This document shows positions 1 through 64,000 of a stretch of DNA of 64,000 nucleotides, in pieces. The notes beneath the pieces are model-generated. The model was not told the origin of the DNA and ran no database searches. It saw nothing but the letters and a program-made list of their open reading frames with translations. Numbering within the stretch: the stretch's first letter is position 1; every line of letters begins with the position of its first letter. This DNA comes from an uncultured Elusimicrobia bacterium (GTDB lineage Bacteria > Elusimicrobiota > Elusimicrobia > Elusimicrobiales > Elusimicrobiaceae): NCBI GenBank assembly GCA_947306425.1, contig CAMZGO010000007.1, forward strand, positions 1 to 64,000, read 5' to 3'. Position numbers and translations under genes: made by a program.

Positions 1-14
1 ATTAAGGAGATTGT

Positions 15-539
15 ATGAAAAATAAATTAGGTTTCACATTAATTGAACTTTTGGTTGTAGTTTTAATTATCGGCATACTTGCCGGTATTGCTTTGCCTAA
101 GTATCAAATGGCAGTGGGAAAATCTAAATTCATTGAATTAAAAACAATCATAAAAAATATTTATGAAGCAGAACAACGTTATCGTTTGTCACATGATAGT
201 TATCCCACAAGTTTTCATGATCTTGATATAGGTTTTAATATAAAGAGTCACAACACTTACAATGTAAGTCCTAACAATAATGAAAAAGGTTACAAGTTCA
301 CAATGTCTAATGGTGTAAGTTGCGATATATGGTATTCCGAGATTACTTGTTCCAGAAGTATTTTAAAGCAAACTATACACATTTATGCTTACCGCAGCAA
401 ACCTAAAAATCGTATATGTGCAGTATTTGGCGGTGCAAACCAAAAAGACCCAAATACAAAAGCGCATAGTTTATGCGAACAAGATACCGGCAATAAAGCT
501 CAGTGTGAACCGTCGTATTGTTATCACGCATATAAGTGA
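15..539 (+). CDS. type IV pilin-like prepilin
   Basis: This is a 174-residue prepilin of the PilE/PulG class. The N-terminus is MKNKLGFTLIELL: a short basic leader, a Gly-Phe cleavage site for prepilin peptidase, Glu at mature position 5 and a hydrophobic helix of about 22 residues. The C-terminal half is variable, contains several Cys and ends in a Cys-rich stretch (residues 151-170). An AAGGAGA ribosome site at 4-10 supports the ATG at 15. Related pilin genes lie at 5410, 57308 and 58145. The product probably forms or decorates a type IV pilus or pseudopilus at the inner membrane. Which subunit it is cannot be decided from this window. Confidence 0.9.
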   Translation: MKNKLGFTLIELLVVVLIIGILAGIALPKYQMAVGKSKFIELKTIIKNIYEAEQRYRLSHDSYPTSFHDLDIGFNIKSHNTYNVSPNNNEKGYKFTMSNGVSCDIWYSEITCSRSILKQTIHIYAYRSKPKNRICAVFGGANQKDPNTKAHSLCEQDTGNKAQCEPSYCYHAYK

Positions 540-627
540 GCGATAAAGGCAATTACTTAAAAGGTTAAGGGTATACATTTCCTTTTAAATATTGTATAAT
601 ATAACTAATCTATTTGAGGTTAATGAC

Positions 628-981
628 ATGAAAGAAAATATACATCCTAAATACGAAGTTGTTGAAGTAACTTGCGCTTGCGGCGCGAAATTTAAAACAC
701 GCTCCACTATGAAAGCAGTAAAGCTTGATATTTGCTCTGCTTGCCACCCTTTCTTTACAGGCAAACAAAAAATGTTGGATACAGAAGGCCGTGTAGAGAA
801 ATTTAATAAGAAATTTGCTGCCACTAAAGGTCAAACGGTTGCAAGAAAACCGAAAACCGAAGTTAAAGCAAAAGCAAAAAGAGCAGTCAAGAAGATCGGG
901 CTTTCTACAGCACCTGTCAAACTTGTCGCAACAAAAAAGAAAGCAGCTGCTAAAAAAGAAGCAAAAAAAGACGCAAAATAG
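628..981 (+). CDS. rpmE: 50S ribosomal protein L31 with Lys/Ala-rich tail
   Basis: The first 60 or so residues are L31: MKENIHPKY start, CxC near residues 12-14 and CSAC near 36-39, the zinc-binding (C+) form. I place the start at ATG 628, where family members begin, rather than at in-frame codons further upstream; GAGG lies 10 bases before it. The protein is 117 residues, against about 70 for the usual family member. The extra C-terminal part is almost entirely Lys, Ala, Val and Thr, probably an RNA-binding extension. A TATAAT box at 595-600 can act as the -10. A terminator follows directly. Confidence 0.93.
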
Positions 982-999
982 CTTTTTAATGACAAATAA

Positions 1000-1030
1000 C
1001 AGGCCTCTTTTAAAGAGGTCTGTTTGTTTT
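1000..1030 (+). terminator. rho-independent terminator after rpmE
   Basis: An 11-bp inverted repeat (CAGGCCTCTTT paired with AAAGAGGTCTG, one G-T pair) is followed by TTTGTTTT. It lies between rpmE and prfA, so prfA probably has its own promoter or depends on readthrough. Confidence 0.8.
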
Positions 1031-1045
1031 ATATAGGTAATAATT

Positions 1046-2104
1046 ATGGATATTTCAAAGTACAAAAAAGAATTTGAGGAAATTGAACGCGAACTTGCCG
1101 CGGGAACTGTCGCGCCCGAGGTTTTTAAGGAAAAAACCAAACGCCATGCGTTCTTAGCCCCGATAATTGAAAAGGCCCAGGAACTTGAACAGGTTGAGAA
1201 AGCAATAGCCGGAGATAAAGAAATTATTGCCGACGGTTCTGATAAAGAAATGGTAGCCCTTGCTTCTGCTGAACTTGCCGAACTTGAAGGGAAACCTGAT
1301 GAAATTTTAAAGGAACTACGCTTGCTTGTTATTCCGCCGGACCCAAAAGATTCAAAAAATATTTATCTTGAAATACGCCCCGGTGCCGGGGGAGAAGAAA
1401 GTGCCCTTTTTGCCGGCGAACTTTTGCGTGTTTACCAGCATTTTGCACAAAATAAAGGTTGGAAAACCGAACTTTTGGAATATACTCCTACAGGTTTACA
1501 CGGCTGTAAATATGCGAGCATGTTTATTAAAGGTGAGGGGGCTTATTCTTGGCTTCGTGATGAAGCCGGTACGCACCGCGTGCAACGCGTGCCTGATACT
1601 GAAACATCCGGCCGAGTGCATACTTCAACCGTAACCGTTGCCATTATGCCGGAGGCACAAGATATTGACATTCAATTAAACCCTGCTGATATTGAAATGG
1701 AAACTTGCCGTTCCGGGGGTGCAGGCGGCCAAAATGTTAACAAAGTGGAAACGGCCGTTCGTTTGATTCACAAGCCTACCGGCATTGTCGTTAGTTGCCG
1801 CGAAGAACGCCACCAAAATGCAAACCGCGAAAAGGCTTTAAGCATGTTGAAAGCCAAACTGTACCAAATGGAAGAAGAAAAGCAAAATAAAGAAATTTAT
1901 GATGAACGTAAGGCCCAAGTCGGTACAGGGGACAGGTCTGAAAAAATACGTACTTATAATTTCCCGCAAAGCCGTGTTACCGACCATCGTTTAAACGAAA
2001 ACTTTTATAATATCACTGAAATTATGGAAGGTAATATTGAAAATATTTTGGAACTTCTCCGTAAAAAAAGAACAGAAGAAAAACTAAAAAATCTTTCTTT
2101 ATAA
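1046..2104 (+). CDS. prfA: peptide chain release factor 1
   Basis: RF1 releases the finished peptide at UAA and UAG codons. The 352-residue length matches the family (360 in E. coli). The GGQ hydrolysis motif is at residues 227-229 within [10 protein letters not shown], and the PxT codon-recognition tripeptide is PDT at 183-185 in the usual context RVPxTE. Its stop codon overlaps the prmC start by one base (TAATG). This is a fitting pair, since PrmC methylates the Gln of GGQ. Confidence 0.97.
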
Positions 2105-2943
2105 TGAAAACCGTTAAACAGGTGCTTTCGGAAATTACAAATATTTTAGACTCCGCCGGAGTGGCAGAATCTGCCGCTAATGCGGAGTTTATTCTTTGTA
2201 CACTGCTTGGCAAAAGCAGAACAGAAATTTTGGCTTTTGGTTCAGCAGTTTTTCCTTCGGAAAAAGAGGAAATTTTAAATTCCGTTGTTGAACAAAAAAT
2301 TGATGGCAGACCGCTTGAATATATTTTTAATTCTGCTTATTTTTTAAGCCGTAAATTTTATGTTGACGAACGCGTTTTAATACCGCGCCCGGAAACGGAA
2401 GAACTTATTTTAAAAACCCAAAGTAAACTTAAACACGTACCAAAGAATATTTTAGATTTATGTACAGGTTCTGGGTGTATTGGCATAAGTTTAGCGCTTA
2501 ATTGCCCAAAGTCAAAAGTAACTTGCAGTGATATTTCCGCGCCTGCTTTGCAAGTTGCAAAACAAAATGCAAAAACGCATAAAGTAGAAATTAATTTTAT
2601 TGAAAGTGATTTGTTTAATAATTTACAAGGTAAATTTGACCTTATAATAAGTAACCCGCCTTATATTAAAGAGGCAGATATTTCAACTTTATCTGCCGAA
2701 GTAAAACAAGAGCCGCGCCTTGCCCAAATCGGCGGTAAAGAGGGAACAGAGATTATTGAAAAAATTATTATTTCCGCACCCGAATTTTTAAAAAAGGGCG
2801 GTATGTTAGCTTTAGAAATTGGCGATAAAGAAGGTAAAAAAGTGCTACAATTTTTTAGTAGAGATATTTGGAGTAATTTTATTTTAGAGCATGATTTCGC
2901 AGGCTTAGAACGCTATATTTTTGCATATATAAAGGAGATTTAA
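2104..2943 (+). CDS. prmC: release factor glutamine methyltransferase
   Basis: A 279-residue SAM-dependent methyltransferase that modifies the GGQ glutamine of release factors. The SAM-binding motif LDLCTGSGCIG lies near residues 118-128 and the substrate-binding NPPY motif at 184-187. The gene is translationally coupled to prfA and is followed within two bases by murA, so prfA-prmC-murA-folC looks like one transcription unit. Confidence 0.96.
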   Translation: MKTVKQVLSEITNILDSAGVAESAANAEFILCTLLGKSRTEILAFGSAVFPSEKEEILNSVVEQKIDGRPLEYIFNSAYFLSRKFYVDERVLIPRPETEELILKTQSKLKHVPKNILDLCTGSGCIGISLALNCPKSKVTCSDISAPALQVAKQNAKTHKVEINFIESDLFNNLQGKFDLIISNPPYIKEADISTLSAEVKQEPRLAQIGGKEGTEIIEKIIISAPEFLKKGGMLALEIGDKEGKKVLQFFSRDIWSNFILEHDFAGLERYIFAYIKEI

Positions 2944-2944
2944 A

Positions 2945-4207
2945 ATGGACCAATTTATTATTAACGGCGGTAGGAAATTAAAGGGAGCAATAGAAATCGG
3001 CGGTTCAAAAAATGCTGCTTTACCAATTTTAATTGCAACACTTTTAACGGATGAACCCTGTGTCATTAAACGCGTTCCGAAACTCCGCGATATTAATACA
3101 ACAATAAAAATTTTAGAGGCGCTTGGTAAAAAAGTCATTTTTGAAAACGGTACTTGTACTATAACCAAACAAACTGCTTTAAAATTTAAATTACCCTACG
3201 ATTTAGTCAAACAAATGCGTGCAAGTTTTTGGGTAGCAGGCCCTCTTCTTGCCCGCAAAAAACATGCCGAAATTGCCCTACCCGGCGGTTGTGCTATCGG
3301 TGTTAGGCCTGTTGATATTCACTTAAAAGGTTTTAAAAAACTCGGCGCAAAAGTGATTTTGAATGAAGGTAATATTGTTTTAAAAGCGCGAAAACTTATG
3401 CCCGCAAAAATTATTTTAAGTTTTCCTAGCGTCGGCGCAACGCAAAATCTTTTAATGTGTGCAACTTTAATCAAAGGCAAAACCGTTTTTGAAAATATTG
3501 CACGCGAGCCTGAAGTTTTTGACCTTATAAATGCCCTTAAAACCATGGGTGCAAATATTTGTATGGACCAGCAAGGCCGCCTTATTGTTGAAGGTGTTGA
3601 AAAGTTAAAAGGAATGCACCATACCGTATGTGCGGACCGTATACAAACAGGCACTTTTTTAATTGCTGCTGCTATAACAAAAGGGGAAATTACCGTCAAA
3701 AATTGTGTGCCGGAAGATAATGAAATTTTGCTTGAATATTTGCAGGAAGCGGGCGCAAAAATTACTACGGGCAAGAATTGGGTTAAAATAAAAGCACCTA
3801 AAATAATCAAACCCGTAAATATAAAAACTGCGCCTTTCCCCGGCTTTGCTACCGACTTGCAGGCCCCTTGGCTTGCATTAATGACTTTGGCAAAAGGCAG
3901 CACGGAAATAAGCGAAGATATTTTTGAAAACCGCTTTATGCATGCACCGGAACTTGTCAGGATGGGTGCAAATATTATTATTGAAAAGAATGTGGCAAAA
4001 GTTACCGGTGTTACTAAACTTACGCCGGCAACTGTAATGTCCTCAGACCTTCGCGGAGGCGCGGCTTTGGTTTTGGCTGCTTTAGCGGCAAAGGGGCAAA
4101 GTTGTGTTGAGCGCGTTTATCATATAGACAGGGGTTATGAGGAATTTGAGCAAAAACTTACTGCACTTGGGGCAAAAATCAAACGCCAAAACCCTGTAAA
4201 AATCTAG
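2945..4207 (+). CDS. murA: UDP-GlcNAc 1-carboxyvinyltransferase
   Basis: First committed step of peptidoglycan synthesis: transfer of enolpyruvate from PEP to UDP-GlcNAc in the cytoplasm. The length of 420 residues is standard. The active-site loop reads PGGCAIGVRPVD with Cys116, equivalent to Cys115 of E. coli, so the enzyme has the fosfomycin-sensitive type of active site (Cys rather than Asp). It is packed between prmC and folC. Confidence 0.97.
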   Translation: MDQFIINGGRKLKGAIEIGGSKNAALPILIATLLTDEPCVIKRVPKLRDINTTIKILEALGKKVIFENGTCTITKQTALKFKLPYDLVKQMRASFWVAGPLLARKKHAEIALPGGCAIGVRPVDIHLKGFKKLGAKVILNEGNIVLKARKLMPAKIILSFPSVGATQNLLMCATLIKGKTVFENIAREPEVFDLINALKTMGANICMDQQGRLIVEGVEKLKGMHHTVCADRIQTGTFLIAAAITKGEITVKNCVPEDNEILLEYLQEAGAKITTGKNWVKIKAPKIIKPVNIKTAPFPGFATDLQAPWLALMTLAKGSTEISEDIFENRFMHAPELVRMGANIIIEKNVAKVTGVTKLTPATVMSSDLRGGAALVLAALAAKGQSCVERVYHIDRGYEEFEQKLTALGAKIKRQNPVKI

Positions 4208-4208
4208 T

Positions 4209-5309
4209 ATGAATTTCAAACAAGCTCTTGCTTTGCTTGAGTTGCGCGGGCATGGCAATAAAAAAAATAATTTAGCGGAAGTTAAAAAAACCGCTGCTTT
4301 GCTTGGGCTTCAAGATTTACCTTATAAAACCGTACATGTAAGCGGTACAAACGGTAAAGGAACGGTTTGTTTTTTGCTCGCAAAAAATTTGAAATTGAAT
4401 GGTTTTAAAACAGGCCTTTTTATTTCCCCGCACCTTGTTGATATTTGCGAGCGCGTGCAAATTAACGGCAAAAAAATAAGCAAGAAAGATTTTGCTTTAT
4501 ACCTCTCAAAAGTTATAAAAAAAGAAACTGTAAAACTTAAATTCTTTGAAATTTTAACTTTGCTTGCTTTGCTTTATTTTAAAGATAAAGGGGTTGATTT
4601 CGCTGTCATAGAATGCGGTATCGGCGCACGTAAAGACAGTACAAATATTATTAAACCTTGCTTGAGTGTTATTACTTCCGTATCTTTGGAACATACACAG
4701 ATTTTAGGCACTACTTTAAAGCAAATTGCATTTGAAAAAGCCGGTGTAATAAAACCAAAAACACCTTGCATTACAGGTGTTTTGCCGACGTCATCAAAAA
4801 ACGGAATTAAAACTATTGCACTAAAGAATAAGGCCCCGCTTTTTACCGTTAAAAGAGAAAAAACAAAACTGCAAGAAAACCAAAATATTGTTTTGAAAGC
4901 GGCGGAAATTTTAGGGCTTAAAAAGAAAACTTTAAAAATAAATTTACCCTGCCGTTTTGAAGTCATTAAAAAAGGTAAAAGATTTATTATCAAAGACGGT
5001 GCGCATAACCCCGAAGCCATAAAAGAACTTGTTAAAATTTACAAAAATTCTCCATATTACAACAAGGAAAATACTTTAATTTTTGCTTGCTCGCAAGATA
5101 AAAATTATAAAACCATGGCAAAAATTTTAAACCCGCTTTTTAAAAATATAATTGTAACCGAAGCCAGCCAAAACGCTATGCCTGCCGCAGAACTTAAAAG
5201 ATATTTTAAAAAAGCTCAAATTTGCACTAACTCAAAAACCATAGATTTCAAGAAATTGCAAGGCAATATTTTAATTTGTGGCAGTTTTTATTTAGCTGCT
5301 GTCTTCTAA
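4209..5309 (+). CDS. folC: folylpolyglutamate / dihydrofolate synthase
   Basis: An ATP-dependent Mur-ligase-family enzyme that adds glutamate to folates. The P-loop SGTNGKGT is at residues 45-52, followed by GLFISPHLVDICERVQ, the folate-loop region. The acid-rich IECGIGAR segment and the DGAHNP motif that starts the C-terminal domain are also present. At 366 residues it is shorter than most FolC (about 420); the C-terminal domain is compact but ends cleanly. Last gene of the prfA-prmC-murA-folC run. Confidence 0.92.
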   Translation: MNFKQALALLELRGHGNKKNNLAEVKKTAALLGLQDLPYKTVHVSGTNGKGTVCFLLAKNLKLNGFKTGLFISPHLVDICERVQINGKKISKKDFALYLSKVIKKETVKLKFFEILTLLALLYFKDKGVDFAVIECGIGARKDSTNIIKPCLSVITSVSLEHTQILGTTLKQIAFEKAGVIKPKTPCITGVLPTSSKNGIKTIALKNKAPLFTVKREKTKLQENQNIVLKAAEILGLKKKTLKINLPCRFEVIKKGKRFIIKDGAHNPEAIKELVKIYKNSPYYNKENTLIFACSQDKNYKTMAKILNPLFKNIIVTEASQNAMPAAELKRYFKKAQICTNSKTIDFKKLQGNILICGSFYLAAVF

Positions 5310-5349
5310 TTTTAATACTTATTTATTTTTACGACGGTAAAAAAAGTGC

Positions 5350-5376
5350 TTGACATTTTTTTTTTTTTTCTAAAAT
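5350..5376 (+). promoter_or_regulatory. pilin promoter with poly-T spacer
   Basis: TTGACA at 5350-5355, then 14 T and one C, then TAAAAT at 5371-5376, a 15-base spacer. The same arrangement with 15 T (16-base spacer) precedes the pilin genes at 57308 and 58145. Confidence 0.75.
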
Positions 5377-5409
5377 GTTAATATAAATTATATTTATGTG
5401 AGTTAATTT

Positions 5410-5889
5410 ATGTTGAAAATTTTAAAGAAAAATCATAAAGGTTTTACTTTGCTAGAACTTTTAGTTGTTGTTTTAATTATCGGTATACTTGCAGCGGTTG
5501 CTTTACCTAGGTATAAACATGCTGTTATGAAATCTAGATATGCAACAGCCAAACAAAATGTTAAAGCGCTTAAGGAAGCAAATAGCAGATATTATATGAT
5601 AAATAACCAGTATACTAATTCATTGAAAGATTTAGACATATCGGTACCAAGCGTTCATGGAGTAACTTATTATGTTAATTCTAGCGGTTCCGCTAGTGCT
5701 CATATTTTTGTTAAAGACGGGGCTTCCCTAATGTATCATGTATATGAAACGGGTGTTCCTCTTTGTTTGTTTGCAAGCACAGATGTGGCAATATTCAATG
5801 GTCTTGATGATTTTTGTAAGAAAGAAACCAATAATGGGAGAAGGCGTTGTAATAATTCAACAAATTGCTATTACTACTACTATAAATAA
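5410..5889 (+). CDS. type IV pilin-like prepilin
   Basis: A 159-residue prepilin. The leader MLKILKKNHKG precedes FTLLELLVVVLIIGILAAVALPRY, so it has the G-F cleavage site, Glu5 and the hydrophobic helix. A C-terminal pair CKKE...CNNSTNC may form the disulfide loop typical of pilins. It has its own promoter 35-60 bases upstream. The 214 bases that follow, up to yajQ, hold no recognisable gene. Confidence 0.9.
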   Translation: MLKILKKNHKGFTLLELLVVVLIIGILAAVALPRYKHAVMKSRYATAKQNVKALKEANSRYYMINNQYTNSLKDLDISVPSVHGVTYYVNSSGSASAHIFVKDGASLMYHVYETGVPLCLFASTDVAIFNGLDDFCKKETNNGRRRCNNSTNCYYYYYK

Positions 5890-6103
5890 CTTTTTACGGA
5901 GATTTAATATAAAATACATCACGTATATTTCACTTTGGCAAGTATTTTTGAGGAAATTTACGATAAATTTAGAGAACAAACACGAAGAGAACGATCGCGT
6001 TTATATACAATAAAATGCACACTAATTTGCATAATTCATAAAAGTAAAAGAATATTTGTGTAGCGCCTGTAAAAATATTATAATCTACTTATAGGAGGAT
6101 ATT

Positions 6104-6598
6104 ATGGCAGATTTTTCTTTTGACGTTGTATCTAAAGTAGATTTAAATATAGTGGAGGAAGCAATAAACATAGCAAAAAAGGAAGTTTCAAACCGCTATG
6201 ATTTTAAGGACGCAAACCCAAGTTTAGAATTACTTTCCAAGGAAAACAAATTAAAACTTTCCTGTAAAGATGAGTATAAGGTTAAAGCACTTTATGATAT
6301 TTTGCTTACACGCCTTTCAAAACGCGGTATTGCTTTAAAGAATTTTATTCCTCAAAAAATAGAGTCCGGTCTCGGCGGCAGTGCAAAGCAGGAAGTCAAA
6401 ATCCAGCAAGGTATCCCGGCAGATAAGGCAAAAGAAATCGTCAAAATTATTAAGGAGAGTAAACTAAAAGTCAATGCAAGTATTCAGGGGGAGCAACTTC
6501 GTATTTCAAGTGCCTCAAAAGATGCATTACAAAACACTATTGCGCTTTTAAGGGGCAAAGATTTCGGCCTTGAACTTCAGTTTACAAATTATAGGTAA
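6104..6598 (+). CDS. yajQ: YajQ family nucleotide-binding protein
   Basis: A 164-residue protein with the family start MADFSFDVVSKVD and the signature NRYDFKD. Some YajQ homologues bind cyclic di-GMP; binding by this one is not established. A strong AGGAGG site at 6092-6097 fixes the start, and TATAAT at 6079-6084 is a possible -10. The next gene begins three bases after its stop. Confidence 0.93.
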   Translation: MADFSFDVVSKVDLNIVEEAINIAKKEVSNRYDFKDANPSLELLSKENKLKLSCKDEYKVKALYDILLTRLSKRGIALKNFIPQKIESGLGGSAKQEVKIQQGIPADKAKEIVKIIKESKLKVNASIQGEQLRISSASKDALQNTIALLRGKDFGLELQFTNYR

Positions 6599-6601
6599 AT
6601 T

Positions 6602-7903
6602 ATGAAAAGGATTATAACTTTAATATTATTTTTATTTTGTTTATCTCCGCTTTTTGCACAAAGTGCGGAAAAGGAACTTGCATTCTACAAACAGCAAGCA
6701 ATTAAGGCAGATGAAGGCCTGTTAAAAAATACGGAAAGGAAACAACTTTTCTCCGTTTTGGAGTGGGATTTAAATTCTTGGTTGGAACGTAATTATGCCC
6801 TTCCCTCTGCCCCTGAAGCAATGGTTTTAAAAGCACAAATTGAATATCAAGCCAATAATTATACGGCAGCATATTTGACACTTTTGAAATATGCTTATGA
6901 ATTTCCTTCACGTCAAGCAGATAAGGATTTAACGGCAAAAATTATTAATGAATTTCCAAATAAACAGCAAGAGGTTTTAAAGAAATCATTAGTTACTAAA
7001 AGTTTGTCTCCTCTTGCGGAAGACCGTTTAAGTTTATTTCTAGCGCAAGCAAATAAACTTAATCTTAAAAATTCCCAAGAATATTTGTTAAGGGAATACT
7101 CTTTATTTTTTAACCGTTTCCCCGCTTATGAAAATAATGATAAAGTAGAACTTTTGCTTGGCGATTTATACAGGAATAACGGCAACTATTCAGCGGCTTT
7201 AGGTAAATACAATAAAGTGTTGGAAATTTATCCCTCAACCAAATATAAGGCCGCTTCTGTGCGTATGATGGGCGATATCTATGCAAGCGAGTTAAAGAAT
7301 TATAACTTGGCAAAAGAGCATTATGAACGCGTTTTGGCAGAATTTCCAAATTCCGTAGAAATACCTACCGTATATAAACATTTAGCTTTCTTGGAAGCGG
7401 AAAATAAAAATTATGCCGCTGCTGTTGAAAATGCCCAAAAGGCTTATGATGAATATTTAAAGGACACTCAAAAGGCAGAGGCCTATGATGCTTTAATTTT
7501 TAAGGCAGAAGTTGAGGAAAAGGACTTAAAAAATTATAATTCCGCAGTTAAAACCTTGCGGACCGCTGCCGAAATAATGCCTTTACAAGAACAATATTTT
7601 GTCGGGGCTAAACAAAAAGAAGCAAATATTCAGGCTAAGAAATTAAAAGATAATTATGCGGAATGTGATGTTTTGGAAGAAATTGCCGTTCGTTTCCCTA
7701 ATACCGAAGATGGCGTTCAGGCCTTATACAGGGCAGCTGAATTGACTGAAAAATTCGGGGATACCGAAAAGGCAAAAGGTAAGTATCATCAAATTATTTT
7801 GAACCGTCCGCAAAGCAAAACGGCAGTTAAAGCACAAAAGAGGATTACTTCCATAGAAAAAGCCGCCGCTAAGACAGCAAAAGCGCAAGCAGTTTTGCCT
7901 TAA
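6602..7903 (+). CDS. secreted TPR-repeat envelope protein
   Basis: 433 residues with a Sec signal peptide (MKRIITLILFLFCLSPLFAQ, cleavage after AQ) followed by repeated 34-residue TPR-like helices: for example LLGDLYRNNGNYSAALGKYNK, MMGDIYASELKNYNLAKEHYE and ALYRAAELTEKFGDTEKAKGKY. The layout is like periplasmic TPR proteins related to YbgF or BamD, but no partner gene is nearby, so the exact role is unknown. It is cotranscribed with yajQ and ends before a terminator. Confidence 0.8.
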   Translation: MKRIITLILFLFCLSPLFAQSAEKELAFYKQQAIKADEGLLKNTERKQLFSVLEWDLNSWLERNYALPSAPEAMVLKAQIEYQANNYTAAYLTLLKYAYEFPSRQADKDLTAKIINEFPNKQQEVLKKSLVTKSLSPLAEDRLSLFLAQANKLNLKNSQEYLLREYSLFFNRFPAYENNDKVELLLGDLYRNNGNYSAALGKYNKVLEIYPSTKYKAASVRMMGDIYASELKNYNLAKEHYERVLAEFPNSVEIPTVYKHLAFLEAENKNYAAAVENAQKAYDEYLKDTQKAEAYDALIFKAEVEEKDLKNYNSAVKTLRTAAEIMPLQEQYFVGAKQKEANIQAKKLKDNYAECDVLEEIAVRFPNTEDGVQALYRAAELTEKFGDTEKAKGKYHQIILNRPQSKTAVKAQKRITSIEKAAAKTAKAQAVLP

Positions 7904-7957
7904 AAATCTGCCAATTAAACTGTTTAGCAATAAATTGCTGTAAACTATCAATTAATG

Positions 7958-7982
7958 AACCCCCGTTTAAGCGGGGGTTTAC
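7958..7982 (+). terminator. hairpin terminator
   Basis: An 8-bp stem (AACCCCCG with CGGGGGTT, loop TTTAAG) followed by TTTACTTTT. It separates the TPR gene from the convergent tRNA-Ala and could serve both strands. Confidence 0.8.
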
Positions 7983-7996
7983 TTTTAAAAGTGTAT

Positions 7997-8069
7997 TGGA
8001 CGTGATCGGGATCGAACCGACGACCTCCTCGTTGCGAACGAGGCGCTCTCCCAACTGAGCTACACGCCC
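7997..8069 (-). tRNA. tRNA-Ala (anticodon CGC)
   Basis: The minus strand folds into a full cloverleaf: acceptor GGGCGTG with CACGTCC including the alanine identity pair G3-U70, D-loop AGTTGGGAG, anticodon stem CCTCG/CGAGG with loop TTCGCAA, T-loop GGTTCGATCC, discriminator A. The 3' CCA is not encoded. Confidence 0.95.
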
Positions 8070-8155
8070 GAAGTATATTTATATTATAGCATATTGGAAT
8101 TTACTTTGCCTTTGCGTAAACACAAAACATTCCCAAAAAATGTTAAAATATATGC

Positions 8156-9397
8156 ATGAAGAAGATTCTGAATCTCCAATGCGCCGTTTGCGGCAAAGAG
8201 CATAAAACACGTGATACTGACTATGTCTGTACTGCCTGTGGTGGGCCACTCGCCATAAATTATGACTATAAACTAATCAAAAAACGTTTTGATTATGATA
8301 TTTTAGAGAATAATCACTCTTACAATATGTGGCGTTACTTGGATTTGCTTCCTATTGATGACCACGATGAGTTGCCTTCTGTCCAAGTAGGTTGGACCCC
8401 TCTGTATAGGGCCGATGAATTAGCCGATAAATTAGGTATACGTAAATTATTCATTAAAGATGAGGGCAGGAATCCGACCGGCTCAATTAAAGACAGGGGC
8501 AGTGCCGTTGCCGTAGCGCGCGCTTTGGAAGTTGATGCAAAAGTTATTACGGATGCTTCAAGCGGAAATGCAAGCGATTCCTTGGCGTGTATAACTGCAG
8601 GAATCAATTTGAAAACCGTAATCTTTGCGCCCAAAAATACACCTGAACCAAAACTTATACAACTGTACATTTACGGTGCTGAGGTCATTAGAATTGATGG
8701 TTCATACGATGATGCTTGTGATATTTGCCGCAAAGCAACAGAGCGCTTCAATTGGTACAACCGCGGTGCAGGTTTTAACCCTTATGCAAGGGAAGGTAAA
8801 AAGACTTGTGCTTTTGAAATTTGCGAACAAATGCAATGGGAAGCCCCTGATAAGGTGCTTGTGGCAGTAGGGGATGGTACTATTTTAAGCGGTATGTGGC
8901 GCGGGTTTCAGGATTTTAACCGGCTTGGTATTATAGATAAAATGCCGCAAATGATTGCTGTTCAGGCAGAAGGCAGTTCCGCCATAACAAAGGCGTGGTT
9001 TAACAACGGGCAGCTGGCCCCCGTAGTGGCAAATACTATTGCAGACAGTATTTCAGTTAATATTCCGCGTGATGGTTTTTTGGCTTTACAAGCACTAAAG
9101 GAATCTGGCGGCAGTGCAGTAACCGTAAGTGATGAAGAAATCGTTTCTGCTATACCTGAATTGGCACGTGCCTCAAGTGTTTTTGCCGAGCCGGGCGGTG
9201 CAGCAGTATATGCCGGGCTTAAAAAATTGGTCGCACAAGGGGCAATTAAGAAAGATGAAACAGTCGCCATAGTGATTGGGGGAAATGGGTTAAAAGATAT
9301 TGATGCAGCAGCTAAATCAATACAGATTTCCCAAAATTTAGTTAAGGCTGACTTAGACGAAATAATAAAATTGGGGTTATTACCTAAAGAGGATTAA
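8156..9397 (+). CDS. thrC: threonine synthase
   Basis: A PLP enzyme converting O-phosphohomoserine to threonine. The N-terminus carries a zinc-ribbon-like pair CxxC (CAVC) and CxxC (CTAC), seen in many bacterial and archaeal ThrC. The PLP lysine is K112 in NPTGSIKDRG, followed by ASSGNASDSLA, the phosphate/PLP-contacting loop. 413 residues, a normal length. The ATG at 8156 follows closely on TAAAAT at 8145-8150, so the leader is very short and no clear ribosome site is visible. Confidence 0.94.
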   Translation: MKKILNLQCAVCGKEHKTRDTDYVCTACGGPLAINYDYKLIKKRFDYDILENNHSYNMWRYLDLLPIDDHDELPSVQVGWTPLYRADELADKLGIRKLFIKDEGRNPTGSIKDRGSAVAVARALEVDAKVITDASSGNASDSLACITAGINLKTVIFAPKNTPEPKLIQLYIYGAEVIRIDGSYDDACDICRKATERFNWYNRGAGFNPYAREGKKTCAFEICEQMQWEAPDKVLVAVGDGTILSGMWRGFQDFNRLGIIDKMPQMIAVQAEGSSAITKAWFNNGQLAPVVANTIADSISVNIPRDGFLALQALKESGGSAVTVSDEEIVSAIPELARASSVFAEPGGAAVYAGLKKLVAQGAIKKDETVAIVIGGNGLKDIDAAAKSIQISQNLVKADLDEIIKLGLLPKED

Positions 9398-9410
9398 GGA
9401 GAGTAAATTT

Positions 9411-10298
9411 ATGAACGAAAAATTATCATCAACTGCCGTAATTAAAATTGATACGGCAGCCGCGCGTGAAGCGCAATACGATTTGCCGCAAAGTTATGGC
9501 AAAACGGAAAGTTTTTTGCTTCCCAAAGACCCAAACTGGATGTTCTTATTTTGGGAAATAGTAAATGAAACTTATGAAGCGGTTAAAGATAAAAAGGGGC
9601 AAAATATTTTTGATAATGCCAGGGCGGTTATTCGTGTTTATGATATAACAAATAAGGATTTTAACGGCAATAATGCTAACAGTTTTTTTGATGTGCCTGT
9701 CGTATTGGAAGCAGGCAGCTGGTATTTGCAAGTTCCAAGCGGGCGCACTTATATTTGTGATATAGGCGTCATTACTCCGGACGGGGAATTTATTTTGCTT
9801 ACGCGCTCTAACAGTACCACGACACCTACAGGGCAAGTTTCAAATGTTATAGATGAAAAGTGGATGATGGTTGAGGGCGAGTATGAAAAGATTTTAAAAA
9901 TGTCCGGTGCGGAAATGTTTGGTACCGGTGCAAGCGAAAAATTACAGCATATTCTTGCACAACGCTGGCGTGCTTTTGAAATTGGGCGCGAAAGCAACCC
10001 CTCATCCCATATCACTTCTTGGATGAGTTCCCATACTTTTGCACAACCTCAAAATTTGACTGATGAAGATATTTGGCTTAAAGCTGCTTGTGAAATCATT
10101 ATTTACGGGCAGGCAAGCAAAAATGCCGATGTCTTTATTAAAGGGGAGAAAATTGAAGTTAACGAGGATGGAAGTTTCTCTTTCCGCTTTCCGTTAAGCG
10201 AGGGGCAAATTGTTGATATGCCCATTAAAGCCCAACATAAAACAAAAGGCGGTAAACAAAGATTTATTACAATCAAAGCAAAACGTGAGGAGGCCTAA
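9411..10298 (+). CDS. DUF4912 domain protein
   Basis: 295 residues. The N-terminal two thirds match the DUF4912 pattern: LPKDPNWMFLFWEI, then a beta-rich domain with WYLQVPSGRTYICDIGVI. A second small beta domain at the C-terminus (residues 215-290) looks like a carbohydrate-binding or Ig-like fold. The start has a GGAGAG site 8 bases upstream. Its stop overlaps the start of the GH57 gene (TAATG). DUF4912 genes are known next to GH57 enzymes, suggesting a role in glycogen metabolism, but no activity is established. Confidence 0.85.
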   Translation: MNEKLSSTAVIKIDTAAAREAQYDLPQSYGKTESFLLPKDPNWMFLFWEIVNETYEAVKDKKGQNIFDNARAVIRVYDITNKDFNGNNANSFFDVPVVLEAGSWYLQVPSGRTYICDIGVITPDGEFILLTRSNSTTTPTGQVSNVIDEKWMMVEGEYEKILKMSGAEMFGTGASEKLQHILAQRWRAFEIGRESNPSSHITSWMSSHTFAQPQNLTDEDIWLKAACEIIIYGQASKNADVFIKGEKIEVNEDGSFSFRFPLSEGQIVDMPIKAQHKTKGGKQRFITIKAKREEA

Positions 10299-11887
10299 TG
10301 GAACAAGAAAAAGGTTATCTCTCTTTAGTTTTACATGCCCATTTGCCGTTTATACGCCACCCTGAATACCCCGATTTTCTTGAAGAAGATTGGTTTTTTG
10401 AAGCGATGGTGGAAACTTATCTTCCGCTTTTAAATGTCTATGAAAATTTGACTGCGCAAGGGGTAGATTTTAGGGTAACAATGTCTCTTACACCTCCGCT
10501 TTGCGAAATGATGGCAGATGAAATGCTTACCCAGCGTTTTAGACATTATTTAAATCAAAGAATTGAACTTTCCGAAAAGGAACTTGAGCGCACAAAAAAT
10601 ACGGAATTTGCTTATGTCGCAAAAATGTACCATGAAAAATTCCATAGATACCGCGAACTTTTTGAAAATTATTATCACGGCCGTATTTTGGAGGGGTTTA
10701 AAAAATTCCAAAATATGGGCAAACTTGAAATTATTACTTGCTGTGCCACGCATGGATATTTACCGCTTCAGGTGCAAGAACAAAGCATAAAAGCTCAAAT
10801 CAAAATTGCCGCAAACAATTACCGTAAACATTTTGGGCGCTCGCCGCGCGGTATTTGGCTTGCTGAATGCGCTTATAACTATGGTGTGGACAAATATTTA
10901 AAAGAAGAAGGAATAAGATTTTTCTTTATGGAATCACACGGTGTGATGCATGGTATTCCGCGCCCGAAATATGGTATTTATGCACCGGTTTATACTCCTC
11001 AAGGCGTTGCGGCATTTGCGCGTGATATGGAATCTGCCCAGCAGGTTTGGAGTGCCGAAAGCGGTTATCCGGGGGACCCTCATTACCGCGAATTTTACCG
11101 TGACCTTGGTTATGACCTTGATTATGATTATGTCAAAAACTATTTGCATAGTGATGGTGTAAGAAGAAATATCGGTATGAAATATTATAAAATCACCGGT
11201 AAAGTTGCTTTGAACCAAAAGCAGCCTTATTATCCTAGCGATGCTTTAAATGTCGCTGCAAGCCATGCCGGTAATTTTATGTTTAACCGCCAAAAACAAA
11301 TTGAGTATTTGGTAAGCGTCATAACGGACCGTAAACCTTTGGTCGTTTCAATGTACGATGCGGAACTTTACGGTCATTGGTGGTATGAGGGTATAGATTT
11401 CTTGGAGTTTTTATTCAAAAAAATCTATTATGACCAAAAAGATATTAAGTTAATTACACCTTTTGAGTATCTTGAAAAGTACCCTGTTAACCAAGTTGTG
11501 CAACCTTCCCCGTCTTCTTGGGGTGATAAAGGGTATAATGATGTTTGGCTCAATAGCGGAAATGATTGGATTTACCGCCACCTCATTAAAGCGGCAGAAC
11601 GTATGATTGAACTTGCAAACCGTTTCCCTAATGCAGACGGTGTCTTAAGGCGTGCCTTAAACCAATGTGCGAGGGAACTTGTTCTAATGCAATCATCCGA
11701 TTGGGCATTTTTGATGACGGTGGGAACTGCCAAAGAATATTCCACAAAACGCACTAAAGACCATGTAAAACGCTTTACTGCGCTTTATGAGATGATACTT
11801 GGCAATAGAATTGACGAGAATTATTTAAAAGAACTTGAATGGAAAGATAATATTTTCCAGGATATTGATTACAACGTTTATAAATAG
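10298..11887 (+). CDS. GH57 family 1,4-alpha-glucan branching enzyme (putative)
   Basis: 529 residues with the GH57/DUF1957 layout. It opens with HAHLPFIRHPEY, the first GH57 motif. The expected nucleophile is E190 in GIWLAECAYN and the expected acid/base is D354 in SMYDAELYGHWWYEG. A C-terminal helical domain follows (residues 420-529), with SSDWAFLM typical of branching enzymes. It probably makes alpha-1,6 branches in glycogen. The gene is coupled to the DUF4912 gene. The assignment as a branching enzyme rather than an amylase rests on this architecture. Confidence 0.87.
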   Translation: MEQEKGYLSLVLHAHLPFIRHPEYPDFLEEDWFFEAMVETYLPLLNVYENLTAQGVDFRVTMSLTPPLCEMMADEMLTQRFRHYLNQRIELSEKELERTKNTEFAYVAKMYHEKFHRYRELFENYYHGRILEGFKKFQNMGKLEIITCCATHGYLPLQVQEQSIKAQIKIAANNYRKHFGRSPRGIWLAECAYNYGVDKYLKEEGIRFFFMESHGVMHGIPRPKYGIYAPVYTPQGVAAFARDMESAQQVWSAESGYPGDPHYREFYRDLGYDLDYDYVKNYLHSDGVRRNIGMKYYKITGKVALNQKQPYYPSDALNVAASHAGNFMFNRQKQIEYLVSVITDRKPLVVSMYDAELYGHWWYEGIDFLEFLFKKIYYDQKDIKLITPFEYLEKYPVNQVVQPSPSSWGDKGYNDVWLNSGNDWIYRHLIKAAERMIELANRFPNADGVLRRALNQCARELVLMQSSDWAFLMTVGTAKEYSTKRTKDHVKRFTALYEMILGNRIDENYLKELEWKDNIFQDIDYNVYK

Positions 11888-12017
11888 TAATTAGGTTTTA
11901 TCTGTTAATATCCCGCATACTGTTAATGTACGCGTAGGGCGGACTTTCGTATTTAAGCGCTTTTTGATTTTTATTTTCCTATTATTTCACTTATGTTTGT
12001 TTAATTTACTCTTTCTT

Positions 12018-12061
12018 ATAGGCCCAAAGACCTAATTTAAAATAGGTCTAAATTCTCTTGT
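12018..12061 (+). promoter_or_regulatory. 44-bp upstream element, copy 1
   Basis: ATAGG, AGACCTA, ATAGG and CTCTTGT occur at the same spacing as in the element at 63659-63702. It contains the inverted repeat AGACCTA / TAGGTCT (12028-12034 and 12043-12049) and ends 51 bases before the start codon. The remaining sequence between 11888 and 12018 shows nothing I recognise. Confidence 0.5.
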
Positions 12062-12112
12062 AAAAATAGTAAATAAATGCAAAAATATAATTAATTATTG
12101 AAGGGGAAAATC

Positions 12113-13546
12113 ATGAAAACAATTATTTCAAAACTCAAAAAATGCTTATGTTTAACATTAAGTATTTTTTTGCTTACTTCCAATATGCAAGTTTTCGCGC
12201 AAGAAGCAAAAGAATTAGACTTTGTCAAAGAAAATTTGGACCTTATTACAAAAGAATTGGACCTCATAAAAGATACGTACGAATTTGATCAAAACATTAA
12301 TAATCTAAGAAACATTTTAGAAAAAGAAATTAAATTAAGTATAGAAGATCCCATAGAATACCTTAGAGAAGTTTCTTTTGAGGCAAAAGAGGGTACTTTT
12401 TACCCTAAATCAATTAAAAATTTTATGTCCGAATACAAAGTAACCAGAGAGAAATATTATGCTTTATCATGTTCTACAAAAGATATTATTGAAAAAGGAG
12501 TACTGTCAGAATTATCGTACAAATATAATGGTAACTTGCGCTTATTAAACAAATCTGAAAAAGAGATGTTGGACATATCAGTCGCATTTCCTCCTGTAAG
12601 ACATGCTTATGATGTTTTAAATGCTGCCGAACCTGCCAATAAAATTTTGGCAAATACATATTGTATTGTTCCACATGGCCGTTTTAGGGTTACTTGGATA
12701 AATGATGAGGATATTCCGAAATTAATACAATCTGTTAAATATTTTGAGAATAAAATTGATGAAATGAAAGCAGGTTTGACAAAAATTTATAAAGCAAGAG
12801 GCGAACTTTTAAGACACACTTTCACACCGGCAGATATTTTGGAATATGCTTATAAAAACGGTATGTTGCCAAAAGAAAAAGCCGGCGTGAAATTAACGCT
12901 TGAGGCAATGGACGCGGATGTCTCTGTATCTGCGCTGGTTAAAAGTATAAGAAAATATTTAACTGAATTTGGAACGAAAGTAAAAAGTGAAAAATATTCT
13001 GCAAGTTTAACTAAAAAATTAAAAAGTATGACACTTGCCGAAAGGACTAAATATGTAGATGAATTAACCGAACTAAAGTTAGGTTCAAAAACATTTATAT
13101 CAGACTTTGAAAAACTTGATAGTTCTGCAAAAAAATATGTTGGTAAAGCAATAACGAAAGGGATGTGGGAATTGCCGTTAATAGGTGCAATAATAACAGC
13201 AGCAATTATTACCGAAATTACAGCAGATAATAATTTTAACCCTGCTTATACTGCTTCAATAAAAGATATCAGCGAAATGAAAAACAAAATAGAAAATGGC
13301 GAAGCGACCTTGCAAGAACAATGGCTCTTTTATACTGATGAAAGAAATGAAAGTTTAATACAAAAAGATGCCGTACACACTTTACACTTTGTTAAATTAG
13401 CACAAGGTGCTATGGAGGCGGAAGAAATATTACTTGAGGCCGAAAAAGAGAATAAAGCACAGGAAAACAAAGCAATAGAAAATTCTATATTAAAGAATTA
13501 TCAAAAGCAAGCAAATAAAACGGACTTCGGCGTTGGCACTATATAA
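12113..13546 (+). CDS. secreted protein of unknown function
   Basis: 477 residues from ATG 12113, chosen because GGGGAA precedes it and a Sec signal peptide starts there (MKTIISKLKKCLCLTLSIFLL, cleavage near FAQ). The mature part is mostly charged helices with Lys/Glu-rich stretches. A single hydrophobic segment near residues 350-370 (LPLIGAIITAAIITEI) could cross or insert into a membrane. The C-terminus has a Glu/Lys coiled-coil-like stretch. I do not recognise a family. It stands alone between a shared upstream element and a terminator. Confidence 0.7.
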   Translation: MKTIISKLKKCLCLTLSIFLLTSNMQVFAQEAKELDFVKENLDLITKELDLIKDTYEFDQNINNLRNILEKEIKLSIEDPIEYLREVSFEAKEGTFYPKSIKNFMSEYKVTREKYYALSCSTKDIIEKGVLSELSYKYNGNLRLLNKSEKEMLDISVAFPPVRHAYDVLNAAEPANKILANTYCIVPHGRFRVTWINDEDIPKLIQSVKYFENKIDEMKAGLTKIYKARGELLRHTFTPADILEYAYKNGMLPKEKAGVKLTLEAMDADVSVSALVKSIRKYLTEFGTKVKSEKYSASLTKKLKSMTLAERTKYVDELTELKLGSKTFISDFEKLDSSAKKYVGKAITKGMWELPLIGAIITAAIITEITADNNFNPAYTASIKDISEMKNKIENGEATLQEQWLFYTDERNESLIQKDAVHTLHFVKLAQGAMEAEEILLEAEKENKAQENKAIENSILKNYQKQANKTDFGVGTI

Positions 13547-13580
13547 GTAGGTGCTTTATAACTAAAACTTTACATACTAC

Positions 13581-13612
13581 AAGTACCCCAAAATTATTTG
13601 GGGTACTTTTTC
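13581..13612 (+). terminator. rho-independent terminator
   Basis: A 12-bp stem, AAGTACCCCAAA with TTTGGGGTACTT, followed by TTTTT. It ends the transcript of the gene at 12113. Confidence 0.85.
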
Positions 13613-13764
13613 AGTTAAATAGTCAAAATATTGTTAATTAAATTTTGTTTATTATTTCTCTCTACTGCACTTTCTTATGTTTTTGATGTGTGTTTGTAAA
13701 ATATATTGAAGCGAAGTTTAAAAATAGTAAAATAAAAGTATATACTATGTCGTAGGGAGGTATT

Positions 13765-16700
13765 ATGAAAAAATTTTTATTTTACTTTTTAACCTTTATT
13801 TTATTAATTGCGCCCAATTGCAGTATTGCGCAAAATCAATCGCAAGATGATATTGATAAAACAATAACTTTAATAAATCAAAGCAAGTATGATGAGGCCT
13901 TACGCCTAATATACTCAGTTAAAATACCTTCAAATAAAGAGGAAAGAGTTCTTTACTACCTCACAAAGATTAAAGCACTTGAAAGCACGCCGTACAGACC
14001 AAATAAATTAGTGGAAAGCGAAACGGACCCCACCAAATTTACCAATGAACAGAAACAAGAGGCCGTAAAACAAAGTTATAAAGACCTTTGGAATTTGCGC
14101 TCTACATTGGTTAATATGCCATATCAAGAGAATAAAAAATATTTGGGTTGGAGTTATTTCCAAATTGAGCCGGAAAGTTTATATGATGCTTTGGCAGACA
14201 TCTTTATAAACAGGCAAATAGAAGAAAACATCAAAGTTTTGGAAGAATCTTATAAATTATCAGGTAAAAATCGGGAAGGTATCAGGGAGTATTGGCATAT
14301 ACGCTATATTCAAGCGGCAATCGCAAAACAAGACACAATAAAACAGTATGAGGAAAAACAAAAGCAATCAGCAGAACTTTTTGCGGCGATTTCAGGGCAA
14401 AGTAAAAATTACAGCGGGCAATTTAAGAAATATTTTTTTGAAGCAAAAACCGTACGAGGCAAATATGAAGCTGCTTTGCAAAGTGTTAATTTATATCAGC
14501 AGGCAGGGCAATTTTATAAAGCCCATAGCCTTGCCGAATATTGTGCGCCTTTTGAAATTAAGAATAATGCTTGTATTTTGTTAAAAAATGAACTTGAGCG
14601 GCCTAGTGTTTTTGTGATTGGAAATGTTCCTCAAAATTATAAACCAAATACCCCGTTGCAAGTTAAATTTAGGGCTAACAATCTGGTAAAAGTTAACTTT
14701 AATATTTATAAACTCTCTTTAAAACAAATGCAAGAGGGGGGTAGAGATTTTAAAACCCTTAAGCCATATAAAACTTATATGCAAAATTTAACTTATGATA
14801 CGCCGTATACCCCCAAAGAATTTGATTTTAATCTGCCTGCTTTTGCGCGTGGTTTTTATGCACTTATCCTTAATTACGAGGGGGAAAAATATTCAAATCC
14901 CTATTACTTTAATATCACCGATTTGGCGCTTTTTGGTACAAGTTATTTCAATACAAATGATTTGAAAACTCTGAATTATAAAGATACAGGTATTAACTTT
15001 TATACACTTTCTGCGCATAACGGGCAGCCGCTTTCGGCAGAAATTTCGGCAGATAAATTAAATAAAATTCAAACAAACCACTTTGGGCAGGCAAGCATAA
15101 AAGCAGAACAAAATTTACGTAATGTCGTAGCAAAATATAAGGATAATTTTGCTTTGATAAGTTATTTCTATCCGCGACATTATAACACGCCAAAACCGGT
15201 AAAAATTTATATAAATACTGACAGGTCAATTTATAAACCGGGCGAGGAGGTAAAAATTGTTTTTAATGTCGTTGAGAGAAAAGATAATAAATATTTTACC
15301 TATCAAGGGCAGGAAAAATTAAATATTCAAGTTCGTAATGCGTCCTATAAAGAAGTAGCAAAAGCAGAACTGCCGGTTGATAGTTTCGGCCAAGCGGTTT
15401 ATACTTTTAAAGTTCCTCAAGACACAATGCTTGGCAATTTTAGCACATTTGCGAAACTCGGAACGGGCAGCAGTTATGGCAGTTTTCAAGTAGAAGAATT
15501 TAAGCAGCCGGAATTTACTTTAAATTTAAACGTACCTGATACAACTTATTCCTTTAATACTTCGGTTACAATTAATGGTAAAGCCTCTTATTATTCCGGT
15601 GAGGCTTTGGCAAATGCAAAAGTTAATATCACAATATCTAAACAACGATTTTACCCGTGCTGTTATAGATGGGATAATTTTATTTTTGAAGATGAAGCCC
15701 CCGTTTATATAGAAACACTTACAGATAAAAGCGGTGATTTTAAAATAACTTTTAAACCCAAATCTAAAAAAGAAAAAAATGTTTTGCCGGCCCGCTATCT
15801 GATTAAGGCTGAAGTTACCGGCACAAACGGACACACGATTAAAGGTGACACAAATTTATATGTTTCAAATCAAAAATACTTTTTTGGTATTGATAAATCT
15901 AAAAACTTTTTCTTAAGTAATTCTGAAAATACTTTGATTTTAAAAATGCAAAATGCTGCCGGTAAACCTCAAAAAGGTAAGGCAATTTTTGAAATCTTTA
16001 AAGCAAAGCCAAAAGAAAATAAAGATATTCCTTATTATCAGGAAAACTTTGATTTAGATAAAGAACCGCTGTTTAGCACGGAACTTGAATTTAACGATAA
16101 TGAAATTTTGCAAAAACTCCCTGTTTTAAAAGAGGGTTTTTATGGGGCAAAACTTAAAGCATACGGTGATGAAAGCGAAGTTTTTATCTTCCCCGTATTT
16201 GACGAAGAAACACCTGCTCTTGAAATCGGAGAAATTACTTTGCTTGAAAACAAAAAATATATCGTGGGTGAAAATGCAAAAATTTTACTTGGAGCAACAA
16301 AAGCCAAAGGTCCTAAATTTGTGGAAATCTATAAAAACGGTTTCTTTGTAAAACGCTTGCAATTATCTAATCAACCTTTACAAATTTTGACTTTACCTGT
16401 TTTACCAGAATATCAGGGCGGCATTAGTTTACGTTGGTTTGGTATTTATGATTATCAAAGTTTTGGCGGAACACTTAATATAGAAGTGCCTTATTTAGGT
16501 AAGGATATTGATGTTAAACTTAATGTGCCGGAAAATTTGGAACCGGGCCAAAAGGCCGCACTTAATTTAACGGCGAGCATAGAAGATAAACCTTTGCAAA
16601 ATGCGCGCGCTATGCTTACAGTTTATGATAAAGCGCTTGATTATTACAGGACACATAATTTCAATTTAACCTCACCTTATACTCAGAATTTTTACGGTAA

Positions 16701-19170
16701 TAATATTTTTAGTTCCTTACAGTCAGGCCACGGTATTTACTATGGTGAAACAAGGAGATTTTCCGGATCCTTAGGTATAAAATCTTTAGGAGCCGCACGT
16801 TCTTCATCTTTTGATAGCGCGGAGATGGAAGAGACTGTTGCCGCCCCTATGCTTGCCAAAAACGCTGTGGTTCAAGATATGGCAGAAATACAGGATTCCC
16901 CAAATAATTCTGTTCGTTCAGATTTTGCACCGACGGCATATTTTAACCCGGGGGCAGATTTAAAAAACGGTAAAACAACTTTTAATTTTAAAGTGCCGGA
17001 TAGTTTAACGGAGTGGACTGCCGCCGCAATAGTTTTTAGTAAAACTTTGCAAACCGGTAAAACACAAGTTAATTTTAATACGAGTAAAGATTTAACCCTG
17101 CGTCTTGAAACACCAACTTTTCTCCGTCAAAATGATGAGATTTTTATAAGAACCTTAATCAAAAATAACAGTAAAAAAACTTTGCAAGGTACCGTTTCTT
17201 TAACACTAAATGTAAACGAAAATACGGCGGAAAATGCCTTTGAAGCTCAGCAAATTTCCTTAAAAGCCGGGGAAGAAAAAACTTTAACTTGGCCTTACAC
17301 TGCCCCTAAAGAACTAGGGGAAATAACTGTAACTGCTGTTATTCGCTCCGGCCCAATTATTGACGGGGAAACAAGAACTTTACCTCTTTTGACGAGTTTG
17401 CAGTATTTGCCCGACAGTAAAACAATCACTTTGAGAGAGGGGGAAAATTTTTTGCAACTTTCCCCCGTAATGGAAGGCGAGATTTTAAGTGCCGCGCATT
17501 TAACTTTGGATACTTCTTTGCTTGTGCCTATAATATCAGCCATGCCGATGCTTACAGAGCAAACTTTCAAAACTGCAACAGGTACTATTGACCGCTATTT
17601 ACCGCTTGCAATAGTCAATCAACTTTATACAAAATATCCTAATTTTAAGAAGGCAGCCGCGCAAATACAACGTAAAACCAGGACAGATGAGTGGAATAAG
17701 CAAACCTCTGATATTTTACTGAAAGATACAGAACTTTCGCCTTGGTATAATCTTTCAAAAGGAGGGTGTAAGGCAGATAATTTGATAAATATCTTTGATG
17801 CCGCAACCGTAAATAAAAAACAAAAAAATTATGAAGAAGAACTTAAAAAATATCAGAATTCAGACGGCGGTTTTTCCTGGATTAAAGGCGGCAAAAGCAG
17901 TTTATATGTAACACTTTATATTGTGGACCGCTTAGCGCAGGGTTCATATTTCGGTGTAAAACCTCCGATGGAAGTTACACAAAACGCTTTAAAATATTTA
18001 CATAAGAAATATAAAGAATTTGATTTTTCAAAACCTTATTACCCTTTTGAAGCAATATATTATGCCTACGTTATAAGTGCTTTTGATAAAACTTTGCTCG
18101 TGCAGGAAACACGTAAAGAAGTACAGACTTTGGCCGATTATATTGATAAGCAAAAAGAAATTTTGGCACCCTTGGGGCAAGTATATATGGCGGTTATTTA
18201 TTATCGTTTAGGTAATATGCAAAAAGCAAAAAAATATGTTAATATGCTTTTTGAAGTAGCCAAAGAAAATGATATTACCGGTATAAGTTTCGCTATGGAA
18301 GAACGTTCATGGCAATGGTTCTGGGATGACTTAAATTTACACGCCGAGGCCTTGCGTGCATTACTTGAAATTGAGCCAAACAGCCCTAAGATTGAAGGTT
18401 TAATTAAATGGATAATCTTCAATAAAAAAGCAACTTTGTGGGGTAGTACCGCCAATGCCGCAAAAGCGGTGTATGCTTTGCTTGAAGCTGTAAAATCTTG
18501 GGATATTTTAGGACAAAATAAACATTATGATATCGCCTGGAACGGGCAAAATTATAATCTTGATTTCGGGCCTCTTGGTAAAGAAAATAAAACAGTTTTC
18601 AGTGTTTATTATCCGCAGGCAAGTAATGAAAGTTTAAAGGCAGAAATCACGCAAAATACTATAACGGCACAGGGGAAAAAGGCATCAAAAACTCTGCCGT
18701 GTTTTGCCACTTTAAGCAATCTTGTTATCAGTAATTTGCCGCAGGAATCAAGCCCGAAAGGTGTTCTAAATATAATAAAAGCATATTACTTAATTAAAGA
18801 AAATACCGTTAGGCCTTTACGTGAAAATGAAACTATAAAAGTTGGTGATAAAATTGAGGTACGCTTAACAATTAAAGCGGAACACAATTTTGATTTTGTG
18901 ATGGTTCAAGACCGCAAGCCTGCCGCTTTTGATACGGAAAATTTGCTTTCCGGATGGGTGTGGGACGGTCTTTCACGCTACGAAGATTTGCAGCTTGCGC
19001 AAACAAATTTCTTCATAGATTATATACCGGCCGGTACTTATGAACTTAAATATGTTTTGCGCCCTACGGCAAGCGGTATATTTAATGCCGGTTCAAGCAT
19101 AATACAGAGCATGTTTGCGCCTGAAATCAGCGCCCATAGTAACAGTTTTATTATTAAGGTTGAAGATTAA
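13765..19170 (+). CDS. bacterial alpha-2-macroglobulin-like protein, thioester Cys missing
   Basis: 1801 residues with a Sec signal peptide (first 23 residues, ending SIAQ). Helical N-terminal part, then a run of macroglobulin-like beta domains; the MG2 hallmark DRSIYKPGEEVKI is near residue 487. The A2M segment with TEWTAAAIVFSKTLQTG is at about 1085-1100, then an alpha/alpha toroid, then a C-terminal receptor-binding-like domain. Where thioester members have CxEQ, this one has LTEQ (Leu1263). It is therefore a non-thioester A2M, expected to be periplasmic and possibly a protease trap. No pbpC neighbour is present. A GGGAGG site lies at 13754-13759. Confidence 0.88.
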   Translation: MKKFLFYFLTFILLIAPNCSIAQNQSQDDIDKTITLINQSKYDEALRLIYSVKIPSNKEERVLYYLTKIKALESTPYRPNKLVESETDPTKFTNEQKQEAVKQSYKDLWNLRSTLVNMPYQENKKYLGWSYFQIEPESLYDALADIFINRQIEENIKVLEESYKLSGKNREGIREYWHIRYIQAAIAKQDTIKQYEEKQKQSAELFAAISGQSKNYSGQFKKYFFEAKTVRGKYEAALQSVNLYQQAGQFYKAHSLAEYCAPFEIKNNACILLKNELERPSVFVIGNVPQNYKPNTPLQVKFRANNLVKVNFNIYKLSLKQMQEGGRDFKTLKPYKTYMQNLTYDTPYTPKEFDFNLPAFARGFYALILNYEGEKYSNPYYFNITDLALFGTSYFNTNDLKTLNYKDTGINFYTLSAHNGQPLSAEISADKLNKIQTNHFGQASIKAEQNLRNVVAKYKDNFALISYFYPRHYNTPKPVKIYINTDRSIYKPGEEVKIVFNVVERKDNKYFTYQGQEKLNIQVRNASYKEVAKAELPVDSFGQAVYTFKVPQDTMLGNFSTFAKLGTGSSYGSFQVEEFKQPEFTLNLNVPDTTYSFNTSVTINGKASYYSGEALANAKVNITISKQRFYPCCYRWDNFIFEDEAPVYIETLTDKSGDFKITFKPKSKKEKNVLPARYLIKAEVTGTNGHTIKGDTNLYVSNQKYFFGIDKSKNFFLSNSENTLILKMQNAAGKPQKGKAIFEIFKAKPKENKDIPYYQENFDLDKEPLFSTELEFNDNEILQKLPVLKEGFYGAKLKAYGDESEVFIFPVFDEETPALEIGEITLLENKKYIVGENAKILLGATKAKGPKFVEIYKNGFFVKRLQLSNQPLQILTLPVLPEYQGGISLRWFGIYDYQSFGGTLNIEVPYLGKDIDVKLNVPENLEPGQKAALNLTASIEDKPLQNARAMLTVYDKALDYYRTHNFNLTSPYTQNFYGNNIFSSLQSGHGIYYGETRRFSGSLGIKSLGAARSSSFDSAEMEETVAAPMLAKNAVVQDMAEIQDSPNNSVRSDFAPTAYFNPGADLKNGKTTFNFKVPDSLTEWTAAAIVFSKTLQTGKTQVNFNTSKDLTLRLETPTFLRQNDEIFIRTLIKNNSKKTLQGTVSLTLNVNENTAENAFEAQQISLKAGEEKTLTWPYTAPKELGEITVTAVIRSGPIIDGETRTLPLLTSLQYLPDSKTITLREGENFLQLSPVMEGEILSAAHLTLDTSLLVPIISAMPMLTEQTFKTATGTIDRYLPLAIVNQLYTKYPNFKKAAAQIQRKTRTDEWNKQTSDILLKDTELSPWYNLSKGGCKADNLINIFDAATVNKKQKNYEEELKKYQNSDGGFSWIKGGKSSLYVTLYIVDRLAQGSYFGVKPPMEVTQNALKYLHKKYKEFDFSKPYYPFEAIYYAYVISAFDKTLLVQETRKEVQTLADYIDKQKEILAPLGQVYMAVIYYRLGNMQKAKKYVNMLFEVAKENDITGISFAMEERSWQWFWDDLNLHAEALRALLEIEPNSPKIEGLIKWIIFNKKATLWGSTANAAKAVYALLEAVKSWDILGQNKHYDIAWNGQNYNLDFGPLGKENKTVFSVYYPQASNESLKAEITQNTITAQGKKASKTLPCFATLSNLVISNLPQESSPKGVLNIIKAYYLIKENTVRPLRENETIKVGDKIEVRLTIKAEHNFDFVMVQDRKPAAFDTENLLSGWVWDGLSRYEDLQLAQTNFFIDYIPAGTYELKYVLRPTASGIFNAGSSIIQSMFAPEISAHSNSFIIKVED

Positions 19171-19379
19171 TTTTTAAGGTATTTTTTCCTTTATTAAAGA
19201 AACGGAACATGCCTGTATCTCTAAACGTTTTTTAGTTATGAAATAAAAATACCCTTTGGGTGCACCGCATGACCGACGAGAGCGTGTCCATTATAGTGTA
19301 CCATAGTTTTTATACTTCTATTTAGTATATCCCCTTATCATTTTGGTACTTTAACTAGTTTGAGTTTAATAAGTGCCTA

Positions 19380-19756
19380 GCAAGGGGTAACGGCTATATG
19401 GGTGCGGTAACAGCGGTATTAAATAAAACGAAACTGGTTCAAGCCGCTTTAGGAAGTATTATGGGGATAGTGTAAGGGTAATTTTTATTGTTGTTTATCT
19501 TTGTTTTTTTGCTTTTTCGTCCATTTTTTGCTGGAATTTCTTTGGTGAAACAAAAGTCATCTATTTATTTAAAAATAAAGGCACTAAAAACGCAGTCCTT
19601 ATTTACACCCTAATATCTCTGTACTTTGTCCTGCTCGGTTTACTACTATCCAGTGATTTTATTTAAGAACTTACCGATATGTTTAATAATCTCATGGTAA
19701 TTCCGAATATGCTGGCTTTATTTGCATTGACCCACCCTGTATTAATAAGGAAATAA
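19380..19756 (+). pseudogene. remnant of a sodium:alanine (AGCS) symporter
   Basis: Translating in short frames gives pieces of the AGCS C-terminus in the right order: ARGNGYMGAVTAVLNKTK, then FAFSSIFCWNFFGETK (normally AFSTLIGWSYYGE), VLIYTLISLYFVLLG, an in-frame stop, then FNNLMVIPNMLALF (normally FNGLMAIPNLIAL). Stop codons at 19472 and 19663 and a frame change break it, and no 5' half is visible. The rest of the 740-base gap between 19171 and 19913 shows no intact gene. Confidence 0.7.
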
Positions 19757-19913
19757 CTTTTTTGTGGTATCTCAGTAGGTTAGGCATTTCCCTTGTTTAT
19801 TGTCTTATTCAGAGACAGCATTTGCCGGAATTTAACATAGACACTTCAATAAAAAAAAATGTATAATAAACAAGGAGATTAGACATCTCTTATTCTACTG
19901 TTTAGAGGTAACT

Positions 19914-20066
19914 ATGAAAAAGATCGCATTGTTAGTAATGGCTTGTGCTTTCATGGCTGCTTGTATGGGTACCCGCGGGACTATCGGCAACCAAAAAGTT
20001 TGCACAAACGAATATTTGTTTGGTGTATTATCCATCAGCGAATTGGTCTCACCCTGTGGCAAATAA
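19914..20066 (+). CDS. small lipoprotein, TRL-like
   Basis: A 50-residue protein. Signal-type N-terminus MKKIALLVMACAFMAAC gives a lipobox (MAAC, Cys17). The mature part reads GTRGTIGNQKVCTNEYLFGVLSISELVSPCGK in short form, with two Cys. The pattern resembles the small TRL-like lipoprotein family, but this is a weak match by eye. AGAGG lies 6 bases before the ATG. A terminator follows. Confidence 0.6.
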   Translation: MKKIALLVMACAFMAACMGTRGTIGNQKVCTNEYLFGVLSISELVSPCGK

Positions 20067-20084
20067 TTAAAGTTTGCAACCGAA

Positions 20085-20117
20085 AATGCCCTAGTTTGCA
20101 CTAGGGTATTTTCTTAT
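20085..20117 (+). terminator. rho-independent terminator
   Basis: Stem CCCTAGT/ACTAGGG (20089-20095 with 20100-20106), loop TTGC, followed by TATTTTCTTATTTT. Confidence 0.8.
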
Positions 20118-20139
20118 TTTGGATAGAGGTGATACAAGT

Positions 20140-20604
20140 ATGAAAAATTTATTCTATGTAGGTTTGGTAATTTGTTTTACCATTGCTTGCCAGGTAAGCA
20201 AACCGGTGGCTAATGTCGCAGATAAAACCAGCGCCCAAAACATTCTTTTAAATTACCTTTCTAGGGACGCGGCAAGTAAAAAATTATTATCTTCCTTTTC
20301 CACTTGCCAATTAACATTAATGCATAACAACCTCAACAAGCGAAACACCCACTTAATTGATGCGTATACTTGTGAGATTGTAGCAGAAGACGGAACAAAA
20401 AATATTTTTGTCATTTCTGATGCGCCGGAACTTAAAAACGAAGTAGATCCCTATAAAAAAACAGATCAAACCCTCGTCTATATTGCGCATCTTACCTACT
20501 ATGAGCAAAACAAACAACTACTGGGAAGAAAAATGCTGTTCCAACCTTTTTACAATAAAATTGTTACCCAGAAAGAAGTTCGTGCCTATTCCGCGAAACC
20601 TTAA
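20140..20604 (+). CDS. putative lipoprotein
   Basis: 154 residues from ATG 20140, preceded by AGAGGTGA. The N-terminus MKNLFYVGLVICFTIAC carries a lipobox (TIAC, Cys17). The mature domain has two further Cys (CQL and TCEI) and a mixed alpha/beta look. I do not recognise the family. It is the last host gene before the prophage. Confidence 0.65.
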   Translation: MKNLFYVGLVICFTIACQVSKPVANVADKTSAQNILLNYLSRDAASKKLLSSFSTCQLTLMHNNLNKRNTHLIDAYTCEIVAEDGTKNIFVISDAPELKNEVDPYKKTDQTLVYIAHLTYYEQNKQLLGRKMLFQPFYNKIVTQKEVRAYSAKP

Positions 20605-20650
20605 ACTAAATCGCCCGAGATTAGTTGCAAAGGCGGTTATTATTTTCATA

Positions 20651-20679
20651 AACCCCCACGTCTAGACACGGGGGTTTTT
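20651..20679 (+). terminator. rho-independent terminator
   Basis: AACCCCC pairs with GGGGGTT around a loop containing the small palindrome GTCTAGAC; TTTTT follows. It ends the lipoprotein gene at 20140. Confidence 0.8.
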
Positions 20680-20684
20680 GGAAA

Positions 20685-20713
20685 CAAAAAACCCGTTCTT
20701 CTTCAGAACGGGT
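20685..20713 (-). terminator. minus-strand terminator
   Basis: A 9-bp stem ACCCGTTCT/AGAACGGGT (20691-20699 with 20705-20713). Read on the minus strand it is followed by a T run (complement of 20685-20690). It would stop transcripts leaving the prophage integrase module. Confidence 0.65.
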
Positions 20714-20726
20714 ATATTAAAACCAT

Positions 20727-20738
20727 ACGCCCCCTAGG
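20727..20738 (+). other. attL core (prophage left end)
   Basis: ACGCCCCCTAGG is an exact direct copy of 55713-55724, which overlaps the 3' end of tRNA-Glu. The integrase gene starts the prophage 55 bases further in. The core also lies in an imperfect hairpin (20722-20746). Confidence 0.75.
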
Positions 20739-20762
20739 CGATACGGTTTTTTATTCTATTGC

Positions 20763-20770
20763 TGTGGCTC
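20763..20770 (+). promoter_or_regulatory. possible integrase arm site (left)
   Basis: TGTGGCTC lies just inside the left end; two further copies in the same orientation lie just inside the right end (55564 and 55576). This is the arrangement expected of arm-type binding sites in attP, but it is inferred from repetition only. Confidence 0.4.
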
Positions 20771-20792
20771 TTTTTGTGTCCGTTCGCTTTTT

Positions 20793-21800
20793 TTAATCCA
20801 CTTTTGGCAACCGGGAAACTGCGTCTTTAAGCGTTTTGGGGGCCAAATGTGCGTAAATTTCGGTCATGTTAATAGAACTGTGTCCTAAAAGTTTACTCAC
20901 ACTATACAAATCTACCCCGGCTTGCACTAAATGACTTGCAAAAGTGTGGCGTAATTTATGTAAAAAACTTTTAACGCCTGCGCTTTTTGCAATTTTCTTG
21001 TAATAACTTGTCAAATAATCTTTTGTCTTTCGGCTATGTTCTTCCCCTATGTTAATAACAAAAGGCGTTTTAGCGCGCTTTTTGGCTACATTTAGGGCTT
21101 TATACAAATCTTCGCTAATAGGTACAAAGCGGTGCATATCCGTTTTGTTAGGGGCTACATATATTTGATGTTCCTTAAAATTAACATCCTGCCAACGAAG
21201 CATAGCAATTTCCCCACGGCGCAAACCGGCACGAGCGCCCAACCGGATAACAAGTTCCCAATCAAAAGAAGGTGCGGCTTCTATAAGTTTTTTAATTTCT
21301 TCTTCGTTGTGAAATTCTACACGCCCGCGCGGTGTTCTAATTTTGGATAATAAAGACCACTCTTGCTTGCCGATTAACTTCCATTTTTCTGCCGTTCTCA
21401 TCATTGTTTTAAGCGCTGAAATATCCCTGTTTATTCCATGTGCGCCTTTATTTTTATTTACAAGGCGCTCTTTTAATGTTTGTAAAAGTTCCGGTGTAAT
21501 GTCTGAGAGAAAATCTATTCTTTTGACTTCTCTTAAATATCTTATTGCAATACGAAATCTTGCCTGTGTGCTTGGGGCTTTTTCGGCTTTAATAAAACTT
21601 TCAAACTTGAGTAAAAAATCATCAAAAGTTAAATTTGGGGCATAGGATATATCTTTAATAGTTCTTGTTTTTTGGCGGAGTTCGGCAAATTTGATTTCGG
21701 CAATTCTTTTATCTTTGGTATACAAAGACGGACGGCAACGCTTGCCGTGTTCGTCAAAATAGTTGGCATACCAAACGCCATTTCTTTTATATATTCCCAT
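20793..21800 (-). CDS. int: tyrosine-type site-specific integrase
   Basis: 335 residues. N-terminal arm-binding-like region (first 60 residues, GVWYANYFDEHGKR), SAM-like core-binding domain (residues 60-150) and catalytic domain. The catalytic residues are complete: R194 (GLRRGE), K219, H281 and R284 (HKLRHTF), H307 (LLGHSS) and nucleophile Y316 (EIYAHL). It should insert the phage at the tRNA-Glu 3' end. Its start overlaps the stop of the upstream integrase fragment (TAATG on the minus strand). Confidence 0.95.
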   Translation of the reverse strand: MGIYKRNGVWYANYFDEHGKRCRPSLYTKDKRIAEIKFAELRQKTRTIKDISYAPNLTFDDFLLKFESFIKAEKAPSTQARFRIAIRYLREVKRIDFLSDITPELLQTLKERLVNKNKGAHGINRDISALKTMMRTAEKWKLIGKQEWSLLSKIRTPRGRVEFHNEEEIKKLIEAAPSFDWELVIRLGARAGLRRGEIAMLRWQDVNFKEHQIYVAPNKTDMHRFVPISEDLYKALNVAKKRAKTPFVINIGEEHSRKTKDYLTSYYKKIAKSAGVKSFLHKLRHTFASHLVQAGVDLYSVSKLLGHSSINMTEIYAHLAPKTLKDAVSRLPKVD

Positions 21801-22198
21801 TATTTACTTCTTCCTGTTTTAATAAGAGTGAGTAAAGAACTTTTAATCCCGGCTGCTTCGGTTATTTTTCTATACTTACAACTTAAATAATCTTTTTCCA
21901 TATTGATTATTTTTTCGGTCTTTGATTGTTCTTTTGCTGTTTTAAGGATTTTATACAAATCTTCGCCGATAGAAACTAAACGCGGTTTAAGGTCTTTATT
22001 TGGTGCGACATACAGTTGTCGCGTATTAAAATTGACATCTTGCCAATTAAGATTAAGTATTTCCCCACGGCGCAAACCGGCACGAGAGGCAAGAAGTGCG
22101 ACAGTTTGCCACTCAAGCGACGGCATGGCTGCAATAATTTGTTTAACTTCTTTTTCCGTGTGAATTGGTTTATTTGCTTTTGTTTTCGTTAGTATCAT
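21800..22198 (-). CDS. integrase catalytic-domain fragment
   Basis: 132 residues, clearly related to residues 162-280 of the neighbouring integrase: both share GARAGLRRGE-type (here ASRAGLRRGEIL), NWQDVNF, QLYVAPNK, and ISEDLYK-type (here IGEDLYK) segments. It keeps the first Arg but ends just where HxLRH should begin, so the second half of the active site is missing. The frame is open and translationally coupled to the intact integrase. It is either a decaying duplicate or a retained regulatory fragment. ATG 22198 overlaps the end of the upstream lipoprotein gene by 29 bases. Confidence 0.7.
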   Translation of the reverse strand: MILTKTKANKPIHTEKEVKQIIAAMPSLEWQTVALLASRAGLRRGEILNLNWQDVNFNTRQLYVAPNKDLKPRLVSIGEDLYKILKTAKEQSKTEKIINMEKDYLSCKYRKITEAAGIKSSLLTLIKTGRSK

Positions 22199-22688
22199 TT
22201 TTACTTACCCTTCCTTCCCATAAGTCATTTATTCTTTGAGCGACCTTTTTGTAAATTTCGCCAAGAGGATGTTCCCACCCTATTTCTTCTATATATGCAA
22301 TAACTTCGTTCTTTTCCAAATCTATTACCTCTAATGTAAAACTCCACTTTCTTGCAGAACTTAAAATAGAATAATCCAAAACTTCGCTGTCTAATGCTTC
22401 TATTCCATATCGTGCGTCGGCACTGCGGATTGGTGTTTTTACGACTTCTTTACCGTGCTGTGTGTCTTTTTCTTCTGAAGAAGAAGCAGCATATAAAGAG
22501 GCGTATCTTGGAACAGTAAAGCCCAAGTTTTGTAATTCTATGCGTAATTGTTTCAAAGCATTTTCGCCGGAAAGAAATACAATTTTCTTTTCACTTGGTG
22601 TAAAGTTATCTACTAACACCGACATTTTAGAAGTTGCACATCCTAAAAATACGGTAAAACTTAGCAAGATAAATGTTAATTTTTTCAT
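22170..22688 (-). CDS. prophage lipoprotein
   Basis: 172 residues with MKKLTFILLSFTVFLGC, a clear lipobox with Cys17. The mature part has a Ser/Glu-rich linker near residues 70-80 and a C-terminal helical segment (GEIYKKVAQRINDLW). The middle domain resembles the small DUF4136/Sbal-like lipoproteins only vaguely, so no function is assigned. Its place in the integrase transcript suggests expression in the lysogen, perhaps as an envelope modification. Confidence 0.7.
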   Translation of the reverse strand: MKKLTFILLSFTVFLGCATSKMSVLVDNFTPSEKKIVFLSGENALKQLRIELQNLGFTVPRYASLYAASSSEEKDTQHGKEVVKTPIRSADARYGIEALDSEVLDYSILSSARKWSFTLEVIDLEKNEVIAYIEEIGWEHPLGEIYKKVAQRINDLWEGRVSKNDTNENKSK

Positions 22689-22699
22689 AAGTAAACTCC

Positions 22700-23092
22700 T
22701 TAATTTTTTTGATATTTGTTTTTGCGTTTAACAAGAGAAAATAAAAAATATGCGATAATACCTAAAAACATTACGATACAAGTTAATAAAAATGTTAAAT
22801 AGTTTTTTAAGGTAAAAATTTTTGTTTTTCTTCTATGACTATGTTTTTGTTCGTGCGGTAATAAAATTCTAAATTTATCATTGTTTTTTTGTGCAAGTTG
22901 TATTTCCGCCGCGTATTTTATTTCACGCGGAGTGTTTGTTTCTTTATTTATAAAATCATCTGAAGAAGCGAAAGAAAAAGATAAGGTAAAAATTAAAAAT
23001 AAAAATATCTTACACAAGTTTTTTTTGTTTAAGTGTGTAAATAAAAAATTGATACAACAAATAATTATTATAATGAGAAGGACAAAAGCCAT
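22700..23092 (-). CDS. prophage membrane protein sharing a peptide with the giant virion protein
   Basis: 130 residues. Two hydrophobic stretches at the N-terminus (residues 3-18 and 29-42, the second resembling a signal peptide ending SFA) and one at the C-terminus (about 97-118) followed by a basic tail. Between them, residues 43-76 resemble the N-terminus of the 2847-residue virion protein. The peptide PREIKYAAEIQLA (55-67) is identical and is encoded by 38 identical bases. The region between the membrane segments is probably periplasmic. First gene of the minus-strand module. No known family recognised. Confidence 0.65.
   Translation of the reverse strand: MAFVLLIIIIICCINFLFTHLNKKNLCKIFLFLIFTLSFSFASSDDFINKETNTPREIKYAAEIQLAQKNNDKFRILLPHEQKHSHRRKTKIFTLKNYLTFLLTCIVMFLGIIAYFLFSLVKRKNKYQKN
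22893..22930 (-). repeat. 38-bp inverted duplicate, copy A
   Basis: Its reverse complement is identical to 42079-42116. Both copies are read in the same frame and encode PREIKYAAEIQLA plus the first two bases of the next codon. Confidence 0.9.
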
Positions 23093-23240
23093 AAAGTTTA
23101 CCTTTTATTTTTTATTTTGGGAAATAAAAAATTGCCATAATTTCCATTATGTTAATTATGGGGTAAACTTAACAACTTATAAGTTATTTTAATAAATTAT
23201 AAGTTAATTTGTCAAGTATTTTTTTATAAAGGAGTTTTTT
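23093..23240 (+). promoter_or_regulatory. divergent control region with operator-like palindromes
   Basis: This lies between the minus-strand integrase module and the regulator gene. It holds the 12-bp palindrome AACTTATAAGTT (23174-23185) and a one-mismatch copy AAATTATAAGTT (23194-23205) 20 bases away. There is also an inverted repeat CCATAATT/AATTATGG (23135-23142, 23154-23161). Within the latter, 16 bases (23137-23152) recur inverted directly after the regulator gene. The AT-rich sequence can hold promoters on both strands; I cannot fix their positions. Confidence 0.6.
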
Positions 23241-23594
23241 ATGACGACAACATCACAACAAGAAATGGTAAACAGGATTAAAATATATATGCTAAAAAAC
23301 CATATCACACAAAAAGAATTGGCAAAAAAATTAAAAATAAAAGCGGCGGCGGTTAGTAAGTTCTTAGACGAAAAAAGCAACATGCGCGCTAGTACAATTA
23401 ACAAAATAAGTAAAGCGCTTGGCGTGCCGGTAAATTATTTTTTTGCAAGTTCAGACACCAATATTATTGGCGATAACAACTTTTCCACCGTTGGAAATAT
23501 TGAAATTGAAATGTTAAAAAAAGAAATTTCACTTCTCAAAAAAGATATGTTAATCGTTCAAATGGAATTAGAAAAATTAAAACACCGAAAATGA
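23241..23594 (+). CDS. XRE/Cro-CI family regulator
   Basis: 117 residues. Residues 8-62 form a helix-turn-helix domain (ITQKELAKKLKIKAAAVSKFL, then STINKISKALGVPVNYFF). A linker with GDNNFSTVGN follows, and then a 35-residue Leu/Lys heptad stretch, a likely dimerising coiled coil. It has no peptidase domain, so SOS self-cleavage is not expected. AAGGAG precedes the ATG. Operator-like repeats flank it on both sides. It is the only candidate for the lysogeny switch regulator here. Confidence 0.88.
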   Translation: MTTTSQQEMVNRIKIYMLKNHITQKELAKKLKIKAAAVSKFLDEKSNMRASTINKISKALGVPVNYFFASSDTNIIGDNNFSTVGNIEIEMLKKEISLLKKDMLIVQMELEKLKHRK

Positions 23595-23610
23595 ACATAA
23601 TGGAAATTAT
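23595..23610 (-). promoter_or_regulatory. operator-like element after the regulator gene
   Basis: ACATAATGGAAATTAT is the exact reverse complement of 23137-23152 and begins at the base after the regulator stop codon. The 9-mer AACAACTTA follows it here and also occurs at 23171 in the upstream control region. Confidence 0.5.
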
Positions 23611-23611
23611 A

Positions 23612-23824
23612 ACAACTTACCCGAAAGGGTGCGGCAAAAATGCAGAAAGATGTACCGCAAAAGCCGCTTGCGGTTTTAGCGTATCGTGAAATAAAAATTT
23701 GTTCTTGGCTTAAACAAGGATTTTAGTTGTTCCAAATTTATAAAGTGTCTGCACACTTTATAAAAAGTAGCGATACGCAAAAAACCGAACTCTTTCCCAG
23801 CACGGATATAGTTCGGTTTTATTT
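23612..23824 (+). ncRNA. structured RNA candidate of unknown type
   Basis: No reading frame fits here, but four stems follow one another. ACCC-GAAA-GGGT is at 23619-23630. ACCGCAA/TTGCGGT is at 23654-23674. An outer stem GCGTATCG/CGATACGC (23679-23686 with 23771-23778) encloses a perfect 12-bp hairpin with loop CTGC (23737-23764). Last comes a terminator-like stem AAAACCGAAC/GTTCGGTTTT (23781-23820) followed by ATTTT. It could be a phage small RNA or the leader of the next gene. I match it to no known RNA family. Confidence 0.55.
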
Positions 23825-23872
23825 TACCATTTTTGGCGCGCAAAGCCAAGTATTGAACGGAGAGTATTTATT

Positions 23873-24091
23873 ATGGAACAAGTAAAACAAAAAAAGAACA
23901 GGGTAGATGACAGTTTAGTGATTAACACAAAAGAAGCAGCAAGAATTTTGGGCTGCGGACTGACACAAGTGCGAACACTTGCTAAACTCGGCAAATTTAG
24001 CGTATTTAAGCCCAACCGGGAATTACGCTATTACCGAGAAGAAGTTGTGAAGTATTTTGAAAGTACAAGAGTGAGAGTAAACCATATATAA
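23873..24091 (+). CDS. excisionase/MerR-like HTH protein
   Basis: 72 residues with a winged-helix DNA-binding pattern: INTKEAARILGCGLTQVRTLAKLGKFSVFKPNRELRYYREEV in condensed form, residues 18-62, typical of HTH_17/excisionase-type proteins. The basic N-terminus has five Lys. GGAGAG precedes the ATG. It may be the excisionase or an early transcription regulator. Confidence 0.8.
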   Translation: MEQVKQKKNRVDDSLVINTKEAARILGCGLTQVRTLAKLGKFSVFKPNRELRYYREEVVKYFESTRVRVNHI

Positions 24092-24102
24092 GGATATAAA
24101 TT

Positions 24103-24234
24103 ATGAAAAACGGGAAAATTAAAAATTGGAATTTGGAAGATTTTTTGAATTGTGAGTATGCTTCCGACGGTTTCAAATATACCCTTTGTGTCGTTATTTA
24201 TATTTGGGCCTGTGTTGTAGTGTCTATTTATTAA
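24103..24234 (+). CDS. small hydrophobic-tail protein
   Basis: 43 residues from ATG 24103 with AAGGATA upstream. The N-terminal half is polar (KNWNLEDFLNCEY) and the C-terminal half is one hydrophobic segment (TLCVVIYIWACVVVSIY), so it may be anchored by its tail. Kept because of its tight fit between its neighbours. Confidence 0.45.
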   Translation: MKNGKIKNWNLEDFLNCEYASDGFKYTLCVVIYIWACVVVSIY

Positions 24235-24236
24235 AT

Positions 24237-24431
24237 ATGAAGGCGATACAAAATATCAACGCAAAGGAGTGGAACGCCACCCGGACAAAGATAAATGCCC
24301 TGCAACAAGAGGTTTATGAACTTTGGAATATGCTTCCCCGCGCGCTTGATGAAAACTTCGTAAGAAGGCAAATAGAACTAAAACAAAATGAAATAAAAGA
24401 ACTTAAAGAAAAAACGGAGCCAAATTTATGA
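24237..24431 (+). CDS. small coiled-coil phage protein
   Basis: 64 residues from ATG 24237, mostly helical with a Glu/Lys-rich end (QIELKQNEIKELKEK). It starts two bases after the previous stop and overlaps the next gene by four bases (ATGA). No family recognised. Confidence 0.55.
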   Translation: MKAIQNINAKEWNATRTKINALQQEVYELWNMLPRALDENFVRRQIELKQNEIKELKEKTEPNL

Positions 24432-24763
24432 ACTTTGAAGAAATTGCTAAAACGCATACGACTGAACAAGCGATGGTTGTTGTGGAACGCTGCAAAAGGT
24501 GTTTTACCGATAAAGAAAACGAAGATATTACCGTGTTAAAACAAGAACTTGCCGCCTTAGATTATTATAACAAGATACAAGATAGAGATAATTCTACAAA
24601 AACACTTTTTAATCATTTTTTAGAGAAAGTAAAAGCCCACCAAAAAACAATGCAAAAAGAACATGACATTTGCCCGGCAAATGATAGGAAAGTTGCTCTT
24701 GCATTTGTTTTGGCGGCAATAAATGATTGTTTAGTTAAAGTTAAAGGGGAAAATAAGAAATGA
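24428..24763 (+). CDS. hypothetical early phage protein
   Basis: 111 residues, all helical in appearance, with three Cys. It is linked by four-base ATGA overlaps to the genes on both sides, which argues for a real coupled gene. Function unknown. Confidence 0.6.
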   Translation: MNFEEIAKTHTTEQAMVVVERCKRCFTDKENEDITVLKQELAALDYYNKIQDRDNSTKTLFNHFLEKVKAHQKTMQKEHDICPANDRKVALAFVLAAINDCLVKVKGENKK

Positions 24764-25098
24764 ACAGTATACAAATTAATTTAGATATTAGCGACGGTTT
24801 TTTGATTTTACAGATATTTTCGGCTATTCAATCTGCCACAAAAAAACATCCGGAGTTTGTTAAAACACCGGAACAGGTGGTAAGCGTTTTAGGCGAGGAG
24901 TTCGGAGAATTTGCCCAAGCGATTAACGATAAAAAGTTTGACAAAGCAAGACAAGAAGCGCTTGATGTTATTGCGGTTTGTTGCCGGTTTATAAAAAGAA
25001 CTTATCCTAACAGTATGGAAGATTTAGATGTGGCTCTAAATAAATTAGTTAAAAAGGTTCAAAAGGGTTCAATATGGCAAATAAAGAAGAAAGAATAA
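24760..25098 (+). CDS. MazG-like nucleotide pyrophosphohydrolase
   Basis: 112 residues with the all-alpha NTP pyrophosphatase pattern: EEFGEFAQA (EExxE, residues 47-51) and EALDVIAV (ExxD, residues 66-69), the metal-binding acids of MazG/dUTPase-like enzymes. It may cleave dNTPs or alarmone-type nucleotides during phage growth. It overlaps the next gene by 25 bases. Confidence 0.75.
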   Translation: MNSIQINLDISDGFLILQIFSAIQSATKKHPEFVKTPEQVVSVLGEEFGEFAQAINDKKFDKARQEALDVIAVCCRFIKRTYPNSMEDLDVALNKLVKKVQKGSIWQIKKKE

Positions 25099-25364
25099 GA
25101 GTGTTGGTATCAAAAAACCCTTGCGAAAAGTGCGACATAAAACCTTGCACTAGAAAATGTATGTTTAGAACGCTATTTGAAAAAGCACCTGGTATGACAC
25201 GCCAAGAAGCGATAAAGCGTATAGCAAAAGCATTTTGCCAATACACTTTTAACCGTACTTGCGAAGATTGCCCCCTTGACGACCTTGCCTGTGAAGATGT
25301 TTTGGAACACTACGGGCTTATAGGTGGTAGTACTGAGGCATATAATGCACTTCTTAAAAAATAA
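25074..25364 (+). CDS. Cys-rich phage protein
   Basis: 96 residues with nine Cys arranged CxxCxxxxCxxxC (residues 17-29) and CxxC further on (near 63-66). This is a probable zinc- or iron-sulfur-binding fold. ATG 25074 lies inside the MazG-like gene in another frame. Function unknown. Confidence 0.6.
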   Translation: MANKEERIRVLVSKNPCEKCDIKPCTRKCMFRTLFEKAPGMTRQEAIKRIAKAFCQYTFNRTCEDCPLDDLACEDVLEHYGLIGGSTEAYNALLKK

Positions 25365-25374
25365 GAGGTAAAAG

Positions 25375-25644
25375 ATGAAAGACACGATAAATATTTTAGG
25401 AACCGAATACAAGATAATATATACCAATTATATTGAAGGCGATAATGCCGGTAAAACTGATTTTGTTAATAAAACTATCTATTTGTTAAATGATAAAGAA
25501 CAAAGCATGGATGTTATACTTAAACACGAAATAATGCACGCATTTTTCTTTGAAAGCGGGCTTTTGGTATATGCCAAGGATGAAGTGCTTGTGGATTTTT
25601 TGGCACTGCAATTTCACAAAATAAAGAGTTTATTTAAGGAGTAA
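25375..25644 (+). CDS. small zinc metallopeptidase-like protein
   Basis: 89 residues. The motif LKHEIMHAFFFESG (HExxH at residues 58-62) is preceded by TIYLLNDKEQSMDVIL, the pattern seen in phage ImmA/IrrE- and SprT-like small peptidases. No fused DNA-binding domain is present. If active, it might cleave a regulator such as the XRE protein; that is inference only. Confidence 0.75.
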   Translation: MKDTINILGTEYKIIYTNYIEGDNAGKTDFVNKTIYLLNDKEQSMDVILKHEIMHAFFFESGLLVYAKDEVLVDFLALQFHKIKSLFKE

Positions 25645-25649
25645 AAAGT

Positions 25650-25832
25650 ATGGCTTTTAATAAATGCAAATATTGCAAAAATCGCAACGCAAAATTTGAA
25701 AGTTATTATAATTTTCAAACGAGAAAAGACGATTTTACGGTTCATTGTTGCACCTGTAATAATGAAACGGAAAAATACTCCACCCGGGAAGAAGCATTTA
25801 CCGCGTGGAATTTAGAAAACCCGGAGGAATAA
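25650..25832 (+). CDS. Lar-like restriction alleviation protein
   Basis: 60 residues with two Cys pairs (CKYC at residues 6-9 and CCTC at 33-36) and the ending YSTREEAFTAWN. This is the typical form of the small Lar_restr_allev zinc-ribbon family found in phages. Some members modulate host restriction; here the function is inferred from family only. GGAG precedes the start. Confidence 0.7.
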   Translation: MAFNKCKYCKNRNAKFESYYNFQTRKDDFTVHCCTCNNETEKYSTREEAFTAWNLENPEE

Positions 25833-25834
25833 AA

Positions 25835-26248
25835 ATGATGTTTTTAGGACATATAATCCTATCTAAAAAAGAATATAAATGGCGCCTTGATACTGCCTTT
25901 GATGTTGGCGTAATTCTTGGTGGCCTTTTATCAAATAAAATGAGAGGTAAAAAAATGGGAGAACAAGCAGAAGAAAAACAAACTTGCCAAGAAGCGCAAG
26001 AAAGGTGCGGTGTTTGCCCTGAGTGCGAAAGGTTGCCCGAGTGGCAAATTCGCTTTCAAGCAGAATATCGCCAAGTTAAGGAACGCTATAATAAACTTCA
26101 TAAAATTATAGTCAAAATTGAGGCCGGCACTTGTGATTTTAAGCCAAATTGCAGTTTGGATATACTTAAAAAACAGGCAAAAGCCATGGGCGAATATCTC
26201 TATACTTTAGAAATACGGGCAGAGATAGAGAATATTCCCCTAAAATAA
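25835..26248 (+). CDS. hypothetical phage protein
   Basis: 137 residues from ATG 25835 (GGAGGA upstream). A hydrophobic patch lies near the N-terminus, then a Cys-containing stretch (CQEAQERCGVCPECERL) and a helical remainder with two more Cys. A second in-frame start, ATG 25954 (MGEQAEEKQ), would give a 97-residue soluble form and is preceded by GAGG. I cannot decide between them. Confidence 0.55.
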   Translation: MMFLGHIILSKKEYKWRLDTAFDVGVILGGLLSNKMRGKKMGEQAEEKQTCQEAQERCGVCPECERLPEWQIRFQAEYRQVKERYNKLHKIIVKIEAGTCDFKPNCSLDILKKQAKAMGEYLYTLEIRAEIENIPLK

Positions 26249-26257
26249 AAAACACAC

Positions 26258-26287
26258 GCCCGGCAAGTTTCTAACTTCTTGCCGGGT
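26258..26287 (+). other. strong hairpin between genes
   Basis: CCCGGCAAG pairs with CTTGCCGGG around TTTCTAACTT. No T run follows, so it is more likely an RNA processing or stability element than a terminator. Confidence 0.5.
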
Positions 26288-26313
26288 AGTATATAAAATA
26301 AAGGAGCGTATTT

Positions 26314-26499
26314 ATGAAAAATGGTGTTAATATAAATTTCGGTTTTCCGGGACTTTTAACAATACTTTTTATCGCGTTAAAATTAACTCATGTAATTGCA
26401 TGGTCTTGGTGGTGGGTGTTAAGCCCTGTTTGGATTAGTGCCCTGTTGGCTTTTTTGGTTTTTATTATCGTTTTTTTAGTTTTGGTATTCAAAAAATAA
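26314..26499 (+). CDS. small membrane protein
   Basis: 61 residues with two hydrophobic helices (about 11-28 and 32-58) separated by a Trp-rich turn (WSWWWVLSPVW). AAGGAG upstream. Function unknown; possibly an envelope or superinfection protein. Confidence 0.6.
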   Translation: MKNGVNINFGFPGLLTILFIALKLTHVIAWSWWWVLSPVWISALLAFLVFIIVFLVLVFKK

Positions 26500-26513
26500 A
26501 AAGGAGTGTAATT

Positions 26514-26717
26514 ATGAAAAGTGTGGTTAAATTTGTTGTTAGGGTTATTATCATTGTTCTTTTGCTACCTATATTATTATGTTTAGCAATAGTTCATTTG
26601 TTTGGCGTTCTTTGTGATTTGCTTTCCAAAGCGGCGCAATACTTGGAAGAATTATTAGGGAAACTTATAGATAGTTATTGCAAGTATTGGGGTGGAATAC
26701 TCAAGGGGCGCAAATAA
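26514..26717 (+). CDS. small membrane protein
   Basis: 67 residues; one long hydrophobic helix at residues 4-32, then an amphipathic stretch. AAGGAG upstream. Its stop overlaps the start of the HAD gene (TAATG). Confidence 0.6.
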   Translation: MKSVVKFVVRVIIIVLLLPILLCLAIVHLFGVLCDLLSKAAQYLEELLGKLIDSYCKYWGGILKGRK

Positions 26718-27193
26718 TGATTTACTGTTTTGATATTGACGGCGTGCTTGCTGATAAAACAACTATACAAAAATTGGACTGCACTAAAGAAGCCGATAGA
26801 TTGCAATTTGAAAAAGCAGTTCCCGGCTTGCCGGCAAGAGAAAGTTTTATTTATTTAGTTAATCTTATTGGCAGTACGAGAAAGGAATTTGTCGGGTTAA
26901 AGGTTTTTAATCTTGTTAGCGGTATATTCTTTTTAACTTCCCGGGAAGAAACTTTAAGAGAAAAAACTAATAAATGGCTTTTTGATAACGGTGTATATGT
27001 AAATTATGATTTATTTATGCGCCCAACCGGCAATAATGACACTTGCCCTAAATTAAAAGTTGCTATGCTTAAAGCACTTATAAGAGAATATCCCGGACAA
27101 AAAATTATGTTTTTTGACGATAACCCGATAACTTGCTTTGCAGTTAAAAAGCAACTTGAAAAATACGGCGTAAGCGTTTGTGAGGTATTATGA
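26717..27193 (+). CDS. HAD-superfamily phosphatase-like protein
   Basis: 159 residues from ATG 26717. The first HAD motif CFDIDGVLAD has the two catalytic Asp (D6 and D8). Motif II is FLTSREE and motif III/IV is FFDDNP near residue 138. It resembles small phage polynucleotide-phosphatase or 5'-nucleotidase-like HAD proteins; the substrate is unknown. It overlaps the genes on both sides by one to four bases. Confidence 0.8.
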   Translation: MIYCFDIDGVLADKTTIQKLDCTKEADRLQFEKAVPGLPARESFIYLVNLIGSTRKEFVGLKVFNLVSGIFFLTSREETLREKTNKWLFDNGVYVNYDLFMRPTGNNDTCPKLKVAMLKALIREYPGQKIMFFDDNPITCFAVKKQLEKYGVSVCEVL

Positions 27194-27330
27194 CACCAAA
27201 TTTTAATGTTTGCATTTACGGCAGAGGTCTTGGTAGGGGTGGCGATATTTGCGCCTTAAAAGGAAGGGAACCAAAGCCGGCAGAGTGCCGTAAGTGTGAA
27301 GATTTTGATTACGATGAGGCAGAGGACTAA
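27190..27330 (+). CDS. small Cys/acidic phage protein
   Basis: 46 residues from ATG 27190 overlapping the HAD stop (ATGA). Four Cys, two of them as CRKC, and an acidic tail. Probably a small zinc-binding protein; no family assigned. The 130 bases after it show no gene. Confidence 0.5.
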   Translation: MTPNFNVCIYGRGLGRGGDICALKGREPKPAECRKCEDFDYDEAED

Positions 27331-27461
27331 CATGAAGAAATTATTATAAAAGAGCGGGCTGACCGCTGAAAATTTTTAGAAAAATTGCAGTTTTTACGGT
27401 TTGTGCTTACGACTGAAAAGCATAAATTAAGTGATATGTTTTGACTATTAAAGGAATAACT

Positions 27462-28286
27462 ATGAAAAAAAATGAAATAAAAAAATTAAGCGTTTGTGAA
27501 ATAGGCACGCTTTATTTGCTACAACTTCACGCAGAGAACGGACTTTTAGAAACGACCTCAAGGGAATTACCGGAACTTTTGAGAGTAAGCGCTAAGACAG
27601 GGCTTAAACTCATTAACGGGCTTGAAAAGGCGGGCTTTTTGAAAACTGATAGATTTTATGGGGCAGCAGGAAAATTAAAAATTTTCATCGGCAACGCGGT
27701 AAAATTTACAACATTTAGCCCTTATATTGCAGTAAATTCTACCTCATTTCCAAAACGAAAAGAAAGCGCGGTTTGTATTGCGCCGCGCGGGGCGGAACTT
27801 AATAAAATTACAAGCAAAAATATTGCTAAACAAACACAAATTCCCCCTTCTTTTCCCCTTAATAAACCCCTTATTAACCCTAACTTAACAAATAATAAAA
27901 TAAAAACTACCAAGAACATTACGCATGCAAGCGTGAATAATAATAATTTATTGTTTGAATTAAAAAAACCTTCTTTCCCTTGTTTTGACGGTGCCGGAAT
28001 ATTTACCGAAATTATTATTGATTTTTTTAATTATCGCAAGAAAGACCTTAAAAAACCGATTAAGACACAAAGGGGGCTTGATAGGTTAATAAGCCGCTTA
28101 AAAAGTATTGCCGGCACAAATTTAGGGCTTGCAAAAGCGATTTGTGAACAGTCCAAAGACCATGAGTGGCAAGATATTTTCCCGCTCAAAGATAATAACT
28201 ATTTACAAAAACCCGTGATTGATACTAACGAGCAGGAAACAAAAAGAAAACAATTCTTACAAAAGATTTTAGGGGGTGCAAAATGA
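27462..28286 (+). CDS. phage replication initiator-like protein
   Basis: 274 residues from ATG 27462 (AAAGGA upstream). Residues 8-65 look like a winged helix (TSRELPELLRVSAKTGLKLINGLEKAGFL). A poorly conserved linker follows, then a C-terminal domain with FNYRKKDLKKPIKTQRGLDRLISRL, as in phage replisome-organiser proteins. It overlaps the DnaB gene by four bases, so origin recognition or helicase loading is a reasonable inference. The origin itself was not located. Confidence 0.65.
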   Translation: MKKNEIKKLSVCEIGTLYLLQLHAENGLLETTSRELPELLRVSAKTGLKLINGLEKAGFLKTDRFYGAAGKLKIFIGNAVKFTTFSPYIAVNSTSFPKRKESAVCIAPRGAELNKITSKNIAKQTQIPPSFPLNKPLINPNLTNNKIKTTKNITHASVNNNNLLFELKKPSFPCFDGAGIFTEIIIDFFNYRKKDLKKPIKTQRGLDRLISRLKSIAGTNLGLAKAICEQSKDHEWQDIFPLKDNNYLQKPVIDTNEQETKRKQFLQKILGGAK

Positions 28287-29551
28287 TAACTGATACCACA
28301 TCTACCGAAGAAGCGTTGCTTGGATGTTTGATATTACAAGGCGATTTATGGAAACAAGCAAGTACAAGTATTGACGAGAGTTATTTTTCTAATGCCCGGC
28401 TTAAAAAGATTTTCCAACTATGTAAGCAGACATTTGAAAGAACTAATACGCTTGATTTAATTTTACTTGTGCAAGAAGCAAAAGAACAAAAATGTTTAGT
28501 AGAAATCGGCGGCGAAGTTTATTTAAGCAAAATTCTTTCCAACGGTTATTCTAATCATATCAGGCATTATATTGCCGAGATAAAAAAAGGGTTTTATTGC
28601 CGGCAACAGTTAAAAGCAATAGAGTATTTTAAGCAAGACGGCGACGCTGAAGAACTGCTTAAAAAAGTGGGAGTAGCACAAAGAGAAATAAGCGTTTTGG
28701 AAAACTCAAGTGCTTTGCCGATTATGGAAGTGGCGCAACGGTTTTTATACGAAATGGACCACCCGCTTGACATAATAAAAACCGGCTTTAGCAGTATTGA
28801 CCGAGGGAGCGCACCGGCACGCGGGGATTTGTTTGTTTTGGCTGCGCGTGAACAAGTAGGCAAAAGCGTTGTTTGTATAAACTTAATTAAAAAGTTTTTA
28901 GAGGACGGTAGAAAGTGCCTTGTTTATACAACGGAAATGAGCGCGGAGCAATACTTCCGCCGCCAAGTTGCGATGTATACAAAGATACCTTATGTCGCGC
29001 TAAAATTCCATAAAACCGACTTAGAACAATTTAGGATAATTATGGACTTTTTAAGAACATTTACGGAAGCATGCAAAGATAAATTGGTGTTTTCTTCAAT
29101 ATCACATCCTACAAGTGCCGATATTAGGGCGGAAATGGAAAGAGTAAAACCGGATGTCGTAATTTTAGATAATCTTTCCGGCGCAAAATTGCCAAAAGGT
29201 TATGATAATAAAACCGACCGTATAGCCGAATACGCCGACGACTTAAAGGACGCTCTCATTGAATATAATGCGCTTGGTGTTTTGGTGTGCCACTTAAATA
29301 GAGATAGTTTGAAAGCGCAAGCAGAGCCGGAAACCGCCAATATTAAGGACTGTTCCCATTTAGAAGAAATAGCAAGCCAAGTTCTTTTACTGTGGGTAGA
29401 TAAAGGCAGCACAAACGATATAAGCGATTTCAAAAGGATTTATTGGAAACTTGCTAAAGACCGCGACGGCTTTGGCGGACGCGGTGCGTTTAGTTTGAAC
29501 CGCAAGAATTTAAGAGTAGTAGAGGAAGGGGATGAAAATGAAACTAACTGA
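28283..29551 (+). CDS. dnaB: replicative DNA helicase, DnaB family
   Basis: 422 residues. N-terminal DnaB domain (STEEALLGCLILQ..., residues 4-95) and RecA-like ATPase domain with a Walker A variant AAREQVGKSV (near residues 190-199), Walker B VVILDNLSG and the sensor LGVLVCHLNRDS. Hexameric 5'-3' helicase for phage replication. In cellular DnaB the Walker A is usually ARPSMGKT; the form here is still GKS. Coupled to the preceding initiator-like gene. Confidence 0.92.
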   Translation: MITDTTSTEEALLGCLILQGDLWKQASTSIDESYFSNARLKKIFQLCKQTFERTNTLDLILLVQEAKEQKCLVEIGGEVYLSKILSNGYSNHIRHYIAEIKKGFYCRQQLKAIEYFKQDGDAEELLKKVGVAQREISVLENSSALPIMEVAQRFLYEMDHPLDIIKTGFSSIDRGSAPARGDLFVLAAREQVGKSVVCINLIKKFLEDGRKCLVYTTEMSAEQYFRRQVAMYTKIPYVALKFHKTDLEQFRIIMDFLRTFTEACKDKLVFSSISHPTSADIRAEMERVKPDVVILDNLSGAKLPKGYDNKTDRIAEYADDLKDALIEYNALGVLVCHLNRDSLKAQAEPETANIKDCSHLEEIASQVLLLWVDKGSTNDISDFKRIYWKLAKDRDGFGGRGAFSLNRKNLRVVEEGDENETN

Positions 29552-29744
29552 ACTTGGAAAAATAGTTATTATAAACAAACGGCTTGAAATTTTAAGAACG
29601 GAGTTATACAAATATCAAGCCGGACAAGTGCCACATAGTTTAATGCAAGAGTTTAGCCGGCTAACAAAAAGAAGAAGTAAACTTGCTGAAATTTTGCCGA
29701 TACCCAAACAGCCCCCAAGGTGGGCGCAAAAAATAGCAAGATAA
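29532..29744 (+). CDS. small basic phage protein
   Basis: 70 residues, helical and basic, overlapping the end of dnaB by 20 bases. AGGAAGGGG precedes the double start (ATG 29532 or 29538). Function unknown. Confidence 0.55.
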   Translation: MKMKLTELGKIVIINKRLEILRTELYKYQAGQVPHSLMQEFSRLTKRRSKLAEILPIPKQPPRWAQKIAR

Positions 29745-29783
29745 AAGACAGTATTTGCAAATTTACGACTGAAAAAATGGGGC

Positions 29784-29812
29784 TTGACAAATGCACAAAA
29801 AACTATTACAAT
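29784..29812 (+). promoter_or_regulatory. strong sigma-70-type promoter for the morphogenesis genes
   Basis: TTGACA at 29784-29789, exactly 17 bases, TACAAT at 29807-29812. It drives terS and probably the whole head-tail block. The leader between it and terS contains an imperfect hairpin (CTAC..CCT with AGG.TAG, about 29828-29856) followed by TTTTTA. Confidence 0.8.
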
Positions 29813-29893
29813 ATTATTGCGTGACGCTACTTCCTACTTAAAAAAGCAGGTAGTGGCCTTTTTATTTAGGGTAAGTGCAGAAAGGAAAAACCA

Positions 29894-30334
29894 ATGGCAC
29901 TTGCCCTTTTTAATTTGCCCGAAAATAAAAAGAAACCGACGAGAACGGCGGAAAATTTGACGCCTAAACAAGAAGCGTTTGCGCGGCTTATTGTAGAGGG
30001 TAAAACTGCTACCGAAGCATACCAAGAAATTTACAAACCTAAAAAATCTAAAGCAAAAACTATTTGGGAAGAAGCAAGCCGTATAAAGAAAAACCGCAAG
30101 GTATCTGCAAGGATAGCATTTTTAAGAAGTAAAGCGGCGAGCGATAGTATTATTTCCCAGACGGAAGTTTTAGAAAATATTTCCAAAATAGCAAGGCAAG
30201 AGAGATTAGACCCTAAAGGGCAAGCAGTTGTTCTTAAAGCAAATGAACTTATGGGGAAACATTACGGTTTGTTTGAAGATAATATCAACTTTAAGACCAT
30301 ACCTACCGTTATCAATGTTGTGAGGCCGAAATGA
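29894..30334 (+). CDS. terS: terminase small subunit
   Basis: 146 residues. The Terminase_2 pattern LTPKQEAFARLIVEGKTATEAYQEIY (helix-turn-helix, residues 23-50) is followed by helical oligomerisation segments. It recognises the packaging site. Its stop overlaps the start of terL (ATGA). Confidence 0.88.
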   Translation: MALALFNLPENKKKPTRTAENLTPKQEAFARLIVEGKTATEAYQEIYKPKKSKAKTIWEEASRIKKNRKVSARIAFLRSKAASDSIISQTEVLENISKIARQERLDPKGQAVVLKANELMGKHYGLFEDNINFKTIPTVINVVRPK

Positions 30335-31707
30335 ACGAACAACAGGAAACTAGAGAGATAAATATAAAGTTAAATTGGTACCAAGATAAATTCTTGTTTT
30401 CCAAAGAAAGATATTCCTGTTTAATTGGCGGCGTTGGAACGGGTAAAACTTTTGTGTTTTTGTTAAAAGCGTGGCAAATCTGCCAAGAAAATCCCGGAAG
30501 TTTAGGTTTAATTGTGCGCCGAGAATATACGGACTTACGCGATAGCACAATTAACGATTTTGAAAAGTATTTTGGCGTAAAAGTAAAAGAGCAAGCCAAA
30601 GAATATGAATTTCCAAACGGCTCAAAGATAATGTTTAGACACGGCGATTTAACCGATAAAAATGTGCTTAAAAACATTAACCTTACCTTTTTTGGCATAG
30701 AACAAGCCGAGGAATACGAAACAAGCGTTATTTTTGATTTTCTGCGCGACCGTTTAAGACAAAGTGAGAACTCTTGCGGATTTTTAATTGCCAATGCTGC
30801 CGGGCATAATTGGATTTATGAAAGATTTATTGAAGGTGCAAAAAGTGAAGTGTATGATTTGCCGACGGGACAAGTTGCCTACGCGAAACCTAATTATTTT
30901 TGCGCAACCGCAAATAGTTTTGCCAACGCACACAATTTGCCGGCAAGTTATGTAGCCGATTTAAGAGCGCAAGAAAAAGACGCACCGGAACACTACAAAC
31001 AATATGTAATTAACGATTTTAATGTTTTAGACGCTGATGATTTGCTCTTAACGCCGGAAGAAATCAGCAACTTAAAGCAGAATTTTAGCGGGCTTGCCGG
31101 AAAAAGATATTTAGCCGCGGACCTTGCACGATTTGGGAAAGATAAGTGCGTGTGTTTTATCGGCGAAGAAGTAAGCGGTTTTAAGTTTGCTGAAGTAGCA
31201 ACCGACGCTTGGGGGCAAAAAGATACTTTGCACTCCGTTGGAAGAATTGCAGATATTGGAAGGCAGATGAACTTACAAGACGGAACTGTGGACTGCGACG
31301 GATTAGGGCAAGGGTATTTTGATAACTTAAAGGACCTAGTAAACGGACATTATGGGTTAAAAGAGTTCCATAATACCGCACTTGGCAAGCAAAGCCCTTA
31401 TGCCAATGTGCGCACGGAAATTTACTTTTATATTAAAGAACTTGCGTCTAAAGGGTGGCTTTACATTAAAACGCCGGAAATTATTAACGACTTAGCGCGG
31501 CTTAGTTATACCTATAACCGGAACGGGCAAAAGATGATGATTTCAAAAGAGATTATGCGTTCAAAAGGCGTTAAAAGCCCGGATTATGCCGACGCTTTAA
31601 TGATGAGTGTGTGGCTTTGGAAAACAAAAAACCCGGAAACAAGCAATTTAAGAAGAAGAAAGATAGGAAGATTTAATTTTATAAATAACCAAATGAATAA
31701 TTGGTAA
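30331..31707 (+). CDS. terL: terminase large subunit
   Basis: 458 residues. Walker A GGVGTGKT at 33-40, Walker B region LTFFGIEQAEE at 118-128, and a C-terminal nuclease domain that opens AADLARFGKDKC (near residue 267) and contains the DCDGLGQG segment. It packages phage DNA into proheads. Normal length for the Terminase_3/6 type. Confidence 0.93.
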   Translation: MNEQQETREINIKLNWYQDKFLFSKERYSCLIGGVGTGKTFVFLLKAWQICQENPGSLGLIVRREYTDLRDSTINDFEKYFGVKVKEQAKEYEFPNGSKIMFRHGDLTDKNVLKNINLTFFGIEQAEEYETSVIFDFLRDRLRQSENSCGFLIANAAGHNWIYERFIEGAKSEVYDLPTGQVAYAKPNYFCATANSFANAHNLPASYVADLRAQEKDAPEHYKQYVINDFNVLDADDLLLTPEEISNLKQNFSGLAGKRYLAADLARFGKDKCVCFIGEEVSGFKFAEVATDAWGQKDTLHSVGRIADIGRQMNLQDGTVDCDGLGQGYFDNLKDLVNGHYGLKEFHNTALGKQSPYANVRTEIYFYIKELASKGWLYIKTPEIINDLARLSYTYNRNGQKMMISKEIMRSKGVKSPDYADALMMSVWLWKTKNPETSNLRRRKIGRFNFINNQMNNW

Positions 31708-31716
31708 GGAGCGAAT

Positions 31717-31905
31717 ATGAGCGGATTATTCAAAACACCAAGCATGCCGGCGGTACAAAATTTAACGACGCCGACAACCGTGACAAACGATAATAAAAAA
31801 ATTGAGGAAGAAAGAAAACGCTTTGCTTTGAGAAAAGGCAGAGCCGCAAACATTTTAACGAACGATTACCGGACGCCTGCCGGTAAAAAATTACTTGGGG
31901 AATAA
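31717..31905 (+). CDS. small podovirus protein next to the connector
   Basis: 62 residues ending with RKGRAANILTNDYRTPAGKKLLGE in short form. This is the pattern of a small protein often encoded between terL and the head-tail connector in T7- and BPP-1-like phages (RRGRASTILTG...KTLLG). Function unknown; probably virion-associated. Confidence 0.7.
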   Translation: MSGLFKTPSMPAVQNLTTPTTVTNDNKKIEEERKRFALRKGRAANILTNDYRTPAGKKLLGE

Positions 31906-31907
31906 AA

Positions 31908-33548
31908 ATGAACAGTAGAAAAGCAAAGGAACTTATTGACCGTTTGGGACAGTTGCAAAGTATACGCGCCCAATGGGACGCAATTTGGGATTTTATCGCT
32001 TTAAGAACAAGCCCAAAAAATGCTTGCTTCCAAAGTGAACATCAAACCGGGCAACCTAGGAGCGCATGGCATAAATACGATAGCACCGCCTCACTTGCGA
32101 TTAACAAATGGGCCTCTGCTATGGACGGTATTACCACGCCGAAAACTCAAAAATGGCACGGTTTAACATTAACGGATGAAAAGTTAAGTGAAAAATACCA
32201 TACTTACTTAGAAGAAATAAGAGATACTTTATTTGCCCGCCGGTATGCTGCAAATTCTAACTTTGCAAATGCAAATTATGAAAATTTACGCTCGGTAGGA
32301 ACATTTGGAAACGGTGCTTTTTCTTTAACCGAAAGCCGAGATTTTAAGGGAAATGTTTATAAAGCGTGGAATTTAAGAGAGTTCTTTATAGACCAAAACT
32401 ATGGCGGCGAAGTGGACACATTTTACCGTAAATTCCGTCTAACCGCAAGACAGGCAAAACAAGAATTTGGCGAGAATTGCCCGGAAAGAATAAAAGAAGC
32501 AAAGAATTTGCAGGAAGAATTTGAGTTCTTATGGGCAGTTTATCCAAACACCGATTATGTAAAAGGTTCTTTACTTGCAACTAAAAAGAAATATGCAAGT
32601 ATTTATGTTTGTATTACGACATGTGAAGTTATTGAAGAAGGCGGATTTGATATTTGCCCGCTCTTTTATCAACGCTATGATATTATGCCGAGTTTAACGG
32701 ACCCTTACGGATATGCGCCTATTTTACTTTGTATGCCCGAAGTAAAGGACTTAAACAAAATGATTGCGGATTTGCTTACTCTTTCCGATAGGCAAACACG
32801 CCCGATTATGCTTTCTAGCGAAGATGATTTATTGGAACAAAGATTTCTTAATAACGGTGTCTTGTTGCATGGCGGACTTGACGGCAACGGAAATGAAAGA
32901 ATTAAAGAAATGATTTCCCACGCACAAACGCCGATAACGCTACAAATGATACAAGATATGCGCCAAGTGGTAAATGAAGGGTTTAACCTTAATTTATTCC
33001 AAATACTTGTAAATAAACCAAATATGACCGCAACCGAAGTTATGCAACGCGCACAAGAACAAGGCACGCTGCTTGGTAGTTTTACAAGCAGACGGGAAAA
33101 AGAGTTTTTAAGCCCGTTAATTGTAAAAGAAGTAGAACTTGCCGAAAGACAAGGCGATTTGCCACCCGTGCCGGAAGAATTACAAGAAGCAATCGGTAGC
33201 GGCGAAGTGTTTTTTAGTGTAAAGTATGAAAGCCCTATTGTTCGCGCACAAAAAGCGGACGAAGCAGCCGCAATATTTAGAACACTTGAAACGGCAACGG
33301 TTTTACAAAACTTTGACCCGACTGTTAAAAATAAAATTAACGCTGCAAAAACACTTGAAACAGTTGCAAGTATTTGGGGCGCACCGCAAAAAATCTTTAA
33401 TACCGATGAAGAAAAAGAACTTAAAGATATGAACGAGGCACAACTCCAACAAGCACAACAAATGCTTAATGCCGCACCTGTAATATCTAAGAGTGCAAAA
33501 GATATGGCAGAGGCGCAAGCCAAAGGCGGTTTAGGGGGTATACTCTAA
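31908..33548 (+). CDS. head-to-tail connector (portal) protein, T7-like
   Basis: 546 residues. It matches the podoviral connector family: WDFIALRTSP near the N-terminus, YDSTASLAINKWASAMDGITTPKTQKWHGL in condensed form (residues 57-88), and KPNMTATEVMQRAQEQ near residue 370. It forms the dodecameric ring through which DNA enters. Coupled to the downstream Bbp19-like gene by a one-base overlap. Confidence 0.92.
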   Translation: MNSRKAKELIDRLGQLQSIRAQWDAIWDFIALRTSPKNACFQSEHQTGQPRSAWHKYDSTASLAINKWASAMDGITTPKTQKWHGLTLTDEKLSEKYHTYLEEIRDTLFARRYAANSNFANANYENLRSVGTFGNGAFSLTESRDFKGNVYKAWNLREFFIDQNYGGEVDTFYRKFRLTARQAKQEFGENCPERIKEAKNLQEEFEFLWAVYPNTDYVKGSLLATKKKYASIYVCITTCEVIEEGGFDICPLFYQRYDIMPSLTDPYGYAPILLCMPEVKDLNKMIADLLTLSDRQTRPIMLSSEDDLLEQRFLNNGVLLHGGLDGNGNERIKEMISHAQTPITLQMIQDMRQVVNEGFNLNLFQILVNKPNMTATEVMQRAQEQGTLLGSFTSRREKEFLSPLIVKEVELAERQGDLPPVPEELQEAIGSGEVFFSVKYESPIVRAQKADEAAAIFRTLETATVLQNFDPTVKNKINAAKTLETVASIWGAPQKIFNTDEEKELKDMNEAQLQQAQQMLNAAPVISKSAKDMAEAQAKGGLGGIL

Positions 33549-33850
33549 TGGGAATATTTAAGCAAGCAAAAAATAAACTTTCTTCCTATTTGTTTAGGAA
33601 ACGCTCCGCTTTTCGTATTGTTTTTGACGATAAAAAGCAAGAGGTTAAATGTGTTTTAAGTGAGATAAGACGCTTTTGTCCTTCTGACCCGGCAAGAAAT
33701 GCCTTAAATAAGAAAGGCGAAATTGACGAAAAGCAAGTGCTGATAAATATCGGCAGACGGCAAGTTTTGTCTTTTATCATGGCTCAAATAAATATGCCTG
33801 ATGAAAGAATAGAAGAAATAGTAAGAGAGGAAATGCAATATGGAAAATAA
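33548..33850 (+). CDS. Bbp19-like phage protein
   Basis: 100 residues with FRIVFDDKKQEVKCVLSEIRRFCPSDP, the pattern of the Bbp19-like domain first named in the DGR-bearing Bordetella phage BPP-1. Position between connector and scaffold fits. Function unknown. Confidence 0.65.
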   Translation: MGIFKQAKNKLSSYLFRKRSAFRIVFDDKKQEVKCVLSEIRRFCPSDPARNALNKKGEIDEKQVLINIGRRQVLSFIMAQINMPDERIEEIVREEMQYGK

Positions 33851-34610
33851 TGGAAATCCGGGTTTGCCGGAAAATTTCCTTGAGAACTTCAAGGAAGAAA
33901 ACCGCACTTTCATAACCTCTAAAGGTTTTAAGAGTGCCGATGATATGGCAGCGGCTTTAATGGCTGCTGACAATATGGTAAGTTTACCGACCGAAAAAAG
34001 CACCGAAGAAGAATTAAACGCGTTCTATACCAAATTAGGACGCCCGGAAAGCGCGGAAAAGTATAACTTTAACATACCCGAAGGGCAAAGTGATGAGTTT
34101 GCAAAAAGTGTTGCACCTTTGCTTTTTAAGGCGGGTTTAACACAAAAGCAACTTGATACATTAGTGCCGGATTGGAATAACTTTGTTGCTGCACGCAACG
34201 AAGCACTAACAAAAGCAGCACAAGAAGAATTTACTAAAGCCACGGAAGAACTTAAAAAAGAGTGGGGCGCAAATTATGAAGCAAACGAAACTTTAGCACA
34301 ACGCGCAACGCAAGCGCTCGGTTTAACCGCTGAGGAACTTGACGGCCTTGTTAAAGCCAAAGGTACGGCTTGGGTTTATAAAACAATGGTTAAGTTAAGC
34401 AAAGCGATAGGCGACGATAAAATAAAAGGCACAGGCGGCGGGCGCACCGAAGTAAATTTAAGCGACCCTAAAGAAGCACAAGCCGAAATTGCCCGCTTAA
34501 TGAAAGACCCTCAATTTGCGGCGGACTTCGTAAAAGGCGAAGCAAAAGCAAAAGAAAAATGGGATAAACTCCATAAAGTCGCATATCAAGGTGGTGCTAA
34601 CAATGGTTGA
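33840..34610 (+). CDS. capsid scaffolding / assembly protein
   Basis: 256 residues, acidic and helical, with LGRPESAEKYNF and GLTQKQLDTLV, segments shared by scaffold proteins of many podo- and siphophages. It sits directly before the capsid gene and overlaps the preceding gene by 11 bases. A C-terminal basic/helical region may bind capsid subunits. Confidence 0.78.
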   Translation: MENNGNPGLPENFLENFKEENRTFITSKGFKSADDMAAALMAADNMVSLPTEKSTEEELNAFYTKLGRPESAEKYNFNIPEGQSDEFAKSVAPLLFKAGLTQKQLDTLVPDWNNFVAARNEALTKAAQEEFTKATEELKKEWGANYEANETLAQRATQALGLTAEELDGLVKAKGTAWVYKTMVKLSKAIGDDKIKGTGGGRTEVNLSDPKEAQAEIARLMKDPQFAADFVKGEAKAKEKWDKLHKVAYQGGANNG

Positions 34611-34773
34611 TTTAGGACGAGTACAATTAGAATTAAGACGCCTTAGCAGCCCTGCCGGCACAATGCTTGGCAGAGTTGGGGTCTATGAGGCACTTAAAAA
34701 ACAAGTAAAGGTCTTTGAAGATGACAAGGACTTTAAGAAAGATTTAGACAAGGAAAAGAAGTCTAAAAAATAA
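34603..34773 (+). CDS. small phage structural-region protein
   Basis: 56 residues from ATG 34603, which overlaps the scaffold stop. Central GTMLGRVGVYEALKKQ and a Lys/Asp-rich tail. Small proteins of this kind occur between scaffold and capsid genes; no function is known. Confidence 0.5.
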   Translation: MVDLGRVQLELRRLSSPAGTMLGRVGVYEALKKQVKVFEDDKDFKKDLDKEKKSKK

Positions 34774-34779
34774 AAATAA

Positions 34780-34820
34780 GGCCGCTAAAACTTTTTAGCC
34801 GGAAGTGGGACGCGGCGAGG
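34780..34820 (+). promoter_or_regulatory. structured leader of the capsid gene
   Basis: Two pairings exclude each other: GGCCGCTAAAA with TTTTTAGCC (34780-34800), or GCCGC (34781-34785) with GCGGC (34812-34816), the latter just before the GAGGAG ribosome site. This suggests an RNA element tuning capsid translation or mRNA stability. Confidence 0.4.
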
Positions 34821-34829
34821 AGCAAATAA

Positions 34830-35711
34830 ATGAATAATGAACAAGAAGTATTGTATCAAAATCAGTATTTAGATACTTTAACATTGCTCTGCCAACAAAA
34901 ACAATCAAAGTTGGAAAGCCGTGTTACGACAAAAGACTGTGAAGGCGAAAAAGCAGTAGTTGCGGACCAAGTAGGAGAATTCCCATTAAACGAAAAAAAT
35001 ACTCGCTTTGCTGACACAGAATATGAAGACATATCCCTTAAAAGAAGGTGGATTACACCTATCTTAAAAAACGGGACTGTCTTGTTAGATACTTTGGATT
35101 TGTCAAAATCAACTTCAAATCCAACGAGTTCTATTGTTATAGCAGGGCATGCAGCAATTAACCGCTTCAAAGATAATGCTATCCTTGACGGGTATTATGG
35201 GAACAATAGAACAGGTAAAACAGGCGAAACATTAACCGCTTTTGATAGCAATAATGTTATTTCTTCAACAGATGAGGGTGGCGATATTGTTAAACAAATA
35301 AACACCGTTTTGGAAAAAATGCAAGACGCTGATGTAGATACCGAGTATGACGAGATAACAATGGTTGTAAACGGTCGCGCTGTTAAAAAATTACGCGAGA
35401 GCGGTATTTATATGAGTGCTGATTTTATGAACGATAAAGTTCTTAGCGAGAAAGTAAAATTACCGGATTATAGCGGTGTCACTTTCGTAAAAATGAGCAA
35501 AGTTCCTACTTATAAAGACGGTAGCAATAATACTATTTATAAGTTGCCCATTTTTGTAAAAAGCGGCGTTCAATTAGGTAGGTGGGGTATTCAAAAAGTA
35601 CGCATAGGAGAAGAAAGCACAAAGCAATATTGCCCCTCTATCTTCATGGAAGCGATTTTTGGCGCTTGCCGTACTGAAGAAGCGAAATGCTACTCTATTG
35701 AGATGAAATAA
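34830..35711 (+). CDS. major capsid protein
   Basis: 293 residues with TFADTEYEDISLKRRW-type N-terminal region (here TRFADTEYEDISLKRRW) and GHAAINRFKDNAILDGYYG, as in the Phage_capsid_2/HK97-like group of podoviruses. It lies after scaffold and before the decoration-like gene, with a GAGGAG ribosome site. Position, size and motif agree. Confidence 0.85.
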   Translation: MNNEQEVLYQNQYLDTLTLLCQQKQSKLESRVTTKDCEGEKAVVADQVGEFPLNEKNTRFADTEYEDISLKRRWITPILKNGTVLLDTLDLSKSTSNPTSSIVIAGHAAINRFKDNAILDGYYGNNRTGKTGETLTAFDSNNVISSTDEGGDIVKQINTVLEKMQDADVDTEYDEITMVVNGRAVKKLRESGIYMSADFMNDKVLSEKVKLPDYSGVTFVKMSKVPTYKDGSNNTIYKLPIFVKSGVQLGRWGIQKVRIGEESTKQYCPSIFMEAIFGACRTEEAKCYSIEMK

Positions 35712-35722
35712 GGAGTTAAACA

Positions 35723-36139
35723 ATGGCTAATACTTACGCAAAAGAATATGGTTATGCTAAAGCCGGCACAACTAAACCGGCAAATGAACTAAACGCAAAA
35801 GTAAGAGTTTTCAAAGCAACTATTACTCTTGCCGCACAAGCCTCAGGCGATACCGTCACTTTGTTCAAAGTGCCGAAAGGTTATTCCTTTATTACCGGTA
35901 TTTTGAACGGTTCGGTGTCCTTGGGTTCTTCTACCATTAAAATCGGTACTGCCGATGATGATGATAAATACAGGGCAAGCGGTACACATACCGCAACAAC
36001 CCCAACTTTATTTGGCGACCAAGCGGGCTTTGTTTCCGGCGGAAATACTACCGATGAGGAAATCAAATTAACAGTTGGAACTGCGGCTTTACCGGCTAGT
36101 GGTACTTTAATAGTGGATATGCTATTTAGTGCTTGCTAA
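35723..36139 (+). CDS. probable head decoration / structural protein
   Basis: 138 residues, rich in Thr, Gly and Ala, beta-strand-like, without a signal peptide. It follows the capsid gene by 11 bases with GGAG upstream. Similar small proteins after MCP genes decorate capsids; that is inference from position. Confidence 0.6.
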   Translation: MANTYAKEYGYAKAGTTKPANELNAKVRVFKATITLAAQASGDTVTLFKVPKGYSFITGILNGSVSLGSSTIKIGTADDDDKYRASGTHTATTPTLFGDQAGFVSGGNTTDEEIKLTVGTAALPASGTLIVDMLFSAC

Positions 36140-36203
36140 AGCAACAGTTAAAAGGGGGCGTGATTATGGCGCGCCCCCTATAAAAACACTAAGGAAATAA
36201 AAA

Positions 36204-36779
36204 ATGACTGATATACAAATTGTAAACAAAGCATTACTTAAACTCGGCCAAGAAACAATTAACAATTTGACCGACCAAAACGAAAGAGCAAAAACCGCTA
36301 ATGAAATTTTTGCAAGTGTGAGAGATACTCTTTTATGCTCGTATAGGTGGGCGTTTGCTATGAAAAGAGCAAGTATTAGCGCCGATACAACCGCACCCGC
36401 TTTTGGGTGGACCACAAGATATGCTTTGCCACAAGATTTTTTACGCCTTAGTGAAATTTGTAATGCAGATTACCGGGAAACCGATAATTACGAAATTGAA
36501 GGCGAATATATTTTATGCAATTATGAAACGCCTCTTAAAATTAAATATGTATCACGCATTACGACGAGTTCCATTTTTCCGCCTTATTTTTGTGAGGCGC
36601 TTGCTTGTAAACTTGCTTTTGAACTTTGCGAGAGATTAAAACAAGACCAAGCAAGAAAACAAACTTTAATGCAAGAATATGCACTTGCAATAAGTGAGGC
36701 GAAGAAATGCAACGCTATACAACTTGCAACAATGCAAATGCCGCGCGGCAGTTTAATTGATGTGAGAGGTGGCTTTTAA
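36204..36779 (+). CDS. tail tubular protein A (T7 gp11-like)
   Basis: 191 residues, starting MTDIQIVNKALLKLGQETI and containing CSYRWAFAMKRASI and RYALPQDFLRL, the adaptor pattern of podoviral tail tubular A proteins. It binds under the connector. Overlaps the next gene by one base. Confidence 0.85.
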   Translation: MTDIQIVNKALLKLGQETINNLTDQNERAKTANEIFASVRDTLLCSYRWAFAMKRASISADTTAPAFGWTTRYALPQDFLRLSEICNADYRETDNYEIEGEYILCNYETPLKIKYVSRITTSSIFPPYFCEALACKLAFELCERLKQDQARKQTLMQEYALAISEAKKCNAIQLATMQMPRGSLIDVRGGF

Positions 36780-39430
36780 TGGGCGCAAAAGTACAAGTGG
36801 CGATAACGCAAATGAACTCCGGGCAACTTGCACCGGTTATGGAAGGAAGAAGCGATGTTCAAATTTCTTCTTATGCGTGTAGGACGGAAAAGAACGCCGT
36901 TCCACTTGTGTATGGCTCAAATAAAAACCGTGGCGGCAGTGCTTTTGCCGGCACTGTTAAAACACCCGCTAACAAAACAAGTTTAATACCTTTTAAGGTA
37001 GGCGAAAATGTGGCTTATCAAATTGAGTTCGGCGATAAGTATTTAAGATTTTATAAAAACCACGAACTTATTTTGCAAAATGATAACCCTTATGAAATAG
37101 AAACGGATTATGCAATAGAAGATTTATACGACGCTAAAGGTATTTTACAAATTGACTATCAGCAAAGCGCTGATGTTCTTTATTTGGTACATGATAAATA
37201 CCACCCGAAAAAGTTATCAAGGTACGGGGACACAAATTGGGTATTGTCTGATTTGGACTTAAAAGGCGGACCGTGGCAGACGATGAACACTAACGCAAAC
37301 AAAGTTATACAGGCAAGCGGAACAACCGGAAATATAACTTTGACTTCGGTAGGCAATATTGCCGGTAGTGTGAGTAGTACACAATATGATGTCGCAACAA
37401 ATTATATCACTGTATCGGCTATAAATATCAGTCAAGCCGGCGACGGCTTTTTGAATTATGGACGGTATCTTAATTTATCAAACACTATTCCTGGCGGACA
37501 ATATATTGGTCCTTTTGTTGGGGATGTAAGAGAATATGCAAATTATATAAATACTTTATACCCCGATTTGAATTTGCAAGTTAATTATGAGAGATACGGA
37601 ACAGGGGCAAGGGATTATCGTTTTCAATTTGTTTTAACCGGTAGAGCCGCCTCTGCTATTGGGGCAAGTTTGACGCTTACAAAATTTAATGATTATAACA
37701 ATAGTGTTGTTGGAAGTGAAACTCTTACAATCCCTTCTACCGGAACTTTTGAACCTTTATTTACTGAAGATATGGTGGGGCAATATATACGCTTACATGA
37801 TACTTCTAATACGGCGATTTGGTATGCCGGTATGACCGTGACATCCGGTATGATTGTAAAAAGCGACGGAAACTATTATTCTGCAGGTTCTGCCGGAACT
37901 GCCGGCTCTATAAAGCCGACACATACCGAAGGCACCGAAAGCGACGGGGCTATAAATTGGACTTATTTACATAGTGGTTATGGTATTGCAAAGATTACGG
38001 AAGTTATAGACGCAAGCACCGCAAATGCTACCGTTATAAATACTTTACCCGGAAAAGTTGCAACTGTTGGAACTTCTAAATGGGAGTTATCTTTGTTTGG
38101 GCAAGATGACATTTGGCCCGCTGCCGTTTGCTTTTTTAAGGACCGCTTAACTTTTGGCTTAAATGCTAAAAGCGGCCCGCAAGTTTGTTTTTCTTGTTCC
38201 GGCGATTATGAGAATTTTAGCGATATGACAGGCGGCGAAGTTTTGGCAAACAATGCTATAACCTTGCCTATATTGCTTGACTTAAACAAGATACAATGGC
38301 TTTGCGCGCAAGATAATTTATTTGTCGGCACGGAAGGTGGAATTGTGGCTGTTAAAGCGATGACTTCAAGTGAAGTTTTCGGGCCGGATAATATAACCTA
38401 TGATAATATTTCGTCCGTTGGTACATGCAAGATTAAACCTATAAGAATTGGCGACGATATTTTATATTTAGGGCGCCTTGCTAAAGATATTTACGCTATT
38501 CAATATAATTGGGAAAGCGACAGTTATGAGCCGGATGAAATTTCTTTAATGGCTTATGATTTGCTTGAAGCCGGTATTAAAGCATGGGCTTTGCAATATG
38601 AACCAAACCGTATTATTTGGGCGGTTAGACAGGACGGTAAATTACTTGGGCTTACATATAATAAAAAGCAAAGTGTGCGCGGTTTCCATTGGCACGAAAC
38701 GGACGGGGAATTTGAAAGCGTTTCTTGTATACCTGCACCGGACGGAACGGCTGATGAAGTTTATGCTATTGTAAAACGCACGATTAACAGCACGGCTACG
38801 CGTTATGTGGAATATCTTAAAAACGGTTTACCGCTTAATATTCCGGGCAATTTAACAAAAGCGCAAATGCTGACTTATCTTATAAAGAATTGTTGGTTCT
38901 TGGATTGCGCAAAGAAATATAGTTTTGATGAAGCAACGGACGCAATAACCGGGCTTAGCCATTTGGAAGGAAAAACCGTTGCTATTTTAGCAGACGGAAA
39001 AGTCCAAGCAAACAAAACGGTAGTAAGCGGGGCTATAACGCTTGATACGGCTGCAAATATAGTTTTGGTAGGATTACCATACGAAACGATTATTGAACTT
39101 ATGCCGCGCAATATTGACTTACAAAACGGCACCGGACAAGCAAGGAGCCAAAGAATTAACCAAATTGTTTGCCGGTTATACCGTTCCGGCAATTTTAAGT
39201 ATAGTTGGGACGGTACAAATTGGCATGAGGCAGAAGTAAAAGGCGATAATGACCTTACTTTGAAAAGCGGCGATTTGGTGTTAAATTGGGGAGCAAGCAA
39301 TACCGAAGTTAAACTTAACAGCGACGATATTGTAAATGCTACCGGGGCAAGGATGATATTTAAGCAAGATAAACCTTTACCTATTTGCTTTGTGGCGTTC
39401 TTTCCACAAATTGAGGTGTCAAATGGTTAG
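36779..39430 (+). CDS. tail tubular protein B / nozzle (T7 gp12-like)
   Basis: 883 residues, starting with QVAITQMNSGQLAPVMEGRSDVQ and RGGSAFAGTVK, the N-terminal signature of this family (normally NGGELSP...GRxDl..Y..G). The remainder is beta-rich. It closes the tail tube below the adaptor. The length lies in the 750-900 range of the family. Confidence 0.87.
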   Translation: MGAKVQVAITQMNSGQLAPVMEGRSDVQISSYACRTEKNAVPLVYGSNKNRGGSAFAGTVKTPANKTSLIPFKVGENVAYQIEFGDKYLRFYKNHELILQNDNPYEIETDYAIEDLYDAKGILQIDYQQSADVLYLVHDKYHPKKLSRYGDTNWVLSDLDLKGGPWQTMNTNANKVIQASGTTGNITLTSVGNIAGSVSSTQYDVATNYITVSAINISQAGDGFLNYGRYLNLSNTIPGGQYIGPFVGDVREYANYINTLYPDLNLQVNYERYGTGARDYRFQFVLTGRAASAIGASLTLTKFNDYNNSVVGSETLTIPSTGTFEPLFTEDMVGQYIRLHDTSNTAIWYAGMTVTSGMIVKSDGNYYSAGSAGTAGSIKPTHTEGTESDGAINWTYLHSGYGIAKITEVIDASTANATVINTLPGKVATVGTSKWELSLFGQDDIWPAAVCFFKDRLTFGLNAKSGPQVCFSCSGDYENFSDMTGGEVLANNAITLPILLDLNKIQWLCAQDNLFVGTEGGIVAVKAMTSSEVFGPDNITYDNISSVGTCKIKPIRIGDDILYLGRLAKDIYAIQYNWESDSYEPDEISLMAYDLLEAGIKAWALQYEPNRIIWAVRQDGKLLGLTYNKKQSVRGFHWHETDGEFESVSCIPAPDGTADEVYAIVKRTINSTATRYVEYLKNGLPLNIPGNLTKAQMLTYLIKNCWFLDCAKKYSFDEATDAITGLSHLEGKTVAILADGKVQANKTVVSGAITLDTAANIVLVGLPYETIIELMPRNIDLQNGTGQARSQRINQIVCRLYRSGNFKYSWDGTNWHEAEVKGDNDLTLKSGDLVLNWGASNTEVKLNSDDIVNATGARMIFKQDKPLPICFVAFFPQIEVSNG

Positions 39431-39836
39431 TATAAAACCTTTGAATAGTTTGGCAGATTTAACAAAGCCCTTTTGCGTTCAACAAGCACAAAAGAAAGAA
39501 TTTGATTTGACAATATTTAGCAAAAAGGAATTCTTGCGCTTTGTTATGGAAAACGATAATGAAACGCTTGCTTTGATTTGGTTTTGGAATATGGGACAAG
39601 GGCGTTATGGCGTGGGGTGTTTTTTAAGTGAACATGCCGGAGCGTTTTTCTTAGAGATGAAAACTTTAATTGAAAGGATGTTTGACTTTTACGGCGCTTT
39701 GCGCTATGAGGCAATTTGCCGAACTGATTTTGTAAACGGGCACCGTATGCTTGTTTTACTTGGTTTTGAGAGGGAAGGAACTATGAAAAAATTTATTGAC
39801 GGCGTGAATTACGACTTATATGCGAGGTGTAAATAA
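39423..39836 (+). CDS. GNAT-like internal virion protein (T7 gp13-like)
   Basis: 137 residues from ATG 39423, overlapping the nozzle stop. The end has a GNAT-like stretch (NGHRMLVLLGFEREGTMKKF, DYDLYARCK-like). It is the usual small gene between nozzle and internal virion proteins in T7-like phages. Confidence 0.7.
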   Translation: MVSIKPLNSLADLTKPFCVQQAQKKEFDLTIFSKKEFLRFVMENDNETLALIWFWNMGQGRYGVGCFLSEHAGAFFLEMKTLIERMFDFYGALRYEAICRTDFVNGHRMLVLLGFEREGTMKKFIDGVNYDLYARCK

Positions 39837-40330
39837 TGGCAGGAACAACAGCATTTATAATGGCAGCAACAACTGCTGCGCAAGTGTTAAGCACTTTACA
39901 GCAAGGTAAAGCGCAAGAGCGCGCTTATAACTTGCAAGCAGGTATTGACGAGATAAACGCTAAAAATCAAGCGATAGAAACCTCAATGAACGAAGATACT
40001 TTGCGCAAAGGAAACAGGCAAAAGTTAGCCAAAATTGCCACCGCACAAGGGGAAGCCGGACTTGTTGGCGGAACTGCTACAAATTCTTATATGCAAAGTG
40101 CTATGAACGCCGAACAAGACGCGCTTAATTTACGCTATGCCGGTATGAGCCAATGGCAGAATTATAAAAATAGCGCTGCATTTAATCGTGCTTATGCAAA
40201 AACATCAAGAAGCAACGCTAAAACATCTGCTTTAATGCAAGGTTTAGCCGGAGCCGCGCAAGTGTTAGCATTTGGCGGACCGCGCGGAGTTTTTGGCGAC
40301 GGTATCGCTGCGAAGTTCAAAGGAGTTTAA
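39836..40330 (+). CDS. internal virion protein (T7 gp14-like)
   Basis: 164 residues with hydrophobic N- and C-terminal segments and an Ala/Gln-rich helical middle (QGKAQERAYNLQAGIDEINA; GEAGLVGGTATNSYMQSAM). This is the pattern of the small ejection protein that forms a pore in the outer membrane. Starts at the preceding stop (TAATGG). Confidence 0.8.
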   Translation: MAGTTAFIMAATTAAQVLSTLQQGKAQERAYNLQAGIDEINAKNQAIETSMNEDTLRKGNRQKLAKIATAQGEAGLVGGTATNSYMQSAMNAEQDALNLRYAGMSQWQNYKNSAAFNRAYAKTSRSNAKTSALMQGLAGAAQVLAFGGPRGVFGDGIAAKFKGV

Positions 40331-40331
40331 T

Positions 40332-41996
40332 ATGGCAAATAAAGCACCTATAAACCAATATGAACAAAGAACAATGTTAAACGGGCAAACACTTAATGTG
40401 CCGGTACGCCCGGTTGTTAATAATGTTATGCAAGAAATAGCCGCTGCCGGCAAAGAACTTGGCGGAATTTTGGCAAAACAAAATGATAGAATTGACGCTC
40501 TTAAATTGCGTAATAATGAAGAAAAGTTAAGCATTGAAGTAGCCAAAATGAATAATGAACTTGCACAAGCAGACACAACGGAAAAATTTGATGAAATTGT
40601 TAATTCTTATACCGGAAACATGCAAGCACAAAGTAAAGCCCGCCTTGGTAAGCGTTTATATGGGTTATGGGAAGAAGAAGGTAATAACTATATGGAAGCG
40701 CTTAAAGTGGATATTGCCGGCAAAAGAATTGCGTTAAACAAAAAGGTTGCTTTTGCAAGCGCCAAAGACACTATAAAAGATAAAGCATACTTATACGCTT
40801 ACGGCAACGAAGATGAAAGAAAAGCACAAGACGCTTCCTTTAATCTCTTTTTGAATAAGGAAAAAAATAATTTTACCGAAAGTGAAAAAGATACTTTACG
40901 CCGGACATATAACCACGATAAAGAGTTTGGCTATTTAACACAACTTGTAAACAATGAACCGGAACAAGTGGAAGATTTACTTAAAGATAAAAATAATTTT
41001 AAGAATTTATCCGTCACGGAAAGGGAAAACTTTTTAAGCCATGCGCAAAAAGCAATAAAAGCAAAGAAGGATACTATTTTTGATAAAGGCACAGCCGGGG
41101 AAAGCGGGCTTGCGGAAATAGTGCGTGAGTTTAATGAAACTTACGAAAAGGACCCGGTGGAAGCAGAAAGATTTTATCAAAATTTAGCCGATAATCCTAC
41201 AAAATTAAGCGATACTTACGGCATTAACGGAAGTAAAACTATAAGAAGTTATATGAAAAATGTGCTTGATGAAGGACCTTACGGACGCCAAAAAGAGGAA
41301 CTTTGGGCGGAAACAAAAGTCAAATACCAAAATTTTGATATTAAAGACGGTGTTATACAAAACGATGACATGAACAAAGTGGAAACCATAACAAATATGA
41401 TAGGCGTTATTAACGGAAACGCTGCACAAGGTTTATTTGATAAACATGAGGCAGAAGCAGCCGCTATGGTGGCAAATTTAAGAAGCAATTTAGCCGCCAT
41501 GGTAAAAGACCCTAAAATTGAAAATAAAGTATTTTGGGGGTCAAGCGTTGCCGAAAATATGCCAAAACAAATTAACACTTTTTTGAAACGCAAGGTAAAC
41601 GGAAATTTAAGTGATGAAGGTATCGGCAAAATTTACGAGGACGCTTTTATCGCAGCACAAGCGCAAGGGCTTGACTTAAAAAGCAAAGATACAAAAGTAA
41701 AAGAACAAGCCGGGCAACTTATCCGCCAAGCATTTGAGAGAAACATCCGCGCCGAATATCTTTTGAACGATGAAGAAGCAAACGCCGTTGTTAGTGAAGA
41801 TGATAATGTTTTGCTTGATTTTTCCGACAAAGCAAATAATAAGAGCGCTAAAAAAATTGAAAGCGGACCGATAAAACCAAAGCAAGAACCTAAGTTAGAC
41901 ATTGATGTTAATAAAGCATTGGACGCCTACAAATCTTTAGGAAAAGAATTTGCGGGCATTTGGCAAAACAAAGAACCTTTAATAGGCGGAAAATAA
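40332..41996 (+). CDS. internal virion protein (T7 gp15-like)
   Basis: 554 residues from ATG 40332 (AGGAG upstream), almost wholly helical, Lys/Glu-rich. N-terminal segment LNVPVRPVVNNVMQEIAAAGKELGGILAK is typical of this class. Expected to be ejected with DNA and form a periplasmic tube together with the next protein. Assignment rests on position and composition. Confidence 0.75.
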   Translation: MANKAPINQYEQRTMLNGQTLNVPVRPVVNNVMQEIAAAGKELGGILAKQNDRIDALKLRNNEEKLSIEVAKMNNELAQADTTEKFDEIVNSYTGNMQAQSKARLGKRLYGLWEEEGNNYMEALKVDIAGKRIALNKKVAFASAKDTIKDKAYLYAYGNEDERKAQDASFNLFLNKEKNNFTESEKDTLRRTYNHDKEFGYLTQLVNNEPEQVEDLLKDKNNFKNLSVTERENFLSHAQKAIKAKKDTIFDKGTAGESGLAEIVREFNETYEKDPVEAERFYQNLADNPTKLSDTYGINGSKTIRSYMKNVLDEGPYGRQKEELWAETKVKYQNFDIKDGVIQNDDMNKVETITNMIGVINGNAAQGLFDKHEAEAAAMVANLRSNLAAMVKDPKIENKVFWGSSVAENMPKQINTFLKRKVNGNLSDEGIGKIYEDAFIAAQAQGLDLKSKDTKVKEQAGQLIRQAFERNIRAEYLLNDEEANAVVSEDDNVLLDFSDKANNKSAKKIESGPIKPKQEPKLDIDVNKALDAYKSLGKEFAGIWQNKEPLIGGK

Positions 41997-41997
41997 T

Positions 41998-44900
41998 ATG
42001 GAAGAACAATTTGAAAATAAAGAAAGAACAGTTTATTTATCTTCTACCGGGGATTTTATTAAAACCGATTTAACAAATCCGCGTGAAATAAAATACGCGG
42101 CGGAAATACAACTTGCTAAAAAAGATAGAGATAAATTCTTTGGGCTTAAACCTTTGGAACAAGACCGGGCCGAAATAACAAAAGCCGCCATGGAAGATAA
42201 AGGACGCGGATATTTGAAACAAGCCGGCGCCGGTATTGGCTCTGCTATCGTTAATATGGGGCAAACTGTTTGGAATTGGGCTAAATATACAAATGCAAAC
42301 TTAGTAAATAAAGCATGGCGCAAACTTAATGATTATAGTGCCGATATTTTGAAAGCAACCGGAAGTATTGATGAAGAAACCCGCGCAAACATGATGAACC
42401 AAGTAAACAATAATTATAAAAGCGTGAGGGACATCTTAAATGAAGAAATGTTGTTAAGCCGTGAGAAACAAAACGCTTACCTTGAAAAAACCGGGCTTGC
42501 CAAAAAAGAGGGCGATAGTTTGATTTACGATATTGCCAATGGGGTAGGTTCTGTTGCTGCTGCTCTTGGTGTGGCTATTGTGACCAAAAGCCCAAATGCG
42601 GCTGCGGTGTTGTTTGGCGGTATTGCCGGACAAAGCGGTTATGAGGAAGCATTAGCCGCCGGAATTGAACCGGAAAAGGCATTAAAAGTAGGTAGTGTAA
42701 GGGGGCTTGTAGAAGGAACGCTTGAAAAAATAGGTTTACATTGTTATATTGAAGGACTTAAAACGCGTGGTATTATTACAAGAATTTTGAAAAACGCTGC
42801 TGTGGAAGCAACGCAAGAAATGAGCCAACAAACTGCCGAAGAAATCTTGCAAACAAAATACGGCGGAAGAAAAGAGGATTGGAAACGAGCCGCGGAAGAT
42901 ATACTTTTATCGGGTTTTGTAGGTATGATTGTGGGCGGTGGGTTTAGTGCTGCCGGCGCCGGAACAAATATGATAGAGCAAGAAAACGCCGCGCAAAAAG
43001 ATACTTCTAAAATATCTTTACCTACACAAAAATTGCCGACACAAAATATTGACTTAACTGACGCTTTTGAAAGCGGTGTTAAACGCTTTACTGATTTGGG
43101 TATGCCGGAAAAGGACGCTGCTAAACTTACTTTCTCCTTATTAAAAAAAGCAGCAGAGCCGGAAACGGCAAAGGAAATAGTAGATATGATTAGGGAAGAA
43201 AACTCTAACTTAACCTACTTAAATAACGACGAGGACCAAAATGCCGCCGCTGTGGCTGAAGCGATTAAACAAGCAACCGCACCGGATAGGGTGGTAAAGC
43301 AACAGGCGTTTAATATCGCTGACGAAGTGGAAGAAGGGGCTTTGAAAGCAGGTAGAACGCCTGAAGAAGCGGCGGCAAGTGCAAGTTTAGCACAAAAGGC
43401 AAGCATGGGGTTTTATGAACTAACCGGAGTTTTACCAAAGGACCAAATTCAAATAAAAATTGAAGCCGATAAAGAAGCCGAATTAAACGCTGCAAACGAA
43501 AACGATTTGACAGGCGAAGAAGATATTTCTTTTGATTTTGGATTTACCGAAGAAGAACAACCGGAAATTAAAGAAAGCACCCCGCAAAATTTGGCTATGC
43601 AAGAAGAAGTTAAAAACTTGCAAGAAGAAACAAGGCAAGCACAAGCCCAACAATTATTATTGGAAGGCCCAAAGCAAGCCGCTAACACGGAAGAAATAAA
43701 AGATACCTACACTAATAGTATTTTGGAAAAAAAACAAACCGCGGAAAACGAAGAACAAGCAGAACCGGAAAACAAAGATAAGATAGAGGACGCCGGGGAA
43801 TTTTTACTTGGCAACAAAAAGAAAAACACAAATCTTGTTTGGGAAGATTTTAGCCAAATGAACGACCTTGTAAAAAAAGCAAACATGACAAAGCAGAAGA
43901 TTTATAAAATGCCCGCTTTTGAAGATTTGAAAAAAGAGTATAACTTATCGGACCGTCAAGCCGGATTTGTTATGTATGTTTACTCTAAAATTAACAGCAA
44001 ACCCTCTAAAAGCGTGAGAAATACCGAAGAAAACCAAAAAATGTATGTAGAGGGTGTTAAAAAGGTAATGGATAGCGTGATTAAATACGCACAAGATAAT
44101 AAAAACACTATTGAAGGGTGGCAACCTGCTACAAATTCCTTTATGTACACTATAAAGGATTATGGATTTTTTGATACCTTGTTCCCGGCACGCGGGGAGC
44201 AAGACAAGTATTACAATAGATTTAGCCATAACAAAGATTATAATGATTTGGCTTTGGTTTTGGGTGGCAATAAATTTGTAAGAGCGCTACAAATCCGCGA
44301 CCCGGAAGTAAAAGAAATAGACGCTTTAACGGAAAAATTAAAGAACCCGACACAAAAAACTGCCGGTAAAAAAGCGGACTATGAAAAACTTTTTGCAGTC
44401 GCAAAAGATTATAGCGGTAAATATTTTGTAAGAGGGCTTAAAGAAAAAATTTCTTACTCGGCTGATTTGAGTTTTGATACAAAAGAAGCCGCCGAAGAAT
44501 ATGCAAAAAAACTTTTTGAAATCGTAAAACCGTATTTAGATAACGGTGGCGATATTGTGAGTTTTGCCGGTTTAAGAAAAGGTATTGAAAGAAGAAAACC
44601 TAATGAAAATATTGACGCACAAGGGCTTATTGATACCTTCGGCTTTAGAGGTGTTAATTTTGGAAATTGGACCAAACAAAGCGAACGCCAAGAGTTCTTA
44701 AACTTAACTTATGACAGTTTATTTGATTTGGCTGAAATATTAAATGTTCCGCCGGAAGCATTAAGTTTTGGCGGCACTTTAGGGCTTGCATACGGGGCGC
44801 AAGGCCAAAGAGGTGCGGCAGCGCATTTTATACCTCAATATAACGAAATTAACCTTACAAGAAAAAACGGCATGGGAAGTTTGGCGCATGAGTGGTTCCA

Positions 44901-47900
44901 TGCGTTGGATTATTATTTTGGCAATATTGCACAAGGTAAAGATTTTAGCGGCAAAAACATTTTAGACGAAAGACAAGCCGGCGGAGTGCGCCCGGAAGTT
45001 TTCGCGGCTTTTGAGAACTTACGCAAAGCGATGACTAAAAAGCCCGCAACTTTGGAAGAACTTGAAAAGGCAAAAGAAAATGTAATTAAAAATAATAAGT
45101 CAAGGATAGAATTTTACATTGAGGACTTAAAACAAGTTTTTAGAAATGAAAAGAACTTGGATAAAATGGTTAAAATCGCCCAACAAATAGGCGAAGAAAC
45201 CGACCTTTCACAAGAAAAATTCTCAAAATATGCGACGGAATATTTGCAACTTATTAGAGAAAGCAGAAGGAAAAGTTCCGACGATATAACTATGACGAGG
45301 CACTTACATTGGATTGACAGTGCTGCAAGAGGTATAAAAAGAGCAAAAGAAATGACGGAACTTTTGCAAGATACGGAGTTTTTGAAAGAAGCCCGCGCGT
45401 TAGATAAAAATAATAATCACAAAAAAGCGTATTTTACAAAAAATACCGAAATGGGCGCCCGCGCTTTTACTGCCTATGTCTTAGATAAAATGGAAGAAAA
45501 AGAGCAGCAGAACTTCTTTTTAACACATAAAGACCGAAAAGAAGTAGATATTTTGGCGTGGCTCAAAGAAGAACAACGGGCAGCAGGTAAAAACGAAAAA
45601 GAACCGGACATGAAAGATTTTATGCTTAATTGGAGCCCTGTTATACCGGAAGAAAGAAAAGCAATAATTAAAGCGTTTGATAACTTATTTGAAACCTTAA
45701 AAACAAAAAAGACGGACAAAGGGATAACTTTTTATCAATCAGGGAAAGACACAAGGGTAAATAAACCCGTTCCTGCTGCAAAAGATACCGTTATAAAGCC
45801 CGTTTTAATTGAAAAGGGTGTTCCTAATTTTGGCAGTGTTAAAGAACTCAAAGAATATCTTTTTAATGATTTGAAGGTATTAAATGATATAGAAGTCAAA
45901 TCCGTTGGGACTACTTTACATTTTGGCGAGCATGAAGTAAGAAGGGGATTAAAAAATGCCCGGAGCAAAACACAAAATCAATTCTTTGCTGATTTGAAAA
46001 AGGCAGTAGGAAACGCTCAATATGTAAGGTTTGAGCCGGCAGACGCTGCTCATCCAAATGTAGCCGGACAAGATATATATTATACCGCAATTAAAATAGG
46101 CAACGATATTTATGCTATTAGAATTAAGGCGGATGTCGCTTTACAACAAAAAAGCAACTTGTATAATTACGCCGGACATAAAGTTATTGACATAAAAAAA
46201 TATCAGGGCATAGACACTGATTTAACAGTTTATAACCCTGATACTATAAGTATAGCACAATTTGATGAAATTTTCAAGACCCAAAAATTAAACCAAGACG
46301 AAGAAAACCCGCGCGGGAGCGTCACTTTTGCGGATGATATTAAACAGGCATTTATTAAGTTTAATAATACAGCAGACAAATCAACGCTTATACATGAACT
46401 AGGCCATATTTGGCTTAAAGATATTGAGCAATTTTCTGCCATTTCCCAAAAGCCGGAGTTCTTGGAGTTTAAGGAAAATTTGGATAAATGGCTTGGCGAA
46501 CCGGTAAACGGTGTTTACTCGGTAGAACAGCAGGAAAAATTCGCTAAAACCTTTGAGCGTTATTTGCAAGAAGGTAAAGCGCCTAATGCTGAACTTAAAA
46601 CAATTTTTGAGAAATTCAAAGCATGGTTAAGTGAAATCTATACGGCTGTAAAAGATTTTATACAACTTTCCCCGGAAGCCGTAAAAACTTTTGACACTTT
46701 ATTATCTACTGAAAGAGGTAAATATAATTTGGAAAATATCCGCAATAAAACCGCGCAAGCAAAAGCGGTGGTGGAAAAGATTAAAAAAGGACAGGCGGTA
46801 TCTATTGACGGTATAACGATTAAAGATATTAAAGAAGCACTTAAAGTTATGAATAGCCGTATGCCCGCTGAACCAAAAGAAAATCTATTGCGTGTTTTAC
46901 GCCGTAAAGGTGCTGATTATGCTAATGCCGGTAAGATTGATAAAGAGGCATATAAAAATGCTTATGTGCCTAATAAAAAAGACGGCATACAAGACGGCTT
47001 GGCTTTAACCTTACGCGATTGGGGTTTTATGGCCTTTGATGATAGTGCGGTGGCAGATTATGAAGGCCTTTCCAAGCAAGAAGAAATAGCCGCGGATTTA
47101 ATTGATAGAGCGCTAAACGGCGAAAAAATCTATCAAGTAAATGACCCGCAAGCCGCCAAGCGTGAACAGTTTTTAGCCGATGTGGAAAAAGCCCGCGAAA
47201 TAGTGGGCGAAAACGGCGAAGAAATTGCCCGTGCTATTGCTGCACTTGAAGAAAAAGGATATAGGATTATTGAAAAAGAGGATATTAACTATTTGGCAAG
47301 GCAATTAAAAGAACTTGACCGCATTGTAGAGAAAAGTCAAATTTTGGAAAGCCAAGAAGAAAAGGAAAAAGGCAACAAAGAATTTGAGAAGATGAAAAAA
47401 CAAACGGCCCTTGAAGCACGCCGTATCAAAGCAGCGGTTATTGAAGAACTTAATAAACGCGATATTGCCGGCAAAAGCACGATGTTTGCCGTTTTGGAAA
47501 AAGCACAAACACCGGAAGAAATCTTTACTGCTGCGGCTGATATTTTAACCGAAATCAGCAGAGAATTTGAAAAAACGGAAGAAGGCCAAGCCGAACAACG
47601 CAAGATTGATGTTCCTAAAACCGATTGGGAAGCCAAGAGGGTAAACCTTCTCAAAGAACTTGCAGAAATAAGCGCAAATGCAACAAAAGAAGAACGCGCC
47701 GCAAGAAATATGATAGAGCAAGCCCGCCAAGCCCGACACGGAGCAAGAGCGGCTTTAAGCAAAAAAGAACTTGCCGAATATGAAAAGGCAAAAAGTTTTT
47801 TAAGCAAGAGTTTTGAAAAGAAATATCTAAAAGCATTTAATAACGCTTTGCGCGGGGAGCCGCATATTGAAGGTAAAGATGTCGCTTCAATTATGCGCGT

Positions 47901-50541
47901 TATGGCAAATAATGCTATGGAAATGCGCCTTATAAGCGACCATATTGTTAAACAATTTATCAGTATTGCGCAAAGGAAACAAACGGCAAATTACAAAAAA
48001 TATTTGTCCGGCAAGATTTCCGCATTACTTAATAACAAGATTTTTGCCAAAGTGGGCCAACTGCGCCGCGCAAAGTTTACCCCCGAAATTATGGAATTTA
48101 TGAAACATGCAAAAGAGATTTGGGGGCTTACAAATAAAGACGCCGAAAAGGAATATGATTTTAGGGCCAAGAGTTATGACCCCGAAAATCCACCAAGCCC
48201 GGTGCAAGCATTTGAAAACCGCTTGCTTGAATTTAAGGTTTTATGGGACACACAAGACCCCGCGGACGCAAAAGGCCTTTATGATGAACTTTTGGACCTT
48301 TTAAGAGGGGACAGGCAACTTAAACGCTTTGAAGAAGCAAAAAAACAATTTAATGAAAGCGGAAGGCGCTTAATTTTGACACAAGCACTTAAAGAGAAGA
48401 AATTACCGGTAGGAACAAAGGCGTATTTGTTGCATGCCGGCACTGATTTGCAAAGTGCTTTAGATGTTTTGTTTGGTAAATTTGAATATGAAACTATGGG
48501 CTATGACGGTAAAATGCACAAAGAAATATTTAATGCACGCGAAGAATTTGCCGGCGAATTAGACCAAATTGAAGAACAAAATTTCTTGCACCATTATAAC
48601 ATGGCGCTTGATGAAAGTGTGCGTTCTGCCTACGGACTTGATACAAAGTTCCAAATGTTTGATAAGATTAAAGAACTTTTGGACTATAAAAAAGAAGTTA
48701 TAAATTACGGTTTTATTAAAGATACTGAAAACGGAGCGATGATTGCTTCCATTTTCCGTAATGGCAAATGGGTAAACAATAATAATCCGCGCAAGCAAAC
48801 CTTAAATAAATTAAACATAATTTATGACTATATACAAAGCCAAAACCACGAGTATGTAGAAACAGCGGAAGGCATAAAAGATGTTGGCTACGCTGCGCGC
48901 TTGGAGCGTTCTTATGGTAAGGAACAATTAAATGATATGTTTGCATGTTTAACAGACCAAGACCGCAAACTTGCTGATAGTTTAATTGAACTTGCCTCTA
49001 AATTTTACCCGGAATTAAACAAGGTACATAAAAGAATTTACGGTTTTGCTTTGCCAAAAACCGAAGGCGTGTATTTTCCGGGCGTGACCGAAAGAATTGC
49101 CGATGATGTGGATTGGCACGCTGATTTTGTAGCAAACAGCAAAAGCCCTTCTTTTATCAAAGAGCGTGTTAAAAGCAATAAGCCGGTTATGGCGCTTGTA
49201 AACCCGTTGGCTGTATTAAAAGCACATGGCAGAAGGTCTGCGGAATTTATTTATAACGCGGAAAGGTTTACCGAGTTAAAACGCATGTTTAAGGCAGAAG
49301 AAATGAAAACCGCATTTGTGGAAAAGTTCGGGCAAAATGACGGTATAGAACTTTACCAAAAAATGCTGCGTTTAATTGATTTACAGGGACCTCAAAAAGC
49401 CCAAGCAAAAGGGGAGTTTTTTAAGGTGTCTGATAAAATCTTTAATAATTGGGTAAAAACCGCTATGGGCTTAAAAATTATGACAGGTATTAAACAGGTG
49501 GCTTCCGGCATTTCTTTTGCGGAAAAAATGCCCGCTGCTACTTATACCAAGTATTTTGCCGAAGCCATGGCGCACCCGGTGCAAACTATGGACTTTATGA
49601 ATAAAACATTTCCATATATTGAAACACGCTTTGAAACGGGCGGTATCAATGAGGCGGTAGCGCGTGCTATGGCAAGAAACGATATTTCCGCTATGGGCGA
49701 AAAGTTTAGCATGATTACCAATTTGGGCTTACTTAATACAAGATATGGCGATAAATTAAGTATATCTTTGTTCGGGCAACCTTATTATAGGTATTTAAGG
49801 GAAGATTTGAAATTACCGGAAGATAAGGCAAAAGCGGAGTTTTTAAGACAAGCAACAACCACTTTGCAAAGTTCGTTAAAATCACAATTAAGTGAAGCGC
49901 AAAGCGTGGCTGATAACTTCGCAACCCGTGTTTTTATGGTGTTTAGAAACCAACAATTACAATATGTGCGTAAAGCGTTTACGACATACGCGCAATATAA
50001 AAACGGGGAACTTTCCGCAAAGCAATTTGCTAAAGCAGAGTTTATTTATTTAGTGCTTAACCCGCTTGTTTATGTGGCTTTGGGTATTGGATTTATACCG
50101 AGAGATGATGATGATAAAAAACGCTTGGCGGCTGCACCTATAACGCAAACTTTGGGCGCTTATCCGTTTGGCGAAGCAACTGCCGAACTTTTTGTGGATA
50201 ATGTTTATTCCATGTTTAAGGATAAAGAATTAACCGCACCGCAAAAAATGGGCTTACCGATGATAGACGATATTGTAAAAGACATAACCCGCGCCGTCAA
50301 AACAGTCAATGAAGATGATTTAACGGCAGAAGATTATGTGGACGCAACGCTCGGTATTGCCAAATACTCCGGCTTACCGTTAAATACATTAAAGAGCATG
50401 ATTAAAGGCGGGGTGGATATTACAAAAGGTAAACCGGCAAAGGGCGCTTTGGAAGTTATCGGCTACACGGAAACCCGCGCCGGTAAAATAGTAGGCGAAG
50501 AAAAGAAGAAAAAGAAAAAAAGAAAACGCCGGAAGAAATAA
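41998..50541 (+). CDS. giant internal virion / polyvalent ejection protein
   Basis: 2847 residues. Order: N-terminal segment shared with the prophage membrane protein (residues 20-60), helical and acidic linkers to about 620, polyvalent-type domains, a first metallopeptidase motif HEWFH (964-968), a PBECR-like nuclease or toxin-like region (about 1281-1402), a second motif HELGH (1466-1470), long helical stretches with Lys/Glu, and a C-terminal part with a hydrophobic segment near 2680-2705 and a Lys/Arg tail. This is the architecture of polyvalent proteins injected with phage DNA. In gene order it takes the place of T7 gp16. Individual enzymatic roles are inferred only. Confidence 0.82.
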   Translation: MEEQFENKERTVYLSSTGDFIKTDLTNPREIKYAAEIQLAKKDRDKFFGLKPLEQDRAEITKAAMEDKGRGYLKQAGAGIGSAIVNMGQTVWNWAKYTNANLVNKAWRKLNDYSADILKATGSIDEETRANMMNQVNNNYKSVRDILNEEMLLSREKQNAYLEKTGLAKKEGDSLIYDIANGVGSVAAALGVAIVTKSPNAAAVLFGGIAGQSGYEEALAAGIEPEKALKVGSVRGLVEGTLEKIGLHCYIEGLKTRGIITRILKNAAVEATQEMSQQTAEEILQTKYGGRKEDWKRAAEDILLSGFVGMIVGGGFSAAGAGTNMIEQENAAQKDTSKISLPTQKLPTQNIDLTDAFESGVKRFTDLGMPEKDAAKLTFSLLKKAAEPETAKEIVDMIREENSNLTYLNNDEDQNAAAVAEAIKQATAPDRVVKQQAFNIADEVEEGALKAGRTPEEAAASASLAQKASMGFYELTGVLPKDQIQIKIEADKEAELNAANENDLTGEEDISFDFGFTEEEQPEIKESTPQNLAMQEEVKNLQEETRQAQAQQLLLEGPKQAANTEEIKDTYTNSILEKKQTAENEEQAEPENKDKIEDAGEFLLGNKKKNTNLVWEDFSQMNDLVKKANMTKQKIYKMPAFEDLKKEYNLSDRQAGFVMYVYSKINSKPSKSVRNTEENQKMYVEGVKKVMDSVIKYAQDNKNTIEGWQPATNSFMYTIKDYGFFDTLFPARGEQDKYYNRFSHNKDYNDLALVLGGNKFVRALQIRDPEVKEIDALTEKLKNPTQKTAGKKADYEKLFAVAKDYSGKYFVRGLKEKISYSADLSFDTKEAAEEYAKKLFEIVKPYLDNGGDIVSFAGLRKGIERRKPNENIDAQGLIDTFGFRGVNFGNWTKQSERQEFLNLTYDSLFDLAEILNVPPEALSFGGTLGLAYGAQGQRGAAAHFIPQYNEINLTRKNGMGSLAHEWFHALDYYFGNIAQGKDFSGKNILDERQAGGVRPEVFAAFENLRKAMTKKPATLEELEKAKENVIKNNKSRIEFYIEDLKQVFRNEKNLDKMVKIAQQIGEETDLSQEKFSKYATEYLQLIRESRRKSSDDITMTRHLHWIDSAARGIKRAKEMTELLQDTEFLKEARALDKNNNHKKAYFTKNTEMGARAFTAYVLDKMEEKEQQNFFLTHKDRKEVDILAWLKEEQRAAGKNEKEPDMKDFMLNWSPVIPEERKAIIKAFDNLFETLKTKKTDKGITFYQSGKDTRVNKPVPAAKDTVIKPVLIEKGVPNFGSVKELKEYLFNDLKVLNDIEVKSVGTTLHFGEHEVRRGLKNARSKTQNQFFADLKKAVGNAQYVRFEPADAAHPNVAGQDIYYTAIKIGNDIYAIRIKADVALQQKSNLYNYAGHKVIDIKKYQGIDTDLTVYNPDTISIAQFDEIFKTQKLNQDEENPRGSVTFADDIKQAFIKFNNTADKSTLIHELGHIWLKDIEQFSAISQKPEFLEFKENLDKWLGEPVNGVYSVEQQEKFAKTFERYLQEGKAPNAELKTIFEKFKAWLSEIYTAVKDFIQLSPEAVKTFDTLLSTERGKYNLENIRNKTAQAKAVVEKIKKGQAVSIDGITIKDIKEALKVMNSRMPAEPKENLLRVLRRKGADYANAGKIDKEAYKNAYVPNKKDGIQDGLALTLRDWGFMAFDDSAVADYEGLSKQEEIAADLIDRALNGEKIYQVNDPQAAKREQFLADVEKAREIVGENGEEIARAIAALEEKGYRIIEKEDINYLARQLKELDRIVEKSQILESQEEKEKGNKEFEKMKKQTALEARRIKAAVIEELNKRDIAGKSTMFAVLEKAQTPEEIFTAAADILTEISREFEKTEEGQAEQRKIDVPKTDWEAKRVNLLKELAEISANATKEERAARNMIEQARQARHGARAALSKKELAEYEKAKSFLSKSFEKKYLKAFNNALRGEPHIEGKDVASIMRVMANNAMEMRLISDHIVKQFISIAQRKQTANYKKYLSGKISALLNNKIFAKVGQLRRAKFTPEIMEFMKHAKEIWGLTNKDAEKEYDFRAKSYDPENPPSPVQAFENRLLEFKVLWDTQDPADAKGLYDELLDLLRGDRQLKRFEEAKKQFNESGRRLILTQALKEKKLPVGTKAYLLHAGTDLQSALDVLFGKFEYETMGYDGKMHKEIFNAREEFAGELDQIEEQNFLHHYNMALDESVRSAYGLDTKFQMFDKIKELLDYKKEVINYGFIKDTENGAMIASIFRNGKWVNNNNPRKQTLNKLNIIYDYIQSQNHEYVETAEGIKDVGYAARLERSYGKEQLNDMFACLTDQDRKLADSLIELASKFYPELNKVHKRIYGFALPKTEGVYFPGVTERIADDVDWHADFVANSKSPSFIKERVKSNKPVMALVNPLAVLKAHGRRSAEFIYNAERFTELKRMFKAEEMKTAFVEKFGQNDGIELYQKMLRLIDLQGPQKAQAKGEFFKVSDKIFNNWVKTAMGLKIMTGIKQVASGISFAEKMPAATYTKYFAEAMAHPVQTMDFMNKTFPYIETRFETGGINEAVARAMARNDISAMGEKFSMITNLGLLNTRYGDKLSISLFGQPYYRYLREDLKLPEDKAKAEFLRQATTTLQSSLKSQLSEAQSVADNFATRVFMVFRNQQLQYVRKAFTTYAQYKNGELSAKQFAKAEFIYLVLNPLVYVALGIGFIPRDDDDKKRLAAAPITQTLGAYPFGEATAELFVDNVYSMFKDKELTAPQKMGLPMIDDIVKDITRAVKTVNEDDLTAEDYVDATLGIAKYSGLPLNTLKSMIKGGVDITKGKPAKGALEVIGYTETRAGKIVGEEKKKKKKRKRRKK
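42079..42116 (+). repeat. 38-bp inverted duplicate, copy B
   Basis: Identical to the reverse complement of 22893-22930. Codes residues 28-40 of the giant protein (PREIKYAAEIQLA). Confidence 0.9.
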
Positions 50542-50574
50542 TTTGAAGTGAAAATTAACATAAGGAGTAAAAAC

Positions 50575-50874
50575 ATGATACTTGTAGACAAAGCAAACAA
50601 TATAGAGAACAAAAGCGTTGTTCTTGCTGACATAGCACATTATGGCGGTAGAAGAACTGACGCCGTTAGTGTTCTTGCAACGGGGACTTTTACCGGTACG
50701 CCGAAATTACAAATGTCCCTTGACGGTACTAACTTTGTACCTTTACTTAACAGCGACGGGGACCAAGTGGAACTAACCGCCGATACGCCTGTACACTTGA
50801 GGTCTGCCAATGTTTGGGTCAAGGTAGATTTAACCGGTGTATCCTCAAGTGACTTAAAAATTGAAATTGCCTAG
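50575..50874 (+). CDS. small beta-rich virion protein
   Basis: 99 residues from ATG 50575 (AAGGAG upstream). Strand-forming repeats (VSVLATGTFTGTPKLQMSLDG, HLRSANVWVKVDLTG) suggest an Ig- or jelly-roll-like tail component. It directly precedes the DGR target gene. Confidence 0.6.
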   Translation: MILVDKANNIENKSVVLADIAHYGGRRTDAVSVLATGTFTGTPKLQMSLDGTNFVPLLNSDGDQVELTADTPVHLRSANVWVKVDLTGVSSSDLKIEIA

Positions 50875-50883
50875 GGGGATAGT

Positions 50884-52335
50884 ATGAGCGATATTTTATA
50901 TAGCAGTTTAGTATTATCTTCCAAGGCGGACAGTGGTGGCGGTTCTTCCGATAACCAAGATTTACTTGGCGTAAGTTTTGACGGAACTAATGCTGCCGGC
51001 ACAAGGACTTATGGCGCGGCTGATTTAAGTTTTACAAAATCCACTGACGCCGCTGCCGGTACAGACCCATTTAGAGATAATCCGATTTATCAAGGTTATT
51101 ATGTATTGGTAAAATATAACAGCACTACACAAAAAGCGGAAATTGTTGCTTATGAAGGCACTAAAAAATATGACGATATGATTACCGCTAATGAAGAAGA
51201 TTTTGATGTGGTGCGTATGTTTCCACTTTTTTACTTCAAACATATTATTGATAGTCAAGGTAAAATTCAAATAGTTTTAAGCAAGACGGCAAAAACAGGG
51301 TTTAAGCCCTCGCCTATGCACTACCGGAACGGCGTTTTGCATGAGTGGATAGGTATAACCCGTTATGCTTGGGGAAATGCCGGAAGTGGGACTATTGCCT
51401 CTCGTGCCGGTTTATATCCTTTAACAAATACTACCCGTGCAGATTTTGAAACAAAAGCCCGCGCACGCGGTATGCGTGTATTTGGTATGAAGGAACTTTC
51501 CGCCTTGCAAATGCTTGGCGCGGTTAAATATGCAAATTTGAATTGGCAAACCGCAATAGGTCCGGGCTTTACCGAAGCACCGGCAACGGATAGAACCGTG
51601 ACCGTTGCACAAGAAAATGCCAATAGCGTGATTTTATCCGCTTCGTATGCGGCAGATTTCCCGGTTGGAGCGTCAATATATTTAGCGTCAAATGACTTTC
51701 GCACTATTACCGCTAATGAAACTTATAGCGAAGATGACACGATGATAGAAGTGTCTTTTGGCGGTTCGCCTTTTACTTCCACAACTTCCACAAAAGTACA
51801 TGGCGGACTTGCAATTAACGGCTCTGCTGACGCGGTAAAAGGGCTTGACGGGCAAAATACATCAATGCATACATCCGGTGGGCGCCGTTCAATTATAACT
51901 TTGGGTATTGAAAATCTTTTTGGCAACTGTTGGAAATTTTTAACCGACACAATGCGCATGAACGGAACATCCGTTTCTTATTTTAACCCGGACCCGGACG
52001 GCGATAACACATACCCGGAAGATAGTAATTTAAGAGGGTGGCAAGCCGGACCTACCATATTGACGACGGAAGGATATATTAAACGCTTTACCCCTACTTA
52101 TAGTTTGGGCGATTTGACGCATTTATCTATACCGGCGGAACTTGGCGGAAACCAAAGTAATCCGGTTGGCGATTATCAGTATAGCAACGCCGCAACTGAG
52201 CGCAAATGCTGTTTATTTGGCGGGGGCCTCGGCCTCGGGGCCGTTGCCGGCCCGTTCTTCTTGGTTTGGCGCAGCGGGCTCGGCGTTAGCTGGTGGTATA
52301 TCGGGGCGCTCGGCGTGTTTATACCTGATTTGTAG
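50884..52335 (+). CDS. DGR target protein, variable tail receptor-binding protein (putative)
   Basis: 483 residues. N-terminal beta-rich virion-attachment region, then from about residue 110 a C-type-lectin/formylglycine-enzyme-like domain: MKELSALQMLGAVKYANLNWQ, IENLFGNCWKFLTD and the final GP.. W..RLG.. WNNGALG-type core. The last 38 residues (446 onward) are the variable repeat. Seventeen codons there carry adenine in the template and differ in this gene. Likely sits at the tail tip and binds the host; the ligand is unknown. The stop at 52333-52335 is outside the template-matched segment. Confidence 0.9.
   Translation: MSDILYSSLVLSSKADSGGGSSDNQDLLGVSFDGTNAAGTRTYGAADLSFTKSTDAAAGTDPFRDNPIYQGYYVLVKYNSTTQKAEIVAYEGTKKYDDMITANEEDFDVVRMFPLFYFKHIIDSQGKIQIVLSKTAKTGFKPSPMHYRNGVLHEWIGITRYAWGNAGSGTIASRAGLYPLTNTTRADFETKARARGMRVFGMKELSALQMLGAVKYANLNWQTAIGPGFTEAPATDRTVTVAQENANSVILSASYAADFPVGASIYLASNDFRTITANETYSEDDTMIEVSFGGSPFTSTTSTKVHGGLAINGSADAVKGLDGQNTSMHTSGGRRSIITLGIENLFGNCWKFLTDTMRMNGTSVSYFNPDPDGDNTYPEDSNLRGWQAGPTILTTEGYIKRFTPTYSLGDLTHLSIPAELGGNQSNPVGDYQYSNAATERKCCLFGGGLGLGAVAGPFFLVWRSGLGVSWWYIGALGVFIPDL
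52219..52317 (+). repeat. DGR variable repeat (VR)
   Basis: It aligns without gaps to 52433-52531 (offset 214). Of 99 positions, 24 differ and all 24 are A in the template; the other 4 template A are kept and no C, G or T differs. The GC-rich end (52302-52315) matches the template perfectly and is the expected initiation-of-homing site. Confidence 0.95.
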
Positions 52336-52353
52336 GGTAGCGCTTTAGCGCGA

Positions 52354-52373
52354 AGGGGAGTGAAAACTCCCCT
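52354..52373 (+). promoter_or_regulatory. DGR target-site hairpin with GAAA loop
   Basis: A perfect 8-bp stem AGGGGAGT/ACTCCCCT with a GAAA tetraloop, 36 bases after the VR. In phage BPP-1 a hairpin of this size and loop type downstream of VR is needed for efficient target recognition. Small stems GCGC/GCGC (52340-52351) and GCCCT/AGGGC (52374-52385) flank it. Confidence 0.8.
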
Positions 52374-52432
52374 GCCCTAAAGGGCAAAGTAGTTTTGTAG
52401 TAAGTAGTAAAAGCAGTAGGGTAAGTGTTTGG

Positions 52433-52531
52433 AGCGGGAACCTCGACAACAGGGCCAATGCCGGCCCGTTCTACTTGAATTGGAACAACAGGCTCGGCAA
52501 TAACAGGTGGAATAACGGGGCGCTCGGCGAA
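52433..52531 (+). repeat. DGR template repeat (TR)
   Basis: Non-coding copy of the VR. Read in the VR frame it gives SGNLDNRANAGPFYLNWNNR and then LGNNRWNNGALGE. Most adenines lie in AAY codons, which can mutate to many residues but never to a stop. It lies 98 bases after the target gene and ends 131 bases before the reverse transcriptase start. Confidence 0.95.
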
Positions 52532-52662
52532 CTATAATCAGTAGTAAAAAAAAGAAGTGCCAACACGGACCTTGCCTCTTGGCAAAAATAATGTCGCAAC
52601 AGGTGTGTTTGGTAGGCCGTTGTAAGTTTGTAAGGTTCGAAGAACATGCAGATTATAACACT

Positions 52663-53682
52663 ATGAAAAGAATAGGATATATATTAACCGAAGAAAAACT
52701 TTCTTTAGATGTTTGTAAGACGGCAATATTAAAAGCCGCAAGACATAAACATAAAAGAATTAGCGTTGCTAAAATACTTTCACGCTTAGATGAAAAAGCA
52801 GCGCTACTGAGGGAAATTATCCTTGAAGAAAAATACAAGCCGGCAGAATATAAGGTTTGTCATATAATAGACCACCCTTCACAAAAAGAGCGGTTATTAC
52901 ATAAACCGAAATTTTTCCCGGACCAATGTATACACCATGTTATAATTTTGTTGCTACATAAAGAACTTTTGAAGCGGTTTGACCCTTATGTTATTGCTTC
53001 TATACCAAAGCGGGGCGCTCATTACGGGCATAGAGCGCTCCGCAAATGGCTTGAGCGTGATAGAACCGGAACAAAATACTGCTTAAAATGTGATATTAAA
53101 AAATGTTATGACAATATACGCCCGCCGGTTGTTGTTGCTGCTGTGGCGCGATTTGTTAAAGATAAAAAGTTTTTACGGCTTATTGCAAAGGTTGCCTATT
53201 CCCTTCCTAGTTTGCCACTAGGAAACTATACAAGCGGTTGGTTTGAAAACTTGGTTTTATGTCCTTTAGATAGGGCTTTAAGAGCAAATAAATATGTTGT
53301 CCGGTATTTAAGATATGTGGATGATTTTATTGCTCTTGGACCTAATAAAAGGAAATTAAGGCAACTTATAGATTATATTTCCGGTATTTTGGCTAAACTA
53401 GGTTTGCGATTAAAAGAAAATTGGCAAGTGTTTAAGGTGGATGAGAGAGGTATTGATATTATTGGGTATAGGTTTTACAGGAATTTTATATTGCTTAGAA
53501 AAAGAAATTTGCTTTCCCTTATGCGTTGTATAAGGGCATACAAAAAACATCCTACGGCAAAACTTGCAAAAAGTTTGCTTTCCCGGATTGGTATGTGCAA
53601 ATGGTTTAACAGCCATAATTTTTGGAAGAAGTATTGTTTGGACTTAAATTTTAGAAAAATGAAACGGAGGGCCTACACATGA
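52663..53682 (+). CDS. DGR reverse transcriptase
   Basis: 339 residues from ATG 52663, where the family-typical MKRIG start lies; upstream in-frame starts at 52579 (TTG) and 52591 are possible. RT motifs: KPKFFPDQCIHH, ASIPKRGAHYG, the catalytic D144 in KCDIKKCYDN, LGNYTSGWFENL (motif 4) and catalytic YVDD at 218-221. It copies TR RNA with errors at adenines. Motif 4 normally reads GxxxSQ; here it is S191-G192. Its stop overlaps the next gene (ATGA). Confidence 0.93.
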   Translation: MKRIGYILTEEKLSLDVCKTAILKAARHKHKRISVAKILSRLDEKAALLREIILEEKYKPAEYKVCHIIDHPSQKERLLHKPKFFPDQCIHHVIILLLHKELLKRFDPYVIASIPKRGAHYGHRALRKWLERDRTGTKYCLKCDIKKCYDNIRPPVVVAAVARFVKDKKFLRLIAKVAYSLPSLPLGNYTSGWFENLVLCPLDRALRANKYVVRYLRYVDDFIALGPNKRKLRQLIDYISGILAKLGLRLKENWQVFKVDERGIDIIGYRFYRNFILLRKRNLLSLMRCIRAYKKHPTAKLAKSLLSRIGMCKWFNSHNFWKKYCLDLNFRKMKRRAYT

Positions 53683-54149
53683 GAATAGGTATTGACGGAT
53701 ACTACCCACAAGACGGGGTAGAAGTAAAAGAAACAAACGGAGTGCTGGCTATAACTTTATATGCAGACATCGAGCGTACGCCGGCACAAGAACCGGGGCA
53801 AGAAATAATTACCGCAAATGTAGTTAATTTAACTTTGCCCTTAGGCAGCGTGGAAAAAGCGGATATTGTGTCAAATTTCCAATATTACTTTGATAAAGCG
53901 TTAGCCCAAGAACTCGCAAAAGCAAAAGAGATTGCCATTATTCCGGTGCAAACCCTTTTGACTGATACGGACTATAAAGCGCACAAGGTTGTGGACGGCG
54001 TTCTTTCAGCGCAAGATTATGAGCCATGGAAGAACTTACGGCAGCATTGGCGTGATACTATTAACGCTATGCAAAACGCTGCTACTTATGAGGAATTGGC
54101 CGCTATTACTTACGCGAAAACGCCGGGTGAGTTAAATGAACAAAATTGA
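53679..54149 (+). CDS. tail-associated / assembly protein (putative)
   Basis: 156 residues. The C-terminal half has the pattern DTDYKAHKVVDG....DYEPWKNLRQHWRDTINAM, typical of small tail-fibre assembly or DUF4376-like proteins. It is coupled to the RT gene. It does not look like the four-helix Avd accessory protein of other DGRs. Confidence 0.6.
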   Translation: MRIGIDGYYPQDGVEVKETNGVLAITLYADIERTPAQEPGQEIITANVVNLTLPLGSVEKADIVSNFQYYFDKALAQELAKAKEIAIIPVQTLLTDTDYKAHKVVDGVLSAQDYEPWKNLRQHWRDTINAMQNAATYEELAAITYAKTPGELNEQN

Positions 54150-54375
54150 CTTTAATATTATTTGGAAAGTCGTTGTTGTCGTTTTTGCTGCCGGGATGTT
54201 CTATATGCAAGTATTGGCTATACGCCAAGATTTAGAGCGTATGGACGCAAAATTTGACCGGCTTGAGCAAAAAGTGGAAAAGCATAATAACTTTGACCGT
54301 CGTATTATAAAACTTGAAACTATGCTTGAAATAAAAAAGGGGAATTTTGCTTATGATAAATTGGCAGAAAACTAA
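54136..54375 (+). CDS. membrane-anchored coiled-coil protein, lysis region
   Basis: 79 residues: one membrane segment (IIWKVVVVVFAAGMFYMQV, about 8-26) followed by a heptad-like helix (LERMDAKFDRLEQKVEK). Overlaps the tail gene by 14 bases and the endolysin by 23. It may be a holin-associated or pinholin-like protein; uncertain. Confidence 0.55.
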   Translation: MNKIDFNIIWKVVVVVFAAGMFYMQVLAIRQDLERMDAKFDRLEQKVEKHNNFDRRIIKLETMLEIKKGNFAYDKLAEN

Positions 54376-54772
54376 GTATTTAATAAAAAAACATGAGGGT
54401 AAAAGTTTAACTCTTTATAAGTGTCCTGCCGGTAAATTAACTATTGGCTACGGGCATAATATTGAGGATAGAGGTATTTCCGATGAGGTTGCTGAAAAAC
54501 TGCTTGAACAAGACGCACAAATCGCTTATAAGCAAGTTAAAAACAATATCTCATGTTTTGATACTCTTGATGAAGCCCGACAGTATGTTTTAATTGATAT
54601 GTGTTTCAATATGGGTTTAAGCCGTTTGATGACCTTTAAGAAAATGCTTCTTGCTTTGGAAAAAGGGTTATACCAAAATGCAGCCGATGAAATGTTAGAT
54701 AGTAAATGGGCAAAACAAGTTAGTCGGCGTGCAGAGTTTTTGGCACAAATTATGCGAACAGGTATTTGGTAG
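54353..54772 (+). CDS. endolysin, GH24 lysozyme
   Basis: 139 residues from ATG 54353 (GGGG upstream). T4-lysozyme-type pattern: catalytic Glu15 in KKHEGKSLTLYKCPAGKLTIGYGHNI, and FDTLDEARQYVLIDMCFNMG further on. No signal peptide, so release depends on a holin. Cuts peptidoglycan glycan strands. Confidence 0.9.
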   Translation: MINWQKTKYLIKKHEGKSLTLYKCPAGKLTIGYGHNIEDRGISDEVAEKLLEQDAQIAYKQVKNNISCFDTLDEARQYVLIDMCFNMGLSRLMTFKKMLLALEKGLYQNAADEMLDSKWAKQVSRRAEFLAQIMRTGIW

Positions 54773-54774
54773 TT

Positions 54775-54870
54775 ATGAAACAAGGTATTTGTTTGCACTG
54801 CAAATGGCAATATACTTGTGAGTATTACAATGAAAATAAAAGCATTTGCAATAGATTTGAGAACAAATAG
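54775..54870 (+). CDS. small Cys4 protein
   Basis: 31 residues from ATG 54775, three bases after the endolysin stop. Cys at 6, 9, 15 and 25 (CxxC x5 C x9 C), ending CNRFENK. The next gene carries the same Cys spacing in the +1 frame. Confidence 0.5.
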   Translation: MKQGICLHCKWQYTCEYYNENKSICNRFENK

Positions 54871-55009
54871 TTTTTGTTTAGGTTGTAATAAATTTGTTGC
54901 TTGCCCTAGCAAGACGGAATTAAAAGTTTTTTGCAACTCTTTCCAAAAAGGAAAAAGTTGGCACCCGGAAATCCGGCAAGTGTTAGGAAAAACCGAACAC
55001 TTCAAATAA
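54830..55009 (+). CDS. small Cys4 protein, +1 frame
   Basis: 59 residues if ATG 54830 is used (GTG 54818 is also possible). The core is CLGCNKFVACPSKTELKVFC, with exactly the Cys spacing of the preceding gene, followed by a basic tail. The start overlaps the first gene in another frame; alternatively both are one product joined by frameshifting near 54868. Confidence 0.45.
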   Translation: MKIKAFAIDLRTNSFCLGCNKFVACPSKTELKVFCNSFQKGKSWHPEIRQVLGKTEHFK

Positions 55010-55025
55010 TTAAGGAGTAAAAATT

Positions 55026-55241
55026 ATGCTAACATTATTACTAACTATATGGGCTTGGTTAAAAGCGCACTTCCTTGAAATTGTGGCCTTATGGACCACA
55101 ATTATTGGCGCTGCGGAAATCATTGTCAAATGGACCGATAGCAAGAAAGATGATGAATACCTTGGCAAAATCCGTGCCTTTGGTGTTAAAATCATCTCAT
55201 GGCTTACAAAGTTTGGCTTTGAAGAACCTAAGGTAAAATAA
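55026..55241 (+). CDS. holin-like membrane protein
   Basis: 71 residues, hydrophobic N-terminal half (LLLTIWAWLKAHFLEIVALWTTIIGAAEIIV) and a charged C-terminus. AAGGAG upstream, in the lysis cassette, so a holin role is plausible but not proven. Stop overlaps the next start. Confidence 0.55.
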   Translation: MLTLLLTIWAWLKAHFLEIVALWTTIIGAAEIIVKWTDSKKDDEYLGKIRAFGVKIISWLTKFGFEEPKVK

Positions 55242-55456
55242 TGACTTGGATATATATAGTTGCCCCCCTGGTAGTGGTTTTATTTATATTTGCCGCATAC
55301 CTCGGGGGCAAATCCGCCGGTCGGAAAGAAGCCGAATTAAAACAAAAAACGAAGGAGCAAAAGGCACATGAAGAAGCCACTAAAATTATTAACAATAACA
55401 ATAATCTTTCTAATGCTGCTATTGATACTTGGTTGCAAGAGCGCGCAAATAAATAG
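55241..55456 (+). CDS. i-spanin (Rz-like)
   Basis: 71 residues: N-terminal membrane anchor (WIYIVAPLVVVLFIFAAYLGG) and a charged helical periplasmic part (GRKEAELKQKTKEQKAHEEA). A lipoprotein gene starts inside it in another frame, the Rz/Rz1 arrangement. Confidence 0.7.
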   Translation: MTWIYIVAPLVVVLFIFAAYLGGKSAGRKEAELKQKTKEQKAHEEATKIINNNNNLSNAAIDTWLQERANK

Positions 55457-55562
55457 CCCTGTTTGTCAAGTACAGTTTGATTTAAGTGATAAAGGACTAT
55501 TTGACCTTAACTTGCAGAACAAACGCGCTATAAAGAGTTTTTGCGAAATCTGCGGTAAATAG
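55368..55562 (+). CDS. o-spanin lipoprotein (Rz1-like)
   Basis: 64 residues. Starts 127 bases into the i-spanin gene in the +1 frame. Signal and lipobox LLILGC (Cys23), then a short mature part. Together with the i-spanin it would fuse inner and outer membranes at the end of lysis. Confidence 0.7.
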   Translation: MKKPLKLLTITIIFLMLLLILGCKSAQINSPVCQVQFDLSDKGLFDLNLQNKRAIKSFCEICGK

Positions 55563-55563
55563 G

Positions 55564-55583
55564 TGTGGCTCTTAGTGTGGCTC
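55564..55583 (+). promoter_or_regulatory. possible integrase arm sites (right)
   Basis: Two TGTGGCTC copies (55564-55571 and 55576-55583), 12 bases apart, match one copy inside the left end at 20763. The 130 bases from here to attR contain no gene, as expected for attP sequence. Confidence 0.4.
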
Positions 55584-55712
55584 CTTTATGGTTTACTGTG
55601 CGTTTAGTGCGTGCGAAAAGAAACAATAATTTTTTTATTTTTTTACGACGATAAAAATGCTAAAAAACGCTTTTTATTCTTAAAAATGCTCCTAAACAAA
55701 AATCCAATAAAA

Positions 55713-55724
55713 ACGCCCCCTAGG
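55713..55724 (+). other. attR core (prophage right end)
   Basis: ACGCCCCCTAGG, identical to 20727-20738. It covers the discriminator base and acceptor end of tRNA-Glu, so integration restores the tRNA. Confidence 0.75.
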
Positions 55725-55785
55725 AGAATCGAACTCCTCTCACCAGATTGAAAATCTGGTGTCCTAGCCGATAGACGAAGGGGGC
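55714..55785 (-). tRNA. tRNA-Glu (anticodon TTC)
   Basis: Full cloverleaf on the minus strand: acceptor GCCCCCT/AGGGGGC, anticodon stem CCAGA/TCTGG with loop TTTTCAA, T-loop GTTCGATTC, discriminator G. No encoded CCA. The prophage lies directly 3' of it. Confidence 0.95.
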
Positions 55786-55789
55786 ATTT

Positions 55790-55861
55790 TGCGCTCTGTG
55801 AGACTTGAACTCACGGCCTCCCGCTTAAAAGGCGGATGCTCTACCACTGAGCTAAGAGCGC
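55790..55861 (-). tRNA. tRNA-Lys (anticodon TTT)
   Basis: Acceptor GCGCTCT/AGAGCGC, anticodon stem TCCGC/GCGGG with loop CTTTTAA, T-loop GTTCAAGTC, discriminator A. Four bases separate it from tRNA-Glu; the two are probably cotranscribed. Confidence 0.95.
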
Positions 55862-56018
55862 TTATAAAACTTAAATTAAAGAGCAAAAAAATATTGGGTT
55901 TAAACCCAACACCTATATTTTAGCAAAAATTTTGCAAGGTGTCCAGCATTTTATTTCGGCCGTTATTCAGCCTGGCGGGAAAATCAGAAAAACCTAACAC
56001 AAATATTATATCAAATTT

Positions 56019-56756
56019 TTAGATATTTATAAAATCTCCGTCGTAAGGGGCGAATGTTTTTGTAAAGTAAACACTTGCGGCAACTAGGGCTTCATCACGT
56101 TTTTCAAGGGTATCATAGTCATCAGCTTTAAAGTGAATTAAGGCCAAAAGTTTAGCCTTTGCCTCGGCTGCTGCTTGAGCTGCTTGTTCCGGTGTTAAGT
56201 GGTGGTTGCCTGCCGGTTTAGACGGTAAAAAGGAACATTCCGTAATAAGTAAATCAGCATTTATTGCAAGTTTTATAAGATTTTCACAAGGGCCGCTGTC
56301 AAGGGCAAAAGTTAAAATTTTATCTTCTGCAGTTATACGGAAACCAATGGTTTTAACCGGATGTACAAGCGGTAAATACTCAAGTTTGAAAGGCAAATTT
56401 TTTGCTTTAGAAAGCGGAATAATTTCCGTCGGCATTTTTAAGTCTTTGGGTGCCGGCATATAAGGGAGGTGCATAATATTTTTCAAGTCAAATAAAGATG
56501 AATCTTCAACCAAAATTTTCATACCTTGTTTAAAATTAAAAAGCGGCAAAACCTGCAAACCTTCAATATGGTCAAGATGCAAATGGGTGAGAAGCAGAAA
56601 AATAGGTTTATCTTCTTTGATTAAATCATGTACTTTATATAAACCGCCGCCTGCATCTAGGATAATATAGGCGTCTTTTGTTTCTGCCAAGACACAGGTT
56701 GAGTGGCCTGTATAAGTGTTGAACCAACCGTTTGTTCCCAAAAAAGTTATTTTCAT
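56019..56756 (-). CDS. metallo-beta-lactamase-fold hydrolase, RNase Z-like
   Basis: 245 residues. The metal motif THLHLDHIEG (HxHxDH, near residues 58-63), then a further Asp in FALDSGP and a His in IHFKADD. It resembles the ribonuclease Z / beta-CASP-free MBL hydrolases but lacks the long exosite arm, so the substrate is uncertain. The ATG at 56756 has no clear ribosome site (AGAATATTC...). Confidence 0.8.
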   Translation of the reverse strand: MKITFLGTNGWFNTYTGHSTCVLAETKDAYIILDAGGGLYKVHDLIKEDKPIFLLLTHLHLDHIEGLQVLPLFNFKQGMKILVEDSSLFDLKNIMHLPYMPAPKDLKMPTEIIPLSKAKNLPFKLEYLPLVHPVKTIGFRITAEDKILTFALDSGPCENLIKLAINADLLITECSFLPSKPAGNHHLTPEQAAQAAAEAKAKLLALIHFKADDYDTLEKRDEALVAASVYFTKTFAPYDGDFINI

Positions 56757-56827
56757 ATAAGAATATTCTACAACTTTATATTTTTGCCGTCAAAGTCTTT
56801 TTGGTAAATTTTAATTTTTATTTTCCT

Positions 56828-57062
56828 AGTGTACCGAGAGTCGCTTCGCTCCCGTTCTTCTGGGTACACGTCGTCAAATAAAAACTAAAATTTCCTCAAA
56901 AATACTTGCCGGGTGTGCGTACACTGTTTGGCTTTATTAAAATTTGCTTTCCTTATTGCCTTCACCCGTCGTGGACGGGCGGAAGGTGCCGAGCGTAAGC
57001 GAGGCGGATGGGGGATGAATAAAAAATCTGCTGCGCGGTGCGCGTTCGTATTTGTTCGCTAT
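56828..57062. repeat. intergenic hairpin repeats
   Basis: The 550-base gap 56757-57307 has no gene. It holds GTACCGAGAGTCGCTTCGCT (56831 on) closed by a GTGTACC/GGGTACAC stem, related to 63446-63490, and GCCTTCACCCG (56958 on), related to 63597-63630. These look like dispersed REP-type elements. The last 220 bases belong to the pilin duplication. Confidence 0.5.
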
Positions 57063-57088
57063 ATTAAAAATATTTCCTTTCACTCCCT

Positions 57089-57393
57089 GCCCCTTTGCTA
57101 GCAAAGGGTAATTCTACCCGTAGGCGGAGGGGTCGGGGGTGGGGTTAAATTCCCAAAATTATTTTACAAAATTTTGCTGTATAACAAATAATTTTTATTT
57201 GTAATACCGTTTTACTCGTCTTAAACTTTTACTTGACATTTTTTTTTTTTTTTCTAAAATAATCATATAGGAATAAAAACGCTTTATAAAGCGATTAAGG
57301 AGATTTTATGAAAAATAAATTGGGTTTTACTTTAATTGAACTTTTGGTAGTAGTTTTAATAATTGGCATACTTGCGGCAGTTGCTTTACCGCA
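57089..57393 (+). repeat. 305-bp exact duplication, copy 1 (pilin promoter and N-terminus)
   Basis: Identical base for base to 57926-58230 (offset 837). It covers a hairpin element (CCCTTTGCTAGCAAAGGG), the poly-T promoter, the leader, the ribosome site and the first 28 codons plus two bases of the pilin. Confidence 0.95.
57233..57260 (+). promoter_or_regulatory. pilin promoter with poly-T spacer
   Basis: TTGACA at 57233-57238, 15 T and one C, TAAAAT at 57255-57260. A small GCTTTATAAAGC palindrome (57281-57292) lies in the leader before AAGGAGA. Confidence 0.75.
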
Positions 57394-57871
57394 ATATCAA
57401 AAAGTTGTGGCAAAAGCAAGAGTTGCGAGTATTTTACCAATGATGAAACATTGGTCTAATTCTTTACAAGAGTGGTTATTACTTCATAATACTTATTGTA
57501 AAGCCGAAAATTCACAAGGAACTTGTGTGGAGAGTATAACGTTGGCAGATTTGGGCGTTACATGGCCTAATGAATGGTACAGCCATTTTGCAAGTCAAAA
57601 TTCTTGCAATAATACTTATTGGTGTGAAAATAAACAATGGAGTTGTTATCACTCTTCTGATACCGGATATGTGAGGTGTAGTGATAAGAAGAATAAGTAT
57701 GATATTTTTGTGTATCCTCCCAAATATAGTATGAAGGCAAAATTGCGCGGGAAAATAACTTGTGAAGCATCCGATTCTTCTAATGCAGGTCCTCGTTTCT
57801 GTACTAAAATCGGAGGTAAAAAAATGGAAGGTGTTTGTAGTGAGTGGTGGTGTAATGTGTATGAACTTTAA
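57308..57871 (+). CDS. type IV pilin-like prepilin
   Basis: 187 residues with MKNKLG/FTLIELL cleavage site, Glu5 and the invariant helix. The variable part has many Cys (about twelve), including CENKQWSC and CSEWWC, suggesting several disulfides. Shares its promoter and N-terminal codons exactly with the next gene; the rest differs. Confidence 0.9.
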   Translation: MKNKLGFTLIELLVVVLIIGILAAVALPQYQKVVAKARVASILPMMKHWSNSLQEWLLLHNTYCKAENSQGTCVESITLADLGVTWPNEWYSHFASQNSCNNTYWCENKQWSCYHSSDTGYVRCSDKKNKYDIFVYPPKYSMKAKLRGKITCEASDSSNAGPRFCTKIGGKKMEGVCSEWWCNVYEL

Positions 57872-57925
57872 TTTAAAATTTGACTTAATTCATATCAAAT
57901 AAAAATTTATTCTTCATCACTCCCC

Positions 57926-58230
57926 GCCCCTTTGCTAGCAAAGGGTAATTCTACCCGTAGGCGGAGGGGTCGGGGGTGGGGTTAAATTCCCAAAATTATT
58001 TTACAAAATTTTGCTGTATAACAAATAATTTTTATTTGTAATACCGTTTTACTCGTCTTAAACTTTTACTTGACATTTTTTTTTTTTTTTCTAAAATAAT
58101 CATATAGGAATAAAAACGCTTTATAAAGCGATTAAGGAGATTTTATGAAAAATAAATTGGGTTTTACTTTAATTGAACTTTTGGTAGTAGTTTTAATAAT
58201 TGGCATACTTGCGGCAGTTGCTTTACCGCA
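57926..58230 (+). repeat. 305-bp exact duplication, copy 2
   Basis: Second copy of 57089-57393. One further mismatch upstream (57925) and then similarity continues for about seven bases before it is lost. Confidence 0.95.
58070..58097 (+). promoter_or_regulatory. pilin promoter with poly-T spacer
   Basis: TTGACA at 58070-58075, 15 T and one C, TAAAAT at 58092-58097. Part of the duplication. Confidence 0.75.
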
Positions 58231-58681
58231 GTATAAACTTTCTGTAGCAAAATCAAAATTTGCAATACTTAAGCAATATAATGAAAAAATTGTGGATGAT
58301 GCTATACAATATTTTTTAATTTATGATAACTGGCCAAATACCTTTAAGGTGTTAAATATTGATTTTGGGGAATATATTTCTGATACAAAAATTAAAATAG
58401 GACCCCATATGCAATGTGAAATTGATAATAATGGTAATTGGGGGTTTTTTTCTTGTCAGTATATAGTTAATAGTGGGACTATGTTTAGCTATAGAATTAG
58501 GATGATAATTAATCATCCAAATATTAATTTACATCTTAAAAGGTATAGAGATTGTCAAGTTTGGACGGTAGATTTGAACTCAGTGTATCATAAAATGTGT
58601 CTACAAGAAAGCGGTAAAAAAGAGCCAAGCCAATGTTCTACTACGGCTGCGAATGCTTCATATTGCATATACACTTATTAA
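58145..58681 (+). CDS. type IV pilin-like prepilin
   Basis: 178 residues. N-terminus identical to the gene at 57308 up to residue 28, then unrelated (YKLSVAKSKFAILKQYNEK), ending with a Cys-containing tail (CSTTAANASYC). The mature sequence is closer in style to the pilin at 15, which also has a K-S-K-F segment after the helix. Confidence 0.9.
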   Translation: MKNKLGFTLIELLVVVLIIGILAAVALPQYKLSVAKSKFAILKQYNEKIVDDAIQYFLIYDNWPNTFKVLNIDFGEYISDTKIKIGPHMQCEIDNNGNWGFFSCQYIVNSGTMFSYRIRMIINHPNINLHLKRYRDCQVWTVDLNSVYHKMCLQESGKKEPSQCSTTAANASYCIYTY

Positions 58682-58701
58682 AAATATTTTATGATAAAAA
58701 A

Positions 58702-58728
58702 GCGCGCGAAATTTTATATTTCGCGCGC
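58702..58728 (-). terminator. terminator of ackA
   Basis: An 11-bp GC-rich stem (GCGCGCGAAAT/ATTTCGCGCGC). On the minus strand it is followed by TTTTTTAT, so it ends ackA; it also separates it from the convergent pilin gene. Confidence 0.85.
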
Positions 58729-58756
58729 AAGTACAATTTAGTGTAATAATCAATGT

Positions 58757-60112
58757 CTACTCGCCCAAAATTTCTTTCGGGGTGTTTATAATTGCTTTTC
58801 TTAAGAAAGGCTTTTTGATTAACTCTTTCTTTAAAGATTCATCACGCAATTTGTTGCGGTAACTTATGCTTTCAAAAGAGTAGTGGAAATTGGTGTGAAT
58901 ATCATAAGTACCGTTACAAATTGCGGCAACGTCTTCCGCAAATACTGCTTCTTCGTCAGTAGGAATTACAAAAACTTTTACTTTGGAATCTTCTGCGGAA
59001 ATTAAGCTTTCGGCATTTCTTGTCATAGCGGCGAAATTGCGTTCTTTGTCAACTTTTATGCCGAGATATTCAAGCCCTTCCAAAGATTTTTGCCTGTATA
59101 CCGGCCCGCGTTCGCCGACGCCTGCAGTAAACACTACTGCATCAAGTTTACCTTCCAAGGAAGCAGAATATGCACCGATATATTTTTTAATGCGGTAGGC
59201 TTCCATTTCAATGGCAAGTTGGCAGCGTGTATCGCCTTTTCCGGCATTGATTTCAACGTCGCGCCTGTCCTGATATTTACCGGTTATACCAAGTATACCG
59301 GATTTTTTATTTAAAATTTTGTACATTTCTGCCGGTGCAATATTTTCGCGTTCCATCATTTGGAAAGCAACTGAAGCATCAAAATCACCGCAGCGCGTAC
59401 CCATAACTAAACCTTCAAGCGGTGTTAAACCCATTGAAGTATCAAAAGAAAGCCCGTTTTTAACTGCGTTCATACTTGAACCGTTGCCGATATGGCAAAT
59501 AATCAAATTGCAGTCAAAAGGGTTTTTGCCAAGTAAAGCAGAAGCCCGTTTTGCATTATATAAATAAGATGTGCCGTGTGCACCATAGCGGCGCATTTTA
59601 TATTTTTCATACCACTCATAAGGCAGTGCATACATATATGAACTTGCCGGCATGGCTTGGTGCCAAGCAGTATCGGCAATAACGACGTGCTTTATGTTTG
59701 GCATTACGGAAATTGCCGCTTCCATACCCATAACATTTGCAGGGTTATGTAAAGGTGCAAGTTGTGCTATTTCTTTTAAATAGGCAATAATTTCCGGTGT
59801 AATAATTTCAGATTTTGCAAGTTTACCGCCGTGGACGACGCGGTGCCCGACAGCGCTGATAACGGACATATCTTTAATGACGCCAATTTTCTGGTCCGTT
59901 AAAGAACTTAAAACTTTTTCTATGCCCACTTTGAAATCAGGGCAATTAAAGGTAACTTCATATTTTTCTTTACCGGGGGCTTCTTGTGTCATTTGCGCAT
60001 CAGCATAACCGACGCGTTCAATAAGCCCGACGGCGATATTCATTTTTTGGTCCCAATCAAAAAGATTGTATTTAATAGAAGAACTTCCGCAATTTAATGA
60101 AAGAATAATCAT
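58757..60112 (-). CDS. ackA: acetate kinase
   Basis: Makes ATP from acetyl phosphate, or the reverse. N-terminal phosphate/ATP motif LSLNCGSSSIKYNLF, then VGHRVVHGG and DTAWHQAMP, and the FDTSMGLTPLEGLVMGTRCGD signature in condensed form. 451 residues, against about 400 for the family: after the usual end (VAAICNGTYD) there are some 50 further residues, Lys-rich, of unknown role. A fermentative metabolism with substrate-level phosphorylation would fit. Confidence 0.95.
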   Translation of the reverse strand: MIILSLNCGSSSIKYNLFDWDQKMNIAVGLIERVGYADAQMTQEAPGKEKYEVTFNCPDFKVGIEKVLSSLTDQKIGVIKDMSVISAVGHRVVHGGKLAKSEIITPEIIAYLKEIAQLAPLHNPANVMGMEAAISVMPNIKHVVIADTAWHQAMPASSYMYALPYEWYEKYKMRRYGAHGTSYLYNAKRASALLGKNPFDCNLIICHIGNGSSMNAVKNGLSFDTSMGLTPLEGLVMGTRCGDFDASVAFQMMERENIAPAEMYKILNKKSGILGITGKYQDRRDVEINAGKGDTRCQLAIEMEAYRIKKYIGAYSASLEGKLDAVVFTAGVGERGPVYRQKSLEGLEYLGIKVDKERNFAAMTRNAESLISAEDSKVKVFVIPTDEEAVFAEDVAAICNGTYDIHTNFHYSFESISYRNKLRDESLKKELIKKPFLRKAIINTPKEILGE

Positions 60113-60193
60113 TTTTTTCTCCGTTTGTTGTAGTATATATGTATATTTTACAATATTTGTTTTTGGTTGCTCAATTATTTGTATAATATAAGT

Positions 60194-61399
60194 ATGAAAC
60201 TAAGTAATCTCGCAAATATTATAGGCGATTCGCCTACATTAAAATTAAATGCAAAAGTTGCAGCACTAAAAAAAGAAGGGCAGCCCATTATCCATCTTGG
60301 CGGCGGCGAACCTGAGTTCCCTGCCCCTATTGCTGCTGTTGAGGCTTTGGTTAAAAAAGCACAAAGCCGCAAAATAAAATATTCGCCTGCATCCGGCACA
60401 CCCGAACTTAAAAAGGCAGTTGCCAAATTTACTAAAGATGTCTATGGTATAGATGTTGAAAATAAAAATGTGGTAATTTCCGTCGGTGCAAAACAGGCAA
60501 TTTACGATTTTTTACTTTGTACGGTAAATCCCGGTGATGAAGTAATTTACCCCGTTCCTTATTGGGTAAGTTACCCGGAAATGATTAAACTTGCCGGCGG
60601 CATTCCTGTGGAGGTGCGCCCTTCAAAAGGCCTTCAAATTACTTTGGAAGATTTACTTAAAAAGGTTACCCCAAAAACTAAAGCAATAATGATTAATACT
60701 CCGAATAATCCGAGCGGTCTAATGTATCCGGAAAGATTTATTGAGGGTGTTGTCAACCTTTGCGAAGAGAAAAATATTTGGCTCCTTACAGACGATATTT
60801 ATAACCGGTTGGTTTTTGATAAAAATACATTTATCAGCCCCTTTAAATATGCCAAAAACCCAAAAAATATTTTGGCAGTTAACGGTATATCAAAAGTATA
60901 CGGCCTCACTGGTTTACGTATTGGTTGGGGTGTTTCTTATAATACCGAACTGATTGCCGCTATGGGACGTATGCAGGCACAGACAACATCCTGTAACAGT
61001 TCTTTGTGCGAGGCAGGTGCTTTGGGTGCCTTGGAAGGCGACCAAAGTGTTATTGAGGAACTTCGTAAAAATTTGGAACATAACAGAAATGTCTTACTTG
61101 GAGAATTGGCTAAAATTAAAGATATTGAAGTCTTTTCCCCGCAAGGAACTTTCTACTCTTTTGTAAACATTTCTAAATACAACAAAAGTTCTATGGCATT
61201 TGCCGAATTTTTGCTTGATAAGGTTATGCTCTCTGTAGTACCGGGTGCAAATTTCGGGGTGGACGGTTATGTCCGCATTAGTTATTGCGCCAGTGAAGAA
61301 AATATACGCGAAGGTTTAAGGCGTATGATATGGGCTTTGGATAAAAATGCTGACGATACTATAGAAATCGGCGGCAAAATAATTAAAAAGGATTGGTAG
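60194..61399 (+). CDS. class I/II aminotransferase, aspartate type
   Basis: 401 residues from ATG 60194 (MKLSNLANII). PLP-enzyme landmarks: GGGEPEFPAP, NTPNNPSG, DDIYNRLVF, and the PLP lysine in SKVYGLTGLRIGW. The sequence is close to bacterial aspartate aminotransferases of the 1-beta type. TATAAT at 60182-60187 lies so close that transcription would begin about at the ATG. Four bases separate its stop from pckA. Confidence 0.9.
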   Translation: MKLSNLANIIGDSPTLKLNAKVAALKKEGQPIIHLGGGEPEFPAPIAAVEALVKKAQSRKIKYSPASGTPELKKAVAKFTKDVYGIDVENKNVVISVGAKQAIYDFLLCTVNPGDEVIYPVPYWVSYPEMIKLAGGIPVEVRPSKGLQITLEDLLKKVTPKTKAIMINTPNNPSGLMYPERFIEGVVNLCEEKNIWLLTDDIYNRLVFDKNTFISPFKYAKNPKNILAVNGISKVYGLTGLRIGWGVSYNTELIAAMGRMQAQTTSCNSSLCEAGALGALEGDQSVIEELRKNLEHNRNVLLGELAKIKDIEVFSPQGTFYSFVNISKYNKSSMAFAEFLLDKVMLSVVPGANFGVDGYVRISYCASEENIREGLRRMIWALDKNADDTIEIGGKIIKKDW

Positions 61400-61402
61400 T
61401 GT

Positions 61403-63025
61403 ATGAAAAAGATAAATGCTAGTGCTTATGCAAGCAAATATGGTTTAGATAAAATCGGTATCAAAACAAATAAAACGGTATATTGGAATTTGACTACCGA
61501 AGAGTTATATGAAATGGCCCTTGCCAAAGGCGAAGGTAATATAACTTACGGCGGTGCTTTTTGTACGGAAACAGGCAAATTAACAGGGCGCGCCCCAAAT
61601 GACAGATTTTTTGTTAAAACACCCGAAGTAGAAGGTAAACTTTGGTGGAATAAAGGCAATAAAGGTATTGAGGAAAAATATTTTGATATTCTTTTTGAAA
61701 AGGCCAAAAAGTATATGGAAAATATTGACCTTTTTGTACGTGATGCCTATGTAGGTTCTGCGGAAGCATCCAGAATGCCTATTCGCGTAATTTCCGAATA
61801 TGCCTGGCACAATATTTTTGCCCGCAATATGTTTATTCAACCTACACCGGAAGAAAGACAAAATATTGTTCCTGAATTTACTGTTGTTTTTCTGCCCAAT
61901 TTAAAAGCAGACCCTAAAACCGACGGTACAGAAAGCGAAACGGCAATTTTAATCAACTTTAACAAAAAGATTGTTTTAATTGCCGGCTCTGCTTATGCCG
62001 GGGAAAGTAAAAAGGCAATGTTTACCGTTATGAATTATATGCTCCCGCAAAGGGGTATTATGACGATGCATTGTTCTGCTAACGTAGGCAAAAATAATGA
62101 CAGTGCTTTGTTCTTCGGCCTTTCCGGTACAGGGAAAACAACATTATCAGCCGATGTAAACCGCGGTCTTATCGGTGATGATGAACACGGATGGGATGAT
62201 GACGGTATCTTTAATTTTGAAGGCGGATGCTATGCAAAAGTAATAAAACTTTCCGCTGAAGCTGAACCGCAAATTTATGCAACAACGCACCGCTTTGGTA
62301 CTATTTTGGAAAATGTTGTTTTTGACGAAAATACCCGCATCTTAGACCTTGATAGTGCTGCTTTAACGGAAAATACCCGCGCCTCTTATCCGCTTACTTT
62401 TATTGATAATGCAGTTCCTTCAGAACGCGGACCGCATCCGAAGAATATAATCTTCCTCACCTATGATGCTTTTGGTGTTTTACCGCCGATTTCAAAACTT
62501 TCAAAAGAACAAGCAATGTACCACTTTATCAGCGGTTATACCGCCAAAGTGGCAGGAACTGAGAAAGGAGTAAAAGAACCGCAAACAACTTTTAGTACTT
62601 GTTTCGGCGGGCCTTTTATGGCGCTTCATCCTTCCAAATATGCTGAACTTTTAAAAGAAAAGATTGAAAAACATAACGCAAACTGCTGGCTCGTTAACAC
62701 GGGCTTGGTAGGGGGCCCTTATGGTATTGGGAAGCGTATTAGTATTAAGTATACCCGTACGCTTTTAAATGCTGCCTTAGACGGTAAACTTGAAAAAGTT
62801 AATTTTATAAAAGATACAGTGTTTGGTTTTGAAATTCCTTGTGAGTGCGAAGGCGTACCCTCTGAAATTTTACAACCGGCAAATATCTGGCCCAATAAGG
62901 ACGAGTATTACAAAAAATACCAGGAACTTGCGGCGGCTTTTGTAAAGAACTTTGAAAAGTTTAAAGACGGTTGTTCGCAAGAGATTTTAAGTGCTGCACC
63001 GAAAGTTGCAGAACTTATTAAATAA
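61403..63025 (+). CDS. pckA: phosphoenolpyruvate carboxykinase (ATP)
   Basis: Interconverts oxaloacetate plus ATP with PEP, CO2 and ADP. The kinase loop GLSGTGKT is at 239-246, followed by IGDDEHGW, the metal site, and NARASYPL-type segment (here NTRASYPL). The 540-residue length is normal. In fermenters it often runs towards oxaloacetate; the aminotransferase upstream would use that product. Confidence 0.96.
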   Translation: MKKINASAYASKYGLDKIGIKTNKTVYWNLTTEELYEMALAKGEGNITYGGAFCTETGKLTGRAPNDRFFVKTPEVEGKLWWNKGNKGIEEKYFDILFEKAKKYMENIDLFVRDAYVGSAEASRMPIRVISEYAWHNIFARNMFIQPTPEERQNIVPEFTVVFLPNLKADPKTDGTESETAILINFNKKIVLIAGSAYAGESKKAMFTVMNYMLPQRGIMTMHCSANVGKNNDSALFFGLSGTGKTTLSADVNRGLIGDDEHGWDDDGIFNFEGGCYAKVIKLSAEAEPQIYATTHRFGTILENVVFDENTRILDLDSAALTENTRASYPLTFIDNAVPSERGPHPKNIIFLTYDAFGVLPPISKLSKEQAMYHFISGYTAKVAGTEKGVKEPQTTFSTCFGGPFMALHPSKYAELLKEKIEKHNANCWLVNTGLVGGPYGIGKRISIKYTRTLLNAALDGKLEKVNFIKDTVFGFEIPCECEGVPSEILQPANIWPNKDEYYKKYQELAAAFVKNFEKFKDGCSQEILSAAPKVAELIK

Positions 63026-63068
63026 TTTAGTACAATATATAGGTAAATTAAAAAACAGGAGAATTATT

Positions 63069-63320
63069 ATGGCAAAAGCAAATGCAAAATTTATGACCCC
63101 GCTCACACCGAGCGCTGAACTCGCAAAGGTAGTTGGTGCAAAACCGTTACCGAGAACCGAAGTAGTCAAAAAACTTTGGGCTTACATCAAAGCAAATAAT
63201 TTGCAAGATGCAAAAAACAAACGTATGATTAATGCCGATGAAACATTGAAATGCATCTTCGGCAAAAATCAGGTTAATATGTTTGAAATGACAAAAATTG
63301 TCAGCACACATCTTAAATAA
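63069..63320 (+). CDS. SWIB/MDM2 domain protein
   Basis: 83 residues from ATG 63069 (AGGAGAA upstream). The SWIB pattern LPRTEVVKKLWAYIKANNLQD, then INADETLKCIFGKNQVNMFEMTKIV, fills the whole protein. Bacterial stand-alone SWIB proteins occur mainly in Chlamydiae and related phyla and are thought to act on DNA or the nucleoid. Function not established. Confidence 0.9.
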   Translation: MAKANAKFMTPLTPSAELAKVVGAKPLPRTEVVKKLWAYIKANNLQDAKNKRMINADETLKCIFGKNQVNMFEMTKIVSTHLK

Positions 63321-63334
63321 ATTGTTTAGTTCAA

Positions 63335-63371
63335 GAGCCCCTACGAGTTAAAAACTTGTAGGGGCTTTTTT
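63335..63371 (+). terminator. rho-independent terminator
   Basis: Stem AGCCCCTACGAGTT with AACTTGTAGGGGCT, followed by TTTTT. Ends pckA-SWIB. Confidence 0.88.
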
Positions 63372-63445
63372 AATATGAAATTTGGTTCTTGAGTTTTGTG
63401 CTAGCGGCGTCTTTTCGGTAAATTTTATTTTTTCTGCTCCTAAAG

Positions 63446-63636
63446 TACCGAGAGTCGCTCCGCTCCCTTTCTTCTCAGTACTAGTCGTCGCAGAGAAAAA
63501 TTTCTTTTTATAAAAGTTACTTCCTATAATTCCTCTCCCCTTTGTTTACAAAGGTGGAGAGGTTAGGAGTGGGGTTATAAAATTTGCTTCCTTATCGCCT
63601 TCACCCGTATCTGAAGCGGGTGAAGGCGAAATGGGA
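63446..63636. repeat. intergenic hairpin repeats
   Basis: GTACCGAGAGTCGCT (63447 on) closed by AGTAC/GTACT resembles 56831-56870; a CCTCTCCCCTTTG / CAAAGG..GAGAGG hairpin follows (63533-63560), then CACCCG/CGGGTG (63603-63622). The gap 63372-63658 has no gene. Confidence 0.5.
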
Positions 63637-63658
63637 ATCAGTCGGTAAATTGGTTGGC

Positions 63659-63702
63659 ATAGGTCTTTAGACCTATTTGTAAATAGGACAAAATGCTCTT
63701 GT
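63659..63702 (+). promoter_or_regulatory. 44-bp upstream element, copy 2
   Basis: Matches 12018-12061 at ATAGG, AGACCTA, ATAGG and CTCTTGT with the same spacing; the first part is a palindrome ATAGGTCT/AGACCTAT. TTGTGG at its end lies exactly 17 bases before TAAAAT (63722-63727), so the element ends in a probable -35 box. Confidence 0.5.
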
Positions 63703-63766
63703 GGTCAATTTTCTTTTTTGCTAAAATGATAGTGTAAAGAAATTAAAAACGCAAGGAAAAACGAAA

Positions 63767-64000
63767 ATGAAAAAAATGATATTACTATTAACTATTCTGG
63801 TAGGTTGTTCTGTGCTAGGTATGGCTGAAAGTTGTGAAGAAAAGTATTTTTGGTCGGATATGCCTGAGAAAGAAATGTTTTTAGGTATGTTAGTTGTAGA
63901 AAATGATTTAGAATGCCTGGAATATTTTATTGATATAAAGGGCTTAGATCTTAATAAGGCTGAGGTAGAAAGAGGTACAACTTTGATTAAGGAAGTATTT
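63767..64000 (+). CDS. lipoprotein-like secreted protein, cut by window end
   Basis: 78 residues visible from ATG 63767 (CAAGGA upstream). N-terminus MKKMILLLTILVGCS suggests a lipobox (Cys14). The visible part has a helix-turn pattern EMFLGMLVVENDLECLEYFIDIKGLDLNK that resembles an ankyrin repeat. The 3' end lies outside the window. Confidence 0.6.
   Translation, partial: MKKMILLLTILVGCSVLGMAESCEEKYFWSDMPEKEMFLGMLVVENDLECLEYFIDIKGLDLNKAEVERGTTLIKEVF

What the first reader, a model, noticed from the sequence alone, without database searches (positions are those of the whole stretch)
50884..53682. Complete diversity-generating retroelement in an Elusimicrobium-like temperate podovirus
Seen: VR 52219-52317 and TR 52433-52531 align without gaps over 99 bases; 24 differences, all at template adenines (28 in total). 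All 17 adenine-containing codons have changed, while the target frame stays open. An RT with YVDD follows. Known: adenine-specific TR-to-VR transfer defines DGRs, and a C-type-lectin-fold target on a phage tail is the BPP-1 pattern. Inferred: the phage diversifies its receptor-binding protein in a gut Elusimicrobiota host, and the element was recently active.
Basis: partly seen in the sequence, partly recalled or inferred. Interest (0 to 1): 0.85.

Follow-up and report, generated by a model that had tools for sequence, protein, structure and literature searches.

The report
Phage retroelement diversifying a tail protein
A virus dormant in the genome of a gut bacterium (Elusimicrobiaceae) carries a known kind of device, a diversity-generating retroelement, which copies a template RNA sloppily at its adenines and pastes the result into the tip of a tail protein; the device is real and has worked since this virus split from a close relative, but it is a well-known kind of system in an under-sampled host.

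Summary
VR 52219-52317 and TR 52433-52531 align without gaps; all 24 differences fall on the 28 template adenines (hypergeometric p about 3e-19). It is a genuine diversity-generating retroelement (DGR) in a roughly 35-kb T7-like prophage, apparently integrated at a tRNA-Glu gene of an Elusimicrobiaceae genome.

Added evidence: the RT falls among phage DGR RTs, apart from group II introns. The target model's best solved match is the DGR variable protein TaqVP (Z 19.6), then Mtd. An 8-bp, GAAA-loop hairpin of the BPP-1 type lies 3' of VR. The TR-RT spacer belongs to Rfam RT-17. In an Elusimicrobiaceae relative (87% target identity) all 8 TR changes are mirrored in its own VR; VRs differ at 16 of 27 shared adenines and 0 of 64 other bases, so transfer has happened since they diverged. 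Related phages with identical TR and flanks differ in VR almost only at TR adenines.

Refinements: no Avd gene was found; the last two "mutated" adenines look like fixed IMH/IMH* differences; receptor binding is inferred. The same genome carries a second, unrelated DGR. Verdict: new member of a known kind.

The parts
20728..55724 (.). Prophage of about 35 kb; probable att core CGCCCCCTAGG at 20728 and at the 3' end of tRNA-Glu (55714)
   Evidence: 15-nt match with 1 mismatch, 20727/55713; integrase next to the left copy; tRNA-Glu 55713-55786
20793..21800 (-). Integrase
   Evidence: phrog_1, 4e-59
31908..33548 (+). Head-tail connector/portal
   Evidence: phrog_332, 2e-111
36204..39430 (+). Two tail (tail-tubular type) proteins, the podovirus signature
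   Evidence: phrog_394 6e-55, phrog_9239 'tail tubular protein' 1e-19, phrog_376 6e-171
50884..52335 (+). DGR target: 483-aa tail protein with C-type-lectin-type variable domain
   Evidence: phrog_5302 tail protein 1e-34; model matches TaqVP 5vf4, Z 19.6, 267 residues
52219..52317 (+). Variable repeat (VR); strict repeat 52220-52315
52302..52315 (+). G/C-rich, adenine-free 3' tail of VR (CGGGGCGCTCGGCG), IMH-like
   Evidence: 13 of 14 bases G/C, identical in TR and VR
52354..52373 (+). Target-site hairpin/cruciform: 8-bp stem AGGGGAGT/ACTCCCCT, GAAA loop, starting 38 bp after 52315
   Evidence: DNA fold z about -4.5 on both strands for a 60-nt stretch around it; identical in G014 although the bases just upstream diverged
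52433..52531 (+). Template repeat (TR); no adenine change in the target frame can create a stop; about 5e15 possible proteins
52568..52672 (+). Structured DGR spacer RNA, member of Rfam RT-17 (RF03020)
   Evidence: 43.0 bits against cut-off 40.4; hairpin covariation
52663..53682 (+). Reverse transcriptase (339 aa from the likely ATG; YVDD)
   Evidence: PF00078 4e-12, phrog_1423 6e-71, best solved match 8ub7 (328-aa reverse transcriptase) 1e-20, tree

Best explanation
This is a phage-borne diversity-generating retroelement that works like the BPP-1 element. The TR and the downstream structured spacer RNA (RT-17 type) are transcribed. The spacer recruits the RT and primes cDNA synthesis. The RT misincorporates opposite TR adenines. 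The mutated cDNA is pasted over the VR at the 3' end of the tail-protein gene, guided by the G/C-rich IMH-like tail and the GAAA hairpin beyond the stop codon. TR stays unchanged while VR is rewritten in frame, so the C-terminal lectin-type face of the tail protein changes, most likely altering which surface the phage can bind. Shown here: TR/VR adenine specificity, transfer since divergence from a relative, RT family, target fold (model), hairpin, spacer RNA family, prophage setting. Inferred: the biochemical steps (from BPP-1), receptor binding, current activity in this lysogen, and working without a recognisable Avd.
For: Adenine-only TR/VR differences. Across 25 TR/VR pairs (this phage and relatives, some of them near-duplicates) 424 of 655 template adenines changed against 11 of 1,909 other bases. 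8 of 8 TR changes between this phage and G014 mirrored in VR; VR-VR differences 16 of 27 at shared adenines, 0 of 64 elsewhere. Pairs with identical TR and flanks, VR differences at TR adenines: L012/L013 19 of 20, L010/L011 12 of 12, L026/L064 17 of 17. RT inside a 100/100-supported clade of phage DGR RTs, away from group II introns. Target model matches TaqVP (Z 19.6), then Mtd (Z about 7). Hairpin fits the published rule of 7-10 bp and GRNA loop (PMC3240598). Spacer RNA hits RF03020, in the same place as the RF03022 Phage_DGR hit in BPP-1.
Against: No bAvd homologue (PF22296) near the RT, in the genome or in 11 related records, while the BPP-1 control rings; Avd is needed in BPP-1 (PMC12875486). 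Activity of this very copy is not observed: no reads or transcripts. The hairpin lies 36-38 bp after the VR, just outside the published 4-34 bp range, and most relatives do not have the exact GRNA form. The C-terminal part of the model has only moderate confidence (block pLDDT about 59-83).
Confidence: 0.96

Rival explanations
1. The DGR is a relic: it diversified VR in the past but is now silent in this lysogen, for example because a missing accessory factor or transcription no longer supports it.
For: No Avd found; no read data; a related target in G031 survives without any detectable DGR RT.
Against: RT, TR, spacer RNA, hairpin and target frame are all intact; TR changes were copied into VR after the split from G014; Avd-lacking relatives show fresh VR variation on identical backgrounds.
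Confidence: 0.15
2. VR is an ordinary duplicated segment that diverged by point mutation and gene conversion, and the adenine bias comes from selection for non-asparagine codons.
For: Asparagine codons dominate the changed sites.
Against: Zero changes at 71 non-adenine bases including synonymous sites; 8 of 8 TR changes mirrored in VR; the same pattern in at least ten related phages next to an RT.
Confidence: 0.005
3. The RT belongs to a group II intron or retron and lies next to the repeats by chance.
For: Shares the general RT fold, with sub-threshold hits to group II and retron models.
Against: Group II RTs form a separate 100/100 clade; TIGR04416 scores 74.6 against a cut-off of 300; the nearest RTs sit beside their own adenine-biased TR/VR. 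Retrons were not put in the tree.
Confidence: 0.005

Closest known systems
BPP-1 mtd/avd/TR/brt DGR of Bordetella phage (AY029185)
   Same: Order target-VR-TR-RT, adenine-specific TR/VR, G/C-rich VR end, 8-bp GAAA hairpin after the stop codon, structured spacer RNA between TR and RT, lectin-fold tail target
   Different: avd lies between mtd and TR in BPP-1 and is not found here; the spacer RNA matches RF03020, not RF03022; the RTs are in different parts of the tree
DGRs of Firmicutes phages and hosts: Lactobacillus phage LBR48, Butyrivibrio phage Arawn, Salirhabdus euzebyi, Erysipelotrichaceae SIG219
   Same: Same RT clade (100/100); no annotated avd gene beside the RT in the LBR48 and Arawn records; RT-18 spacer RNAs in LBR48, Salirhabdus and Erysipelotrichaceae
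   Different: RT identity only about 36-39%; different hosts and targets; no TR/VR pair was found in the LBR48 stretch
Thermus aquaticus variable protein TaqVP (5vf4)
   Same: DGR-diversified protein; best structural match, Z 19.6 over 267 residues
   Different: 18% identity over the alignment; not a close sequence relative
DGR in Elusimicrobiaceae MAG RGIG1630 (goat abomasum), contig JAFQAA010000024.1
   Same: Same element: RT 88%, target 87%, same hairpin, same kind of spacer RNA
   Different: Different VR and 8 different TR bases, each mirrored in its own VR

Membership tests
Diversity-generating retroelement | TR/VR pair differing almost only at TR adenines | tested here: met
   24 of 24 differences at adenines, p about 3e-19
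Diversity-generating retroelement | RT of the DGR class next to TR | tested here: met
   Tree against group II introns; best solved match 8ub7; retrons not included
Diversity-generating retroelement | Target gene with VR near its 3' end and C-type-lectin-type fold | tested here: met
   VR ends 6 codons before the stop; TaqVP Z 19.6 on a predicted model
Diversity-generating retroelement | TR-to-VR transfer in nature | tested here: met
   Mirrored TR changes, 8 of 8; identical-background VR variants in relatives
Diversity-generating retroelement | RT-dependent mutagenic retrohoming by experiment | not testable with these tools
   Needs culture or reconstitution
BPP-1-type DGR | Hairpin after VR, 7-10 bp GC-rich stem, GRNA loop | tested here: met
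   8 bp, GAAA; but 36-38 bp from the VR end, marginally outside the published 4-34 bp
BPP-1-type DGR | Avd accessory protein | tested here: not met
   PF22296 absent near the RT, in the genome and in 11 relatives; BPP-1 control positive. A very divergent Avd is not excluded
Rfam RT-17 (RF03020) | Covariance-model score above gathering cut-off | tested here: met
   43.0 against 40.4 bits
Group II intron RT | TIGR04416 score above cut-off, clade membership | tested here: not met
   74.6 against 300 bits; outside the clade
T7-like podovirus prophage | Connector, tail tubular and internal virion proteins, integrase, repressor, att sites | tested here: met

The most novel reading that the evidence does not exclude
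A clade of compact phage DGRs (this phage, the IMG/VR relatives and Firmicutes phages) that retrohomes without Avd, the RT acting with the RT-17/RT-18 spacer RNA alone or with a host-supplied factor in Avd's place.
Probability: 0.3. Interest if true: 0.45.

Novelty: new member of a known kind. Interest (0 to 1): 0.3.

Why it matters
I found no paper in the searched library that describes a DGR in Elusimicrobiaceae phages. The element gives a clean natural test: two related prophages whose templates changed at 8 bases and whose VRs followed each time. It suggests that receptor diversification by RT reaches phages of this small-genome gut lineage. The lack of a recognisable Avd across the relatives makes 'can a DGR work without Avd?' testable on a compact system. 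Otherwise it confirms established biology.

Tried and rejected
Phage records in GenBank: no nucleotide match to 50000-55000 and no protein match to the target. Exact searches of IMG/VR for the hairpin and for the spacer found nothing, so within-species VR variation of this exact phage could not be measured. Remote VRs in the genome: none. Pfam gives no domain for the target, so the fold rests on the model. The weak Pfam match of the downstream gene 53679-54149 to Peptidase_M15 (E 0.0065, below cut-off) was not used. The conserved hairpin in the TR-RT spacer looked new at first; Rfam shows it is RT-17/RT-18. A group II intron or retron origin of the RT was considered and rejected. VIA-align listing no other fold at high Z is not taken as evidence against other folds.

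Full report
OBSERVATION. A blind repeat search returns the pair as the longest repeat of the area. An adenine-tolerant scan of the whole genome finds only VR and TR. Substituting TR adenines in the target frame can never produce a stop codon and allows about 5e15 proteins.

REFINEMENTS. The strict repeat is 52220-52315. It ends in a 14-nt adenine-free tail with 13 G/C (CGGGGCGCTCGGCG). The two following 'changed' adenines read TG in this phage, in G014 and in L003, and relatives show similar fixed TR/VR differences at the same place, so they look like IMH/IMH* differences rather than hypermutation. The RT most likely starts at ATG 52663.

SETTING. Integrase (20793-21800, minus strand), repressor, DnaB-like helicase, terminase, connector, major head protein, tail-tubular-type proteins, internal virion protein and lysozyme mark a T7-like temperate podovirus. 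A 15-nt near-match (1 mismatch) links 20727 with the 3' end of tRNA-Glu at 55713, giving a prophage of about 35 kb. The window's genome is 1.44 Mb. A same-genus genome (G014) carries the same element on a 7,270-base contig; the named record of that contig is Elusimicrobiaceae bacterium RGIG1630 from goat abomasum. The host is therefore an Elusimicrobiaceae relative; the exact genus was not named.

RT. Pfam RVT_1 and phrog_1423 match. Among solved structures the best match is 8ub7, a 328-aa reverse transcriptase (E 1e-20); group II maturases and related RTs follow at 1e-8 or weaker. That 8ub7 is the Bordetella DGR RT is my own knowledge; the length fits brt. In a maximum-likelihood tree the window RT sits in a 100/100 clade with DGR RTs of Firmicutes phages and hosts; group II intron RTs form their own 100/100 clade. 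Retrons were not included in that tree.

TARGET. The 483-aa protein matches phrog_5302 (tail protein) but no Pfam family. The AlphaFold2 model (18-row alignment, mean pLDDT 73.6) matches TaqVP, a known DGR variable protein, at Z 19.6 over 267 residues, and Mtd variants at about Z 7. Viral models matched best include tail collar fibre proteins. The lectin-type assignment is well supported; receptor binding is inferred.

CIS ELEMENTS. After the target stop codon lies AGGGGAGT-GAAA-ACTCCCCT (52354-52373): an 8-bp stem with the GAAA loop found in BPP-1 (DNA fold z -4.5 and -4.7 on the two strands). Guo et al. (PMC3240598) give 7-10 bp GC-rich stems, GRNA loops and 4-34 bp spacing; here the spacing is 36-38 bp. 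The hairpin is unchanged in G014 although the bases just upstream diverged. Between TR and RT the RNA 52568-52672 matches Rfam RT-17 above its cut-off. Relatives match RT-17 or RT-18 at the same place. BPP-1 matches RF03022 Phage_DGR there. The first hairpin of this RNA shows compensatory changes at three of its four pairs.

ACTIVITY. Against G014, all 8 TR differences are mirrored in the respective VRs (a TR adenine is allowed any VR base). At 64 shared non-adenine columns the VRs never differ; at 27 shared adenines they differ 16 times. Transfer has therefore happened since those phages diverged. In the wider RT clade, pairs with identical TR and no flanking differences over 1.5 kb upstream and 1 kb downstream (L012/L013, L010/L011, L026/L064) differ in VR at 20, 12 and 17 positions, of which 19, 12 and 17 are TR adenines. 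Over 25 pairs, some of them near-duplicates, 424 of 655 template adenines changed against 11 of 1,909 other bases; the pair finder tolerates adenine mismatches and penalises others, so this total is partly shaped by how the pairs were found.

ACCESSORY PROTEIN. PF22296 (bAvd) recognises the BPP-1 protein (E 7e-36; 2e-37 in the whole BPP-1 record) but nothing next to this RT, in this genome or in 11 related records. Some of those records are fragments, and a divergent Avd is not excluded. Avd is required in BPP-1 (PMC12875486), so the working of this element without it is the one open mechanistic point.

VERDICT. A real phage DGR with good evidence of transfer since divergence from a relative. 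It is a new member of a known kind in an under-sampled host lineage.

Noticed in passing
G000:C15, locus L054 (C15:8000-22000): RT L054 5814-7154 minus; TR about C15:15294-15409, VR about C15:15452-15567; target L054 7438-9135 minus: The same genome holds a second, unrelated DGR in another phage-like contig: 17 of 17 TR/VR differences at adenines, RT with YCDD. Its closest phage RT is 59% identical over 320 aa, in a virus assigned to Methanosarcinales (vir525), and the two are sisters in the tree.
   Followed up: partly
L053 (G031:C18), 2491-5013: A homologous target domain (55% identity) fused to a longer phage tail protein in another genus of the family, with no TR/VR pair and no DGR-type RT match in that genome: a possible fixed descendant or ancestor of the diversified protein.
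   Followed up: partly
L014 and L015 (IMGVR_UViG_3300028832_000128, 75.6 kb): One viral contig carries two separate DGRs of the same RT clade about 37 kb apart; two joined phages or one phage with two DGRs.
   Followed up: no
window 21800-22198, minus strand: A partial second integrase-like ORF directly beside the full integrase (phrog_1, 3e-14), perhaps a decayed duplicate.
   Followed up: no
window 41998-50541: A single 2,847-aa phage ORF upstream of the target, matching only PHROGs of unknown function in its first 1,334 aa.
   Followed up: no
window 57308-57871 and 58145-58681: Two type IV pilin-like host genes with an almost identical N-terminal start just outside the prophage.
   Followed up: no
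L056 566-635 (G058, same order): Match to the 2dG-II purine riboswitch (74.2 bits against cut-off 60) on a contig of another member of the order, near another DGR.
   Followed up: no
L004/L008, L012, L017/L018: In several relatives the region after VR lacks the exact GRNA-loop hairpin; stems and loops vary and L017/L018 show none in a perfect-stem scan.
   Followed up: partly
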